Source: Calocera cornea HHB12733 (Eukaryota; Basidiomycota; Dacrymycetes; Dacrymycetales; Dacrymycetaceae). Taken from it: 64,000 bases of DNA. How positions within the stretch are numbered: position 1 is the first letter of the stretch; every line of letters starts with the position of its first letter. Position numbers and translations under genes: made by a program. The notes under the pieces were generated by a model. That model was given only the letters and a program-made list of their open reading frames with translations, was not told where the DNA came from and searched no databases. This document shows, piece by piece, positions 1 to 64,000 of this stretch. The stretch covers positions 65,011 to 129,010 of the forward strand of contig KV424004.1 of NCBI GenBank assembly GCA_001632435.1, written 5' to 3'.

Positions 1-279
1 GTGCTGAGAGTATACGGATAGGCGACGTACAGGAAGAATGAAATGGGTTCCAGTTGTATCCTGTCCGCCGCCGCAGATAGGGAGATCGTTCTCTGCAACA
101 ATCAACCAGATCCCATCAAGTCATGTGCACGACATAAGAGATCAATGGCATCAGTCAATGGATGCACATCTGCTACTCAGGAGCAAAATAAGGACCAACA
201 GCATTCATTCTTGACAAGCATGGTACAGAAAGACTAAGTACCAGTGGAGAAGCTGCACACAAACGGTCAACCTACGTCA

Positions 280-3200
280 TCACCCTAAGGTGGCCCGAGC
301 GCCCTTCCCGCCCTTCCCGCCTTGCTTAGCCTCCTTCGCAGCCGCCTTTCCAGCCCTTTTGAGGCGCTCGTTTTCCTTTGCCATTTGCAGGAGCGGCTTG
401 AAATCGCGCTGAGGACCGCCACCAGTGAGGTGGAGCTGTACAGCCAGCTTGGAGGGAAGCTTCTCCTCCTCGCACTCGATAATGGTGTTGCCTGGACCTT
501 TGAAGAAGAAGCGGTGCATGAGTGGGACAACGAGGGCGTTCGCCTTGTTCTCCACACCGCGTTTGCCATCCCAGTACGGAACCGGCACTGCATTGCGCGT
601 TAGAATGGTGCAAGCGCACGGGGAATGAAATGGGCACCATTCTTCCAGTCTTCGTTCGCATGCAAGCACAGCCCGCCAATGTTCTTCTTCTGGCAATGGG
701 AGCACCGGCTGGAGATTGCACGACCGCACACAGGCTCGCCTGACTTGCGGCAGCGGTCACAGCGGCAAGGACCCATCGCATACTAGGACGATATCAGAGA
801 ACGAAATGGGCACCAACCACTTGGACTCACCATGATCTGTGCGCCAGGCTGCGCCTCCTCGATTTCGCCGCCCTCAATAAGCCACATGCCCAGCTTACAG
901 AGGTCTGCCCAAGTGGGCTCGCCGTCTTCTTCGTCAAGGTTGAACACGGGGACATCGCCAGACTCGACCGATGGGCAGCGCAGAGACTCGGGGTTCACAT
1001 CAGGCACTTGCACTTGTTTGCTGTCTCGAACGCGGAAGGTGTGTCTGATACGGTCGAGATCCACCATATCGCCGCCCTCAAGGGGATACACGCGCCTGGC
1101 CTCGTGCCGGTGAATACGTCGCTCCAGGAAGGGTTCCGTGGGATAGTTGGTGCCAGCACCAATCAGCTCACTACGAGTACGAGGGATACGATCCTGCCTG
1201 CGAAAGATGGTTTCTCCAACTTGAACGCGAATACGATCAACAACAGCAGTGGGGATGAGGCTGAGATCGATGGGCCAGTAGTCGATGTTGGCAGCGATAT
1301 GCCAGTTGAGCGTGTGTTGAATGATTGGGACCTGCCAGCGCATGTACTCCACAGTTGGCATCGATTTCGCCCAGTAACGATGAACGATTGCTGGAGTCTG
1401 TCCGAAGATGAGCAGATGGCTTCCGGCACAGGGGACGAACTTACCAAGTTGGAGTCAACGTTCAGTAACCACAACAGCAGCTTTCCGATATCACGAGTCC
1501 AGATGGCCGGTTTGCCAGTGCTGATTGGCTTGAACGCGTAATGCATTGCGTAACTGGAGTAGTAGTCCATGTTGTTGCAGTTGACCTCCTCATCGCGATG
1601 TTCTCCAGGCTGCAGAGGGGGGGTGACGTACTCGTCAGGATCTTCCATGGTCTCGATTTCGTCCTGCGCATCGTCCTCAGGTTCTCCGCCCTCCTCCTCT
1701 ATCTGCCGCCTCCTGTGCGCGTTGACGTTCTTCCTGATGAAGCGCTTGGCTGCTGCTTCGATATCAGCTCGGTGCTGAGCGATTTCGGCACCATGCTGGA
1801 CAAGCTGTCGGGCGCGTAGGACATATGGATTCGTCTCCGGGTCAAGGAATTCGTCGAAGTTGATGGCTCTCAATTCGTTCAGATGGTGATGGATGAGGCG
1901 GGCGCGCTCAGGGAATGGGTCGTGCAGATGTTGTACACCGCAACCTGCAAGGATTGTGCGAGACCACAGCAGATAACATCCTTCTGCAAGGATAGGTCCT
2001 CGCATCTCCGGCCAGTCTGGCAGCTCGTTGTCGATGATCATGCGCAAGAGCTCATTCTGTGGACTGGTCAGCCTGGAGCCATGGGTTCCCAATTCGTTCA
2101 ACGCACCAGCCAGTCGCCGCGCTTCGTGTAGTTGCGGCGTAGGACAGTCGGGGTCTGCTCATGCAAGGACCAGACGCGGTTGCGAAAGAGCTCGTCGATC
2201 AGCTTTTGCGGGGTATCACAGAGTCGCACGCGGTCGGCAATGTCCCTGCAGGAATGTTCGGCTTCCTGCTGCGCTTCGTACAGGTCGATGTCTTCAACTT
2301 GCTCAGGAGGGTTTCGGGGACCACGGACAGCAAACTTTCTCTTCGATTTCGTGTTCCAAGCGTCACCCAGCCTCTTGACAGCTACCAGGAGGAGCTCGAA
2401 GCTCGCCAGATGCACACGCATCTCCTCGTCGGACCACGACATCAACGCATTCTATGCAGCGATCAGTAAAGCGAAATGGGAACCGTGGAGAGTGGGGGCG
2501 CACCGTGATGTCCTCTGCCCTCTCCATCCACTTTTGGATATCCTCATCCGGGACCTTGTTGTGGACATACTTCAGCTTATCGGGCGCGCTTGCAAGCAAG
2601 TCGATCAGCGCCTCCATTCGATCGTTCAGGTCGTGGTTGTATGGTTGGTGGTTGGCTGCGCCAGGCGGAGCCTGGGCAGAGTTCGGAGGAGAGACTCGGG
2701 AGCGCGGCGGGCTGGGGTGCTCATTTCGCTCGCCTGGAGCGGGGGTCGTATTATCGGGCGGAGCAGGAGATGGAGCAGGAGATGGAGCAGGAGAAGCAGC
2801 AGGAGAAGCAGCAGACGGAGACGCAGTAACTGGAAAGCGACCTGAAGGCCGAGGAAGAAGATGAGGCGGCGTATCAGAGACATGAGAGACTGAGGAGGGA
2901 GCAAGCGAGACTGGACGACCTTCTTCGTCCAAGTTGGCGATATCAGAAGGCACATTGCTGGACGGTGTACCTTCCAGCTGGAAGTCGAACTCGATCTCGG
3001 GTAGAACGACTGGTTCAGATCGGCGTCGGCGTCGGGTGCGGGTGGGTTCTTCTGATGCGCCGCCCACTCCATATTCAATAAGCTGGTCGAGGGCATACTG
3101 GGCCTCTGCATCGTCTTCTTCATGGATGTTGGGAGGTGCAGGAGCGCGCGCCATTGCCTGGGCGTTCGCCTCCTCGCGAGACATCACTCGTTGTTCGCCG

Positions 3201-3502
3201 TCGCTGCGAGCAAGCAGTTGGCGTAGGCGAGACTGAGCCTGAGGAGTATCGTCGTCGCTGGATGGCTCCATCGCCCTTGCTCCTGCCATGAAGATGCGAG
3301 AGCGAGGAGATGGTGCCTCGGGAACGGGTTCATCGTGGTCGGTGTCAGAGGCGAAGAGGGGGTCGGGATCGGGGTCGGGAGGGGGCAGGGCAGGCCCACC
3401 AAGACCCATTGCACGAGAGATCGCGGCTTGGCGCAGGCGCTGCTGGCGCTCCTCTTCCCTCGCCCGCAGCATGGGGTCCAACGGGCGCGGGCGCGGTCCC
3501 AT
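280..3502 (-). CDS. Large protein of unknown function with C-terminal Cys cluster; possibly frameshifted
   Basis: I do not recognise this gene. Reading starts at 3502 and runs through a Pro/Ser/Ala-rich, low-complexity N-terminal part (exon 2504-3502). It continues in a helical, charged middle part (about 2451-1445) and then an exon rich in aromatic and basic residues (1397-831). After that comes a cysteine cluster, CX2CX7CX7CX2CX8C, resembling a Zn2Cys6 knot, and a Lys/Gly-rich tail ending in TGA at 280-282. Introns at 2452-2503, 1398-1444, 783-830 and 588-619 (only 32 bases) give continuous reading. Near 2125-2150 the frame changes without a good splice site, so there is either an unrecognised intron or a one-base frameshift. 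A Cys cluster at the C-terminus rather than the N-terminus would be unusual for a fungal Zn2Cys6 regulator. It may be a repeated or element-derived gene. Confidence 0.6.
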
Positions 3503-3962
3503 TGAGTGTGAGCGAAGCAGGAGGATAAGGGAGGGTATGGGAGAGGATGGGATGCGCTTGGGGAGGGGAGCGGGTATTTGTGGTGGAGACGGTGATGGTA
3601 AATGTGGACGTTGTGCAGGAGACGCGAGTCACTGTGGGCCTCATGCTAGGCGCGCGGCGAAAACAGATCCCGGGTTCCCATTTCGCTTTTCTACGCGGGC
3701 AGCAAACGAAACGAGCCACAAGTAAGTGAGTCTTAGTAATGGCATTTGATTATCTCTCTAACAACGTGCTCTAGTTGCTTCTACTACTCTATCTATGGCT
3801 GTAACTGCCAGATTAGGCTTGGTGGAGGGCGCAGCTGCCCTTTCGTGCGCTGCAATGATACTCCGGCTAGTTGGTTCCCATTTCGTCCAGGGAAAGACAG
3901 CCTATATTTGGCGGATGTCCTCATTGCGTACGGCTGGCAGAACAAGACTAATAGCAAGAAGA
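3503..3962. other. Spacer upstream of the unknown gene
   Basis: This stretch lies before the start of the minus-strand gene. It carries two plus-orientation copies of the CCCATTTCG motif (3673, 3873). I see no convincing coding sequence. Confidence 0.5.
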
Positions 3963-4657
3963 NNNNNNNNNNNNNNNNNNNNNNNNNNNNNNNNNNNNNN
4001 NNNNNNNNNNNNNNNNNNNNNNNNNNNNNNNNNNNNNNNNNNNNNNNNNNNNNNNNNNNNNNNNNNNNNNNNNNNNNNNNNNNNNNNNNNNNNNNNNNNN
4101 NNNNNNNNNNNNNNNNNNNNNNNNNNNNNNNNNNNNNNNNNNNNNNNNNNNNNNNNNNNNNNNNNNNNNNNNNNNNNNNNNNNNNNNNNNNNNNNNNNNN
4201 NNNNNNNNNNNNNNNNNNNNNNNNNNNNNNNNNNNNNNNNNNNNNNNNNNNNNNNNNNNNNNNNNNNNNNNNNNNNNNNNNNNNNNNNNNNNNNNNNNNN
4301 NNNNNNNNNNNNNNNNNNNNNNNNNNNNNNNNNNNNNNNNNNNNNNNNNNNNNNNNNNNNNNNNNNNNNNNNNNNNNNNNNNNNNNNNNNNNNNNNNNNN
4401 NNNNNNNNNNNNNNNNNNNNNNNNNNNNNNNNNNNNNNNNNNNNNNNNNNNNNNNNNNNNNNNNNNNNNNNNNNNNNNNNNNNNNNNNNNNNNNNNNNNN
4501 NNNNNNNNNNNNNNNNNNNNNNNNNNNNNNNNNNNNNNNNNNNNNNNNNNNNNNNNNNNNNNNNNNNNNNNNNNNNNNNNNNNNNNNNNNNNNNNNNNNN
4601 NNNNNNNNNNNNNNNNNNNNNNNNNNNNNNNNNNNNNNNNNNNNNNNNNNNNNNNNN
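3963..4657. other. Assembly gap (run of N)
   Basis: All 695 positions are N, so nothing can be said about their content. The gap falls inside the motif-rich stretch, as would happen if repeated sequence prevented assembly. Any reading frame across it is meaningless. Confidence 0.99.
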
Positions 4658-4883
4658 CGCATCCATGCAATATCAATATAACCCATTTCGCTCGTCTTGA
4701 GAGGAAACAAGACCTGGTAAGTCGAAAACATGTAGCGAGCACATTTGGCAGCCGGCCAAATAGTTGGTTCCCATTTCGCTCGACTACTAGGGACCGTACA
4801 CGCGCACTTAAGGTGCGGGTCCCATGTGGGGACTGATCCGCACCCTTTCAGCAAACCCTTCTTTATCTACTGATCGCTCACGA

Positions 4884-5614
4884 TCAACAGCTAAGCTGTT
4901 GAAGATCGGCACCCATTTCGTTCCCAGTGGCGGGCATGAGCATTTCCGGAGCCTTCCAGCGCTCATTACCGATGGTGCGGCTGAGCCCCTGTGAGGCTGG
5001 GTCGTCAGGGATATCGGGCTTGGTACCCGTCAATCCAAAGTCCGCGAGAACAGCTCGGTGAGTGATGTCGACCAGGACATTACTCTGACAATGACATTCA
5101 GTTGTCACAATGGCGCGTCCCTGAGAACATCACAAACCGCTTTCAAGTCCCCGTGAATGAGCGGAGGCTGAAAGGCAGAATGGAGATACATTAAGCCCTG
5201 GGCAATATCGCGCAGCTACCATATGGATTAGACCCCCACCATAAATCACTGCCTAGAATGCTGCCTACCAGGAGGGAGCGGGGTCGTTCTGCATTATTCT
5301 TGAGGTAGTTGATCGCATGTCCATGCTCCAGCCATGGTGCAACCATACCGAACATCCTCAAGCTGTGAGATTCGACCATGCAGATGCCAGACAACCTCAG
5401 GATATTATCATGCTGTAACACCGCCCAGCTTATCAACTCCCGTGCAAGATGCTGTTTGGAGGATCAGCTTACCCTATTTGAAGATGAGTGTGGAAAGAAC
5501 GCAACGCACTCGATCTGCCTTCCTCTTTTCCTCCTCTGGGTCCCGGATGAGGTCTGCCAGCATAGTCTTCATGGCTACTACTTGACCTCGATACCTTCCG
5601 GTTCATATTTCACC
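4884..5614 (-). pseudogene. Protein kinase relic A, catalytic part (cut by the copia element)
   Basis: On the minus strand this holds most of a protein kinase domain. From N to C it has a VAMK-type lysine motif (about 5565), HDNILRLSG (about 5400), DIAQGLMYLH and HGDLKA (about 5150), NVLVD, ADFGLTG (about 5040) and WKAPEM (about 4950). Short introns fit near 5421-5480 and 5099-5151. The HGDLK form of the catalytic loop and the overall style suggest the tyrosine-kinase-like group common in Agaricomycetes. It is broken in two ways. An in-frame TGA at 5603-5605 replaces the Trp seen at the same place in relics B and C, and a retrotransposon separates it from its first exons at 10556-10822. The C-lobe is missing toward the assembly gap. 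Confidence 0.8.
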
Positions 5615-5619
5615 CCGGG
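5615..5619. repeat. Target-site duplication CCGGG, left copy
   Basis: CCGGG precedes the first base of the left LTR and is repeated directly after the right LTR at 10556-10560. A 5-base duplication is usual for LTR retrotransposon integration. Confidence 0.95.
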
Positions 5620-5898
5620 TGACGGAATACCAAGAGGATACCGGACGACCTGGTACTGAGCTGTACTGGTCGGTACTGTGCTGATACTGTCCCGTATGCG
5701 ATGGTACTGTCCAGGTATACCCTGGTATCCAGATGGTAGTCGATGGTAGAGCTCGGTAGCATGCAGTAGGGTATGGTAGCGTACAGGAGAGTACCGTAGA
5801 GTGGCGTAGGGTCCGGACAGATTTTGACGCGTCCCACGCCCCATGGGCTAATCCACACTCGTACAACCATCTCCCGCTCCGTCCTGCGTTCTACGCTA
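5620..5898 (+). repeat. Left LTR of the copia element
   Basis: Starts TGACGG and ends ACGCTA. It therefore has the usual 5' TG but ends TA rather than CA. The middle is dominated by GGTA words spaced a few to about twenty bases apart. I saw no difference from the right LTR at 10277-10555. No clear TATA box is visible. Confidence 0.95.
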
Positions 5899-5910
5899 GG
5901 TTATGAGCCC
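5899..5910 (+). promoter_or_regulatory. Primer-binding site matching the initiator tRNA-Met anticodon arm
   Basis: GGTTATGAGCCC directly follows the left LTR. It is complementary to GGGCTCATAACC, the anticodon-arm sequence of eukaryotic initiator tRNA-Met. Priming by such an internal tRNA half is known for Drosophila copia and Ty5. The ATG of this site, 5903-5905, is also the first ATG of the gag-pol frame. Confidence 0.8.
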
Positions 5911-8900
5911 TGCTAGCTCTTCTACGATGTCTGCTATATCCGACTTCAAAGATCTGAAGATAGACCGACTCAAGGACGATGGCTCCAACTGGACTACGTA
6001 CAAGGACATCATGCTTAATGCATTCGACCGACGCATGCTGGGCAGACATGTCCGTGGCTCAGTCAAACCACCCCAGAGCTTCGTCATCCGAGACGATACC
6101 TACTACAAGGTCATCCCTACCACTACCACGACTACCAGCATGGAGCGTCAGAGCGGTACAGAGGAGTCCAGAGAGGTCGTACTGTCAGAAGATGAGGCGG
6201 ACAAGCTAGAGGAGGCTTGGGAGAAATACCGAGCAAAAGAGGCATCCATCCGAGAGATTGTCTACATGACAATCAGCCCGACAACACTCATTCAAGTCAA
6301 GGATGCTCCTACGGCTCACGAACTATGGGTACAACTATCGGCTATGCACGAGAACAAAGGCTTCGACACGATATCTACCATGCATCGACGTATGCAGGAT
6401 ATACGATGTAATGATGACCAGAATCCGCGCGAGACCATATCCGAGATGTACACCTACCGTGACCGATTGGCGCAAATGGGCGATAAGGTCGATGACGAGC
6501 TATTCATTACCCGCATACGACTTGCACACCCATCCTACCGAGACGCTATCCGAGTACTGGAGAACGCAGTCCGAGCACTGCGTCCTACCAACCCATCCGT
6601 CAAGCTCACACCGGATATGATTGTATCAGCCATCTATGAGGAGTACGACCGACGTGCTTCAGAGAAAGAGGCCGATCAGGCACAGTCCAACGCAGCACTT
6701 GCAGCCGACTCCCGATTCAAAGCGAAATCATACGGTACCAAGAAAACCAATAAGCCCAAGTCCGACAAACACTGTACGAACTGCAACCGTGACGGACACC
6801 TTCTTGCTGATTGCTGGGCACCAGGCGGACCAAAGGAGGGCAATGCCCCCAAACACTTTCGTTTCAAGAAGTCTACGACCGGAGCCACTGCCATATCCAA
6901 CAACGGCAATGTCGCACTCACTATGACTGCCATCCAGCCTACTACTGCATCGTCCGACACAGTACCAGAGAGTACAGACGTCTACCATGGTGTTATACTC
7001 GATTCTGGAGCAAGCATACATATATGCCCCGACCGAGCGCTGTACATCAACTACCATGCGATAGAGCCAATACCAATCACTTCGGCCGATGGACATGCAT
7101 TCCGTGCAGTTGGGCAGGGTGATGTGAAGTTGTCCTTACCAATGGGCAAAGGCAAGCCCGCAACTACCGTCACATTACAGAAGGCACTGTACACACCGGG
7201 CACAGCCTATACCATGATATCAGTCCCTATACTCGATCGTAAGGGATTCAAGACTGTCACCGAGGACGGAGAATGCACCGTATACACACCACGTCCCAAC
7301 CGTACCATTGTTGGACGAATACCACTCAAAGACGGACTCTACCGGGTGGCTCCCGGGTACAAGATCCAGTCACCGACTGCAGCCATATCTACTACGGCCC
7401 ATTCCATGTCACTCTCAAAGGCTCATGAGATCCTCAATCACATCGGATTCTCTACAATCAAGGACATGATCGCAACAGGCGCTGTTCATGGTCTACGGAT
7501 TGATCCCAGCTCTATGAGCGAGCATTGTGATACATGCATCAAGTCCAAAGCAATCCGTCTTCCATTCCCCAAAGTGAGCGAAAACATACGCTCTGACCAC
7601 TATGGCGCAAAGATCAACGCAGATCTGTGGGGACCAAGCGAGGTCGAATCTCTTGGTGGAGCACGATACATGCACGTACTTGTTGACTCATTCAGCCGTG
7701 AAGTCCGACTTGACTTCTTACCCCAGAAGTCCGATGCTCTCAAATCATACCAACACTACAGTGCTTGGGTGAAAAAGCACCGGAACGAACGCGGCATCAC
7801 CATCTTTGGTTCAGACCGAGGCGGAGAGTATACCTCCAAGGAGTTTGAGGCTTACCTCAAAAAGGAAGGAACCGTTCGACACCTCACTACACACGATTCA
7901 CCACAATCCAATGGTGCAGCAGAGACAATGAACCGGATTCTTGTTGCAGACATGCGAGCTATATTGGAAGCATCCGGACTACCCAAATTTCTATGGGCCG
8001 AAGCACTCCATCATGCCGCATACATACGAAACCGGACCACTACCAGACACTTACCAAGTGGTACCACACCATATGAGGCCGCTACCGGGCATAAACCCAA
8101 CCTTGCGGGCATGCTCGCTTTTGGCGCCAAAGTATGGGTGAAGAATCTGAACGCAAGCAAGCTCGAACAGCAAGCCATTGAAGGCCGATTCCTCGGCTTC
8201 GATGAAGAATCAAAGGGTTATCGCATTTACTGGCCCGGAAAGCGAAGGGTAACAGTCGAAAGAGATATGTATCCCACCAAAGAGGCTCTAATGTCACCGG
8301 AGACCGAGCCCGTGACAATTGAGGGAGGGAATGAAGATATCAATCCACCCAACCTCAGTACTACACCGGATTCCACCATAGAGCACCAGACTGAGCCAGA
8401 CCCGGCCATACTGCCCGAGACTCAAAACCAATCACACCGGAGTGACGGACTGATACCTGCAAATGAGAATTATGGACGAGGCAAGCGGAATACCGGGTAC
8501 ACACCAGGACGATACCGTAACCTTGCTGGAGCCACTGCTGAACTGTCCGAGACCGAGCTACAGGCAATCATCGAAGATGCCGGATTCGAAGTCAACCTAC
8601 CATATGCTGAAGTTGCCGCTACCGCCAACTACGGTGGAGAACCAAATACACTGGACGAGGCACTTGCCCGACCAGATGGTGAAGGCGAAGAATGGCGCGC
8701 AAGCGTGAAGGCCGAACTCGAACAGATTGAGAAACTCGGAACGTGGACCATTCTCGAAGCACCACCAAACGTGAACATCGTAAGCAGTCGATACGCATTC
8801 CGGATCAAGCGAGACGAGCACGGAAACATCACAAAGTACAAGTCCAGACTTGTTGCCCGCGGATACACTCAGCGTCACGGAATAGACTACCATGAGACAT

Positions 8901-10279
8901 ACGCACCAGTTGTGAAACCAACCACCCAACGAGTACTCCTGGCAATGGCTGCAATCCGAGATGACGTGATCCGACAAGCAGATGTGAAGAATGCATACCT
9001 GAATGCACCAATGACCGAGGACGTCTACATGGAATTACCGCCAAGATACGAGGAGTTCAATGAGGACTTTGCCAAAGCAAGCAGAGATCGGACCAGTAGA
9101 CGCCTGGTAGCAAAGCTGAATAAAGGCCTATACGGTACTAAGCAAGGTGGACGACTCTGGTACCAGCACTTACGGAAGACATTCGAGACGCTAGGCTTCA
9201 AGGTTGCACAAGCGGATACTGCAGTGTTCTACCGAATACAGCCAGATCCGACCCAGTATGTCATTGTTGGAGTCGCTACAGACGATTTCACCATGATATC
9301 GCCAGACGAGCAACAAATTGCTGAACTCCTATCGGATATGAACAAGCACTTCGAGCTCGTAGACCTTGGTAACATCAACTGGCTACTTGGCATCCATATC
9401 ACGCGAAATCGGAAAAAGCGTACCATTACACTCAACCAGAAGACATATATTGAGGACATTGTTGCACGTATGGGACTTGAGACCGCAGCTCCAGTGGCAA
9501 CACCGATGGAAGCTGGATTGGATCTCAGTTACAACTCGCCAGCGTTATCGCCAATGGTACTCACAACAAGTCAACACGCACAGTATCGCCTAGGACTCGG
9601 AGCTCTCATGTATGCAGCAATCATGACACGGCCGGACATACAGTACGCAACCACATACCTGTCGCAATTCCTCGAGAAACCACACACAAGCCATATGAAA
9701 GCACTCACTCGTGTTTTCCAGTACCTGAAGAGTACTGCAGAGTACGGACTAGTACTGGGTGATACCAAGTCCGACAATAGCATCATCGGGTACTCGGATT
9801 CCGATTGGGCAAGCCAGCCCCACAGGCACTCAATAGCAGGATACGCATTCTTCCTTGGATGCGGTACGATCTCATGGAGTTCTAAAAAGCAACCAATTAT
9901 CAGCCTATCAAGCACCGAGGCTGAGTATGTGGCACTCACTCATGCTACCAAGGAGTTACTGTGGCTCCGCCAGCTCACAGCTGAACTGTTCCCATCCAAC
10001 ACCATACAGCACCCTACAACGCTCTATTGCGATAATCAGGGCGCTATTGTACTCTCAAAGGATGCTACGTACCATGCAAGGACGAAGCATATCGACGTCA
10101 GATTCCACTATATCCGCCAGGTCGTGAACGATAAGGCAATGCATGTCGAATACTGCCAGACAGACAGTATGATTGCAGATGTGTTCACCAAAGCACTCGG
10201 ACGCACAAAACTCGAGAGGTTCACCTCCATGCTGGGTATCAGAGGCGAGCAGACCGGTATACCACTTGAGGGAGGGTGA
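5903..10279 (+). CDS. Copia gag-pol polyprotein
   Basis: A 1,458-residue polyprotein with no stop or frameshift. The gag part carries a zinc knuckle, CX2CX4HX4C, at about residues 291-304. The protease has DSGAS near residue 368. A GAG-pre-integrase zinc region (HX3H, CX2C) precedes the integrase, whose catalytic D, D and E sit near 573, 638 and 674 in a DX35E arrangement. Reverse transcriptase follows, with its catalytic aspartates in ATDD near residue 1126 where most copia elements have YVDD. RNase H has SDSDW, STEAEY and CDNQGA blocks at about 1300, 1338 and 1376. The first ATG lies in the primer-binding site; ATG codons at residues 9 and beyond are alternatives. The TGA stop is the first three bases of the right LTR. 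There is no separate gag stop. Confidence 0.95.
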   Translation: MSPASSSTMSAISDFKDLKIDRLKDDGSNWTTYKDIMLNAFDRRMLGRHVRGSVKPPQSFVIRDDTYYKVIPTTTTTTSMERQSGTEESREVVLSEDEADKLEEAWEKYRAKEASIREIVYMTISPTTLIQVKDAPTAHELWVQLSAMHENKGFDTISTMHRRMQDIRCNDDQNPRETISEMYTYRDRLAQMGDKVDDELFITRIRLAHPSYRDAIRVLENAVRALRPTNPSVKLTPDMIVSAIYEEYDRRASEKEADQAQSNAALAADSRFKAKSYGTKKTNKPKSDKHCTNCNRDGHLLADCWAPGGPKEGNAPKHFRFKKSTTGATAISNNGNVALTMTAIQPTTASSDTVPESTDVYHGVILDSGASIHICPDRALYINYHAIEPIPITSADGHAFRAVGQGDVKLSLPMGKGKPATTVTLQKALYTPGTAYTMISVPILDRKGFKTVTEDGECTVYTPRPNRTIVGRIPLKDGLYRVAPGYKIQSPTAAISTTAHSMSLSKAHEILNHIGFSTIKDMIATGAVHGLRIDPSSMSEHCDTCIKSKAIRLPFPKVSENIRSDHYGAKINADLWGPSEVESLGGARYMHVLVDSFSREVRLDFLPQKSDALKSYQHYSAWVKKHRNERGITIFGSDRGGEYTSKEFEAYLKKEGTVRHLTTHDSPQSNGAAETMNRILVADMRAILEASGLPKFLWAEALHHAAYIRNRTTTRHLPSGTTPYEAATGHKPNLAGMLAFGAKVWVKNLNASKLEQQAIEGRFLGFDEESKGYRIYWPGKRRVTVERDMYPTKEALMSPETEPVTIEGGNEDINPPNLSTTPDSTIEHQTEPDPAILPETQNQSHRSDGLIPANENYGRGKRNTGYTPGRYRNLAGATAELSETELQAIIEDAGFEVNLPYAEVAATANYGGEPNTLDEALARPDGEGEEWRASVKAELEQIEKLGTWTILEAPPNVNIVSSRYAFRIKRDEHGNITKYKSRLVARGYTQRHGIDYHETYAPVVKPTTQRVLLAMAAIRDDVIRQADVKNAYLNAPMTEDVYMELPPRYEEFNEDFAKASRDRTSRRLVAKLNKGLYGTKQGGRLWYQHLRKTFETLGFKVAQADTAVFYRIQPDPTQYVIVGVATDDFTMISPDEQQIAELLSDMNKHFELVDLGNINWLLGIHITRNRKKRTITLNQKTYIEDIVARMGLETAAPVATPMEAGLDLSYNSPALSPMVLTTSQHAQYRLGLGALMYAAIMTRPDIQYATTYLSQFLEKPHTSHMKALTRVFQYLKSTAEYGLVLGDTKSDNSIIGYSDSDWASQPHRHSIAGYAFFLGCGTISWSSKKQPIISLSSTEAEYVALTHATKELLWLRQLTAELFPSNTIQHPTTLYCDNQGAIVLSKDATYHARTKHIDVRFHYIRQVVNDKAMHVEYCQTDSMIADVFTKALGRTKLERFTSMLGIRGEQTGIPLEGG
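10265..10276 (+). promoter_or_regulatory. Polypurine tract
   Basis: CTTGAGGGAGGG lies immediately before the right LTR. Its purine run GAGGGAGGG is where plus-strand synthesis would be expected to start. It is also the last coding sequence of the polyprotein. Confidence 0.75.
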
Positions 10280-10555
10280 CGGAATACCAAGAGGATACCG
10301 GACGACCTGGTACTGAGCTGTACTGGTCGGTACTGTGCTGATACTGTCCCGTATGCGATGGTACTGTCCAGGTATACCCTGGTATCCAGATGGTAGTCGA
10401 TGGTAGAGCTCGGTAGCATGCAGTAGGGTATGGTAGCGTACAGGAGAGTACCGTAGAGTGGCGTAGGGTCCGGACAGATTTTGACGCGTCCCACGCCCCA
10501 TGGGCTAATCCACACTCGTACAACCATCTCCCGCTCCGTCCTGCGTTCTACGCTA
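10277..10555 (+). repeat. Right LTR of the copia element
   Basis: A 279-base copy of the left LTR with no difference seen by eye. It is followed by the CCGGG target duplication at 10556-10560. Its first three bases act as the stop codon of gag-pol. Confidence 0.95.
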
Positions 10556-10822
10556 CCGGGCGCCTTTATCCACTGGCCTTGCGGACAAGTCGGTGATGTT
10601 GGCCGTCAGATCACTCAAGCCCTGCAGCGCTTTTGAGAACTGGTCTTGCAGAGTGCGAGGTAGGGAAGGGTCTAGACTGAGATACTTAAGTTGTCAGGAG
10701 AGAAAATCCAGCGCCTCACACACAGACACTTACTGATAGGGGAGATCCGGGGCGGGAGTCTCTGTTGCTTCGGCGCTGGTGACGATTGAAAAGGCACTGC
10801 CAACTGTGTGGGCTTGAGCCAT
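10556..10822 (-). pseudogene. Protein kinase relic A, N-terminal exons
   Basis: An ATG at 10820-10822 opens a short exon (10734-10822), followed by an intron (10677-10733, GTAAGT to CAG) and an exon running to the retrotransposon. The encoded stretch before the insertion, ending LTANITDLSARPVDKGA, resembles the N-lobe entry of relics B and C, where the same position reads GRHGDIW and GAHGDTW. Removing the retrotransposon and one CCGGG rejoins it to 5614 in frame. This shows the element interrupted one gene. Confidence 0.7.
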
Positions 10823-11298
10823 GCTGATCTGCGTGTTTCGATCGCAAGTTGTAGTACCTATGCAAACCCTTCTGAACAAGCACTAGAGCGAAATCGGGGC
10901 AGATGCGTATAGGTGCCCTGAGAACCTATCTCGATGACAATGAGGTGTGCACGCATTATCGGCGAGCGGAGGTCAGACGGCATGGAGTGAGTAGTAGCTT
11001 CCGTGCCAGCACGTCACTTCTTTGGACCACATGAAGCTTATCCAGCGGATCGAGGGCCTTATAATGACACGCGTCCGAAGCCATAATGCTGTACAAGAGG
11101 TCAGTCTTGCATCACCGAGTTCACATGTCTCAGCTGGGAATTGGGGGCAGGAAACTGGTGGGTGCGGGTTGGCAGGTTTCCCTCCCTTGCTTTGAGTAGG
11201 TACATGATATTCGTCTGTCACAATGCCCGGCACATAGATACGTACTAAGATACTGCAATCAGGCCGTACACAGATAGCTTCGGAGCCTGGTCATGTCA
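10823..11298. other. Spacer between kinase relics A and B
   Basis: The upstream part would be the promoter of relic A. I see no other gene or clear repeat. Confidence 0.4.
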
Positions 11299-12400
11299 TT
11301 AAGAAGCCATCTCGTTATACAGGCCTGTCACGATGCCCAGTATCTGTACTAGCTCACAGGCGTTTGGCCTCTCCGCTGTCCCGCTGCGCCAGTACGTAGT
11401 CTTGCGCAATATCCCACACATCATCCCATGGTCCTCGACTCGCACCACGGGGCCTGGATGAGGCGGGTGCTCGCCGACCAGGACTGAACGAATGACAAGG
11501 AGTTCATCTGTGATGCGGCAGAACGCCATCCGCCCAACATAGACTTTGTAGACGACCACTTCAAACGAGTACAGCTCCGATTCAGGTGTATAAGGCCAGT
11601 CGTGCTGAGCCATAGCACAATCGCCAGGGGAGATCTGTTTCGGTGCTGTCCAGCGCGCCGAGTAGGGATAACTGGTGAACAAATTTAACTTGTCCCACTC
11701 GTGATCGCGCAAGAAGCCGGCAACAACGAAGCCTGCAACGCAAACTCGACTGGACGGTCCGACTAATACGTTTTCCTGGACACAGGGTTAAAACAGTCCA
11801 CTTCTGATGACGCAGCCATACAGTTCTCAGATTTCCACGAGAAATTAGAGGTCAAGCTAGTGCATGTATGACAAGCCTTGCGCAACATCGAGCAGCCTGC
11901 GCGTCTCAGTCAGCCCTCGTCGTCCTCACACTGTGCAATTCGGATCACCAGTAAAGACCGGGGTACAGATGCCGAACTCTAGGCGCAACCAGCACCGGGC
12001 CGTAAGGATCGTGTTCGCAAACTCCGTAGAGCTCCACGATGTTGATGTACTTCAGACGTGCCCCGAGTCTCAGCTCATTCATCAAGCGCTACAAGGGATT
12101 TCATTAGAGCTGACACATTTACCAATAACCCCTCAACGCACTTGATCTCTCTTTCGTTAGGAAATGCAAGTTCTCGATACCTCTCACGGTCTTGAGCGCA
12201 ACTGTTGCACGCACCATGCAGCTTGCCATATGTCGCCGTGTCGCCCACGGTCAGCTCGTCTTGTAGTGATATTGATGATGAAGCTGGTCAAATTGGATAT
12301 CGAGCTTGGAAGCTGATCGAGAATATCGTACGTGCTGGATTGGCGTGTGGGTGGTTCTATGTTGCTGATGGTAACGGCGGTCATCGTGAAGTCCTGCTAG
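11299..12400 (-). pseudogene. Protein kinase relic B
   Basis: Minus-strand kinase fragments in the correct order. GRHGDIWQAAW marks the N-lobe (about 12250), LLDVAQGLSYMH the alpha-E helix (about 11880), RWTAPKQIS the APE region (about 11640), ELYSFEVVVYKVYVGR the alpha-F region (about 11560), and RPNACELVQILG the C-lobe end (about 11350). APE has become APK, the DYSFG-type glycine is Glu, and frames shift between fragments. The HRD/HGD loop and DFG were not found intact. It is best read as a decayed copy of the same family as relics A and C. Confidence 0.7.
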
Positions 12401-13635
12401 CCCAGTACTGATGATCTGAGATGTACTAACAGGCCACAGTGCCTGCTATATTAGCAGCTCAGCAAGAGGTGGGATGTAACTGACATCGGGTAAGTAGCTG
12501 AGATATAAACGCATAACGCGAACGTGTGCGAACCGACATGTCGCCCATGAAGACTTGACTCCCCGCTTTCCCGGCGGCCTTCGCTGTATGCATTGCCGGC
12601 TTCATCTCTTCCAACCTACGTATCGACCGCATTCGCTCAGCCTGCTGATGATGGCCCATACAGTATCGGCCTATGAGGCAATGGCGGTTTCGGTGTCATG
12701 GCTCTGAGTTGGTGGGACGGGAGGAACTTTGTACGACGCGCGACAGAGCCGCGTCCTGAAGCGTCCTGCTTCTTGCCCGGCCTCGCCCTCCTCGCCTTCT
12801 TCCTCCTGCTGAATCACTTTCCTCGACACTCAGCCGTCCCAACGCTATTTGTGCTTCCAGCCGGTTGATCATGACGAGCCCATGCTAGCCGGCATCAGCT
12901 ACTGCTAGGCTGGCGCCGAAGTTCGCACTCCGCCGCATGATGGACAGCAACAGCAAGCGATCGCGGAGGGCTGAGGCGTCTCCTGCTCTCGAACACGTCG
13001 CACAATCTCGTGCGCTTTGCATATGACATGTGGGTAGTGATCGAGCGCAATTGTGCATGAGAGTCGATCGGTGCGCTCGTTCTCCCCTTCACTTGTCCTA
13101 GTCTGCCTATGCCCTGTCTGTGAGCCGCGCTGATGTTGCAACAGAGTACCTGCCTTGGCGACGGTGCCTGTGCCACGCTGCAGATCATGCAGCTCGATCT
13201 GTCACAAGCACGTGGCATCAGGACAAGGGCACATATCGGCGAGACCGTCACGCAACCTGAGGTGCGCTCTGGTACACGGCAGGGCTGCGACTATGTCATT
13301 CGGATGCCCGATCAGCGACGGAATCATGCGCGAACGGGATGGCAACTCGTCGACTATCTCATTCCACGTATGATCCAAGACGTTGTTGAGCAGAGGAGCG
13401 CTCGTCAGCCGCTGTTAGCCGGCTCGCGAGGCGGACTTGGGAGGGAACGGAGGGTGGTGTTGGGGCGTGCATGCTGGACCACCCCGATAACAGAGATAGC
13501 ATTGGCTCGTAACGTCTCATAAGACTTGGTCATGGTGTAACAATTCGTTACACATACACTTGCAGACCATGAGTATTATAGTACACCGTCCCCGACTACT
13601 GCTCTGCGCGCCCATGCCGTCAAGGAAGGAGAACC
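12401..13635. other. Intergenic stretch without recognised gene
   Basis: Several open frames exist on both strands (for example 12895-13251 minus and 13133-13522 plus). They overlap in opposite frames and resemble nothing I know. The part near 12410-12700 would be upstream of relic B. Confidence 0.4.
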
Positions 13636-14145
13636 GATGTGCGATGTGCGACCGCGTCATTCGTGCGGAATTGACACAGGGGAGGTATCTGGTTTGATGA
13701 GATCTGAGACTCTCCGGACCAGCTCTGTAGCGGTCGGCCGCTCATCCCGCAATCCAATGCATATGGCTACATCATACCGATCTCAGATTGCCATGTACCA
13801 CTGGAGGCTGAAGGGAGTGCATATAGACCAATGCTTGTGCAATGTCGAGAACCTGTGTTCCAATCAGCTCCCGTTCGTCTCTCTCCATGGAGTACTCACG
13901 AGTGGATAACCTTGTACCGTGGTTTCTTTCCCTTTGGCAGAGACAGACCAAGCTGTCATTGTCATAGTCTTGAGTGCAGCCTTCGCACCACCGTAGGATG
14001 CCTGCCATGTATCGCCGTGTGCACCGCTGGCAGCCTGTACGGTGGCTATAATGTCGATTAGAGCTGTCAGATTGGGCACCAACGTTTGAACATGGGTCAA
14101 TTCCGTCGTGTGTACTGATAGGATACTTTGAGGAGGGAAGCACAA
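13636..14145 (-). pseudogene. Protein kinase relic C
   Basis: Minus-strand remains of a third related kinase. GAHGDTWQASYGG followed by AALKTM marks the N-lobe (about 13970-14030), DIAQALVYMH then PPVVHGNLRS the alpha-E and catalytic-loop region (about 13780-13830), and RPTATELVRRVSDL the C-lobe end (about 13700). The catalytic loop reads HGN where HGD or HRD is expected, and the activation segment is missing between about 13750 and 13780. The short length and missing DFG and APE blocks mark it as a pseudogene. It ends ten bases from the target duplication of the Plavaka element. Confidence 0.65.
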
Positions 14146-14154
14146 GACTGAGAA

Positions 14155-14158
14155 TGCA
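14155..14158. repeat. Possible target-site duplication TGCA, left copy
   Basis: TGCA precedes the left TCAGCAAAAAC terminus and also follows the right terminus (22732-22735). The tetramer is its own complement, so it may instead be part of a 15-base inverted repeat, TGCATCAGCAAAAAC. Sequence alone does not decide this. Confidence 0.5.
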
Positions 14159-14169
14159 TCAGCAAAAAC
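14159..14169 (+). repeat. Left terminal inverted repeat of the Plavaka element
   Basis: TCAGCAAAAAC is the exact complement of 22721-22731. With the flanking TGCA the inverted identity is 15 bases. Confidence 0.75.
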
Positions 14170-14345
14170 CGGGGTTGCGGCGCGGCGCGGCAGACGCGCT
14201 GCCGCTCGAGAAGCGGGTGTCGCAACCCCCCAAGTCTGCCGCGCGGCAGACTTGGGAAGAAGCGCCTGGCGTGCGCCCAGACTGGGGGTGCCGCGCCAGA
14301 CGCTTCCGGAGCTCAGGGCTCTCTGGACGGATGCGGGGAGCCAGG
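14170..14345. repeat. GC-rich subterminal region with perfect palindrome
   Basis: A very GC-rich stretch. It includes a 22-base perfect palindrome at about 14245-14270 (arm AAGTCTGCCGC). Related CTGCCGCGCGGC-type sequence occurs inside the right end (22660-22715). Such subterminal palindromes are plausible transposase or host-factor contact sites. Confidence 0.6.
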
Positions 14346-14667
14346 ATTGCCTGATAAGGCAATCTTGGCACCATACTAGATAGTGTAGCAGCGCCGCTGG
14401 TGCACATCATGTATATTATCAATAGATACATATTTAATAATACATTCTGCCCGATATCTGTGTGCTTGGCCCCAATCTATGCTCGCTGACAGTTGCAACT
14501 GTCACTCACCGCTGACAGTTGAAACTGTCACTCATCATCTTTCTCATTATCGAAAGCACTAGAGGGAATGCGACCCCCACGAGTCCCTTCGAGGTCCTTT
14601 GAGGTGACCCGTGCATGTGCACTGGTTCAAGGCTGAGTACTGTTTGTTGATTGAATAGCAATGTCAC
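14346..14667. other. AT-rich left arm of the element with four octamers
   Basis: No gene is visible. Four octamers lie at 14487-14530 as two inverted pairs, followed by plain spacer up to the 3' end of the DUF6532-type gene. Confidence 0.5.
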
Positions 14668-16204
14668 TCACCAGGCTTGCTCAAAGATCCACACTTGAAG
14701 GGCGGCGCTTGCATTGGCCTTCTTGGACTTGAAAGCGTGCAGAGTGGCCAGATGATCTTCATACCGCCATCTCTCAATGGAGCGCCAGTCCTTGGCCTCC
14801 AACACTCCGCTCTTCCACTCGTCCAGGGCCCATTCAACCTGTCTCAACATCGTCAGTAGAGCTTAAGACAGGCAAACTGTCACTCACCGCCGCCGCCGAA
14901 ATGGCAATCGTCTGGAACGGAACTGGGTTGTACAACGCCTTCATGGCAATGCCCAATGCATCCTTATCTCGAAACCAGACCACATTAATAACCTCAGTCA
15001 GGGCGGGAGATCGATAGATGCGGCTGGTTGGATCTGAAGCATCCTACAAACTGTCAGTGACAGTTTCGCTGACAGTTGAGAACTTACTTGGTAAAGGAAG
15101 GCCATTCCGTCCAACAACTTGTCCACGCCCTTGATAATGAGGCTCGATGCATTCTGAGCATGGGAGTCGCAACTGGAACGCAAGCTTTCAGTCCACAATG
15201 GAGTGATGTAGTGGCTTTTGACAGCCGCCCTCGCAGCCTCAACTATCCGCGTCCGGAATTTCGAAGTAGTCTGACCCAACTGGAAGAAGCATAGTCAGTA
15301 TGTGACCAAGTGGACTGGCCCACACTTACATAGGCCGTATGGGTTTGCTTCAAAGGAATATCCAGACGGTGTTCTCTCTGCGCGGTGCGCAAGGCATCCT
15401 GAATGAGCTCGCCCTTCTCGGACCCTTCAGCATAAGGGTTGAGGGCACCCAGCAGCCCCCAATACACCTTTTTAGCTTCTCCTAAGAGGGTCTGTTCAGC
15501 GGGCATATGGTTCCGAATGAGGGCTTTGCCGACAATGCGTTGAGGAGGTGTGGGTGAGGGACTACGAGGCCGTTTGCGCCCGCTGACAGTTTGGTTACTG
15601 GGTTGAACTGTCAGCAGCCATACATCAAGAAGCTTAAACACATACTCTATCGGTGTCATCACCTCTGAAGAGCTGGAGCTGGAGCCCAAGATGGGACCTG
15701 GGCGCAATGCGGCACTGTCAGCAACATGTACTGGCAGCGCTGACAGTTCAACTGTCAGCGCTGACAGTTGGCAGCGCTGACAGTACATACCCGAGTTTGT
15801 GCTTGTGCGTGGGCGCCTGGGACTCCGTTGACGAGTCAGCTTATGCTCCTGTACATTGTCAGTATCATGTTTCGGTGGAAGAGTTAGATAATTACCCGAG
15901 CAATTCTCTGGGGATTGACTGGTGACAGTTCCAGCTCCGTCTCAGATTCTTCTTCGTTAGGGGGATTGAAGTCCGGATCATGCGCAGAGTGTGATTCTAT
16001 ATCACTATCTTCTCTGATATCCAGAGAAGAGGTTGCTCTGACTGGCCGACTAGGGCCGGGGACTCTGACAGTAGATGGCCGTGTTGTGCCTGCTGACAGT
16101 TTGAGTGACAGTTCTTGATACTTGCCCCAATGCTCACCAGATGTAGAGGCACGGGTCCCATACAGATTCGATATCGTCTGGGGACGATATCGGGTGTTGT
16201 ACAT
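14668..16204 (-). CDS. DUF6532-type protein carried by the transposon
   Basis: Starts at the ATG at 16202-16204 (MYNTRYRPQT). The first exon (to about 15898) encodes an acidic, Ser/Pro-rich region. Further exons follow a spliced, octamer-rich stretch and run to about 14668. The second half matches the style of DUF6532, a family common beside Agaricomycete transposases. Visible blocks are FRTRIVEAARAAVKSHY, KLLDGMAFLYQ, SPALTEVINVVWF, NPVPFQTIAISAAAVEWAL and DEWKSG. Introns fit near 15850-15897, 15720-15790, 15600-15650, 15280-15330, 15043-15090 and 14850-14890; several consist mostly of the octamer. The exact C-terminus is uncertain because the last frame ends at a GGTGAGTGA that could be a splice donor. 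Function is unknown. Confidence 0.65.
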
Positions 16205-16946
16205 GATGCAAGAATGGGAGGGGGTTGGGGGGGAGCCAAATTGATGACGGAGGAGGAGGAGGGGGAAGATGCAGACTGCGCCGGGAATCAGACGGGCCTT
16301 TATGTGCCGTCTGTCTGCCATGCCGGAAAACAAACAATGGCACTGTTGCACGTGAGGAAATGATATACTCCACCCGGAAGCTGATCACATTCCAGGCTTG
16401 GCTTGCGACACATTACACGTCGCACCCATGAGATTCCATTCAAACTGTCACTCCCCAATAGGGAGCGGTCAACATGAGGTATGCCCATCTGGCAAGCTCA
16501 TCCCAGCCCACAGTCAACCTCTTTGGACGGTTGGCCCTCCCAGTGAGCATTCCAGCGGATGGTACTTAGTTAATTCTACAAACAAGCATGGCCCAGGCCA
16601 CTGACAGCCCTCGCGTGTCGCGTGCCTACAGGACCCTGACCCCGCTGATGGCCCCCACTTTAAATGACGCTTCTCAGGGACCATCAATCAACAGACCCTG
16701 AGATGCATACATTACGCGCGTCATGATAGGGTTCATCTGGCGCAAACTGTCACTGACTTGATTGCCACAGTCAACACCATTTGCATGGTACTACGCAGCA
16801 ATGAGAATAGTCATTTGAGTGAATGAAAGAAGGAGAGTCTCCCTCTACAAACCATTCAAGTTTGGGTTGGCAGTAGTAGGCACGGTTGGAACTGTCAGCG
16901 AAACTGTCAGCACCTTTACCACCACCTCTAGACGTCTGCTTCACCA
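16205..16946. other. Divergent spacer between the DUF6532-type and transposase genes
   Basis: Lies between two divergently read genes and should hold both promoters. It contains five octamers and a block at 16625-16725 with AGGACCCTGA, TGACGCTTCTCAGGG and CCCTGAGATGC followed by ACGCGCGTCATG. That block returns inverted at 20000-20090. Confidence 0.55.
16625..16725 (+). repeat. Internal inverted repeat block, left copy
   Basis: The words AGGACCCTGA, GACGCTTCT and CCCTGAGATGC...ACGCGCGTCATG recur in inverted orientation at 20000-20090. The transposase gene lies between the two blocks. AGGACCCTGA occurs again at 20249 and a similar GACCCTGAG at 22650. A role in expression is a guess. Confidence 0.6.
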
Positions 16947-19940
16947 TTGTTGTTTCGTTCTATGGGTCACATTTCAACTAACAACATCTGGAAGGCTAAG
17001 AAACCCTTGGGTTGCTTGTGGTGCACCAAGACTTTCGAGAGTCACTCCAATCTCAATCGGCACCTGGGAAATGCTCCGCGCTGCCGGGCGGCAGAAACAC
17101 AACATCAAGCTGAAATCCTTAGTCGTCGGTCACACTTCCCAAACTGGTTGGAACCGCCCGACGTCGCGCCTGAAGACGAGCCTCGGTGGGACAATGAAGC
17201 GAGTGACAGTTGCAGTTACAACGTTATGGACGCCCAGTGGCCCAACCACAATATGCATACAACTGTCAGCGGCGCACCCGGCACCGCTGCACCATCCCAC
17301 CCATCCCCGTCAACACACACTGTCAGCTACATTGAGGAGTTCCCAGGTGCAGCTGGAATCAAACTGTCATCAGCAGCATGCGCCTTTCAAGAGCAGTTGG
17401 ACTCATGGGGGGGGGTCGCTGACAGTTCACGTCACTATGGCGCATTTCTAACTGCCCAGGAGTGGGAGCTGGCCAAATGGTTCAGAACCAGTGGGATCAG
17501 CAATACCAAGCTGGATGCGCTGCTTGATACGGCAGTGGTACGTGTTTAGATGCATTGTGGGACCCCAACCGTGCTAACTGTCAGCCAGCTCAGAAACCGC
17601 GAGGGGGCCACCTTCCACAACTCCAGGTCATTATTCCAGCTGGTAGACAGCCTCCCCCAGCCACCATCATGGATTTGCAAGCGCTATTCGATTGAATCAT
17701 CGATTCCGGAGAGTCCCCCCCAACAGGTGGAGATGTTTCATCGTGATCCCATTGAGGTGGTCCGGGAGCTTCTGGGCAACCCTCTCTTTGCCAATGATAT
17801 GAAATATACGCCTAGAAGAGTCTATACAACCTCAGAGAAGCAAGAGCGACTATACTCTGAGATGTGGGATGGTGATTGGTGGTGGGAAACCCAGGTGGGA
17901 ATATTTTGGCAAACTGTCACCCCAACTGTCACTGACAGTTTCGGACAGGAAAAGTTACCCAGTGGTGCAACCATTGCACCCCTCTTACTGGCAAGCGACA
18001 AGACCACTCTGTCACAGTTCACCAGCAATACCAAGGCATATCCCGTCTACCTGTCTGTGGGAAACCTCAGTAAAACCCGGAGAAGAAAGCCAAACCAACA
18101 TGGAATGGTTCTTGTGGCCTACCTCCCGGCCAACGGCCTCAAAGCTCTCATTCCAGATGAAAATAAGCGACGCTCTTCAGAGCGTCAGCTATTTCATGAC
18201 TGTATGAGCGACCTCCTGCAGCCTCTCATTGCGGCGGGTCGGGAGGGGGTACCTATGACATGTGGCGATGGTTATGTCCGAAGAATTTTCCCCCTGTTGG
18301 CCGCCTACATTGCCGATTATCCTGAACAATGTCTCATCGGTTGCTGCAAATATGGATCTTGTCCCCGTTGCATTGCTCCTGTCACCCAGAAAGGAGAATA
18401 TGAAGAGTTTCCACTCAGGAAACCATCCGACCTCGACCCGTGGCTTGGTGACAGTTCGGGTGACAGTTTGTCAGGGCAAGCCTTACACGACTACAAAACC
18501 TTCTGCAAATCCCAGCATCTGTTACCTGTAATCAGACCCTTTTGGATCAACCTTCCTCACGTCAACATCTATAATACTTTCACCCCGGATGGGTTGCATG
18601 AGCTACATAAAGGCATCTTCAAGGATCACCTTCTCAAGTGGTGTATTGATCTTTGCGGCAAAGAAGAGCTCGACAATCGATTCCGCTGCGTTCCACCCCA
18701 TTCGGACCTCAAACACTTCAAATTGGGTGTGTCCAGTCTCAGCCAGACCACCGGAAAAGAACACAAGCACATGGAGAAGGTGTTGATTGCCCTTCTTCAG
18801 GGTTCACCTGGAACTGTCAGCGCCCAAACCCAACTGTCAGCGCGCGCCATTCTTGACTTTATCTATCTGTCACATCTCACTGCACACTCGGACACGACTC
18901 TCAGACACATGGAGCAGTCTCTGCAGCAATTTCATGCCAACAAGTCACGCGGGTTTGCGAAGACAGCCAAACCCATTGACTGGCACGGCATCCACAAACT
19001 GCACAAGCTCATGCACTACGTCCAGTCCATTCGCCAATTGGGTCCTCCAGATAACTTTGACAGTGAGCTCCCTGAGCGCTTGCATATCGACTATGCCAAG
19101 GATGGCTATCGTGCTGGAAACCGGTTGGACATCACCCACCACATGACCATATGGCTGCGCCGGTTTGAAGTGATCCAAAAGCAAACACAATTCCTTGCCT
19201 GGATCGATCAGCTCAAGAGAACTCCCACATTTGAGAACGTTCCAGCAGAGATTCCGGCCACAAACCCGCGAGAACTTGCCCGTTGGCCCCCATTCAGCAA
19301 GGTGACAGTTGGCCAACTGTCAGCCAAATTCGAAATCCCCAACATCATTCCCCTCTTGCATGAGTTCATCGACCAACATCTGACAGAATGCACATGGAGA
19401 CCCTCAGAAGACACCCGCTTTGACTGCTATGTCAAGCTGATCAAGCAAGTCCCACCTCCTCCAGGGCTGCTGACAGTTTTGCATAATGTCATTCATTGTC
19501 GACCTGGGCGTGCAGCTTTTGGACGACAGCCTGCCAGACGACCTCAATACGATACTGTGGTGATCCAAAGCGACTCCAAGAACCGTCAGGCTGGGCTGAC
19601 AGGGGTATCATTTGCCCGACTGAGATGCCTACTACAGGTGGCCTCACCCAACGATCTCCCTACTGGAGTGGTTTTTGCTTATGTTGAATGGTTCAGTGAC
19701 CCCCAAGCTGCAGGCAACAAGCTCTCAGAGCTGACCAAGATGAAGCCAGGGGGAAGAAGGAGAATTGGTGAGATTATTTATGTGGGAAGCATTGTCCGAT
19801 CTTGCCACTTGATCCCCTCATTTGGACGGACAGTACCCCCATCCCTGGAGTCAACCACAGCACTGGACACTTCTAATTCGTTTATTATCAACCCTTACAT
19901 AGATCCCCATACATTCTTGGCGCTGTATAACTTTTCCTAA
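16947..19940 (+). CDS. Plavaka-type transposase with N-terminal zinc finger
   Basis: Two exons, 16947-17537 and 17589-19940, join in phase over a GTACGT...CCAG intron and give 980 residues. That is the usual size for this family. Near residues 25-50 is a zinc finger, CLWC...HLGNAPRC. Then come the blocks I associate with Plavaka transposases: WWWETQ, SGATIAPLLLASDKTTLS, YPVYLSVGNLSK, HGMVLVAYLP, DYPEQCLIGCC followed by CPRC, and DGLHELHKGIFKDHLLKW. Catalytic acids of the CMC superfamily are likely in the ASDK and later blocks, but I cannot place them surely. The octamer is read inside the protein several times, for example as TVTPTVTDS at 17910-17945. No disabling change was seen. The start could also be the Met at 16962. 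Confidence 0.85.
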
Positions 19941-20403
19941 TAGGATGGAGTGCAACTGTCAGTGCTGACAGTTGCGCTGACAGTTGTAGCCGAAATAGGC
20001 AAGGACCCTGACTACCCCGCAGAAGCGTCAGGGTCCTGAGCAGATTGAGTTGCATGACGCGCGTTAAGCATCTCAGGGCCCTGACGGTAATGTGAATAGT
20101 CTTTTGCCTCTGTTGTAGGGTGACAGTTGGCGACAATGAAACTGTCACCTTCCCACAAGTTTTTTTTTAAAAAATATTTGGAGAAATAAAACACTTTTGG
20201 CTGTGTGAAATTGGTACATACAGTGCATCAGAGTCCAGCACCAATCAAGCAGGACCCTGAGTGGCAGTGATTATCCGCCTGATTCCGTGTCGCGCGACGC
20301 GCCCAACTGTCAGCAGATCTTCCAACATCTATCCCTGCGCCCTCTTTTACCACTGCTTAACGCACACCCCTCCTCAACTCCCACTTTTCTATACCTTTTC
20401 AAC
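19941..20403. other. Spacer between transposase and third transposon gene
   Basis: Contains six octamers, the inverted copy of the 16.6 kb block at 20000-20090, a T-rich run near 20160 and another AGGACCCTGA at 20249. It should hold the 3' end of the transposase transcript and the promoter of the next gene. Confidence 0.5.
20000..20090 (-). repeat. Internal inverted repeat block, right copy
   Basis: Read on the minus strand it gives CCCTGAGATGC, then ACGCGCGTCATG, AGGACCCTGACGCTTCT and a further AGGGTCCTT-type word. These match the block at 16625-16725 in rearranged order. Confidence 0.6.
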
Positions 20404-22298
20404 ATGTCTGCATCCCGCTCCCCTTCCCCAGTGGAGAATGACTGGTCGTGTAAGTACTTATTTTACAAACTGTCAGGTGACAGTTGGGCTGACAGTTGAC
20501 AGATTTGGAACACCATTGCAGCCTTATTGTCAGCGGTGACGAATGGCTGTATACGGTCTATGTTCCAGCACCCTCCTTCCTGTCTGCAGAGCTTCCTCCT
20601 GCTGAAATGGGGCTACCTGGGGATCTGGCAACTGGAGAAGAGCCCACCGATGTCTTCATCAAGGATGACGAGGGCTGGCGCGCGTTGGGCAAGGTCTCGG
20701 GGCGCGGCTTTGAAAGATTCCCTGTGGCATCAATTGCCAAGAAGACTAGGCTGGTTCTGGGGGGGCCTTTGCCTGTCTGGCGCCCAGATGGTGCTGCTAG
20801 ACAGCTGGCTAGCAAGCTGAGGAAGCAGGGGAAAGGTGAGTGACAGTTTCTAACCCTAACTGTCACCGATTCTGACTGTCACTTAGCCACACCTCCCATC
20901 ACTCCCAGGAAGGCATCCAAGCGTGCCAGGAGGCCTTCCAGCAGTCCCCCTCCCGAGCCAAGCAAGAAGACGCGCGTGCGCCGTGAGCCGTCACTCAACA
21001 AGGTGCAGATGGTCGAAACTGTCACCCCTCGAACTGTCAGCGGTCGAACTGTCAGCGGTCGAAATCGTCGCTCCCCGCTCCTAGAACCGCGCGCTGACAC
21101 TCCTGAGAGTGAGGAGGGGATGATCATCGATGAGGAGGAGCTCTCCAGCAATGATGAGCTGGTCAGAGTCCTCATCAATGAGGATCTCTTCAACTATCAG
21201 CCGCAGGCTCTCCAAGATGCCGATGCTATTGCTGCCCTGGAGAAGAATGCCACTGAATATGGCAACGATTTCCTCATCCCGCTGCGTACATACTGGGTCG
21301 AGAACTTCCCCAATGCGACGACGAATGGCTACGCCGGCGTGCTCATCCTGGAGGCCCTCATGGGTCTGGAATACAAACTGTCAGCAGTGGTTGGGAGGCG
21401 CATTGCCGACTTCCTCTCCAACCCTGTGATGCGCCCCACGGTCGATCATGTCCTCGCCGATCTCATGGATGGGCCCAAGAGTGTGAAGGTCCAAGAGCCT
21501 CACAAGAACCATACGGGGTACAATCACCTCCGAACTGTCATTCTGTCACTGATGACACACTCTGCCGGCGACATTCCTACAAGCTCCGTGCCTGTGTTCT
21601 CAGCATTCGATATACGCTGCAACAGCCGGGATGGTCTTTCAACATGCAAGCTGCGGGTCCCACGTGACTACACTGACAGTTGGGAAACTGTCACTCCAAC
21701 GCCGCAGGAAGATGCCGAGCCTGCTTCTGTCATCACCCCGGGTGGGACTCTGTCCGATTTCCATTGGGATGCTCCTGGATGCTCCTATGGTGTAGTCCAC
21801 ATCGATGGTCTCAGCAATGTGAGCCCAGCCAAGCTGTGGCTGAAGGCATCGGCGACGCCTCACAACAGGGCCGTGATGAAGGCATTTGGCCACTACAACC
21901 GCAGTTCTCAAATGTCTGCGGTTGCCATACCTTTGCTGGAGAACATTTCTTACTGGCTGGTCACCCCCCAGAACTGGGAGAAGGAGGGAGGAGCATTTGT
22001 GGAGGCGGGGGCGTTCCATTTGGTGCTGACATTCCAACTGTCAGCACATTGTACTTTCCGGGCATACAACCGCGCAGAGTGGCCGGCTATGAAGAAGTTC
22101 CTTAAATGGATCATTCACGACATTTCCAGCCAAGGTGCCATCGACAGATCGGATGAAGCAATGCTGATTGTGGAGGATTTGAGGGTGTGGAGGGGTTTGG
22201 GCACCGGAAATGCCAAAGATGACCGATGGGTGGCCCGCCAGTTGGTCAGAGTCAAGGCTCTGGAACAGGCTGCCAAGGCTCAGGCAGAAGAGAACTAG
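20404..22298 (+). CDS. Transposon-borne protein of unknown function, possible JmjC/cupin-like fold
   Basis: Exons 20404-20449, 20503-20835 and 20887-22298 sum to 596 residues without a stop. The N-terminal third is basic and Ser/Pro/Arg-rich. The octamer appears there three times and is read as ETVTPRTVSGRTVSGR. The C-terminal half looks folded. It includes FHWDAPGCSYGVVHIDG followed by KLWLKA, which resembles the HxD and following strand of JmjC or cupin oxygenases. I cannot place a matching distal histidine, so this is only a suggestion. Both introns consist largely of the octamer. The neighbouring transposase gene suggests cargo or an accessory transposition protein. Confidence 0.6.
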
Positions 22299-22720
22299 TA
22301 GATAGTATACCTCTTGATATGATCATACCTTTTTCTGATGAATAATACCTTTTTTGAACGCTTCAACATGTTTCCCAAGGGGTGACAGTTCAAACTGTCA
22401 CCCTAACTGTCAGCACCCCTGTACCCCTCCAGTCTGGCGTTTCCAGCAGGTTTCAGACTCTGGAAGCAAGCCTCACACTTAAAGTATTTGTTATTAAACA
22501 TATTTCATTACTAGATAAACTAACTACTGGATATAAAATAATGCTACAAAAAAAAAAAACCCAGACGCTGCAGCAGCGTCCGGGGGCATGTTGAAGTGAG
22601 CGCCCGAGGACCCCTACAGGGTGCCGCGTCCAGCGCACTGCACCGCCACCGACCCTGAGCTGCCGCGCGGCGGGGGCTGCGGCGCGCGGCAGACCCTGGG
22701 AGGGTTAGCTGCCGCCTTAT
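22299..22720. other. Right arm of the transposon
   Basis: Three last octamers at 22383-22411 are followed by an AT-rich stretch with a run of A at about 22549-22559. After it comes a GC-rich, partly palindromic part (GACGCTGCAGCAGCGTC near 22564-22580; GCCGCGCGGC near 22662). No gene is visible. Confidence 0.5.
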
Positions 22721-22731
22721 GTTTTTGCTGA
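22721..22731 (-). repeat. Right terminal inverted repeat of the Plavaka element
   Basis: GTTTTTGCTGA is the exact complement of 14159-14169. It is followed by TGCA at 22732-22735. Confidence 0.75.
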
Positions 22732-22736
22732 TGCAA

Positions 22737-22964
22737 CCTGTCACGCAGGAGATTGGCCGCGCGACCATCGGAGGGACTAACAGTTCACGGTACCCCATGC
22801 GCAAGATCAACATCAATGTGGCCAGGACGGTGGATGTAGATCAGGAGGAGATTGACATGGAGAGGGGAGGGAAGGATGAGAGCTCGGACGTGGATGTCTT
22901 CATGAACGACAAGATGCCGCGCGAGATGTCCTATGAACATACCAACGACTCGAACGCCTTCTGA
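22737..22964 (+). pseudogene. 3' fragment of a duplicated membrane-protein gene
   Basis: Starting right at the transposon end, this encodes VTQEIGRATIGGTNSSRYPM and continues to the stop at 22962-22964. It is closely similar to the last exon of the gene at 55177-56563 (from about 56340). Similarity goes on past the stop into about 100 bases of 3' flank; GAGCAGCCAGTCTGC is shared at about 23030 and 56630. The seven upstream exons are absent. To the left of the transposon there is kinase relic C instead, so the 5' part was lost. The fragment has no start of its own and should not be functional. Confidence 0.9.
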
Positions 22965-23357
22965 GGTCCGGACGCTCTGTCTTGCTAGTACTTTTGCGTT
23001 GTTAGGCAGTCTTGTAGGAGGTAAAACCGAGCAGCCAGTCTGCAAACATTCTTTTGTACACCGGGGGGCCATTGATGTGGCAGACTCAATGTCCCTTGGC
23101 CAGGCGCAGGGATATCTCCGCTCGGCTCCGATTGGGTGGCGAGTCACGAAATTTCTGGGCGGGACCCTTGGGAAAGTCGCCAGAGGCGCGCCTCACAGCC
23201 AAAGGGCACGACTCGACCAAGGTGCATGCGCCTCCCCTTGCATAGGCACCCACGACATCTCCCATTCACCTCCAAGCGCTTTATACACTCTCAGACATCC
23301 GCTGCTGATACTGCTACTGCCAACACTCTCAAGTCCCGTAGGTATCCGACCCCGAGC
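22965..23357. promoter_or_regulatory. Region upstream of GRS1
   Basis: The first 100 bases are duplicated 3' flank of the gene at 55-56 kb. The rest is presumably the GRS1 promoter and leader, with a TTTATA-like stretch near 23280. Confidence 0.4.
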
Positions 23358-25579
23358 ATGGCTACCACTAGTGCGGTCAAGAAAGATGCGCACCCCTTCA
23401 ATCGGGAGACGCTCGAGGCGCTCTTGACCAGGAGGTTTTTCTTCACGCGCGCGTTCGAGATATATGGCGGTGAGTGCCTAAAGCTGGGATATATGCGGCG
23501 GTTGTTGATGAGCGACAGGCGTCGCGGGTCTGTACGATTACGGCCCGCCCGGCTCGGCGCTCCAGGCAAACATCGTCGAGTTCTGGCGCAAGCACTTCAT
23601 CATCGAGGAGGAGATGCTCGAGTTGGACACGACTATCATGACCCTCTCCGACGTCCTGAAAACGTCCGGCCACGTCGATAAGTTTACCGACTGGATGGTC
23701 AAGGACAGCAAGACGGGTGATGTGCTCCGCGCGGACCACCTCGTTGAGGGCGTCCTCGAGGCTCGCCTGAAGGGCGACAAGGAGGCGCGCGGCGTGAAAG
23801 CCGCCGCCGTTGTCGAGAGCGATGCGGACAAGAAGAAGAAGCGCAAGAAGGACGTCAAGAGCACGGCTGTGCAGCTCGACGACAGCGTCGTCGAGCAGTA
23901 CGAGAGCATCCTCGCACAAATCGACAACTACACGGGCCCGCAGCTCGGCGAGCTCATCCGCACCCACGCCATCGTCAACCCCGACACGGGCAACGAGGTC
24001 GGCGAACCGGTCGAGTTCAATCTCATGTTCGAGTCGTCCATCGGCCCCACGGGTCAGGTCAAGGGCTACCTCCGGCCCGAGACGGCCCAGGGCCACTTTG
24101 TCAACTTCTCCCGCCTCCTCGAGTTCAACTACGGCCGCGTCCCCTTCGCCTCCGCCCAGATCGGTAGGAGCTTCAGGAATGAGATCTCGCCCCGCGCCGG
24201 CTTGCTTCGCGTGCGCGAGTTCACGATGGCCGAGATCGAGCACTATGTGGACCCGCTCGACAAGCGTCACGCGCGCTTCGACGAGGCGAAGAACATCGTC
24301 CTCTCCCTCCTGCCCAAGGATGTGCAAGCTGCGGGCCACACGACCCTTACCAAGATGACTGTCGGCGAGGCCGTTGCCAAGGGCATCGTCGACAACGAGA
24401 CGCTCGGCTACTTCCTCGGCCGCATCTACCTCTTCCTCACCGGCATCGGCATTGACCCCGCGCGCCTGCGCTTCCGCCAGCACATGCAGAACGAGATGGC
24501 GCACTACGCGGCCGACTGCTGGGACGCCGAGATCCAGTCGAGCTACGGCTGGATCGAGTGCGTTGGCTGTGCGGACCGATCCGCATACGACCTTACCGTG
24601 CACGCGAAGAAGACGGGCCAGAAGCTGGTCGTTAGGCAGGCGCTGCCAGAACCCATCGTGATCGAGAGGTGGACAGCGGAGATTGAGAAGAAGCTGTTTG
24701 GCCCCAGGTTCAAGAAGGACGCTAAGGCAGTCGAGGACGCAATCATGCTGCTGGACGAGCAGCAGCTCGTCAAGCTGAAAACGGAGCTGGCGAACGGGTA
24801 CGTCAGCTCCGGAAAGAAATAGGTTCTTTGCTGATGTAGTATTAGCCCGGTACCACTGAAAATTGCCGACGGCCGGGAATTCGAGATCACGTCCGATCTT
24901 CTTACTATATCCAAGAGGGTCTTCAAGGAGACTGGTGGGTTGTGAAGGTTTCCTTGCGACACCCAGCTCACACATCCGCAGTCCGCGAGTTCACCCCCAA
25001 CGTCATCGAGCCATCCTTTGGTCTCGGCCGTATCTTCTACTCCCTCCTCGAGCACTCCTTCTGGTGCAGAGAGTCCGACGAAAACCGCGGCGTCCTCTCT
25101 CTACCCTCTGCCATCGCGCCCATCAAGGCTCTGATCGTCCCGATTAGCAACAACGAGCAATTTGCTCCGTTTGTTCGTCGGATCTGTGGGTCCTTCATGT
25201 TCGGTAGCGTCGTTCATTGGCTGACTATGTGTTGCAGCTGCTCAGCTAAGGAAGGCCGGCGTTGCATGCCGCGTCGATGACTCGAGTGCGACCATCGGCA
25301 AGCGCTATTCCCGTAACGACGAGCTCGGCACACCGTTTGGCATCACTGTTGACTTTGCCAGTATGTGCTCTATACCGCTTATATCTTCGCTTGCTGACAG
25401 TTTGTGCAGCTGTCCAAAATGGCACCATCACACTCCGCGAGCGTGACACCACCGACCAGCGGATTGGCAAGATCGAGGAGGTCGTCGCCGTCGTGATCGA
25501 TCTCATTGATGGCACGATCGACTGGGCGCAGGCATGCGAACGCGTTCCTGCATATACTGGCGTGCAGGATGTGGACTAG
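23358..25579 (+). CDS. GRS1: Glycine--tRNA ligase (glycyl-tRNA synthetase), eukaryotic type
   Basis: Class II synthetase that charges tRNA-Gly in cytosol and mitochondria of fungi. Six exons (23358-23469, 23519-24797, 24846-24934, 24982-25185, 25238-25360, 25410-25579) sum to 658 residues, the expected length. Near the start is [20 protein letters not shown]. Then come [13 protein letters not shown], the class II motif 2 region [31 protein letters not shown] motif 3 ([20 protein letters not shown]) and an anticodon-binding domain with [11 protein letters not shown] Lys-rich insert lies near residue 150. The last intron (25361-25409) contains one TGACAGTT octamer like those in the transposon 3 kb upstream. 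The gene appears intact and typical of the family. Confidence 0.97.
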
Positions 25580-26022
25580 ATATACGCAGTGCGCGGAACG
25601 GATCTTAATGACAATCAAAAGACTGTTGAGCTGAACACGAGGCGGGAAGATTGTGAGACAGTCGGCCATCCATCCAGTCATCACGCTTCCTCCCATCACA
25701 GCTCTTTGATTGTGTACAAATCTGAAGGCTGTGATGCAACCCCGCTGTGGATCACAACTCGGATCACAACTCGCACTCAAGAGCATGTCCTTTCCTGAGC
25801 TGCGGCGTCGCCCGCCACGAGCATTGGCGCTTACCCCGTCGGGTAGCTGCAGAATCATGTTGCAACCCTTCGGCCAACTGCGTATCAGGTGGGGCATTGA
25901 GCAGTGCGTGCGTATACGTGCCTGCCCGGGTATAAGTAGAAGGCCTGTAGTCTCCATCGAAAGTGCAAACGTCGCCTCTGCAACTAGCCGAATACACAGC
26001 CCAACGCTACCACTAACTCCCA
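25580..26022. other. Spacer after GRS1
   Basis: Contains two tandem words, GGATCACAACTC, at 25748-25770, and a TATA-like box before the small ORF at 26023. No gene is recognised. Confidence 0.4.
25931..25938 (+). promoter_or_regulatory. TATA-like box
   Basis: TATAAGTA in the context CCCGGGTATAAGTAGAAGG lies 92 bases before the ATG of the small secreted-peptide ORF. This spacing is ordinary for fungal genes. Confidence 0.5.
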
Positions 26023-26217
26023 ATGAAGTCCTATGCGCTCCTGGTCACCGCCGCTCTTGCCGGCGTCTCGCTTGCCGACTCTGTCTTGACGTCCTCACTC
26101 CCGCTTCTCTGGTGGTGTGCCGTACGGTTCGCACCTCGTACTGTTCCTTCCACCTCCTAACTCCCAGAGCAGAAAAAGGCCACGATAATGCTGCAGAACG
26201 GCCAGGCACCATTTTAA
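26023..26217 (+). pseudogene. Remnant of a small secreted protein gene
   Basis: The ATG opens MKSYALLVTAALAGVSLADS, a clear signal peptide ending near ALAGVSLA. The frame soon ends. A later piece, KKATIMLQNGQAPF followed by TAA at about 26170-26217, resembles the start of the mature part of small secreted proteins of Agaricomycetes, from memory of the family style. No splice I tried joins the two without a stop. Promoter-like sequence is kept, so decay may be recent. Confidence 0.35.
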
Positions 26218-27236
26218 GTGTCTATCTTCCCAGGAGGCCAGGTCGTCGATCAACCCGTACGTATGATACCCGACGTCTAAGCCAGGGCTGAGAGCTGGTG
26301 ACATGGCTCAGATTGAAGTATCTCCGACCACCTTGGCTCATCAGATAAACTAGCTGGTTAACCTAAGTGCTGAAACGTCACTGCAGGTGTTCGACACACT
26401 CACACGTACCACGCCTGGCGGATCTGTTGTCAGCACTTTCGAAACCAGGGATACGTAGGGGGATTTGGCATTCACCTCGCCGATAGTAGGTACACTACGA
26501 CATTGCCCTGATAGTCTATGACCTGAAGGGCCGTAGGTCACAATACAAGCTGGTACTAGCACGAGCCACCTGTGAACTCGTCAAGCGGCGGGATATAACA
26601 TCTAAACAAGAGTGCGTTAGACAGCTACATGAAGCAAGCCAAGGCACGCCACAGTGTACCGCGGTAGCGAGTACAAAGGCTTTGGACGTACTGTAGCTGT
26701 ATGTCGAGAACAATCGAACTACACACCTAGAATGCGATCAATCCATTTTGATGTCGCTGCCGACGGCTAGCCTCGTGTCCGCCGCTTAGCGTGCAAATAA
26801 AGAGACGATACAGTGTCAGAACATCCCCGCAACGTGGGAACCTCCCAGCACGTGAGTGGGGAGCTAGAAGATCAAGGAGCTTCCTGCGACGGTTGATCGA
26901 CTTCCAGGGAGCTGTTAAAGATCAATGGGGCTCCTTTTAACAGCCTAGAGCAACGCAGAGAGCTGTGCAATCTACCAACCGCTGTGCTCTTTGTATTGCT
27001 ACATGAATGTAGAGCTGTTTTCGGCAATTGCAGCTCCAATGTTGGAAAGAAAGCCGGACGCTGTGGTACCGATCCGCAGAGGACGGATGAGAGCGAGCAC
27101 AGGAAGCGTTAACAAATCCGCCTGCCCTTATTTGCCTGCGGCTAGGAGAAAACACGTCCATTGTGCAATGTATGGAGCCCCGAGACTCGAGGGTATATGC
27201 AACGCGCTGGCGAGTCCCGCCAAATGCGTCCGGCCT
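26218..27236. other. Intergenic stretch
   Basis: No gene is recognised. An imperfect hairpin lies at about 26910-26945 (arms CTGTTAAAG and CTTTTAACAG), flanked by repeated GGAGCT words. Confidence 0.4.
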
Positions 27237-29139
27237 TCAAGCTTCAAGATTCTCTCTGCGAGATGTAATCACACACTTGAAAGGCAGTGGATGCCTGTCA
27301 AAGGCGTTAACGGTCTGGAGGGGGATGGAAATGGGGAAATCTTACACTAGTAGATTGCCGTCAAGCTCTGTTGTTGATGGGGTAATTTCCTTGCCCATGT
27401 CGTCTGTTGCCTTCCGGAAGTCATATGCCCACAGCAAGTTCGCCATGGCCAGGAAGAGTGCATTCTGGGCGAAGTCCCTCCCTGGACAGACCCTACGACC
27501 AAACCCGAAAACCGGTGGGTCCGGGGCAGCAGGTTCCGCGAGGAATCTTTCTGGTCGAAAGGTGTCGTAGTCGGGATAGACCTGAGCGTCTCGGCACATG
27601 TTCCTGATTCGCGTTAGCTACGAGCCGGATTGTCCCAATCACGTGGTCTTACCAAATGCTACCAAATATGTATGTTCCCTTTGGAACTACATAGCCTTTG
27701 TACTCGACATCCTAGTCCGGTTAGATCCTGCTATGTCGTTTCAGCTGGCATTCGTACCTCTGCAACCATGTGTGGCAGGCCTGGCACGGTAATGTCTCAG
27801 TCATACGGAAAAGAACTACTGGAGGTCACTCACCAACAGGAAGCACTGGCCGCCACCTGAGTGTCTCCTTCATCACGGCGCGCAGATATGGCATCTGATC
27901 TCGGCTTTCAAAGGTTGGAGCGCTACCTCCGGAGACAGAATCGATCTCGGCCTGCACCTTCCTGAACACTTCTGGGTAGAGAACCATAGCCAGTATGAAC
28001 CAATGTAATGTGTATGGTGTCTGTTAGCAAATCAGTGGTCAATTTTAGGAACCATACATAATTGTTACCGTTTCTACACCTGCACCACTGATGTGAGGTT
28101 AGGAATGGCTAAACACAAAAAAGAGAGGAATTTACTAGAGCGCGAAAGAAGTCCAAGCGATTTCTTCGTCGGAGATCCCTTCGACTTTGTCACGCATACG
28201 CACACAGCTGGCCACAAATCCAGATTGGCTCTGCAAGTAACGGTTAATCAACACGCAGTCGTGAAGCAAGCTGGTTAGACAAACCTTTCCTCTGAGGCCC
28301 GGCTCGGCCATGTCCATCAAGAATCGCGTTCCTTCGGTAAAGTACTTCGTCCCGTATTGCTTCCACTTGCTAAGGCTCTCGGGAATAATGCCCAATGCGG
28401 GAATGAGGTTGATAATGAAAGTTGCCGGAGACATCGCGTCGCCGAGCGCTTCAACCATCTCCCACACCTTGTGGATTTTTTCGTCCGTGTTGTCCCCACC
28501 GGCATCCGAGCCGTACATTGCTCGGTATGTCAGTGTGCCGCTGAACTGGGTCAGTCGTTTTCCCAGGAGTAACGGGTCGATATGAGCCAGGTCCTTGATC
28601 AAGCTTTTCGTTTCTTCTTCATAAAGGGAGCGGTAATTCTCGGAGGCTCGAATGTTGAAGACTTCGTGAGATACGCGTCGGCATCGCCGCCAGCTAGTGC
28701 CCTAGTCAGCGGGACCAACACACCCGGAGTAGGTAGCGCACCGATCATTGTAAGGCTCGAGCGTGAAGACGATATGTCGCAGCATGTACACCGCCTAAAC
28801 GTCTTCAGCGAGGTGCATAATCAACAGCTATATCCAGCCCACCATGGGAGGCGTCGGTCGGTCAGCCGTCTGCAAGCTCATCTTCTCCAGGATGTCGCCT
28901 GCAGCATCAGTCCGAGTGATGACGAGGAACTTCTGCCCCGCAGCCGAGAACATGAAAAAGCCATCGTACAGATTAGCCCACTCGTCGAACTTTCGAAAGA
29001 TAAACTTGGAAGGAAGGTCCAGCGCGGAGCCGAGAATCGGCAGACCCTTCGGGCCGGGCGGGAGGCGTCGCGTCTCCCGGCTCCGGTAAAGCAGGGCAAA
29101 AGCGAGCAGCGCGGCCACCAAGAGCAGCCAGGACAGCAT
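27237..29139 (-). CDS. Cytochrome P450 monooxygenase
   Basis: A microsomal haem-thiolate monooxygenase; the substrate cannot be told. Ten exons join to 485 residues: 28843-29139, 28742-28794, 28285-28693, 28136-28230, 28069-28087, 27834-28020, 27758-27780, 27653-27711, 27346-27603 and 27237-27294. An N-terminal membrane anchor (LLLVAALLAFALLY) precedes the PPGPKGLPILG hinge. WRRCRR marks the C helix. YGAGVETT lies in the I helix, KETLRWRP is the ExxR motif, FRPERF the PERF motif, and FGFGRRVCPGR the haem-binding loop with its Cys ligand. Exons of 19 and 23 bases are unusually short, but phase and motifs require them. The end HPLPFKCVITSRRENLEA is typical. It looks functional. Confidence 0.93.
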
Positions 29140-29732
29140 GTTTGTCTAGAGCAGTGTTGAGAGGGGAGGCAATGTCGCGTCCCGCAGTGCAGGCCAGCCC
29201 TCGCCAGCATAAGTACCGGCCCGCTTTCACGGGCACATATCAAAATAGCCTGCAGCAATTTCGAGCTGTCACCGTGCCGCGGTCATACACAGCGCCGCCT
29301 TCGAACCCGCCTGCATATCCTTTTCCGGTTGCTGAGTCTGCTGGACCCACGTAAAACGACTTGCCAAATGAGCGACCAATCGGGAGTATCCTGGAAAACG
29401 CTGGGACCACGCCCGCGGAAATGAAGGAGGAAGCTCGCGGCGCACATTAGGTGAAGGCCCGGGTAAGCAGATCGGGCGTGGCCGAATGCAGCCGTATCAG
29501 AGTGTCGCATTTTCACGCCAAGACCGCGTCTGCTGAAGAGGAATAAATAGATTGCCAGATGTGGAATAGAGAAGCTGTGCGCATGGAATGCCAAGGGCTT
29601 GACTACAGTACATGACAGCGAGCACCTAGGAGCGGAAGGTCTTGAGCGGGTCCAGATGCAAATAAGAGAAGATATGCGCGTGAAATGTCCAACCAATAGT
29701 CAAGGGCTGGATAAACTACATGATAGCGTGGG
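29140..29732. other. Spacer between the P450 and DBP9
   Basis: Contains the P450 promoter and the DBP9 3' flank. About 29594-29653 is a diverged second copy of 29706-29760, the end of the DBP9 gene; both contain GGAAGGTCTTGAGCGGGTCC. Confidence 0.6.
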
Positions 29733-29760
29733 CTAGGAACGGAAGGTCTTGAGCGGGTCC
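29594..29760. repeat. Short tandem duplication at the 3' end of DBP9
   Basis: GGAAGGTCTTGAGCGGGTCC is present at 29641-29660 and again at 29741-29760. About 35 bases of looser similarity lie to the left of each copy. The right copy encodes the last residues of Dbp9 (DPLKTFRS); the left copy lies beyond the stop. Confidence 0.7.
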
Positions 29761-31807
29761 TTCTTCCGGCCTCCACCCCGTGCGCCGCCTCTCCCTCCCC
29801 GCCCGCCCCGGCCTCTTCCCCGACCCCGACCCCGCCCACCATCTTTTGTGAAGGGCACGAAGCCCAGCTTGTCCCTAGGCATCTCTTCGCTTCCCACGCT
29901 CGTGTCGACGGCGGCGATGCGCGGGACGAGGTAGGAGGGGATATGCTTCATATGCGCCTGGATGCGCTGCGGGTGCAGCGGCTTGTCGTGCCGCAGGTAG
30001 GCGAGGTCGAGGGGGTTGTCTTCGAAATGTGCCTGTGATCAGCTTCATCAGGGGTCTGCGCGCCTTGGGTCAGAATGCAGCGGAACGCACCTTGAGCTTC
30101 TCCGACTTGAGAATCTCCTCCTTGACCTCCTTGACCCTGGCCTCCCTGACCGCCGCGCGGGTCACAGCGCGCATGGCGTCCCCCGCACGATATCGGAAGG
30201 CGTCGACCTGCTTCTGCTCAAACTTCCACTCCTTGACGCCTCCACGATTACTCTGCTCCCTCTCGATCCGCCCGAAGACCGCCTCGTCCTCCTTCGCCCC
30301 CTCCAGGCTGACGACGCGGTTCTTCCCCCACTGCGCGAGGGGGACGACGAAGGAGATGGCCAGTCCGGTCTTGCCCGCGCGCGCCGTGCGCCCGATCCGG
30401 TGCGTGTAAGCGCGCGCGGTGGTGGGCAGGTCAAAGTTGATCACGCACGAAACGTCGACAAAGTCGATCCCGCGCGACACGCCGTATTCTTTGTCCGTGC
30501 GCGCTTTCGACTTGCGCTTCTTTTTGGGGGCGGGTGCGGCGCTGTCGGCGTCGCGTTTGCGCTTCAGCGTTTTTTCGGTGGTGTTGTTTTCTGCAGGTGC
30601 TTCGTCATCCGCAACGGGAGCGACCCCCTCCTCGCGTTGAGTAGAGAGCTCTGTTAACCATCAGCAGGAGCTTCTCAACAGAATCACCACACTCACCCTC
30701 CGTCACCTCCTCCTCCACGGTCACGCCCTGCTCCGCAGTCTCCTCCTCCTCGTCATCCCCCTCTTCAACGGCGCCACTCTCATCCGTCGCGACCACATAC
30801 TCATAAACGCCGCTATTGAACTCTTGCACGATATGGAATCTGCTGTTGAGCGGCAGCTCGGCGTTGAGCACGCAGGCGCGGATCGAGAACTGCTCGAGGA
30901 AGAGCTTGAGCCTGTAGCACCTGTCGGTAGAGTTGACGAAGATGATGCATTTCCCGCGGACGAGGCGCAGCTTGAGGATGACGTAGAGGAGGAGGAACTT
31001 GTCCTCCTCCGAGCACCAAACAGCGTACTGCGTCAGGGTGCTCGCCGCGTCGTCCGTGTCCTCGAGCGTGAGCACGGCCGGGTTGCGCAGGACGAGCCCA
31101 CGCAGCTGCTCCACGTCCCGCGTCATCGTCGCGCTCATGAGGAAGGCCTGGACGCCCCGGGGCAGGTACTCGCCCGCCAGTAGCCGGCGCACGTCCGCGT
31201 CGTGCCCGTAGGAGAGGATCAGGTCCGCTTCGTCGATCACGAGCGCTTCGAGGGATGCGAAGGTAAGGAAGTGCGAAGAGAGCGCAGAGAGCGCCTTGGA
31301 TGGCGTGGAGATGACTATGTCGGGCGTCTCGGTGAGGAGCGTCCTGCGCACCCCGTCTGTAAGTGTATGCAGAAGAGAGGAGTGGGGAAGGGCGTACTTG
31401 GACAGATGGGTCCCTGCAGCGATGTTAGCGACGACGACGTCGCCCTGGCAGAACTGCAGCACGCCCTCCAGAAACTTGTTGACCTGCTCCGCCAACTCCC
31501 GGGTCGGCACGAGCACCAGCCCGCGTGTGACATGCCCTTCCTGCGCCGCTCCAGCAGCGCGCTGAGCGGCCAGCACCCTCTGCACAAGCGGGAGGCAGTA
31601 GGCGGCGGTCTTGCCCGAGCCTGTGCGTGCGCGGGCGAGGATGTCGCGTCCTGAGAGGGCGAGGGGGATTGCGCGGGATTGGATGGGCGTTGGGCGGAGG
31701 AAGGAGAGGGCTGCGAGGGCGCGGAGGAGGCGGGGGTCGAGCGGCGGGGTGAGGGAGGAAAACGTCTCTCCCGAGGAGGAGGATGCTTCGGGATGGAGGT
31801 CTGTCAT
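29733..31807 (-). CDS. DBP9: DEAD-box ATP-dependent RNA helicase Dbp9 (DDX56 homologue)
   Basis: Nucleolar helicase needed for 60S ribosomal subunit assembly. Exons 30697-31807, 30091-30650 and 29733-30032 give 656 residues. From the N-terminus the motifs are PTPIQ (Q motif), ARTGSGKT (Walker A), [26 protein letters not shown] (DEAD box in the form typical of Dbp9), [28 protein letters not shown] and [13 protein letters not shown]. An acidic segment and a Lys/Arg-rich segment separate the motif IV region from motif V. The C-terminus is a Gly/Arg-rich tail ([14 protein letters not shown]). The start is the ATG at 31805-31807. It is divergent from ARG1 with a 382-base shared spacer. Confidence 0.95.
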
Positions 31808-32189
31808 CGTGCAGAGGGTATACAGTAGGGGGATGAGCAGAAACTGTTGAGCAGGATTGTCACGACTTTGACTGCAAATGCGCGTTGCGGCCCTCTCAAC
31901 TTTTTGCCCCCGCCTGCCCGGCACGCGGCAATACATGAGCATCACGTGGCCTCAAGGGTCTGGCCGGGCGGGTGCAGTTTTTCGGGCCTCCACGGCGTTG
32001 CATCGCACCGGGAGCGAGTAGGGCCCTGAGAAGCCACGGCGAAAAAATAGTTGGACGGTTCTTATCATCAGCAGGGCGTGACTTGGATTTGCATTCAGCA
32101 TCGTGCGACCTACTTCAACTGCACATCCTTGTTTCACCCCTCCTCACCCAACACCCTACACCGATCACTCAACAATACACGGAAATAAC
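31808..32189. promoter_or_regulatory. Divergent promoter region of DBP9 and ARG1
   Basis: The only sequence between two divergent start codons, so it should hold both promoters. A CATCACGTGGCC word (about 31938) contains a CACGTG E-box. I could not place start sites. Confidence 0.6.
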
Positions 32190-33627
32190 ATGGCTCCCGC
32201 TCAGTCAAAGGGCCGCGTCCTCCTCGCCTACTCCGGCGGGCTCGGTACGCCCTCCCACAGATAACATCCCCCTTAAGACACACTAACCCCCCACCCAATA
32301 GACACCTCCTGCATCCTCGCCTGGCTCCTCGAGCAAGGGTACGAAGTTGTGTGCTTCATGGCCGACGTCGGGCAGGAAGAGGACTTCGAGGCGGCGCGGA
32401 AGAAGGCGCTGGGCGTCGGCGCGCTCAAGTTCCACCTCGAGGACATGAAGCGCGAGTTTGTCGAGCAGCTCATCTACCCCGCCGTCCAGGCGAACGCTAT
32501 CTACGAGGGGGTGTATCTGCTGGGGACGAGCTTGGCCCGCCCGGTCATCGCCAGGGGGATGATCAGCGTCGCCGAGAAGGAGGGTTGCGAGTGCGTCCCT
32601 CTCCCGCTTGGCATGTGTTACAGAGGCTGACCCAGCCCAGCTACGTCTCCCACGGCTGCACCGGCAAGGGCAACGACCAAGTGCGGTTCGAGCTGGCGTT
32701 CTACGGGCTCAAACCCTCCATCAAGGTGATCGCGCCGTGGCGTATCCCCGAGTTCTACACGCGCTTCGCGGGCCGCTCGGCGCTCCTCGCGTACGCCGCC
32801 GAGAAGCGTATCCCCGTGGTGCAGACGGCGTCGAAGCCCTGGTCGACGGACGAGAACCTCTTCCACATCTCGTACGAGGCCGGCATCCTCGAAGACCCCA
32901 ACGTCACCCCGCCCGCGGACATGTGGAAGCTCACGACGGACCCGCTGCACGCGCCCGACGCACCCGAGCGGCTCACGATCGAGTTCAAGACCGGGCTGCC
33001 GGTCAAGGTCGCCACCGAGGGCGGCAAGACGTACACGGACAGCGTGGAGATCTTCGTCGCGCTCAACACGCTCGCGCGCAAGCACGGCGTAGGCCGCATC
33101 GACATTGTCGAGAACCGGTTCATCGGCGTAAAGTCCCGTGGGTGCTACGAGTCCCCCGCGGCGACGATCCTGCGCCGGGCGCACATGGACCTCGAGGGCC
33201 TCACGCTCGACCGCAACGTCCGCGCGCTCAGGGACCAGTTCGTCACCGTTCAGCTGTCCAACATCCTCTACAACGGATACTTCTTCTCCCCAGAACGCGA
33301 GTTCGTCACCTCCTGCCTCCCGGCCTCCCAGCGCACCGTCAACGGCACCGTCCGCCTCGCGCTCTACAAGGGAAACGTCATCGTCGAGGGCCGTTTCTCG
33401 GACGAGGTGCGTCCTACTTCTACCTGATATGTGCATGTACTGACCAGTCGCAGAAACTCTACGACGAGAAGGAGTCGTCGATGGACGAGCTCGGCGGCTT
33501 CGAGCCCACCGACACCTCCGGCTTCATCCGCATCGAGTCCATCCGCCTGCGCAAGTGGGGCGCCGCCAACATCCAGAAGGGCCAGGCCGGCACCGCCCCC
33601 GAGGACGTCTACGGCACCAGGGTGTAA
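32190..33627 (+). CDS. ARG1: Argininosuccinate synthase
   Basis: Joins citrulline and aspartate with ATP in arginine biosynthesis, in the cytosol. Exons 32190-32244, 32302-32590, 32641-33406 and 33454-33627 give 427 residues, normal for the family. The ATP-binding loop LAYSGGLDTS spans the first intron. Other family marks are [41 protein letters not shown] (just after the second intron), WSTDENLFH, and RGCYESPA near residue 290. The first residue after intron 2 is Asp where many homologues have another residue, set by the splice phase. It appears intact. Confidence 0.97.
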
Positions 33628-33835
33628 CCGCGCCGCTCGTTGTCGCACAAAAACGTCACCCCTCCAAGCTATTCTAGATAGTGTATGATACATTGCGCAT
33701 GCTCCGCCGCAGTTCCGCATAATGAATAGATTCTAATTCTGCACCGTGTGAAAGATGGAATGAAAGTGTATGGAATACAGTGGTGGGATATCACGATGGC
33801 GGTGAATGTACATTGCGATAATGCGAGTTTGCTTC

Positions 33836-36800
33836 CTAGTTTTCCAGGTTCCTCAACCGAAGCTCGACCAAGAACTCCTTGTCCCGAACAGATTGTACCC
33901 AGAGCCCAATGAGATCGAACAGTCGAATCAGGAGGAGGGTCTGACATAGCGTCATCACCCAGAAGGGATATATCAAGCGGTCTGGAAGCCATGTCAGAAA
34001 CCATAACCAGGTGGCTTGCAGAACTTACAAAGGACGACGGGATGTTCGCCGAAAAATCCAAGGCGAACGAGCGACCTCGCCAAGTACGCCGGAAGAACAT
34101 TCGCGCCGATACCGGTTATAATGAGGGGTACGATCACAGTCTTTGTCAACCTCCAGGCTTGTGGGTTAGCCCATCCGTTGGCGCGGGCCTACAATAGTGT
34201 GAGTTGATGCCAAACAGCATATCGGCCCGCATACCTCATCGATTATTTCCATCATGGGCGCGCGTCGCAGCCTGAGTAACCGCGCCGCAATCTGGCACAG
34301 GACCACACCAGATGCCCAATTTTCCACCACGTGGAAGACGGGTGTACGAAGTGGGTGCACGACAAACTTGACGGGAAGGATGACATGAAGTTCCAGTGCG
34401 ATACCGGCGAGCACCGGAAGGATGACGTAGAACGAGAACATTAGCCACGTCATCTTGAGCAGCCAGTTAAACCCTCTCATGGTACGATGCACCAAGACTG
34501 GGAGCGCGGAGAAGTTCGGCCGACGGGCGAATATGCGGTAGACGGTACGGCCAAGGTAGAAAGCGATGGCAAGAATGTGGAAACCGATCCCGTAAGAGTA
34601 TCCGTCATGGACTTCACGGCCAAGCACGCGGTCCAAGACGGCTCTTCCGGTAAGTAGGGGCAGCGAAATGAACACCACCACCCCGGCCATGCCAGACATC
34701 CATATCAGAGTGGTGAACAAGATGACTCGTCGACCAAAGTTTGGAGGCAGGTACACAACTGTGTAATCGTCTTCTGGATTGCGCCCGTGTAGTCTGGCCT
34801 CTTCGTCTTGTCGCTCCTGGCGATCACGAGCGGAAGCATCGATTGGTTCTTCGTTGCTGTCCAAAGGAATGACCACCCGTACACGAGGGACCAGCATGAT
34901 TTGATCGTTAGCGGGTACGCGGAATAGACCGCCATCGGGCTCGAGAACAACATCGGCGTCGGTTCGCCCCAGGAAGAAGCTGAAGGGGCGTGCAAACTCT
35001 TCTTCAGGGTGACGCTCGCCGAACATGTACGAGGTCAGCCTGAGCCGGGCGGACAGGTTCTTCCACAGCCTCGTGGCCAAGTCTTTCACGTAACGGCGGA
35101 GGCGAAGTTGCTTTACGGTTGCAGGCACGACGATGTGCACAAACAATAAGTCGATCGGCACTTCTGAGAGCGGTTCGCTGTCGAGGGGTCAGTATGGGCA
35201 AGTGGACGATTCCGAGATGTAACGCACTGCATATTCCATCGCAGCGGCAGGAAGCCCTGGAACGGACGGAAATGCCGCATGAACCAGATTACACTGCCAA
35301 TTCCCGCAAAGACCACGAAGCAGTACATGAGCGCACTAGTCAGCAACTTTCGCAGTTGTGACGCTGCCGGTCGACCCAATATGTCCTGAATTGGAGAGTA
35401 CTGTGGGTCTTGCGGATCCTTCAAAAACCAGAGTGCCCCTGGCCGCATAATTTTCCTGCAACCATCCAGCAACATGGCAAACTGGAACATGACTGTTATA
35501 CAACATAAGCGGTGTATAAGTCAAGATCTGAGGATGACCTACACATGGTGCCCAGAGTCCAGTGGATGAATGTTGAGGTGATCGGCGCGTAGACCGCAAA
35601 AGCGACTCGCCTAATGATTGTAGCTTCAGGGAAGAGGGGCATTGCACACAGATCCAGCACAATGCCGCAACCTAGCGGGAAGAGAAGGAGTTCGATGACG
35701 ATGAAGAACGCCACCTACAACTAAATTAGAATGGAAAGAAACAGGAACTACGCGCTTCATACCTTTACGACCAAGAGCTGTTGATGGACGGTACTACGTA
35801 GCGTCCTTGCAAAGCCCTTGATTCGCTCCTGCTTGACACTCTGCATCCATATACCGAGACCGATGGCAATGATAGAATAGCCCAAGGTGATGGCAAACGT
35901 TCGGCTGAGGGCGGAATCCTTCTCGATGAAGCGCCTGAATTCCTTGTTGTAGGAGGACCGGAGCTCTCCTAGACGAGGCTTGACGTGGCGCACAAAGGCC
36001 CCGATCGTCGCGAAGCTTTCCTCGGCCGATGGATGGGCATCAAATGCAGAATCAAAGTAGGAAATAGCCGAAGCAGAGTAGGACTGGATCGTGGCATTCA
36101 GCCGCGGCCATACGACATTCTTGAGCAAAGACGGTGCCCCAGTGACAGGTGCTCGTCGTGGGAACACAGTTCGAGCACCCCTGACGCAGATCCTCCACAA
36201 CCCTATAGCCACTGCTCGTATCGGAGGAGGAGCAAGGACACGAGCAAGGGCGACGAAGATGGAGCGAAGGACCATCGCGATGAGGTCTACCACAGGATCC
36301 GTGAACAGACGTATGAGCTTTATGGGCAAGTTGATGATGAGGAGGGCACGGCGATGGTCGAGCTGATACATTAGATTAGCTCACGGCATGCAACATTTTT
36401 CAATAGAACTTACGGAGAGCAGTGCAGCCGATTTGCCGATGATGAACGGCAGGAAGACTGCCGCGCCGATGAACAGGTCCAATATGCACATCATCAGGGC
36501 AACATTCTGGAAAAGTTGGTGGATGGGTCCACGCATGCCCACAGCCTCCAGCGCCCCATCCATATCGTCATCGCCCATTCCTTCTCTGCCATCTCCATCC
36601 GCAGCAGCGGCAAGGTCACCAACGTCGTTGTTGATGACAATGAGAGCTTGTGGCTCGTCCTCAACAGCTCGAGGCGGTGCTGGAGCAGGAGGAGGGGCAG
36701 GAGCCGGAGCAGGTGGCTCATCAACAGGATTGGCGACGTTGACAGTCAGGTCACGATTGGGCGGGATCAGCAAGCCAGGCTCCACTGCCTGTCCACCATT

Positions 36801-38947
36801 GACAATTCTCGTTGGTGCGTCATTGGCAGAGAAATCTGTCTCTTCGACATCACCGAAATAGTCCATATCCTCCGGCGCTCGGTAATACGCACGTCCGGGA
36901 CTGTCTCCAACACGCTTCTTCCCAGTTGAGCTGATTGATCCTGACGGAGTTACATCTTCGCTGTGCCGATGTCCGGGTCGTGGAACTGGTGTGGGTAATG
37001 AAGGTGGTAGTGCCGGACGGCGGGGAGATGCTCGATTAGGAGAGAGAAGGGATGGTGACGAAATCTGTGTAGGAGCTGTAGGGGGCATGTCGAGAATGAT
37101 GCGCGGGGGTGGTGCAGCCCTTTCTTTGCCTTTCTCCTGGGGTGATGGGTCGGTCTGTATCACGGCGGGTATCCTTGTCTGATCGGCACTGTCTGTTTCA
37201 TGTTCATCATCGGAATCACTGCTGTTGAACAGCTGCTTGGGACTCCTCCAAGGCGTGGGAGGACGCCTGCCAGCCATGCGGCGCGGGCGATCGGGAAAAT
37301 CCTCCGCGTTAGGCTGCCTGATACGTAGTGAATCTCGCCGCTCCCTCGCAAAAGATTCTTCCGTCGAGTCATCGCCATCTTCTCTGGTCCTCTTGATGCC
37401 TCGGTTTGGAGTATCAGAAAGAGAACCACTGACATCGGCTGCAGTTATTGTCTTGCGCCTCTTCACTTTCGGCCTGCCGTCGATGAGAACGCTAGACCAG
37501 ACGCTGGAAGTCGACGCCTCCCGTAGCGAACTAGAAGACGACACGGATGCGCGGCGCTTCAACGGCGACGAAGTGCCACCCTCTTCCTCAGCAACCTGCC
37601 AGTCGGAGGTTTCTGGCGAGTGCGACGGCAGACTGATCACTTCTGCAGGCGAGCTGTTGCTTGGCCCAGCTTCCACGTGCTCGAACGAGTACTCGGATAC
37701 GGTTGCCTGACTGGTAGATGCCGGCACCAGACTTGGCATTTCCTCCCAAGGGTGCTCTTCAGATTCAGAGTCCTCGATCATTCCTTGCGGCACAAGATAG
37801 CCACCGTCTTGCGGAGGGGCAGAGTCATCATCGAGAGGGAAGTATGTACCCAGCTCTGCCGGCTCAGGCTGTCTCGCCTCCGTTTCCAAAGAATCGAAGG
37901 GCGGCATGTCATCGGCAGGCACTTCTTCGCCAGTCTCAGTCGGCTGTTCGCGTTCATCCACCCCGACATTGTGTCCCAGCTGTGGCTCTACCTGTTCTGG
38001 TATCGGTTCCATAACAGTAGGCACCCCAACAAACTGGGGTTCTGCGAGCTCTGCAACATCGATAGGCGCAGGGTGGAGTGGCGGAACGACATCCTCGAAA
38101 ACGATATGCTGGCGGGCTGCCTCGACGTGTTCGGCCTCTTCAACTTGCTGATCGCCTTCCGCAAGGGCCAAGTTCTCGGCTGGTGCGTTCTGGAAGATCC
38201 ACTCTCGGAGGAGGAATAGCGAGAGAAAGAGGAGTACGATGACGGATGTGATGATCTGGCCCGTGAAGATATCGGACGACAGCGTCCGAACTACCGGGTG
38301 AAGGCTCTTCTTCGGCAGAACGATCGACGTGCCGTTCAAAGCTTCCGTGGCATTGACGATAATTGTGCTGGTGAGATTCAAGAGCGGCGGCTGACGTCCA
38401 GCAACAAACCAAGACCTGTGATACCATGTCAGCATATGCAATATATGCGGCTACGAACAAACGCACAGCGCATCTCCACTCCAAAAGAAGAACCTCCATG
38501 TCCACACTGTGGAATACGGCAACATCGCCAGCCATACGATCCCAACAAGTGCACCTCTCAAAGCAAGAAGACCGACAGTCGACAGTTGCAGTGAGAAGCG
38601 TCGCAGGAATAGAATCAGGGGTAGTCGCCGTGGCATCTTTGGATCGTACACTGAACGAGCGGTCAGTGGAAGTGGCACGTGCACAGGAAGCAGCGCACCT
38701 TTAGTGAATGCAAACTTGTGCTTGCATACATCGCATGTCGTCTTCTTGGAGTGTACGAGCCACATCGCCAGACAGTCCTGGTGGATGTACCTGATGGTGC
38801 CTGAGCACTTGCAGGGATGGAACAGCGGCTGGCTGGCATCTCCGGGTGCAGCACATATCCTACAGACATCCTCGTCTACAGCGATAAGTCAGTAATGTGC
38901 TACTACTTGTGAACATACTAGTGCGTACCTGGATCGATGTCCATCAT
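33836..38947 (-). CDS. SSM4: ER membrane RING-CH ubiquitin ligase Doa10 (TEB4/MARCH6 type)
   Basis: Ubiquitin ligase of the ER and inner nuclear membrane acting in ER-associated degradation. Ten exons (38929-38947, 38699-38875, 38467-38650, 36414-38415, 35763-36362, 35543-35714, 35228-35492, 34235-35177, 34029-34188, 33836-33981) sum to 1,555 residues. The RING-CH domain is at the extreme N-terminus: CRICAAPGD, then CKCSGTIRYIHQDCL and CDVCKHKFAF. Many hydrophobic segments follow. The family-specific TEB4/Doa10 domain is seen as DGCRKIMRPGALWFLKDPQD. Between the second and third membrane parts is an acidic, Ser/Pro-rich cytosolic insert of about 500 residues (about 36.6-38.1 kb). The short C-terminal tail ends LVELRLRNLEN. 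It is convergent with ARG1 and divergent from the Y14 gene. Confidence 0.94.
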
Positions 38948-39317
38948 GGTCGTACGAGGGGCGCGGCGCTGAGGTAATGTGCCTACGAGTCAATACGACC
39001 CGACGCCACGAAGTCGTGGTCCAAGTAAGCTATGCCCAAGAGCTGGCTCGCAGATCCTTCTTCCTAGTGGATATAGAGGGGTGGGAGGTCGAACTAGGTG
39101 TGCAGCAGTGGGACGACCGCCGTCACGCCAAACCAGGTGCAGGCACTGACTACGAGCGCACAGGCTGCGCCCAATCAGGGATCGCGCGATCAGACTCACG
39201 CGCCTCTCGGGTGGGTGGCGAGCCACACGGAAGCAATCGTACCTGCTTGAGCCTTTTGGCGCAACGCTGCTCCTTTGCTGAACGACTGCCAAGCCTAACC
39301 TGTTTCTTTGAACCACC
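38948..39317. promoter_or_regulatory. Divergent promoter region of SSM4 and the Y14 gene
   Basis: A 370-base spacer between two divergent ATG codons. No clear TATA box is seen. Confidence 0.55.
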
Positions 39318-40055
39318 ATGTCCGACCACGATGATGAGATGCTGCTTGATGACGGTGAGCGCAGCTGCCGAGCTATGTGACCGCGGATACTGACTATGGT
39401 TCTCAGACCCTGGCAACATCACACGGAGAGGACGTGGCTTCCGTGGTGGTACGCGTACTTCCACAACTTTTGGCTGGATCATTTCTGAGCCAACTTAGCA
39501 GGTACCTCTAGCGAGCTACACCGCGCCGAGCAACAGTTCGACAAGCTAGATGTGGGCACTGGGCGAGATGGTGATACTGGCAAGGCAGCACGATGTAAGT
39601 ACCGTGTTTCATTCGTTCATGGATTACGTATTCACCCGGCCCGCAGCTATAGAAGGATGGATCGTCTTTGTCACTGGTGTGCATGAGGAGGCGTCGGAGG
39701 AGGATCTGCAGGACAAGTTTGCAGACTTTGGCGAAATCAAGAACCTGCATTTGAATCTGGATCGACGAACGGGTTTCGTGAAGGCGCGCCCTTTTCCCAC
39801 AAGCTCAAGTATTTTTACTAATGCTCTACTCTGCACTCACAGGGATATGCACTGGTCGAATACGAGACATACCCCGAGGCGAAGGCCGCCATCGACGCTT
39901 GCAACGGGTCGACATTACTGGAGCAAGAGATCCACTGCGACTTTGCCTTCGTGAGGGAGCCACCGAACGCGCATAGAGGCCCCATGCGAGGCGGTCGGGG
40001 TGGTGGGGGAGGTGCTCCTCGTCAACGTGGCCGGAGTGTGAGCCCAGGCCGATGA
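39318..40055 (+). CDS. RBM8A: Exon junction complex protein Y14 (RBM8A)
   Basis: Forms a dimer with Mago in the exon junction complex, acting on spliced mRNA. Exons 39318-39354, 39407-39448, 39502-39594, 39647-39783 and 39843-40055 give 173 residues. It has an acidic start ([10 protein letters not shown]), one RNA-recognition motif with [48 protein letters not shown] sequence split by the last intron, and a Gly/Arg-rich tail ending SVSPGR. The last intron (39784-39842) must be a GC-AG intron, because the family sequence FVKGYAL requires the break after AAG and the next bases are GC. It looks intact; this gene is retained in intron-rich fungi and lost in budding yeast. Confidence 0.94.
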
Positions 40056-40387
40056 AAACGCATCTTCCTACCGCAGATCGCGACGGGATCGTTGGCGCAC
40101 GCTCCGGCTGTGCCGTTGGTCTTCATACCGTTGCTTGGGCCGATGTACTCGTGTAAATTATTTAATGAGAACGGTTCCTGTCTCAGCAACAGTGCTGAAT
40201 GCCCCGCACAGACGCTCAAGCCAACCCCCCAAAGATCGCGGGTGTGGCAAGACTTGGTTCAAAGGACGGCCACGGAAGCAAACACTACACGCGACTTCGC
40301 GTCCCTATACGGCGCCCTCCCTCACACGCTCCTTCCACCACCCACTCTTTCCCCTTTCCTCTGTTTGCCGCTCCCTCGTCATCAGAC
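40056..40387. promoter_or_regulatory. Spacer between the Y14 and HP1-like genes
   Basis: A 332-base spacer between two genes on the same strand. A pyrimidine-rich run near 40330-40370 lies just upstream of the ATG, as is common in fungal leaders. Confidence 0.45.
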
Positions 40388-41659
40388 ATGGCACGCTCTC
40401 GCTCGGAAGAGCATGATGACGTGGTTGCAGACTCTGAGGAGGAAGCACGCTCCCATCCTCAGCCCCAGCCCCAGCCTGCCAAAAAGACGGTGCGCCCGTC
40501 GGAAGACGAGGAGATGGCAGACGCGGACGAGGAGGAGGGCGAAGGGGACAGCGAGGAAGGGGAGTCGGAGTACGAGATCGAGGCAATCCTCGGTCACAAG
40601 ATGGGAATGTTCACTCCGGTACGCGTCCAGTTCCGGCCGTTGTGGGCTTCTCGTGGCTAACGTGCCTTGAAGGGGGAATACGCGTACTACGTGTCGTGGA
40701 AAGGCTATCCCGCGGAAGAGAACAGCTGGGTCTCCCAGGACGACGCGGGGTATGATGGCATCTACATCTGTGGTGATGTTTAACCTTGACACTGGTTGTA
40801 GGAATGCGATGGAGCTGATCACGGAATACTGGAAGACGCGTCCCAAGAGGGAGGTTCCCCAAAAGTCTAGCAGCGCCAAGAAACGGGGCTCTAGTGTCAG
40901 CAAGCGGGACTCCAGTGTCAGCAAACGGGACTCCAGTGTCAGCAAGCGAGAGGCTAGTGTCAAGAGAGAATCCTCTGCTGGGCGAGGCCGCAAGTCCAGT
41001 ATGTTCTGCGTGCTGCTCCGTTGACAATGTCTGAGCGTTCGAACAGCCACAAGGATTGCCAGCGATGATTCCGATATTGAAGTTCTGGACAAGGGTGAGG
41101 AGAAAACGTCTGTGACCAGGCGCCGTTCTGTTGTTACCTCTCCGAAGACTACGGGCACTGCTGCCTCGGTGAACGATGTGGTCAGCGATGATGACGACAA
41201 ACTGGTGAAGAAGGCAAAGGCAAACGGCAAGTTGATCAGGAGTGCCAAGAAGGCCAAAGAGGAGAAGGAGGACGAGGAGAGCGAGACACATGTTGGAACC
41301 GCTGTCGATGCGGATGACGATTACCCTGCTCTTCCCGACATGTCGCCCTACATGCATCAATTGAACTGGGAGCAGCTGGTTACTAGTGTCGACACAATAG
41401 AGCAACATGGAGACGGCACTCTCAGGGTGTTCCTTACACTGTGAGCGATATTACATCTCATCGTGCCCGGTGTCGCTGATATCAGAATCCCAGCGATAAT
41501 GGCCAGAGATCTTCCCACGACATGTCGGTGGTACGACAGCGTTGTCCGCAGAAGGTGCGTGTTTCATCGGCCTGTCATGAACTTTGAGCCTTACATACCT
41601 TTTTGCAGCTTATCACCTTTTTCGAGGGGCATCTCCGTTGGAGGCAGCCTCGCGCATGA
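40388..41659 (+). CDS. HP1-like chromodomain and chromoshadow protein
   Basis: A heterochromatin protein of the HP1/Swi6 type, expected to bind methylated histone H3 lysine 9. Exons 40388-40618, 40673-40749, 40802-40998, 41047-41440, 41494-41554 and 41609-41659 sum to 336 residues. An acidic N-terminus precedes the chromodomain (YEIEAILGHKMG, YYVSWKGYPAEENSWVSQDD, ELITEYWKTR), which keeps the aromatic cage residues Tyr and Trp. A Ser/Lys/Arg-rich hinge has tandem SVSKRDS repeats. The chromoshadow domain (WEQLVTSVDTIE, LRVFLTL, then RCPQKLITFFEGHLRW) is assembled only after the last two small exons are joined. The product ends shortly after. Confidence 0.92.
40880..40965 (+). repeat. 21-base coding minisatellite in the HP1-like hinge
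   Basis: About three and a half copies of a 21-base unit encoding SSVSKRD or a near variant (GSSVSKRDSSVSKRDSSVSK). Copies are almost identical, so their number is likely to vary between strains. Confidence 0.85.
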
Positions 41660-41924
41660 TAGTGTGTCCCTGAACACAGGGCATGTGCGAGTCATAGTGA
41701 AGGCTCCGTTTCCTCTTTGATACAATGTAGCTCGATGTTTCTCCGATTGCTCACTCGTGTTGCGACACTATTCACTTCATGGGATTCCGTCATGTTATGA
41801 TACAAATTCGACTAGGGTATTGACAAAAAGGAGGGGAGGACGTGAAGGTCATTACATACGAAGGGGGCCGGATCGGGAACGTGACATCCATCGATCCAGC
41901 AAACGAAGTTAGACGTAAGGTCAT
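41660..41924. other. Convergent 3' spacer
   Basis: Lies between the ends of the HP1-like gene (plus) and the large alanine-rich gene (minus). No gene is seen. Confidence 0.5.
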
Positions 41925-44900
41925 TTACAACTCCTCGTGATATATAAGAGATGAGATACTGGAGGCAATGGATGCCACAGAAGAGGATGCCCGTTCCGTC
42001 GCCGGTTTGGCAGTCTCAACGCCGGCAGCCGACTTGAGGGAATCCGTCGCGTGTGTGAACGCATCATCGGCGCTAGATGCTAAGGAGTCCAGTACTGAAT
42101 GGACAGAGGATGCAGCACGCTCAGAAAGTGGTTTCGCGCTCTCCACGCCGGCAGCCGACTTCACGGTCTCGGTCGCACTCGCCAAGTTGTTGGCCACATC
42201 GGCCGCAAGGGACTCAATCACCGCAGCCACCGACAACGCACTATCGGCAGCGCGCCCCGTCAACGAGCTGACCGTCTCTGCAAGATTCTCCGGCGACGGA
42301 GTGGCGCCAACCGCTTCCATGACGACCCGTGTGCCGTAATGTACAGCTGAAGATGCTGAGTCATAGGCTGTAGCAGCGGAATCGGAAGCCTGTGATGCCA
42401 ACGAAGCCGCTTGATCTGAGGCAGAGGATCCCGCAGATGAGACAGAGTCGTACGCTATCGCCGCGGCCGCCGCAGCTTTATCGTAGCCATCGGAAACAAT
42501 GTCGGAAGCGCGAGCAGCAACACTGTCGTAGTGCTCCTCGAATGTCTCAGGAGTTGGAGTGCCGCCCATAGCCTTGTATGCGGAACGTGTGGCCGAATGA
42601 GCGCTGGAGTAAAGGCTGTCCACGACGTCACCCGCCGCCGCACCAGCTCCAACAACGGCTTCTGATGCACGGGCCACTACACTGTCATAGTGTTCCTTCA
42701 GGCTTTCAGGCTCCGGGGTACCTCCAGCAGCACTGATGATGGACCGCGTTGCGTGATGTACACCTTCGGAAGCGGCATCCACCAGGCTCTCAACATATTC
42801 CCCAAATGCCTCGGGAGTAGGCGTTCCACCTGCCGCCTTGATGGCAGTTCGCGTTGCTTGATGCAGGGCAGAAGAACCAGCGTCATATACACTTTCCGCC
42901 AGATTGGTCGCGTCGCCTGCAATCTCTTCGATAGCAGCAGATGCACTGGATAGGATGTCTTCCACGCGAGCTTGAACTTCATCAGTGCTCGGAACATGGT
43001 CGCTCAGGCTGGAGGCAACGGAAGAAACCGACGCGTAAGCACTGGCGGCTCCTTTCGATGCTCGGCCGGCGAGACTAGACGCGTGTTCGGAGAAGTTTTC
43101 AGGAGTTGGAGTCCCACCAGCGGCCTTGATAATGGTCCGAGTAGCGTCGTGCACTGCATCGCCCACGACCTTGTAAGCATCCTGGGCTTGTGCCTTGGCG
43201 AAGTCGTAGTATTCTTCGGCAGTTTCTGGTGTAGGGCTTCCACCCGCCGCTTTCATTACGGTACGCGTTGCCTTGTGGATGTTCTCGTAAACATTGGACG
43301 TGGCGGCACCAAATACACTTTCCGCGACCGATGATGCTGAGCCAACGGCTGATTGAGCGCGGTCGACAAGACTGTCGTAATGCTCGTGAATGCTTTCTGG
43401 AGAAGGTGTCCCTCCAGCAGCCTTGATGACAGAGCGAGTGGCATCATGTACGACGCTATTGGCACCATCATACGCTGCTTGAGCAGCATCTGCCGCACGG
43501 CCTCGAGCATATTCGTAGAACTCCTCCGCGGTTTCGGGGGTAGGGGTACCACCTGCTGCTCTGGCGGCCGCCCGTGTCGCTTGGTGGATGTTCTCGTGGA
43601 CGTTGGAAGTAGCGGCTCCGTATGCGCTCTCAACCACTGATGACGCAGATTCGTAGAAGTCTTGTGCCTTCGCCGCAACATTTTCGACGTGCTCGTGAAG
43701 ACTTTCAGCAGCAGGGGTTCCGCCAGCTGCCCTAATTACAGACCGCGTTGCGTCGTGAACAGCGCCGCTTGCTTGCTCGTACGCCGCTTGTGCTTTCTCG
43801 CCTGCTTGCGCTTTGGCGAAGTCATAGTACTCCTGGACAGTCTCAGGAGTCGGCGTCGCGCCAGCGGCCTTGCTCGCAGCCCTCGTAGCAGAATGCCAAG
43901 TACCATGAGCCTCGTCGAGGATGTCACCGGCAGCTGCTTGTGCTTCTTGGAGAGCTCGCTCGACCTCTTCTTTGCTCCTCTGGAGATAGGCATCACCCGC
44001 AGCGGGCTGTGCCATCGCTCCGGGAATGAACAAGGGAAGTTGCACCTTTTCTTCTGCAATATCAGGTGATACTAGGGGGTCGTTATCGTCGGCGCCAGAA
44101 ACGGGAGCATCGGCGAAAGGATGAATCAGAGCCAAGCGTGCCTCAAAGCCCAGAAGCACATCTTGAACATGACCGGTTAACTCGGCCAGCGCTTTATAGA
44201 GTGGCGAGTCTTCAGATAAGTACATGAGATCGCGGTAGGTCTTGCTGTATTCATTGGCATCTGTTCGCAACTTAGAATGTGCGTTGGGGTAGGTCCTCGA
44301 GCGTTCTCACCGTCCACCAAGCGATGATAACGTTTCCAATCTTGCGCAGAGACGTCCTCCAACCACGCGTACTTCGGTCCCAACTCGTTCTGTGCCTCGG
44401 AGGCAATATCCATGACGTCCTTTTCCGCCTTCTCAACCTGCATCGATTGAGTACTGAGGGTCTCGTGGATAACGAGTCCACTCACATCTGCCATGAGACC
44501 AGCCTCGGACCCCACCCACCACGTCTTTAGCCTGTCCTCCACATCACCCGCCCAACGTTCAACCTGGTTTCGGACCTTGGCCACTACGTCCTCAAGCAAC
44601 TGAGTCTTTTCAGCAGCTGGACGATCCTCCGTATGAAGCTTGGTAGCGTAACTGTGGACGATTAGGCATACACATACATCATTTGTGAGATCTTTTCCTT
44701 ACCGTTCAACGCCCGCCACAACACGGCCGACCTCCTTCTCATACTCGGCCAGATCTTTGCCCCATTCGCCCCCATTCTCTCCAAGAAGCTTGCTGCCGCT
44801 GGCAATCCGCACCCTCTCGATCTCTCTCTGCAACCGTTCCACAGCGCCCTGCCCGATCGCATGCAGCATCTCGTCCCACTTGTTGTGGCTTGCCTCAATG

Positions 44901-47188
44901 CCTGTGCGCTTCTCTGCTAGCTCTTCGGGGCTGGGCTTCACGTACTTCTGAGGAGTGGATGTGTCCGCAGGAATCTCTGCTGGCGGCGCAGCTTGCTCGA
45001 TGGGGGATGGCGGCAGCACGGTCTCAGTCCCGACGTCGCGAGGGTCATTACCGTCCGTCAGCAAGCTTGCGAACCACGCCTCGAACTCATCCTGCACTTC
45101 CTCATCCTCAGTCTCTGGCGCAGAATCTGAAGGTGTGATCTTGGCGAGGAGATTTGCTGCCTCAGCTGCTGCTTCTTCCGGTCTGGCTTCATGAATTCCA
45201 AGCGCCTCGCGCGCCTCGTCCATCTTGGCTACAGCTGACATGCTGGCCACTGCCGCCGAGGATTGTGCCAGGGAAGCCACCAAGACTGCTTGGGACTGAG
45301 CGTGGTCGGCGACCGATGCCAATGATGCAGATGCAATGCTTATTGCCTCGCCGGCACCAACGGCTGCGGCGGCGGCCAGGTCCGCCGCAGTGGCATGGGC
45401 GGAGACGGCGGCATCGGACGCGGTCGAGGCGGCCGCTGCCGCTTTGGAGTATGCTGAAGATGCCAAAGATGCTGCCTTGAAATGCAATTTTGCGGCACCC
45501 TCCAGTCCCTCCTCCTGAAGTTCGCTCGCATAGCTAGCGGCGGCAGCGGCTGCTTGGGAGATCGAGGATGAAGCGCTTGACGAGTACTCCACGACGGACG
45601 ATGATATTGTGGCTGCGACAGGCGCTACGTATTCAGACGCCGATGCCGAAGCGGTCGCGGCAGCTTCGCTGACTTGGGATGCCAATCGTGTGCCAGAGTC
45701 CGCTACTGCCGACGCGGCATTCGCAGCGGCATCGGCCGCAACGGCAGGTGCCGCAGAGGCGGCTGCGGAAGCATGAGACGCGTATTCGGTAGCAGTCTCC
45801 AGAATGGTTGATGCAGCGTCGACTATCGCGTCCGACACCTTGTGTGTTGCACTGGGGACGGAAGATGCAATGCTGGTTCCGGTAGCTTGGGCCGCGCTCG
45901 TGATACTGGAGAGTTTTTCCTGCACGACGGACACGTACTCAGACGCGACAGAATGCACGACCGATGCCGCTGCGTAGACCGATTTCTGAGCAGCAGCCGC
46001 GAAGCCGGCAGCTTGGCTCTGAGCGACAGATGCCATGGATGCCGCACCGGTGTGGGCTGCCGCTGCAGCGGATAATACCGATTCGGACGCAACCGCAAAT
46101 GTTGACTGAGCTTGATCCAACACGGGAGATGCCTTCTGGTCGGCATGGTCTTTCAACTGACCAGCTTGCTTCACAATCGTGTCCCAGTGCGGCTTGACAT
46201 AGAGGTTGAATACGCCTCCAATAGGCACCGCATCGCTCGCCTGCTTCGCCAGAGATTTCGTGTACAGCCAAGCAGTGTGCGCGTGCGGCTTCAACTTCTC
46301 ATACGCTTGGAAGGAGGCGATACGGGCGCGAAGAACGTAGGGCGAGGTCGCATGAGCAACGCGTTGCGTCTGGGCACGCAGAGCGAGCCAGTGGGGTATG
46401 ACGTGCTGACGGTGCAGGTCGGCGGCTTGCGACCAGTACGGGTCGATCGCTGCTGAAAGCTGGGCCGCGTATGGGTCGATGTACGGCTTCGCGACGGTAT
46501 AGGCTTGCGAATACGCTTGCGACGATAGATCTTGCACCTTCTCGACGACTGGTATAAGCTGACTGCGCGCGGCCGTCCGAGCCGAATGGACATATGGTGT
46601 CACGTAGTTGAACGCGTTTTCCACGTGTGCAGCGTAAGGACCGACTTGTGGGTGGGATGAGATAGAGCTCCATGCAGATTGCACATGAGGGCTGATGAAA
46701 GGATCGTAGATATCGCTGTGTGCACGGGCCAAGAGAGTGCACGGTCCGGTGATAGGTTGATTCGCAGATGGGGGGGTGATGGGGCAAATGAGGGTATAAG
46801 CGGCGAGGGATAGCATCGACAGTCGAAGGAGAACCGACAACAGCGAAGGTCGAACTTTGGGTTTGCCTTTCGTTGCCGGTTTGGTCGGCGGCCGTGCGGC
46901 GACTTTCTTGGTTGTACCAGCCTTCGGTGTCTGCTTCTAGGTTTAGGTGCATTCGCAAGGGTACAGTGCCGAACTCACCACGAATGTCACATTGTCAGAG
47001 AATTCTGGCCTAGCGTGGGCATGATTAGCTACACCATTTGTAGGCTTCACATCGATGATTGGTTTCTTGTCCTCGACCTCTGGGCTCGGGTGACCGTTGG
47101 TAGAAGGAGCCGATGCGGAGGCCTGTCTGGACAGCCTGGACGACGCCGAGCGTGTTGTGGGTGGCCTCGAGGGCGTTTTGGGGGCCAT
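41925..47188 (-). CDS. Large alanine-rich membrane-anchored protein with ten degenerate repeats
   Basis: Function unknown. Exons 46979-47188, 44703-46936, 44311-44651 and 41925-44260 sum to 1,706 residues. After a basic, Ser/Thr-rich N-terminus there is one hydrophobic segment (LLSVLLRLSMLSLAAYTLI). The next part is rich in Pro, Tyr and His (DPFISPHV, YVTPYVHSAR, KPYIDPYAAQ), reminiscent of the fungal She10/Osw7 family, though I am not sure. A long Ala/Ser-rich helical region follows, then a conserved coiled-coil part (KWDEML, VERLQREIERV, LEDVVAKVRNQVERW). The C-terminal 700 residues hold ten repeats with core HxATRxxxKAAGGTPTPExxxEHY. The gene reads as a single intact frame after splicing. 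Confidence 0.75.
42290..43910 (-). repeat. Tenfold coding repeat, core HxATRxxxxAAGGTPTPE
   Basis: Ten units of about 40-75 residues are recognisable by HxATR (HYGTR in the last), AAGG or AVGA, TPTPE (variants TPAAE, TPSPE, SPTPE, TPEPE) and a following E-H/Y-Y/V. Units have diverged in sequence while keeping the core. Selection on the motif is therefore more likely than very recent duplication. Confidence 0.85.
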
Positions 47189-47602
47189 TGTCGCGTTCGC
47201 TATCGTCGACAGAGGTGTGTGTAGGGCGGGAGAGGGGTTGGGCGTCAGGGATTTGGCACGGTATCGAGGTCAAAGCGGGAGCAATGAGGGGCAACGATCC
47301 TGAAAAGGAGCGCGTATGAGGTCACACGTCGTCAGAACCCCACAGCCACAGACCCTCTCCACGACAACCACGCTGGGCGGGAAACGTGGTCCTTGCGTGG
47401 CCTTTCACGTACACACATGGATGGGTACGTGGAGAAACCACGGTACAAACAAAGGCCAATGTCTTCTCCCCATATCGATGCTCCTTTATCGTCATATTGT
47501 GCTCCATGACCTCTGATGATTGCGCCTTCAACTTGTGCCGACCTTGGGATCGGAAGCGCTGCTCCTGAACTGGTCAAAGATGGAGAGGACTGCGCGAACA
47601 GT
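47189..47602. promoter_or_regulatory. Upstream region of the alanine-rich gene
   Basis: Should carry its promoter. No other gene is seen. The MITE-like element begins at 47603. Confidence 0.4.
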
Positions 47603-48071
47603 GGATGACTTGCCGTAGACCTAGATCGTAGATTTTTCGACACAGATCCTAAACGGAAGCAGTTTTTGGAGGCAAAACTACAGATCACAGATGCTAACCC
47701 AGACCGTAGGATGCACGCACACACCCCTCCTAGATCCTAGATTTGTCACGTGCCTGACACAGATCACGCAATGTGCAAATTAGGGGTCCTCCAGAGGCTG
47801 TGCCATTGTTTACCCAAGGAAGCAAATTGCAGGGCATTTGTATGCCAGGCAGGCGCTCCATGTGAAGATGTGCTTCCGTGAGGGTCTAGGAGAGCAGAAA
47901 AGATCTAGGAGAGGGGGGGGGACCCCTCTCCTAGATTCGACATCTAGGACGGACGATAAGCAGTCTAGGAGTGCTCCGGAGTTTGAATTTTGACAGCGGC
48001 ACCTCGGCAGACCCTGTGTGGCGCATCTAGGACGCTCAAAATCTAGGATTTAGGTCTACGGCAAGTCATCC
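47603..48071. mobile_element. 469-base MITE-like element with 21-base terminal inverted repeats
   Basis: Both ends read GGATGACTTGCCGTAGACCTA inward, with 21 of 21 identity and looser match for about 14 bases more. The element is flanked by AGT on each side (47600-47602 and 48072-48074), a possible 3-base target duplication. It has no coding capacity. Inside, CTAGGA or TCCTAG words recur at least eight times, concentrated in the right half. A 3-base duplication would suit the Harbinger group, but the sequence does not settle the family. Confidence 0.8.
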
Positions 48072-48074
48072 AGT

Positions 48075-48840
48075 AGCACTGGGACTCTGACCAGTGCTGA
48101 TTATCAGCAGTGACAATGACATACAAAAATGGCTCATTGTCAGCCCTTTGCTTTCTTAGGCAAAGCAGCTGGTAATGCGCAGAAAGTGGTACATAATCAG
48201 CAGTTTGTATAATCAGTAGCTTAATAGCTCAATTTCATTACTTTTGCTACTGATTTACAGCAGTACTTTACAAGCTGATCACTGTTGCACACTGCATGTA
48301 TCAGTAAGCTCTTTCAGAAGGTCAGCAGAGACACTTATACTAAGTGCAGCACACTCACCTTAGAATAGCTCTAATTGTTGCATCCGGTTGACAACCAAAT
48401 GTAGAAGATGGGTACATATATGCACCCAAATACCCATTGTGACCCTCCAGGAGGAGGTCCAGCAAGGACAGATATACCAGGCAAGCAGGGTGGAGCAGGG
48501 GGGAAGAGTCTGCAAGGTGGGCAGCAGGCAGGGTAGGCAGGGCAGGCAGGGTGGAGCAAGGGGCAGGCACGGCGGCAAGGGAGGCAAGCACATGGTGGTT
48601 AATGACCAAGACGGGAGCCAGGGACCACGGACTCAGACGCACTGAGTCCCCTGGAGCGGAGGCAAACTCAGCTGCTCTTAGGGGCAGATTGCTTGACACG
48701 TCTCAGCGGATGCTGATTTCCAGCCCGGAAGAGGATGGAAGTAAATCAGCACCCTATCAGCCCGTTACAGCATACAGCCGCTTGATGGCTGTTCACCCAT
48801 GCATAAGTACTTAACTTGCTTACTATCAGACCCTAGTCCG
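48075..48840. other. Repeat-rich spacer (TCAGCA words and G-rich minisatellite)
   Basis: No gene is recognised. In 48090-48340 the words ATCAGCAGT, ATCAGTAGC, CTGATTTACAGCAG and GCTGAT recur, often as short inverted pairs. In 48465-48585 a G-rich degenerate minisatellite of GGCAGG and GGGTGGAGCA units follows. Confidence 0.5.
48465..48585 (+). repeat. G-rich degenerate minisatellite
   Basis: Units such as GCAGGGTGGAGCAGGGG and GGCAGGGTAGGCAGGGCAGG repeat imperfectly for about 120 bases. The plus strand has many GGG and GG runs close together and could form a quadruplex. Confidence 0.7.
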
Positions 48841-49756
48841 CGTCTAGTGTAGTGTGATGCGCAGTTCTCCTCGCATAGCGGCGATTTGCAGCTGACTCAA
48901 CCCAACCGGAGCTCTCTCCGCTAGAGATGTCTTGGCAGTGGGCGTGGGCTGTCCATGTCCAGGGTACCGACGACCCAGTGGCAAAGAAGAATTGATATAG
49001 CGGCCAGAGACGCGAAGATTCCGTTGTCGCTCCGGATGTCCGGCTTCTGTGCCCCGACTCCGATTGTCCCCGTCAGGAACTGCTTGGCTATCGAAAATCT
49101 GCGGCAGGACGTACGTGGCTCTTTCATTGCAATTCATTACTATCGATTCCGCGATGGCACACCGGTCGCCCGTTCCTGAACATTACTCACTCGGGACGGG
49201 CCGCAAGTCATAACAAGTTATGAGTGAAGTCGCGGAGTGGCCAAGTGTCTTAGATTGCAGGAGCACTGCGCGTCGGACAGCTTGCCACCGAAGAGTAAGA
49301 TCCATTCAAATCCTGAACCAGAGAAGCCCAACTCGTGACGAGATGCCGGGGACTTTAATGTCCCGAGATCGTGACCAATTGGAACAACTGGTCTTGCTTC
49401 TTAAAGCAAGCGTCCCGACAATAACGGTGGCTGATTACCTAAGCTTAGGGTTCGAAAAGATAAGGCGTCTCAACCAGTCGCGGCGCGTTCTTCCTCTGTT
49501 TAGCCGTTATCTGCTCTGTCCAATCCCACGTTCAGGAGGCTTTTAATTGTCAAGTCTCAATTAGGCAATTCCGCTTACTCTAAACGGTTCTTCTCGATGA
49601 CGAAATCCTCTGCGTGAAGCGGAAACCGAGCGGACTAGAGATGTTCACGCCGTCTACCTATATAACCTTGTGAACTTGGCGCCATGCAACAACTAGGGCG
49701 GCTATATTGCTTCTGGTCCAGCGCACAGACTACATTCCAGTCTTGAGCTTTGAACT
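48841..49756. other. Spacer upstream of the amidase gene
   Basis: No gene is recognised. A minus-strand frame at 48844-49137 resembles nothing known to me. The last 100 bases are presumably the amidase promoter. Confidence 0.4.
49659..49665 (+). promoter_or_regulatory. TATA-like box of the amidase gene
   Basis: TATATAA lies 92 bases before the ATG at 49757. Confidence 0.55.
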
Positions 49757-52391
49757 ATGGCTGTCATCAAGATTGCTGTCGTCCTCACGGCCCTGCTCTC
49801 CTTGGCCGCTGCCAGCACGCCTTCTTACGGTGTCAGCCCGGTTAATGGTGGGCGCATTGTCTAAACCGCATACATTTGAAGATTGACCGGAGTAATCTGT
49901 AGGGAAACCCCTGCCTGATCTCTACTACGCTACTATAGGTGCATTTTCAGCCATTATATCATACTAATCGTTCTGACCTTCGGTTGTTAGATGATCTGTG
50001 AGTTACGTCAACCTGTCCCTTCGCGCAAAGCTGAACGGCACATAGGCAATATGGGATGGGCAACGGCACGTTCACTGCTGTCCATTTGGTCAAGGTGCGT
50101 CGAATAAAGGACATTGCTTCTGAGTACTTATGCGTATCGGTAGGCCTACCTGGGTCGCATTGCGGAGACCAATCCGCTGCTCCATGCCGTCATCGAGACG
50201 AACCCCGATGCCATTTCCATCGCTGCCGGTCTCGACGCCGAGAGGGCGAACGGGACTGTTCGAGGGTAAGTCGCGTTGTGCTTTCTGGACCCTATCCTCA
50301 TTGATGATCCTAACCTAGGCCCCTGCACGGGATCCCTATCATTGTCAAGGACAATGTCGGAACCTTCGATAAGATGAACACCACGGGTATTTAATTCCGT
50401 TCCGAGATTTTCAACATGACAATGACGTTTCATCTCTGTAGCTGGCTCCTTCTCCCTTCTTGGCGCCAAGCTGCCTCGCGATGCGACCATCGCTGCCAAG
50501 CTCAAGGCCGCGGGTGCTATTATTATCGGAAAGTATTGCCCCTCGCTTCCTACCCGCCCAACCGGACGCTAAGTAATTTCCAGGGCGAACCTGTCTCAAT
50601 GGGCCAACTACCGCTCAACGAACTCCACAAATGGCAAGCAGAACAATATAGCATCTCTCAGCATTGCTCATGTCTTGTTGCAGGCTGGACAGCCCGTGGT
50701 GGCCAGACGTCCGCGGCTTGGTACCCCCTTCTTGACCCTTCGGGATCCAGCAGTGGTTCCGGTGTCGCCTCTTCTATTGGCCTTGCTGCCGCTGCCATCG
50801 GGACAGAAACATCTGGCTCGATCATTGGGCCCTCGGGAAAGAACAGTCTTACCGGTATCAAGCCAGTACGCCCGTCACGCTTTCGTTGGACGAGTGCAGA
50901 TTGTCTAACATATAACAGTCTGTGGGTCTCACCAGCCGCTACAACATCGTTCCAATCTCGCAGACGCAAGACACCCCCGGCCCCATGACCAGGACCATGA
51001 AGGATGCTGCCTACATCCTGGGGGTCATTGCCGGAGTGGACCCTTACGATAACTACACCTCTGCGATTCCATTCTCCACAATCCCCGATTACGCTGCAGG
51101 TTGTACTCCCGATGGACTCAAGGGCGCCAAGATTGGCATCCCGCGCAACGCCATGAGTGTCTCCGCTACCAACGGTCCCGAGATTGCGGCTTTCAACGCA
51201 TCCATCGCCGTTTTTAAGAGCTTGGGCGCCATTATCACGGATCCGTTTGTCCATCCCGTTCAAGCATGATTCAATGTTGACTTATTCCTTGTAGGGCACC
51301 ATTTCCAGATTTGGCAGGGTAAGCCAACCAGGATCGCGAGATATGCGTATCAGGAATATCACTGACCGCTGACTTTCGTCAGATACCGTAACTTCAGCGG
51401 TGTACGTCGCATTGTGCAATGCGTACACATTGAATCTGACCTGTTTTTAGGCTGGTGTATGTTGCGAAATGACAGCCGTTGCAGCGACCTTACCCTTTGA
51501 GTAGTATTCCACCGACCCTGTAGTTGGAGCCGACTTCGTTGCCGACATCGCGAACTACTTCAATGGATTGACTTATAACCCTAACAACATCCACGACATC
51601 AACGCACTCATCAATTTCACGATGCATTACCCAGCCGAGGATTATGTACGTCCAGCTTTTATTAAGCATTTTGTCGCTGACTGCGGTTTCCGCATTCCCA
51701 GCCGGACCGCAACGTCGTGACGTGGCAGCAAGACGCCAATCTCACCATCAAGATCGGTGATTCCGCTTACTACAAGGGTCTGGAAGCCCAGTACTACTAC
51801 GGTTCAAATGCCAGTAAGACGCTGTCATTGCCTGTACGTCTAAGTTGCTAATGGTCGCTAGCTATTCTCGGTGCTCTGGAACAATATGGGCTAGATGCTC
51901 TTATCATCCCCAGTTCCCAGTCTCCCGGATATGCTTCCATCGCCGGTCTGTAGCCAGCCCACCCTATCCGATAAAACTACTGTACTGAGCACGTTACCTA
52001 CAGGTTATCCCATTATCAGCGTTCCCTTGGGCTACTACCCACCCACGACTAACGTCACCTGGAACTCGCGTAACACGGTATGCTGTCATCTTCTGGAATG
52101 TGCGGAAATATTGACCATGTTCTGCAGCTCGTCTCTCTGGCTCCTAACATGCCGTTCGGTCTTTCGTTCTACAGCCGGAAGTACGACGAGGCAACAATCA
52201 TCAAGTTTGCCTGCGCGTTTGAGGCGGCTACGAACGTAGGTCATCTCATTAGCGATGACAGTAGACTTGCTTATCTTGTGACAGCACCGTAACGAGAGCC
52301 TTCCTTACCTCCGGCCCAATGTGTATGTAGCGCGGAACACAAATCCTATCAAGCTGACCCTCTCTTCAGGCAACTTATCACAGTGATGTGA
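49757..52391 (+). CDS. Secreted amidase-signature family hydrolase
   Basis: Hydrolase of the amidase signature family; substrate unknown. The signal peptide (MAVIKIAVVLTALLSLAAAS) points to secretion. The early exons are very short: 49757-49847, 49903-49938, 49991-49997 (7 bases), 50046-50094, 50144-50265, 50319-50386, 50442-50532, 50584-50633, 50684-50865, then from 50919. Together they give DLQYGMGNGTFTAVHLVK and AYLGRIAETNPLLHAVIETN, typical of the family. The catalytic Lys is in IIVKDNVG, the cis-Ser in GSSSGSG, and the nucleophilic Ser in ETSGSIIGPS. The intron after 50633 uses a GC donor (ATG/GCAAGC). Later exons hold YNIVPISQTQDTPGPMTR, SLAPNMPFGLSFYSRKYDE and a C-terminus ending QLITVM. 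Exons between 51270 and 51900 were not all joined. Confidence 0.85.
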
Positions 52392-52550
52392 GCCGGACGA
52401 AAGTGATACTAAATGGGGCACCCGCAAAATGCGGGATAAATGCTCGTGGATTTCGTTGTTAATTCAAAATCAATGTCCTGAGTTTGTTACGGTGTTGTCC
52501 AATGTTGGCGACATCAACATGCAGCCTTGGCGACTATCGGCACCGCGTAA

Positions 52551-53306
52551 CTATGCGTCCTCGAAGCGCTCCACACAGGGTGTCGTCACCGGGGTTCCCT
52601 TCCTCATGCCCAATGTGTACTTCTCTTCTTCTCCCAACGCCTCCACTTCTTCCCTCTCCATACGGCGTATCTCCAGCCGCTCGAGCTTGCGAGTTAAGGT
52701 AGATAGTGAGCTCGGGTTGCTGACTTGATTAGCAACCAAGACAACCGGGCTGATGGCTACGCGCTTAGGCGTGCGCGTGCTGCGCGGTGTACGGCCACTC
52801 TTTGGTGTGGTGGGCGACATGAACGGTGCTTGAAGCAGCCCTTCGGTGCGAAGCGTGATCTGGGGCCGCGTTTCGCGACGCTCGAGCTCCGCGGCCTGGA
52901 ACGTTGCTTGCGTAACGGTCCTCTCGGGCGATGTTGGAATCGTCGAGAAGTCGATCTTGGGAACGGCCGGAGAAGCGGCGTTCCTCAAGCAAGGCCGCGC
53001 GGGAGAAAGAACCGAAGCGATGGAAGGCGTGTGAGGTGATAGAGAGTAGATATCGGACAGTTTTGGAAGGCGAGGTGATCGGACGTCGTGGGGAAATGCA
53101 GGTGAAGGTGGAGAGGCCGCTGATGGACTAAACAGGGTTGGCGAGAGAACGGCAGGCAACTGGCCGTGGTATGGTTGTAGCGCCGGATGGGTAGGAGAAA
53201 GAAGTTGGAGGCCAGCTGGTCTGGAGAGGGAGATGGTCCGCGTAAGACGGGGCGACGAAAGTCTTGCCGCAGTGGACGTGATAGGTGATCGAGGAATGGA
53301 CAACAT
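52551..53306 (-). CDS. Ser/Pro-rich hypothetical protein
   Basis: A single 251-codon frame starting MLSIPRSPITSTAARLSSPR. It is rich in Ser, Pro, Thr and Arg, with many SP and TP dipeptides (SPTHPALQP, SPTTPKSGRTPRSTRTPKR), and has a short charged, possibly helical C-terminus (LTRKLERLEIRRMEREEVEAL). I do not recognise a family. The composition suggests a disordered, phosphorylated protein. The open frame and acceptable start make it more likely real than not. It converges with the amidase gene, 160 bases apart. Confidence 0.55.
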   Translation of the reverse strand: MLSIPRSPITSTAARLSSPRLTRTISLSRPAGLQLLSPTHPALQPYHGQLPAVLSPTLFSPSAASPPSPAFPHDVRSPRLPKLSDIYSLSPHTPSIASVLSPARPCLRNAASPAVPKIDFSTIPTSPERTVTQATFQAAELERRETRPQITLRTEGLLQAPFMSPTTPKSGRTPRSTRTPKRVAISPVVLVANQVSNPSSLSTLTRKLERLEIRRMEREEVEALGEEEKYTLGMRKGTPVTTPCVERFEDA

Positions 53307-55176
53307 ATCTGGGAAGAAAGGGTGGCGTCGATGTCGTCTAAGCTGATGATCCTGTTTGTCTGGCCAGCAGACAGCAGTGGGGGGAAGGAGGATGAGGAAG
53401 CGTCGGAGCAGTCTTAAAGCTGACTAGATATATGAAGACGTTTCAGAGGCACAGCACTGTCAAGGGATGATGGTCAAACACATTAGGACGGCTGAAACAC
53501 CTCGACTAGTCACACCGGCACTGAAAGCGGTATCGTGTCATTCCTCTCCGGCAACGCAAGTAAAGCAGTCCAACAAGTTCAGCGCTGTCGCAGTGCATGG
53601 CGCGGCCTTGCATGAGTCTGCATGCTGCGCTTGCCTCTCTCGGACACGAAGCAGCCAAGGTCGCGGGTCAGGGGAATGGGGTAAGGGGACGCGTGCCGAA
53701 ATATGGCCGGCTATTCCGTGCTTCCTCCAATTAATTAGTTCCGCGACACAGCCGCTTGGGCCGCACAGGGTTAAGCTGAGCCGGACGCGTGTACGGAATG
53801 GCGGTCCGCCTTCTTCTTTCCTATTTCACATCGTTTTCTCAGGGTTGGCCATCGCGGCTGCATATCACATCTTGCGATCATCATCGAGCCGAACGTAACT
53901 TACCCTAAATTTGAATTTCTTCCTCATCAATACCGCGGCCAATCATCGCGCGTCCACGGTTCCTCAAGATTGGCTTCCACCGTTCTGACCGGGCGTCCAT
54001 GCCCGTGATTACATAGTGCTATATAGCACTCCAGTATCGACATCAGACCGCATGTCAGTATCCAAGCTACCAGGAACTTCCTCAGGAACAGCAACAACGG
54101 ATGGATGGATGCCCAGATGTTGTCGGCCGGCTCTCTTCCGAACATGGAGATAAAAGGTCGGGAAAGAAGCCTTGAAGGTCGGGGGTGTTTACGGCCGCAT
54201 TCAGCCGGCGATGGTGCAAGATGTGAACAACACTGGCTGTGGAGATCATGACCTCTCGCAGGAGCTTGTGTCACTTTGCATTAATTGTATGTGCGCCGTG
54301 AGTCGATATGATGCGACGGTCTAACTCTCAGTGATGCACCAACACGCGGGTTCGAGACCCTGGATTGGCAACAAGTCGGCTGGGACACCCCATCTTCTCC
54401 ATCAGCTTCGGAGAGCTTCCGGAGAATCTTCCCACTACTACGCACCGCTTTCGGCAAGTGGCGCATGTGATCCCTTTGATACCGGTTGTCATCTTCACGC
54501 GGATAGCGAAGTTCCTTCTCTCATGAACGAGGTGTATTGTATGAATAAGGAACAAAGATCTGCTTTCAATGAGCCACTTTGATTTGCAAACACAGAAAGC
54601 TTAAGGTTAGCCAGGAGCCTCCCTTGCGTGTAGAGCGTCATTGCTAGTTGAGGCTGACTGAATCGCTTTCAGGACTCCGCTTGAACTGGTGGACTCAATA
54701 CACTTCTGTTCAGTGCCGACCCTACGACAGGCACACCACGGCGATACGTGAGAATGAATGAGGGTCTGTCTGGTTATCCAGCCATGTGGTTCACGTTCTG
54801 GTCTTCTGTATCCGCAACTCGGCTGATCCGCTCCCCGCAATACGAAAAAAGCCACTGCGTACTCGTCCCCCACTGCCTGTGGTGCGTTGATAATCACAAC
54901 CTTCTGGAATGCATTGCAACAATTTTCCCGTGTACCGACTTATCACCACCTTCTCTCTGCACCAACGTGTTTCCACAGTAGCGGCGTTACCTTCCACACA
55001 GGTGGGAACGGTGCGGGTCTCAACGAATGGTCGCGCTTCTCTGTATTCCCGCTTTTTCCTGGGCTCTTTCCCTTTTCGCCGTATATGAAGACGCATTGGG
55101 GTGACCCCGCACTCGAAGACCTAAGCACATTCCCTCTTTTCGGCCCCCAATCTTCGTCCTCTCATTCTTGTTCAAC
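53307..55176. other. Intergenic stretch of about 1.9 kb
   Basis: No gene is recognised in either strand. The left part is upstream of the minus-strand ORF, the right part upstream of the membrane-protein gene. A tRNA-like B-box word, GGTTCGAGACC, occurs at about 54349 but does not fold as a tRNA. Confidence 0.45.
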
Positions 55177-56563
55177 ATGTCTGCTTCGGCATTACCCCTC
55201 GAGGTCGCCATTCTCGTTGGTGTTGTATGCCAATCTTGCGTATATGGTGAGCAGATTGGGTGGAAGCTGAGATTACCCTACTGAGCCCTTCACTAGGCAT
55301 CTTCCTGGTGCTCTTCGGAGCTTGCTGCTACGTCTTGTTGCAGAAGAAGAAGATGACGACCACCAATGCGATGTTCCTTGGAACAGCGATTCTTATGTTT
55401 ATTCTCATCACCATCAACTTTGCTGTAAGCTGGTCGAGAATCATGGACGCCGTTTTCATCGAGGAGGATGGCACGTCCTATCTGGCAGACTTGACTCAAT
55501 GGTATGAGTACTCCCCTCTTGTGCAGCACGTCTCACTAATGACTGCTATTAGGAAGGAAGTCTTCCGTACAGGCGTTTATGTCGCTTTGACAGCAGTTGC
55601 TGATTCCCTCTTCGTAAGGTGTTTCTTTGTTGTGGTGGTCCCTTCTGACAAGTCTGTCTCTAGATCTACCGCTTGTACATGGTGTGGTCCAAGAACATCT
55701 ACATCATCATCCTCCCGGCTCTTCTTCTTTGTGGTAGTCTCAGTACGTTTCATATCACCCGGACGGAGGCCATGTTTTCATGCTTTATACAGCTTCGGGT
55801 ATCGGCATTGAAGTTGCCATTGCATCTCTGAAAGGGTCGAGTCTGTTTGGGTCCGGCATTGCTGCATGGGTACATGAGTGTGATCTTATCAGTCGAGCTG
55901 TCATCTAACGCAGTTGCTCTAGGCTACCTCGTTTTTCAGCATTTCCCTGGTGCAAAACCTGATCACTACTGCTCTCATCGTCTTCCGAATCTGGAGAGTC
56001 AACATGGCAGGTGTAGGGCAGATGGGTCAACACAGTCTCTGGCCAGTCATTGCCGTCATCTTAGAGTCCGGTGCCATCTACAGCGCCAACGTGCTGTGTC
56101 TGTTGGTTACCTATGCAACTGGAAGCTTCGCCCAGTACATTTGTCTCGACATGGTGAGCGTGTTACAACTTCGTGTGGATGCCCGCTAACCGCCTTGATC
56201 CAAAGCTCGTTCCCAACATTGTAAGCACTTAACCATGCTTACCTCCATACACGGTCTAATCTCTGCGTGTAGGGATGCACCTTCTGCCTCATTATCGTCC
56301 GTGTCGGCCTAGGTCTTACTAAGAATGTTTCGGCGGGAGACGTCACGCAGGAGGTTGGCCGTGTGACAATCGGGGGCACGAACAGCTCACGGTACCCCAT
56401 GCGCAAGATCAACATCAGTGTGGCTAGGACGGTGGATGTGGACCAGGATGCCGAGGAGATCGACATGGAGAGGGGCAAGGATGAGGGCTCTGATGTGGAT
56501 GTCTTCGACAAGGTGCCTCGCGACATGTCCTACGAGCATAAAAACGACTCGAATGGATTCTGA
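55177..56563 (+). CDS. Multi-pass membrane protein of unknown function
   Basis: Eight exons (55177-55246, 55297-55501, 55553-55613, 55664-55742, 55793-55869, 55923-56153, 56206-56220, 56273-56563) sum to 342 residues. About seven hydrophobic segments are visible, among them VAILVGVVCQSCVYG, FLVLFGACCYVLL, MFLGTAILMFILITINFAV, IYIIILPALLLCG, NLITTALIVFRIW, ILESGAIYSANVLCLLV and CTFCLIIVRVGLGL. The C-terminal tail is hydrophilic and acidic. The layout resembles the seven-helix proteins of unknown role that are numerous in Agaricomycetes. One exon is only 15 bases (LVPNI). A truncated second copy of the last exon lies at 22737-22964. Confidence 0.8.
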
Positions 56564-57158
56564 GGCTGGAATTTACTCTTGCTAGTAGTTCCGAATCGGT
56601 GCATCAGTTTTGTAGGGCATAAAACAGAGCAGCCAGTCTGCGAACATTCCTTTCTTGACAAGTACAGTCCATGTGAATGAGACATCTCCACGCTATTGAT
56701 GCCATATTGTGTGCTGTGTGATTGGTGGAAGCGGTTAAGCGTTTCTTCTTCCGGGAGAGAAGGAGATAGTGTTGAGGTGGTTGCGGTTCATTGGCGCATC
56801 CGTCAACATTATTGAAGGAAGTCCTTTAGTGAACCGGTGTTTAGTGGTGCACCGGTAGGGGAAGAAATACTCAGACCACTTGGCTTGCAAATGAATGAAA
56901 TGACATTCGCAAATACAGACAGCGGATTCATCGAACGTCATGCAGTTTCAGATGTGGTGGCACGTCACTGGCACACGACGCGTCGTGCACCGGAAGCCCC
57001 CAGGTCAGGGGTACGTGGACCCTGTCTAGGCCGTTCGCGCACCGCAACGGTCTCAACAGCAGCTCGAACCTTACACGACCACGACCACGGCTACGATCAC
57101 GTCTTCACTACTTTGCTCTTTTTACCCTTGATATATTTGCTCAGTATTACGCGTTTTA
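56564..57158. other. Spacer upstream of the coiled-coil gene
   Basis: The first 100 bases match the flank of the copy at 22965-23065. The remainder, including a pyrimidine-rich run near 57110-57150, should contain the promoter of the next gene. Confidence 0.45.
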
Positions 57159-58715
57159 ATGGCTTCTTCACCTCCTTTGCGTTCTGGTGACGGTCAGACT
57201 GCATCGACTGACGTTGAAGATCGACGCTTTTCCATCGATCAGGCTCTGGAACTAGAGCACCAGCTCAACGAGGAGCACGACAATCCCGACGACCGACCGA
57301 TCAGTGCGGATATTGCTCCATCAGCACTCGACCCCGACGTCCTTGCGGCTATCGTCATTCAGCAACGTCATTCCCTCGCCGAGCTCACCCATGAGCGCGA
57401 CGAACTCGCCGGGGCGCTTGCAAAGGCGCATATCGTTCAGAGCGAACTGCAGTCGCAGCTTTCGGAAGTCGAAGAGGCACTGGAGGTTGAGAGGCAAAAG
57501 GTCTCGGCTATCTCTGAGGAACTAGGCGTCGCCAAAGAGAGGGCGACAAGCGATGCCGAGTCCATAGCGATGCTCCGATCAAAGGTGGAAGAGTCGAGAC
57601 GGGGCGTGATGAGACTGCAATCGGAAAGAGAGACCCGGAGGACGAGTCAATTCCAACCTTTACAGCTCGACCTGTCATCGGCGAGCACGAGCGGCAGTGG
57701 TCGAACGCCTGGATTCTCAACATTCTCGAAACGCGCGTCGGTCATTTCGACGTCGTCTACACCCAGAAGCCCGACTTTCATGGGTCATCGTCGCGTCTCA
57801 TCACAGTCTGATCCCGGCCTGACGCCGGATGCCTCGGATTCGTCTTCATTCCCGCCTGGGCTTCTACAGACGCCTAGCGAGCCAGGAACGTCGTCTATTG
57901 GAAAGACAGCCAGTCTATCCCCACCGCCAATGATGTCGGCACTTCCACCACAACTTCCGCCCTTGATCTCGGAAGAGGAACTGCTTTCGCTGCAGACAGA
58001 GTTGAGGACGCTGCGACGCGAACTTTCTCAAGCCAAGGAAGCAAAGCAGGCCAGCGACAGTGTCCTGCGTGCTCTTCGGGAGATGATCGGGGTTGATCCT
58101 GAGTCCAAGGAACTGCCGCATCCAGACCAAGTTGAATCCTTGAAGGGACTGAGTCTTCCTCCTCTGCCAACGGACGAAGTAGATGATGAAGACGAATCTC
58201 CCATCCAACCCGCTCCTTTGGAGGAGAAGAAATCTGGCTGGGGCCTGAAGCTTTGGAGGAGCACCACGTCTGCAGCGACGAAAACGATATCTCCAGAGCC
58301 ATCTCTCAAAGCAGATACCTCGTCCGAGATTCTTGCCGAGGCGTCCAAGCGGTCGAGCGCATCCAGCACTCATCCTATTGAGCCGCCTGCTCTTACGCGT
58401 ACAACTTCGGCGTCGTCATCTACACCACCTCCGCTGCCACCCAGGCAACCGTTGCTCAAGACCTTCAGCCTGTTCACATCTGGGACTGGCCCTGCTGTAC
58501 CTGAGAAGGACATCAACCTACCTGATTCCACAGTGGGCACAGAGGTCACGCCAGTGACTGTCGATCCTGCAAGAGACGCGGTGGAATCACAGTTGATGAA
58601 GGACGATAATGCGGATGGCACGTCTGAAGCACCTCCCGATCTGCATATTACAACCGATCTTGGGAACGACGACAACACTCCTGAATTGTACGTGCAGCCG
58701 CCGACCGCGATTTAA
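57159..58715 (+). CDS. Coiled-coil and Ser/Pro-rich hypothetical protein
   Basis: A single exon of 518 codons. Residues about 65-160 form a long heptad-like coiled coil (LAELTHERDELAGALAKAH, VEEALEVERQKV). Residues about 170-270 are Ser/Pro-rich, a second coiled coil follows (LLSLQTELRTLRRELSQ), and the C-terminal 200 residues are disordered with a proline stretch (PPPLPPRQP). It may be a vesicle or cytoskeleton adaptor, but no family is recognised. Confidence 0.75.
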   Translation: MASSPPLRSGDGQTASTDVEDRRFSIDQALELEHQLNEEHDNPDDRPISADIAPSALDPDVLAAIVIQQRHSLAELTHERDELAGALAKAHIVQSELQSQLSEVEEALEVERQKVSAISEELGVAKERATSDAESIAMLRSKVEESRRGVMRLQSERETRRTSQFQPLQLDLSSASTSGSGRTPGFSTFSKRASVISTSSTPRSPTFMGHRRVSSQSDPGLTPDASDSSSFPPGLLQTPSEPGTSSIGKTASLSPPPMMSALPPQLPPLISEEELLSLQTELRTLRRELSQAKEAKQASDSVLRALREMIGVDPESKELPHPDQVESLKGLSLPPLPTDEVDDEDESPIQPAPLEEKKSGWGLKLWRSTTSAATKTISPEPSLKADTSSEILAEASKRSSASSTHPIEPPALTRTTSASSSTPPPLPPRQPLLKTFSLFTSGTGPAVPEKDINLPDSTVGTEVTPVTVDPARDAVESQLMKDDNADGTSEAPPDLHITTDLGNDDNTPELYVQPPTAI

Positions 58716-58959
58716 CCGCGCCTTTTCACCACACGCTATCCACGGACGTTGATTCTTCTCACACATACGAATACCAGCAGCTCATCATGACTATTGTCCT
58801 AACATGTACTTCAGCAATTACGTATTATAATCAACTATTTCGAGACAACTGGCCACAGAACGTGCTAGAGGCTCGATTACCTATAACCGAGTGTGAAAGC
58901 GCTCATCTGTTTTGGCTCCGTCTCGAGCGCCTACCAACGCAACTCTTACCGTGACAACC
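58716..58959. promoter_or_regulatory. Promoter spacer of the ZIM17 gene
   Basis: A 244-base spacer between two genes on the same strand. Nothing specific is seen. Confidence 0.4.
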
Positions 58960-59443
58960 ATGCACGCTTTACGCGCCTACCGACCGCTAGTACGCCCAAC
59001 AGCACTGCGGATACCGCCGCAATCACTTCCGTCTCGGCCTCGTTTCGTTCGGTTCTATCAAGTGAACCCGGAAGAGCCTAGGCTGTCCCTCACGTTTACT
59101 TGCACTGCGCCAGGCTGCAGCGGTCACCGGTCGTCGCACACTTTCACGAAGCGATCTTATGAGCATGGAGTAGTATTAGTCGAGTGCCCGGAGTGTCACA
59201 ACCGGTATGCACCACCTCCTCTTGTCCCACGGTTGGGTCTAATGTAGTTATTGCAGACATCTAATTGCCGATCATTTGGGCTGGTTCAAGGACAGCACCG
59301 ACGGCGGGAAGAACAAGACGTTGGAGCAGATCATGGCTGCGAAAGGCGTGCTTGTTACAAGAGGACGAATAGTGGAGGGAGGAACATTTGAGTTTGACGG
59401 GTCTGAGGCGGGGGATGCAGGAGAATCCAAGGAGGGCTCATAA
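58960..59443 (+). CDS. ZIM17: DNL-type zinc finger protein Zim17 (mitochondrial Hsp70 escort)
   Basis: Keeps mitochondrial Hsp70 (Ssc1) soluble and supports protein import and Fe-S assembly. Exons 58960-59204 and 59257-59443 give 143 residues. A basic, Arg-rich N-terminus (MHALRAYRPLVRPTALR) looks like a mitochondrial presequence. The DNL zinc finger follows: FTCTAPGC, SSHTFTKRSYEHGVVLVECPEC, then HLIADHLGWF, with the two CX3-4C/CX2C pairs in place. The tail is acidic. It converges on GRX5, 42 bases away, and both products act in mitochondria. Confidence 0.93.
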
Positions 59444-59485
59444 TCCATTCTATGCAATATATTACATCAACCACTCTCTACCACG

Positions 59486-60147
59486 CTACTTGGCTTGCTC
59501 CGTGGCCTGCTCCGGCAATGGTGGAGCCAGACCGTTCTTAGCGAGCAGCTCTTCGAGCTCTCCGTTTTGATGCACTGTATCAGTGTCACCTCTGTCGCCG
59601 TTCTGTGTGGAATGGAAGTGCTCACTGCTAAGAACGATGTCGCAACCGCCAACGAATTCGCCGTTGACGTATAGCTGCGGGATTGTTGGCCATTCTCTGT
59701 CATATGGTCTGAATACAGTGTTCAAATGATCATTTGGCCACGCACGAGTACTCCTTGATGCCATTCCTCAGCTCCTCATCCTCCAGCACATTGAAGCTCT
59801 TGATCTTGTTCTGCGGGACACCCTGTACATCGAGTATTTGGCATACTGCACGCGAGAAGCCGCACTGCGGCTGATCGGGAGTGCCTTTCATGAAAAGGAC
59901 AAGAGGATACTTGTGAACCGCCTGAATTGCCATTAGCATAGAGTGATCATGATGTGACCAAGCCGTACATCGTCTATCGCCTTGCGATGTTCCACTGAGA
60001 GGAATCGTCTGCAGAATGAGGGGTTCGAAAGGAAGGTGGACGCGAGAGTGCGGCGGGGCGCGAACTGCATATAAAGCAATCAGACCCAGTGCTAGGAGTG
60101 GCGTTGATGGTACGTACTGCAATGCGTGCTGCTGTGCGGAACGACAT
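59486..60147 (-). CDS. GRX5: Monothiol glutaredoxin Grx5, mitochondrial
   Basis: Transfers Fe-S clusters in mitochondria. Exons 60118-60147, 59969-60064, 59746-59921, 59626-59696 and 59486-59574 sum to 153 residues. A short Arg/Ser-rich presequence precedes [20 protein letters not shown], which contains the single-cysteine CGFS active site. Then come [20 protein letters not shown] and [11 protein letters not shown], the glutathione-binding half. The last intron lies inside LS/MHQNG. It diverges from the TSR4 gene. Confidence 0.95.
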
Positions 60148-60556
60148 GATGGTGCAGACGATGGAGAGCGTTGAGGAGCTGGTGTCGTCCACCCAAATGT
60201 CTCCCTTCCGACAGGTCCCTTACTAAGCGCCGCTGGCTTCCATAACCCAAACCCATTGACGCGTCACAATCGCCACTCGACCGAAAAAATTGGGAGAGAA
60301 CACGAGAACCCTTGCCAGTCCTTCCAGACCCAAAACTCTTGCATACCACCACCCTCTGTAGTGAGTACCGTTCGAATCACTTTTGTTTACGGATGAATAC
60401 TCTAGATGACGAGTCCGACGTTGATAAAGCGCAGTCGGTCATCGCCTGCGCTGGCGTTTGATGATACCCCTTAAATACCATTCATGCTTTTCTGATCTCT
60501 TCGCATTGTTCATTCGCATTTGAACATCTCGCTGACCCTAATGTACAGGTTGCTTC
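60148..60556. promoter_or_regulatory. Divergent promoter of GRX5 and TSR4, with 5' UTR intron
   Basis: A GTGAGT at 60361 and a TACAG at about 60549, eight bases before the ATG, suggest an intron in the TSR4 leader. About 60358-60512 is duplicated, with changes, at 62376-62516. Confidence 0.55.
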
Positions 60557-62174
60557 ATGTCTTCGGAGGAAGACTGGTCAGACTCGGACTCGGAGTTTGA
60601 AGAGGAGCAGAAGGGGGACGTCGCGACGTCCGTTTTTCTTGGCATCCCGGACGGACCCCTCACCTCGGCCTACGATGATGCCGATGCTGCTGTGTCCCGA
60701 GCGGGCGGCCTTCCAGTACGCATGTTAGATTGGTTCAGTCTGCTCACTACTTAGCAGTTATGCAGCCATTTCTCCGTCTAAAGGAGTACCCTTCGCCCGA
60801 TGTATCACTCTGCAAGCGTTGCAACCTGCCCATGGAGATGCTTGTCAGCATCTTCTGCCCGTTTGAGGGGTCCTCGAACGATCGAGTCCTGTATGTGTGG
60901 GGCTGCGCAAGAGCTGAATGTCAGAGGAAGGATGGCAGGTAGGTACGCGTCTCAATGTCATATTATCGACTCAAATTAACGTCCAACAGCGTCCGTGCTT
61001 ATCGATCATTATGCCATAATGCCAAGTATGCGGCCAAGCTGGAACGCCAGAGGGCACGAAAGGCTGCTCAGTCGTCGGCTCCTGAGAAACCAGCCGCACC
61101 CAAGTCGGGGACCAATCCGTTTTCCGTACGTGCAGATTTGCGGGCGGTGGTTCTTCAGCTAATGCAGGGCTTCAGAGGGCTGTACCAGCGTCCGATCAGG
61201 TAGTAGCGCCTAGTGGGTTGGGCGACCTACTGTTCGCAGCGAACAGCTCCAATTGCGATCACCCGGATAGCTGTGGCTGGGGTGAAGCCAGTGATTCGAA
61301 CAGTGCCACGGACGAAGAAGACGACGAGGAAGAGGAGTCGCCGGAGGAGGAGCTAGCTGAGGAAGACTCCGGTACTCAGGCGAGAGGCGAGCCCAATCCT
61401 GGTATGTTCTGGGACCTGCTCAAAATCCGTACCCGTCCACTAATGCCTGCCTCAGATTGGGCTTTACAGCCTTCTTATCGATCTCTGTATATCTCAACCG
61501 TGGAAGAGTATATCAATGCGAAGCCACCACCGCCAGTGTCAAAAAAGGCTATCAATGAGGCGCAAACGTCAACTGACACTGGAGGCGCACCGTGGGGCAA
61601 AGAGAGCTACGAGGTGATGCACAAGCTGGACGACATCTTCGAAAAGTTCGTCGCACGGGTACAAGAGGAGCCCCAGCAGGTTCTCCGGTCTGTCCCCATA
61701 TTGACTACAAATGACCAAACAGCTGACATGTCCGTAAGATACGACTTATCAGGGACTCCACTGCCTTTCTCCTCCCGGGATGCCGTCTACAAGCGATTAT
61801 TCCCTGTTCAGCCGATCGCACCAGGCACAGCCGTACCCATCAACGGCCCGACACCCCCAGTTAAGCATGCATATGATCCTTCTGTGCTCGATCCATGTCC
61901 GAGATGCGGCGGGTCACGAGTCTTCGAAGCCCAGCTCGTTCCTAACCTCATCAACATCCTGCAACGACGTGATCCGCCATCGTCCAACAAGAAACAATCG
62001 GCAGAGGAACGACAGCAAGAGCTCGAGGCCCTTCTCAGAGGCAAAACGGATGGCATGGAATGGGGGACTGTTATGGTTTTCAGCTGCTTGGCCGACTGCT
62101 CGGTCGATAGCGCTGGAGTGCAGTGTAGCGAGACATGGGTAGAGGAGTTGGTTGCGGTGCAGTGGGATGTATAG
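60557..62174 (+). CDS. TSR4: Ribosome biogenesis protein Tsr4 (PDCD2-like)
   Basis: Chaperone-like factor for ribosomal protein uS5 (Rps2) in small-subunit assembly. Exons 60557-60715, 60766-60938, 60990-61125, 61176-61401 and 61456-62174 sum to 470 residues. The N-terminal half shows VFLGIPDGP, RAGGLP, then CKRCNLPMEMLVSIFCPFEG, VLYVWGCARAEC and the following CHNAKY, the zinc-binding part of the family. An acidic stretch (DEEDDEEEESPEEELAEED) precedes the PDCD2 C-terminal domain: YDPSVLDPCPRCGGSRVFEAQLVPNLI-type sequence, and MEWGTVMVFSCLADC. The acceptor of intron 1 had to be the second AG (TTATGCAG) to keep the frame. It looks intact. Confidence 0.93.
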
Positions 62175-63000
62175 TAGCAGCCTCTTGAATGTGTGCTACC
62201 ACGGGCACATTGCGTTCTCTTCGAAATTGTTAATGTAATCTTGTACGACTGGCACGTTTCCGGGCGAGCGCCTGCCTTCGCATCACTTCCCCTCCCCCCT
62301 TCGGCTCCTAGCAGTGACCGCGAATGAGAATCCTTCATCCGAGTAGTCGAACTCGGAGATCCCACTCCCACCTTGTGAGTACTGAGCGGACCACCTCTGT
62401 TCACGGATGAGTACTCTAGATGAGCCGGACATCAATGAACGACAGTTCTGCACCGCCTGCACTGACATCAGGAAACAGCATTTGAACGTCATTCATACTT
62501 TTGATCTCTTTGCCCCCTCTTTCACCCGGACCTGTATAAAGTGCCCAACCCACGTTTAGCTTCATCATATCCTCCGATGGGGTCACGAAGATTGATCATC
62601 AAGACCTTGGTTCGCGGAGGAGCAGAGTCGAAACGCCGCAAGATATGCATTCTTCGCGTTGCACAAGGGCTCCTCGTTTCGGCTTTCTGTAATGACAATG
62701 CGGTCATTTCTCAATCTCAAGTCGGCGACCTTCTTTTAGAACCGCTCGTCCAACGGTGTAGCCCTTCCTTCGTCTAAATACCTGTCCTCCTGCTCGTCTG
62801 TGAGACCTTCGAACAACCGACGGGGGCGCGTGGGGGGTTGTACTCAATGATCCGGGGAGAGCCTCGCAGGAAGGCAGGAAGTTCGCACGCGTGCACCGCT
62901 TAATGTAACACTGTAGACTGGAAGGCGTGTAATGGCGTCCAAAGGGTGCTCTCAATACGTTATCCGTGCACCCGTATTTGTGAGAAGCGGTTCTTTGCCT
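62175..63000. other. Spacer after TSR4
   Basis: Holds the duplicated TSR4 leader fragment at 62376-62516. Open frames on both strands are short and unrecognised. Confidence 0.45.
62376..62516 (+). repeat. Duplicated copy of the TSR4 5' leader intron
   Basis: GTGAGTACTG, GGATGAGTACTCTAGATGA, CGCCTGC, CATTCATACTTTTGATCTCTT and other words match 60358-60512 in the same order and orientation, with substitutions and small gaps. It lies directly downstream of the gene it derives from and is not followed by a TSR4 reading frame. Confidence 0.75.
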
Positions 63001-63074
63001 ACACAGCAGTATGCAAGGTCAGGAGGAAGAGCAGGGAGAAGGGGAAGCTGCCAAGGACTGTGCCACAGTGGTGT

Positions 63075-63195
63075 CAACCTTAACAACCCTAGCAACCCTA
63101 ACCATACAGAATTAGCAACCCTGGGCTTAAACTGGCCTCAACTGCAAACTTGAACCCTAGCAGCAACCCTGCCAATACAACCCTAACCCTCACTA
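63075..63195 (+). repeat. CCCTAA-like interstitial repeat
   Basis: AACCCTAGC, AACCCTAACC, AACCCTAGCAGC and AACCCTAACCC words recur within 120 bases. They resemble degenerate fungal telomere repeat (CCCTAA) but are too irregular to be a telomere. Confidence 0.5.
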
Positions 63196-63253
63196 TGGCT
63201 GTACTTAACCACAACCCACCAAACCTAATTGCTTTACTGCTAGCCCCAACCCT

Positions 63254-63373
63254 ATCTAAGGCCCGGAGACACTCAGATTGGCTAGGGTTGGGGACAGGTG
63301 TACAGCCACAAGCATCTAAGGCCTGGAGACACTCAGATTGGCTAGGGTTAGGGACAGGTGTACAGCCACGAGC
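63254..63373 (+). repeat. Two-copy 60-base tandem repeat
   Basis: Two adjacent 60-base units (63254-63313, 63314-63373) differ at only a few positions. Each contains ACTCAGATTGGCTAGGGTT and ACAGGTGTACAGCCAC. Confidence 0.85.
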
Positions 63374-64000
63374 ATTTGCACTGTTAGCTTTCAACATGCT
63401 ACACTGGTCCGTTCGGGCCGAAAATTTGCACAGACCTAATAATATGGTCCCTTTAGTTGTTCTTTAACTAAAGAAATTTGCTTCCGTGCCTCCCATAGGG
63501 TCCATCTTGCCTTGAGCGCTCCGCGTCGCCCAGCCCACCCTATGTGCTAATATTGCCATCATCTACAGTGCAATAAGGTGGAGTCTTTTTGCTTTGGATT
63601 ATTCATTACTACTATATACCCTCAGGCTTAGGGTTTATCTTTCTCTTCTCTTCAAGCTTTCAAGCACCATGTGCTGGGTCTTGTCTCTTCAAAGCCTCCA
63701 ACACTGTTTTAAAGTTGATGTCGCCCATTGGTTGCTTTGAATTGTTGTTTGTTTGTACCTACCGCAACCATCTAGGCCACTTCCTGGCTCAACTTTTGTT
63801 GACCTTCACTTAAAGTCTTTGTTTCTGCGTATTCCCTTTCCCCGTTTAAACCTCTTTTTGTTCTCCATATTAACATCATTCGGTCTTTAGTCCTACTTGC
63901 AAATGCACTGTTTCCACACCAATGTTTATCTTTTGGGTTGACTATCACCCCCATTACTGAATGTTGTTTGCTTCCAGAGTTTCCTGCACATATTACCGTT
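63374..64000. other. AT-rich stretch without recognised gene
   Basis: Base composition falls compared with the gene-rich part. A palindromic TTTAGTTGTTCTTTAACTAAA lies near 63451. No coding frame is convincing; the sequence may be part of an older repeat that continues beyond the window. Confidence 0.4.

What the first reader, a model, noticed from the sequence alone, without database searches (positions are those of the whole stretch)
14487..22411. A transposon saturated with one octamer (TGACAGTT/AACTGTCA) in exons, introns and spacers
About 57 copies in 8.6 kb, against about 0.3 expected and one seen in the other 55 kb. Subterminal transposase-binding repeats are known in CACTA elements, but those cluster at the ends. 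Here copies run throughout, are often in inverted pairs, are written into the coding sequence of all three genes, and make up most of several introns. The word can supply a branch-like CTGAC and an acceptor CAG, so it may also influence splicing. TGACAG is a known core site of TALE homeodomain proteins, so a host or element factor coating the whole element is conceivable. The last two points are inference.
Basis: partly seen in the sequence, partly recalled or inferred. Interest (0 to 1): 0.88.

Follow-up and report, generated by a model that had tools for sequence, protein, structure and literature searches.

The report
Recognition word shared by unrelated transposons
Jumping genes in a jelly fungus carry dozens of copies of a short DNA word at roughly nucleosome-sized steps, kept by selection even inside their protein genes, and unrelated jumping genes in the same genome carry the same words, which suggests a shared system for marking themselves to a DNA-binding chromatin factor.

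Summary
In detail: 57 exact TGACAGTT/AACTGTCA copies lie in an 8.6-kb Plavaka DNA transposon (14157-22733) and one in the rest of the window; about 0.4 are expected. Element copies 73-77% identical keep 56-82% of aligned words, against 15-19% of other octamers. Synonymous codons inside words are almost frozen, so selection acts on the DNA. Word clusters sit on a ~170-bp grid: all 28 gaps lie within 40 bp of a multiple of 170 (mean deviation 15 bp; 0 of 50,000 random placements as small). The word is not Plavaka-specific: a Ty3/Gypsy retrotransposon of the same genome is also rich in TGACAGTT. Two other Plavaka-like families carry other words (GGTTCCGA; ACTTGACA), and a related Gypsy family carries GGTTCCGA. 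Each of the three Plavaka-like groups is tied to one JmjC-like protein family (the third only through its word). Best reading: a word-addressed chromatin (anti-silencing) system like plant VANC/VANDAL, exploited by both element classes, with words in presumed linkers. The site code is shown by sequence; the binding protein, nucleosome placement and anti-silencing effect are inferred. Splicing and TALE-factor ideas find little support. The 170-bp period was not found for the other two words.

The parts
14157..22733 (.). Plavaka (PlavakaB-type) DNA transposon, 8577 bp
   Evidence: Ends CATCAGCAAAAAC / GTTTTTGCTGATG; PlavakaB termini CATCA..TGATG per PMC12730594
14157..14169 (+). left terminal inverted repeat
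   Evidence: the window copy shows no matching 2-bp TSD (TG left, CA right)
22721..22733 (-). right terminal inverted repeat
14487..22412 (.). 57 exact copies of TGACAGTT/AACTGTCA in 31 clusters (words within 40 bp merged) on a ~170-bp grid; extended form R-S-TGACAGTT (A/G at -2 in 56 of 57, C/G at -1 in 55 of 57)
14640..16350 (-). gene 1 region (exon structure not modelled; one piece weakly DUF6532-like, E 0.0014, below the cut-off); a homologous piece (44% over 52 aa) exists in the Plavaka L035, which has no strong word
16962..19940 (+). Plavaka transposase gene (PF18759, E 2.4e-113; C2HC-type finger at 17013); 11 words in exons
17895..17954 (+). short intron region holding 3 words (exact splice sites not settled)
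   Evidence: in several copies the frame is broken near here (1 TGA in the matches from residue 119 of C100, C154, C158, C229, C280)
20404..22298 (+). third gene: JmjC-like (Fe(II)/2-oxoglutarate dioxygenase-like) protein, 3 exons; HxD codons at 21762-21770, later His codon at 22017-22019; 8 words in exons, 5 in its introns
20450..20521 (+). intron 1 of the third gene with 3 words (several splice models permitted)
20836..20886 (+). intron 2 of the third gene with 2 words

Best explanation
TGACAGTT is an address tag read on double-stranded DNA by a sequence-specific chromatin factor. The element carries tag clusters at nucleosome-sized steps (multiples of ~170 bp), presumably in linkers, so that the factor can coat its whole length. 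I think the factor is, or works with, the element's JmjC-like oxygenase (third gene) and counters silencing marks over the element. Related Plavaka-like families use other words (GGTTCCGA, ACTTGACA), and Gypsy retrotransposons have acquired the word of one or another family and so share its protection. Shown by sequence: the word code, its conservation at silent sites, its register in TGACAGTT elements, its presence in unrelated element classes, and different words in related families. Inferred: the identity of the factor, linker placement, the anti-silencing effect, and the direction of free-riding.
For: Selection on DNA: nine loci 73-77% identical keep 56-82% of aligned window words (9/16 in L010 to 23/28 in L011; L009 25/31), against 15-19% of other 8-mers. 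In ungapped columns this holds in exons (L009 13/15, L011 11/11, lowest L016 5/8; others 19-22%), the gene-1 region (L012 7/9 v 16%) and non-coding DNA (L009 12/16 v 16%). Same-amino-acid degenerate codons inside words are identical in 19/20 (transposase v C100) and 15/15 (third gene v C294), against 309/522 and 212/313 outside. Both orientations occur (25/32), which argues against an RNA-strand signal. Register: gaps near multiples of 170, 0 of 50,000; R=0.63, 0 of 20,000; exon and non-coding clusters share a phase (9 bp apart). Different class: Gypsy pieces L018 and L024 carry 21 and 9 words. Cis function: four short elements with Plavaka-type ends (L019-L022) carry 9-11 words. Word-family match: third-gene homologues lie with GGTTCCGA x23 (L029) and ACTTGACA x10/x12 (L030/L031). 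Gypsy family B (C25, C192) has GGTTCCGA x5 in 1360 readable bp and x7 in 1001 bp, 0.04 expected each. Gypsy A and B place their different words at near-homologous sites (three clusters, offsets 25, 8 and 34 bp; about 1.4% by chance). JmjC: invariant HxD..H and KLWL in 6 sequences; homologue P0001 named JmjC by a source; all 6 PDB hits of P0001 are JmjC demethylases, 5 of them KDM2A/JHDM1A, best E 0.006.
Against: No binding, methylation or nucleosome data. The 170-bp period is absent for GGTTCCGA (p 0.60) and ACTTGACA (p 0.93). For Gypsy L018 it is nominal at the fixed period (p 0.011) but not with the period left free (p 0.09-0.30; best period 84), and 7 of 9 (L018) and 4 of 5 (L024) gaps lie within 40 bp of a multiple, where about half would by chance. 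Two words found only in copies are off the window's grid (18913, 19865; roughly 90-105 bp from the nearest cluster). A basidiomycete with mapped nucleosomes has a 300-nt dinucleosome peak (PMC3376729), which suggests a step shorter than 170. No Pfam hit for JmjC in the third protein, the window's JmjC segment alone has no JmjC hit in PDB, nor does the C132 homologue, and both structure predictions failed (mean pLDDT 37.7 and 30.6). The Gypsy pieces seen encode no JmjC protein, so a host factor would do as well. The JmjC-word link rests on three families, and for ACTTGACA the transposase matches lie on other contigs. A Plavaka without a detected JmjC gene (L035) has a weak candidate word (AATCGAAC x7), and window 0-7500 has one (CCCATTTC x9) with no JmjC gene found. 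The nine compared loci represent essentially one divergence. In the Gypsy comparison two B words have no A counterpart.
Confidence: 0.5

Rival explanations
1. A host transcription factor or chromatin organiser binds the words; Plavaka and Gypsy elements converged on host sites, and the JmjC-like gene is unrelated to recognition.
For: The same word in a DNA transposon and in a retrotransposon whose sequenced pieces encode no JmjC protein. TGACAG is a TALE-type core (recalled).
Against: Needs several host factors, one per word; homologous Gypsy families would have to settle on the very words used by different Plavaka families. The genome shows no excess of the word beyond what the elements carry.
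Confidence: 0.33
2. The words are binding sites of the Plavaka transposase (or a TnpA-like partner) used for transposition, as in CACTA subterminal repeats.
For: Plavaka is placed with CACTA-type elements (PMC12730594); the transposase has a C2HC-type finger; short non-autonomous elements with Plavaka-type ends keep words.
Against: Words run through the interior and none lies in the outer ~320 bp of either end; a Gypsy element, which does not use this transposase, has them; Plavakas L035 and C100b have a similar finger but no strong word.
Confidence: 0.08
3. Mutational or recombinational spread of a short repeat (slippage, microhomology) without function.
For: Some words form short direct repeats 12 or 15 bp apart.
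Against: Conservation 3.7-4.6 times that of other octamers, silent-site freezing, register, and the same word in unrelated elements.
Confidence: 0.02
4. The words act in RNA: as intronic branch/acceptor signals or in small-RNA targeting.
Against: Both orientations inside exons and spacers, in a Gypsy LTR and in short elements.
Confidence: 0.03

Closest known systems
VANC / VANDAL sequence-specific anti-silencing of Arabidopsis (PMC5735166, passages seen; PMC10398659, abstract and outline seen)
   Same: Short family-specific motif repeated in the element; related families have different motifs; VANC6 motifs also occur in AT9TSD1, a TE unrelated to VANDAL; an extra protein is encoded by the element.
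   Different: VANC motifs lie in non-coding DNA as tandem repeats; here they are also in exons by codon choice, on a ~170-bp grid (one word only), shared with LTR retrotransposons, in a fungal Plavaka with a JmjC-like protein. Anti-silencing is untested here.
TET/JBP-encoding fungal DNA transposons (PMC12730594; abstract, sections 3.2 and 4.2 and passages seen)
   Same: Fungal DNA transposons, Plavaka included, encoding a Fe(II)/2-oxoglutarate dioxygenase proposed to counter silencing.
   Different: The protein here resembles JmjC/KDM2 rather than TET/JBP. The words 'JmjC' and 'subterminal' do not occur in that text; in the parts I saw no word code is described.
CACTA/EnSpm subterminal repeats bound by TnpA (recalled; one search gave a search listing only)
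   Same: Many copies of a short word in both orientations.
   Different: Not subterminal, and found in an unrelated retrotransposon.
Epe1, JmjC anti-silencing factor of fission yeast (search listing with starts of abstracts)
   Same: A fungal JmjC protein that opposes heterochromatin.
   Different: A host protein, localised mainly through Swi6/HP1 according to the abstract of PMC6576747, not by a DNA word.

Membership tests
Plavaka (PlavakaB) | Plavaka transposase domain PF18759 | tested here: met
   E 2.4e-113
Plavaka (PlavakaB) | Termini CATCA..TGATG | tested here: met
Plavaka (PlavakaB) | 2-3 bp target site duplication | tested here: inconclusive
   Window copy TG/CA, no match; four short relatives show 2-bp TSDs: L020 TG, L021 GA, L022 GA, L019 TT (one end of L019 is mutated)
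VANC-type anti-silencing system | Short motif repeated in the element and differing between related families | tested here: met
VANC-type anti-silencing system | Motifs in non-coding tandem repeats | tested here: not met
   Words also in exons; only 4 of the 8 short arrays found by TRF hold words
VANC-type anti-silencing system | Homologous VANC protein | not tested
   VANC was not compared directly; the third protein has no Pfam family and the best PDB relatives of its homologue are JmjC
VANC-type anti-silencing system | Protein binds the motif and removes silencing marks | not testable with these tools
   needs binding and methylation assays
CACTA subterminal repeats | Repeats concentrated at the element ends | tested here: not met
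   Spread over 14487-22412, none in the outer ~320 bp of either end
JmjC dioxygenase | HxD...H metal triad | tested here: met
   Invariant H263, D265, H348 in 6 sequences (roles of the residues recalled)
JmjC dioxygenase | Sequence similarity to known JmjC proteins | tested here: inconclusive
   P0001 v KDM2A E 0.006 over residues 310-383; no Pfam JmjC hit; profile, L029 protein and window segment give no JmjC hit in PDB
JmjC dioxygenase | Double-stranded beta-helix fold | tested here: inconclusive
   Models too poor; no fold search run

The most novel reading that the evidence does not exclude
A chromatin password system: each password is a short DNA word written at nucleosome-linker spacing across a whole mobile element, inside genes through synonymous codons. 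Plavaka-like transposons coding for a JmjC-like oxygenase define the passwords, and Gypsy retrotransposons copy them and switch in place from one to another, so that unrelated elements of one genome form password guilds that escape silencing together.
Probability: 0.35. Interest if true: 0.97.

Novelty: new variant of a known kind. Interest (0 to 1): 0.9.

Why it matters
Word-addressed anti-silencing by transposons is, to my knowledge, established for one plant group. A fungal case with words frozen in coding sequence, a nucleosome-scale register, and matching words in DNA transposons and retrotransposons would make word-addressed anti-silencing, and its exploitation by unrelated parasites, directly testable, and would offer natural sequence-addressed chromatin proteins.

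Tried and rejected
Structure of the third protein: two AlphaFold jobs with two sequences each gave unusable models, so no fold search was run. Homologue searches: none for the window protein, only P0001 with the 6-sequence alignment (only the 7995 candidates sharing most words were scored) and with P0001 itself. Viral contigs: no relative of the transposase. One-mismatch near-words: 10 against 4.6 +/- 2.8 (maximum 14) for 200 shuffled words; 4 lie in clusters and the other 6 are not on the grid, so the word is nearly all-or-none. GC content by distance from word clusters shows no clear nucleosome signal. A first finger pattern matched nothing, not even the window's own finger, and was loosened. 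Literature searches without a hit: nucleosome repeat length + Basidiomycota (62), transposon-encoded + JmjC + fungi (63), TGACAG + TALE homeodomain + fungal (78). One search listed 8 of 15 papers, none of the 8 holding 'JmjC domain'. Passages of PMC4938642 and PMC2897762 gave no figure that I use. That no such word code is in print is only as good, in a library that lacks most subscription papers. Neutral repeat spread and transposase-only binding were rejected for the reasons given under rivals.
Full report
What is there. TGACAGTT/AACTGTCA occurs 57 times between 14487 and 22412 and once elsewhere in the window (shuffles mean 2.05 for the whole window, largest 7). The carrier is a Plavaka DNA transposon, 14157-22733, with CATCAGCAAAAAC inverted ends and a PF18759 transposase. 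It has a minus-strand gene 1 region, the transposase gene 16962-19940, and a third gene 20404-22298. The genome (G000, 32.1 Mb, 302 contigs) is most likely Calocera cornea HHB12733: a protein found is annotated from that strain and lies on a contig of 266,826 bases, the length of C24. Genome-wide the word is not in excess (1002 copies, reversed control 995). Inverted word pairs up to 26 bases apart occur in 61 places against 1 for the control; in the 100 of 122 rows shown, only C120:17 and C174:60510 lie on contigs that I did not look at.

Selection on the word. Six contigs hold other copies of the transposase part (C78, C100, C154, C158, C229, C280; 67-87% amino-acid identity over the matched stretches), and C294, C6 and C78 of the third gene (79-80%). 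Nine loci align over 2.2-4.9 kb of the element at 73-77% nucleotide identity. They keep L009 25/31, L012 24/32, L013 23/32, L011 23/28, L015 20/30, L014 21/30, L016 13/17, L017 13/16 and L010 9/16 window words (56-82%), while 15-19% of other 8-mers are kept. In ungapped columns, words against other 8-mers are, for example: L009 exons 13/15 v 19%, non-coding 12/16 v 16%; L012 exons 8/8 v 22%, gene-1 region 7/9 v 16%, non-coding 9/12 v 13%; the lowest are L016 exons 5/8 and L017 exons 6/8, v 19%. These loci are mostly one subfamily, so this is about one divergence counted several times. Codons lying wholly in a word (in either copy), with the same amino acid and a degenerate code, are identical in 19/20 (C100) and 17/18 (C78) for the transposase and 15/15 (C294) and 15/15 (C78) for the third gene, against 309/522, 310/523, 212/313 and 209/309 outside; Fisher p 0.0007, 0.002, 0.007, 0.007 (codons partly in a word were left out; the transposase stretch includes the three words of the short intron region). 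Selection therefore acts on DNA. The word has preferred flanks: A/G at -2 in 56/57 and C/G at -1 in 55/57; the Gypsy words show the same bias (-1 C/G in 20/21 in L018 and 9/9 in L024). In the window, L018, L024 and L020 together, the commonest close arrangements are direct repeats 12 bp apart (17) and inverted pairs (+ then -) 10 bp apart (7).

Register. With words within 40 bp merged, 31 clusters have R = 0.63 at 170 bp over 7.9 kb (0 of 20,000 random placements with best period 140-210), and pair-distance scores are far outside the null. Of gaps above 110 bp, 27 of 27 (merge distance 25 or 40; three gaps of 57, 101 and 58 bp left out) or 28 of 28 (merge distance 65 or 100; none left out) lie within 40 bp of a multiple of 170; the mean deviation of 15-16 bp was matched by 0 of 50,000 placements, for fixed or best period. 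Exon clusters (13, R 0.59) and non-coding clusters (18, R 0.68) have nearly the same phase. No tandem repeat with a period near 170 was found. At the fixed period 170 other TGACAGTT elements agree nominally: L018 p 0.011, L020 0.010, L019 0.018, L022 0.019, L024 0.037 (L019, L020 and L022 are relatives). With the period left free, L018 is not significant (p 0.09-0.30, best period 84), while the Plavaka copies L009, L011 and L012 are (p at most 0.02), though not independent of the window. The other two words show nothing at 170: L029 p 0.60, L031 p 0.93. The value 170 is near the 160-175 nt mean mononucleosomal DNA of 12 Saccharomycotina and somewhat above what a 300-nt dinucleosome peak of the basidiomycete Mixia suggests (passages of PMC3376729). 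The value for Calocera is unknown to me, so linker placement is inference.

The same word in a retrotransposon. L018 (C14) and L024 (C172) show no match of 60 bp or more to the Plavaka element and no match to its frames, but hold gag, protease, integrase and chromodomain of a Ty3/Gypsy element. They share an LTR-like stretch of 289 bp, 98% identical. They carry 21 and 9 TGACAGTT words, three of each in that stretch. The middle of this element was not seen. Four short elements with Plavaka-type ends (L019-L022) carry 9-11 words.

Other words, same protein family. Distant homologues of the third protein (24-32% identity) were found at C132:2349, C24, C153 and, as a fragment, C132:88310. Around the first copy GGTTCCGA occurs 23 times in 7.5 kb (0.34 expected) on both strands; around C24 and C153 ACTTGACA occurs 10 and 12 times (0.11 and 0.16 expected). 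The C132 contig start matches the ends of C84 (100% over 565 bp) and C76 (99% over 378 bp), about 2 kb from Plavaka-like transposase matches, and that stretch of C84 carries GGTTCCGA five times in 2.8 kb. CACTTGACAC clusters around the Plavaka-like matches of C13, C21, C98, C128 and C140, which ties the third word to a Plavaka-like transposase, though on contigs other than those of the JmjC-like gene. Control stretches: five Plavaka stretches without a detected JmjC-like gene (L035, L026, L027, L028, C100b; L027 and L028 look like copies of one another) have best scores of 16.4, none, 7.6, 7.1 and 8.1. The word families score 105 (window), 66 (L029), 40 (L031) and 35 (L030); shorter word-bearing pieces score 39 (L018), 24 (L036), 19 (L024) and 16 (L020). 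Ten of eleven background stretches score 6.6-12.9; the eleventh, window 0-7500, scores 25.7 (CCCATTTC, see below).

Matching Gypsy families. A gag search gave 21 matches: a second copy of the same family (C249, 100%), seven relatives 55-61% identical, and distant ones. GAGGTTCCGA sites fall on or beside two of the relatives, C25 (99538, 99942, 100623, and farther off 93553 and 93715) and C100:81/762. The C25 stretch has GGTTCCGA five times in 1360 readable bases (941 read N) and one TGACAGTT. C192, a 3' end of a Gypsy element that matches C25 at 97% over 139 bp and L024 at 71% over 549 bp, has it seven times in 1001 bp (0.04 expected each); two words of each lie in the shared stretch. None of the listed places falls on the relatives at C1, C37:117523 or C153:58387; the listings stop at 100 places, which covers these contigs for GAGGTTCCGA and CACTTGACAC but only C1 for TGACAGTT. 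I could not read those relatives. Aligned over the 3' region (63% identity), Gypsy A has TGACAGTT clusters at columns about 586, 759 and 977 and Gypsy B has GGTTCCGA clusters at about 611, 767 and 943, plus single B words at 128 and 357 without A partners. Five random B clusters come as close to all three A clusters in 1.4% of trials. So the places seem roughly kept while the word differs; three clusters are a small number.

The third protein. Six homologous sequences share HxD, KLWL and a later His. P0001 is called JmjC domain-containing by one source, and its six PDB matches are all JmjC demethylases, five of them KDM2A/JHDM1A, E 0.006-0.18. Pfam gives nothing (in one search only DUF3670 at E 0.15 for 2 of 6 members), the profile, the L029 protein and the window segment give no JmjC match in PDB, and structure prediction failed. 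I call it JmjC-like.

Interpretation. Shown: a selected, double-stranded, nearly exact site code; whole-element distribution; register for one word; sharing across element classes; word differences between relatives. The most economical reading is recognition by a sequence-specific chromatin factor. VANC of Arabidopsis is the closest functional precedent, including a VANC6 motif in an unrelated TE (passages of PMC5735166). The main rival is one host factor per word. Transposase binding alone does not explain the Gypsy elements.

Noticed in passing
window 40-4919: CCCATTTC occurs 9 times (0.19 expected; 7 of them as CCCATTTCG), spread over 4.9 kb on both strands among ORFs without a clear family; possibly a further word-bearing element cut by the window start and an N gap (3963-4657)..
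   Followed up: partly
window 5903-10279: Ty1/Copia-type polyprotein frame (1458 aa; RVT_2, rve, gag).
   Followed up: no
L035 2493-7669: A Plavaka without a detected JmjC-like gene has AATCGAAC 7 times (0.26 expected): a weak candidate word..
   Followed up: partly
G000 C29:67489, C40:186275, C49:126964, C113:43937, C116:33508, C147:60942: Pairs of CACTTGACAC exactly 37 bp apart at six places: probably another repeat family carrying the third word.
   Followed up: no
window 14155-14156 and 22734-22735: The window Plavaka copy has no matching 2-bp target site duplication (TG/CA), unlike its short relatives.
   Followed up: partly
L009, L011-L016, L018, L030, L031: Many contigs end in or near these elements, so full copies of the other families could not be seen in one piece.
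   Followed up: no
window 14172-14260 and 22560-22715: Both word-free ends of the element look GC-rich (by eye); 78-99 bp of the left one are 86-91% identical in short relatives.
   Followed up: no
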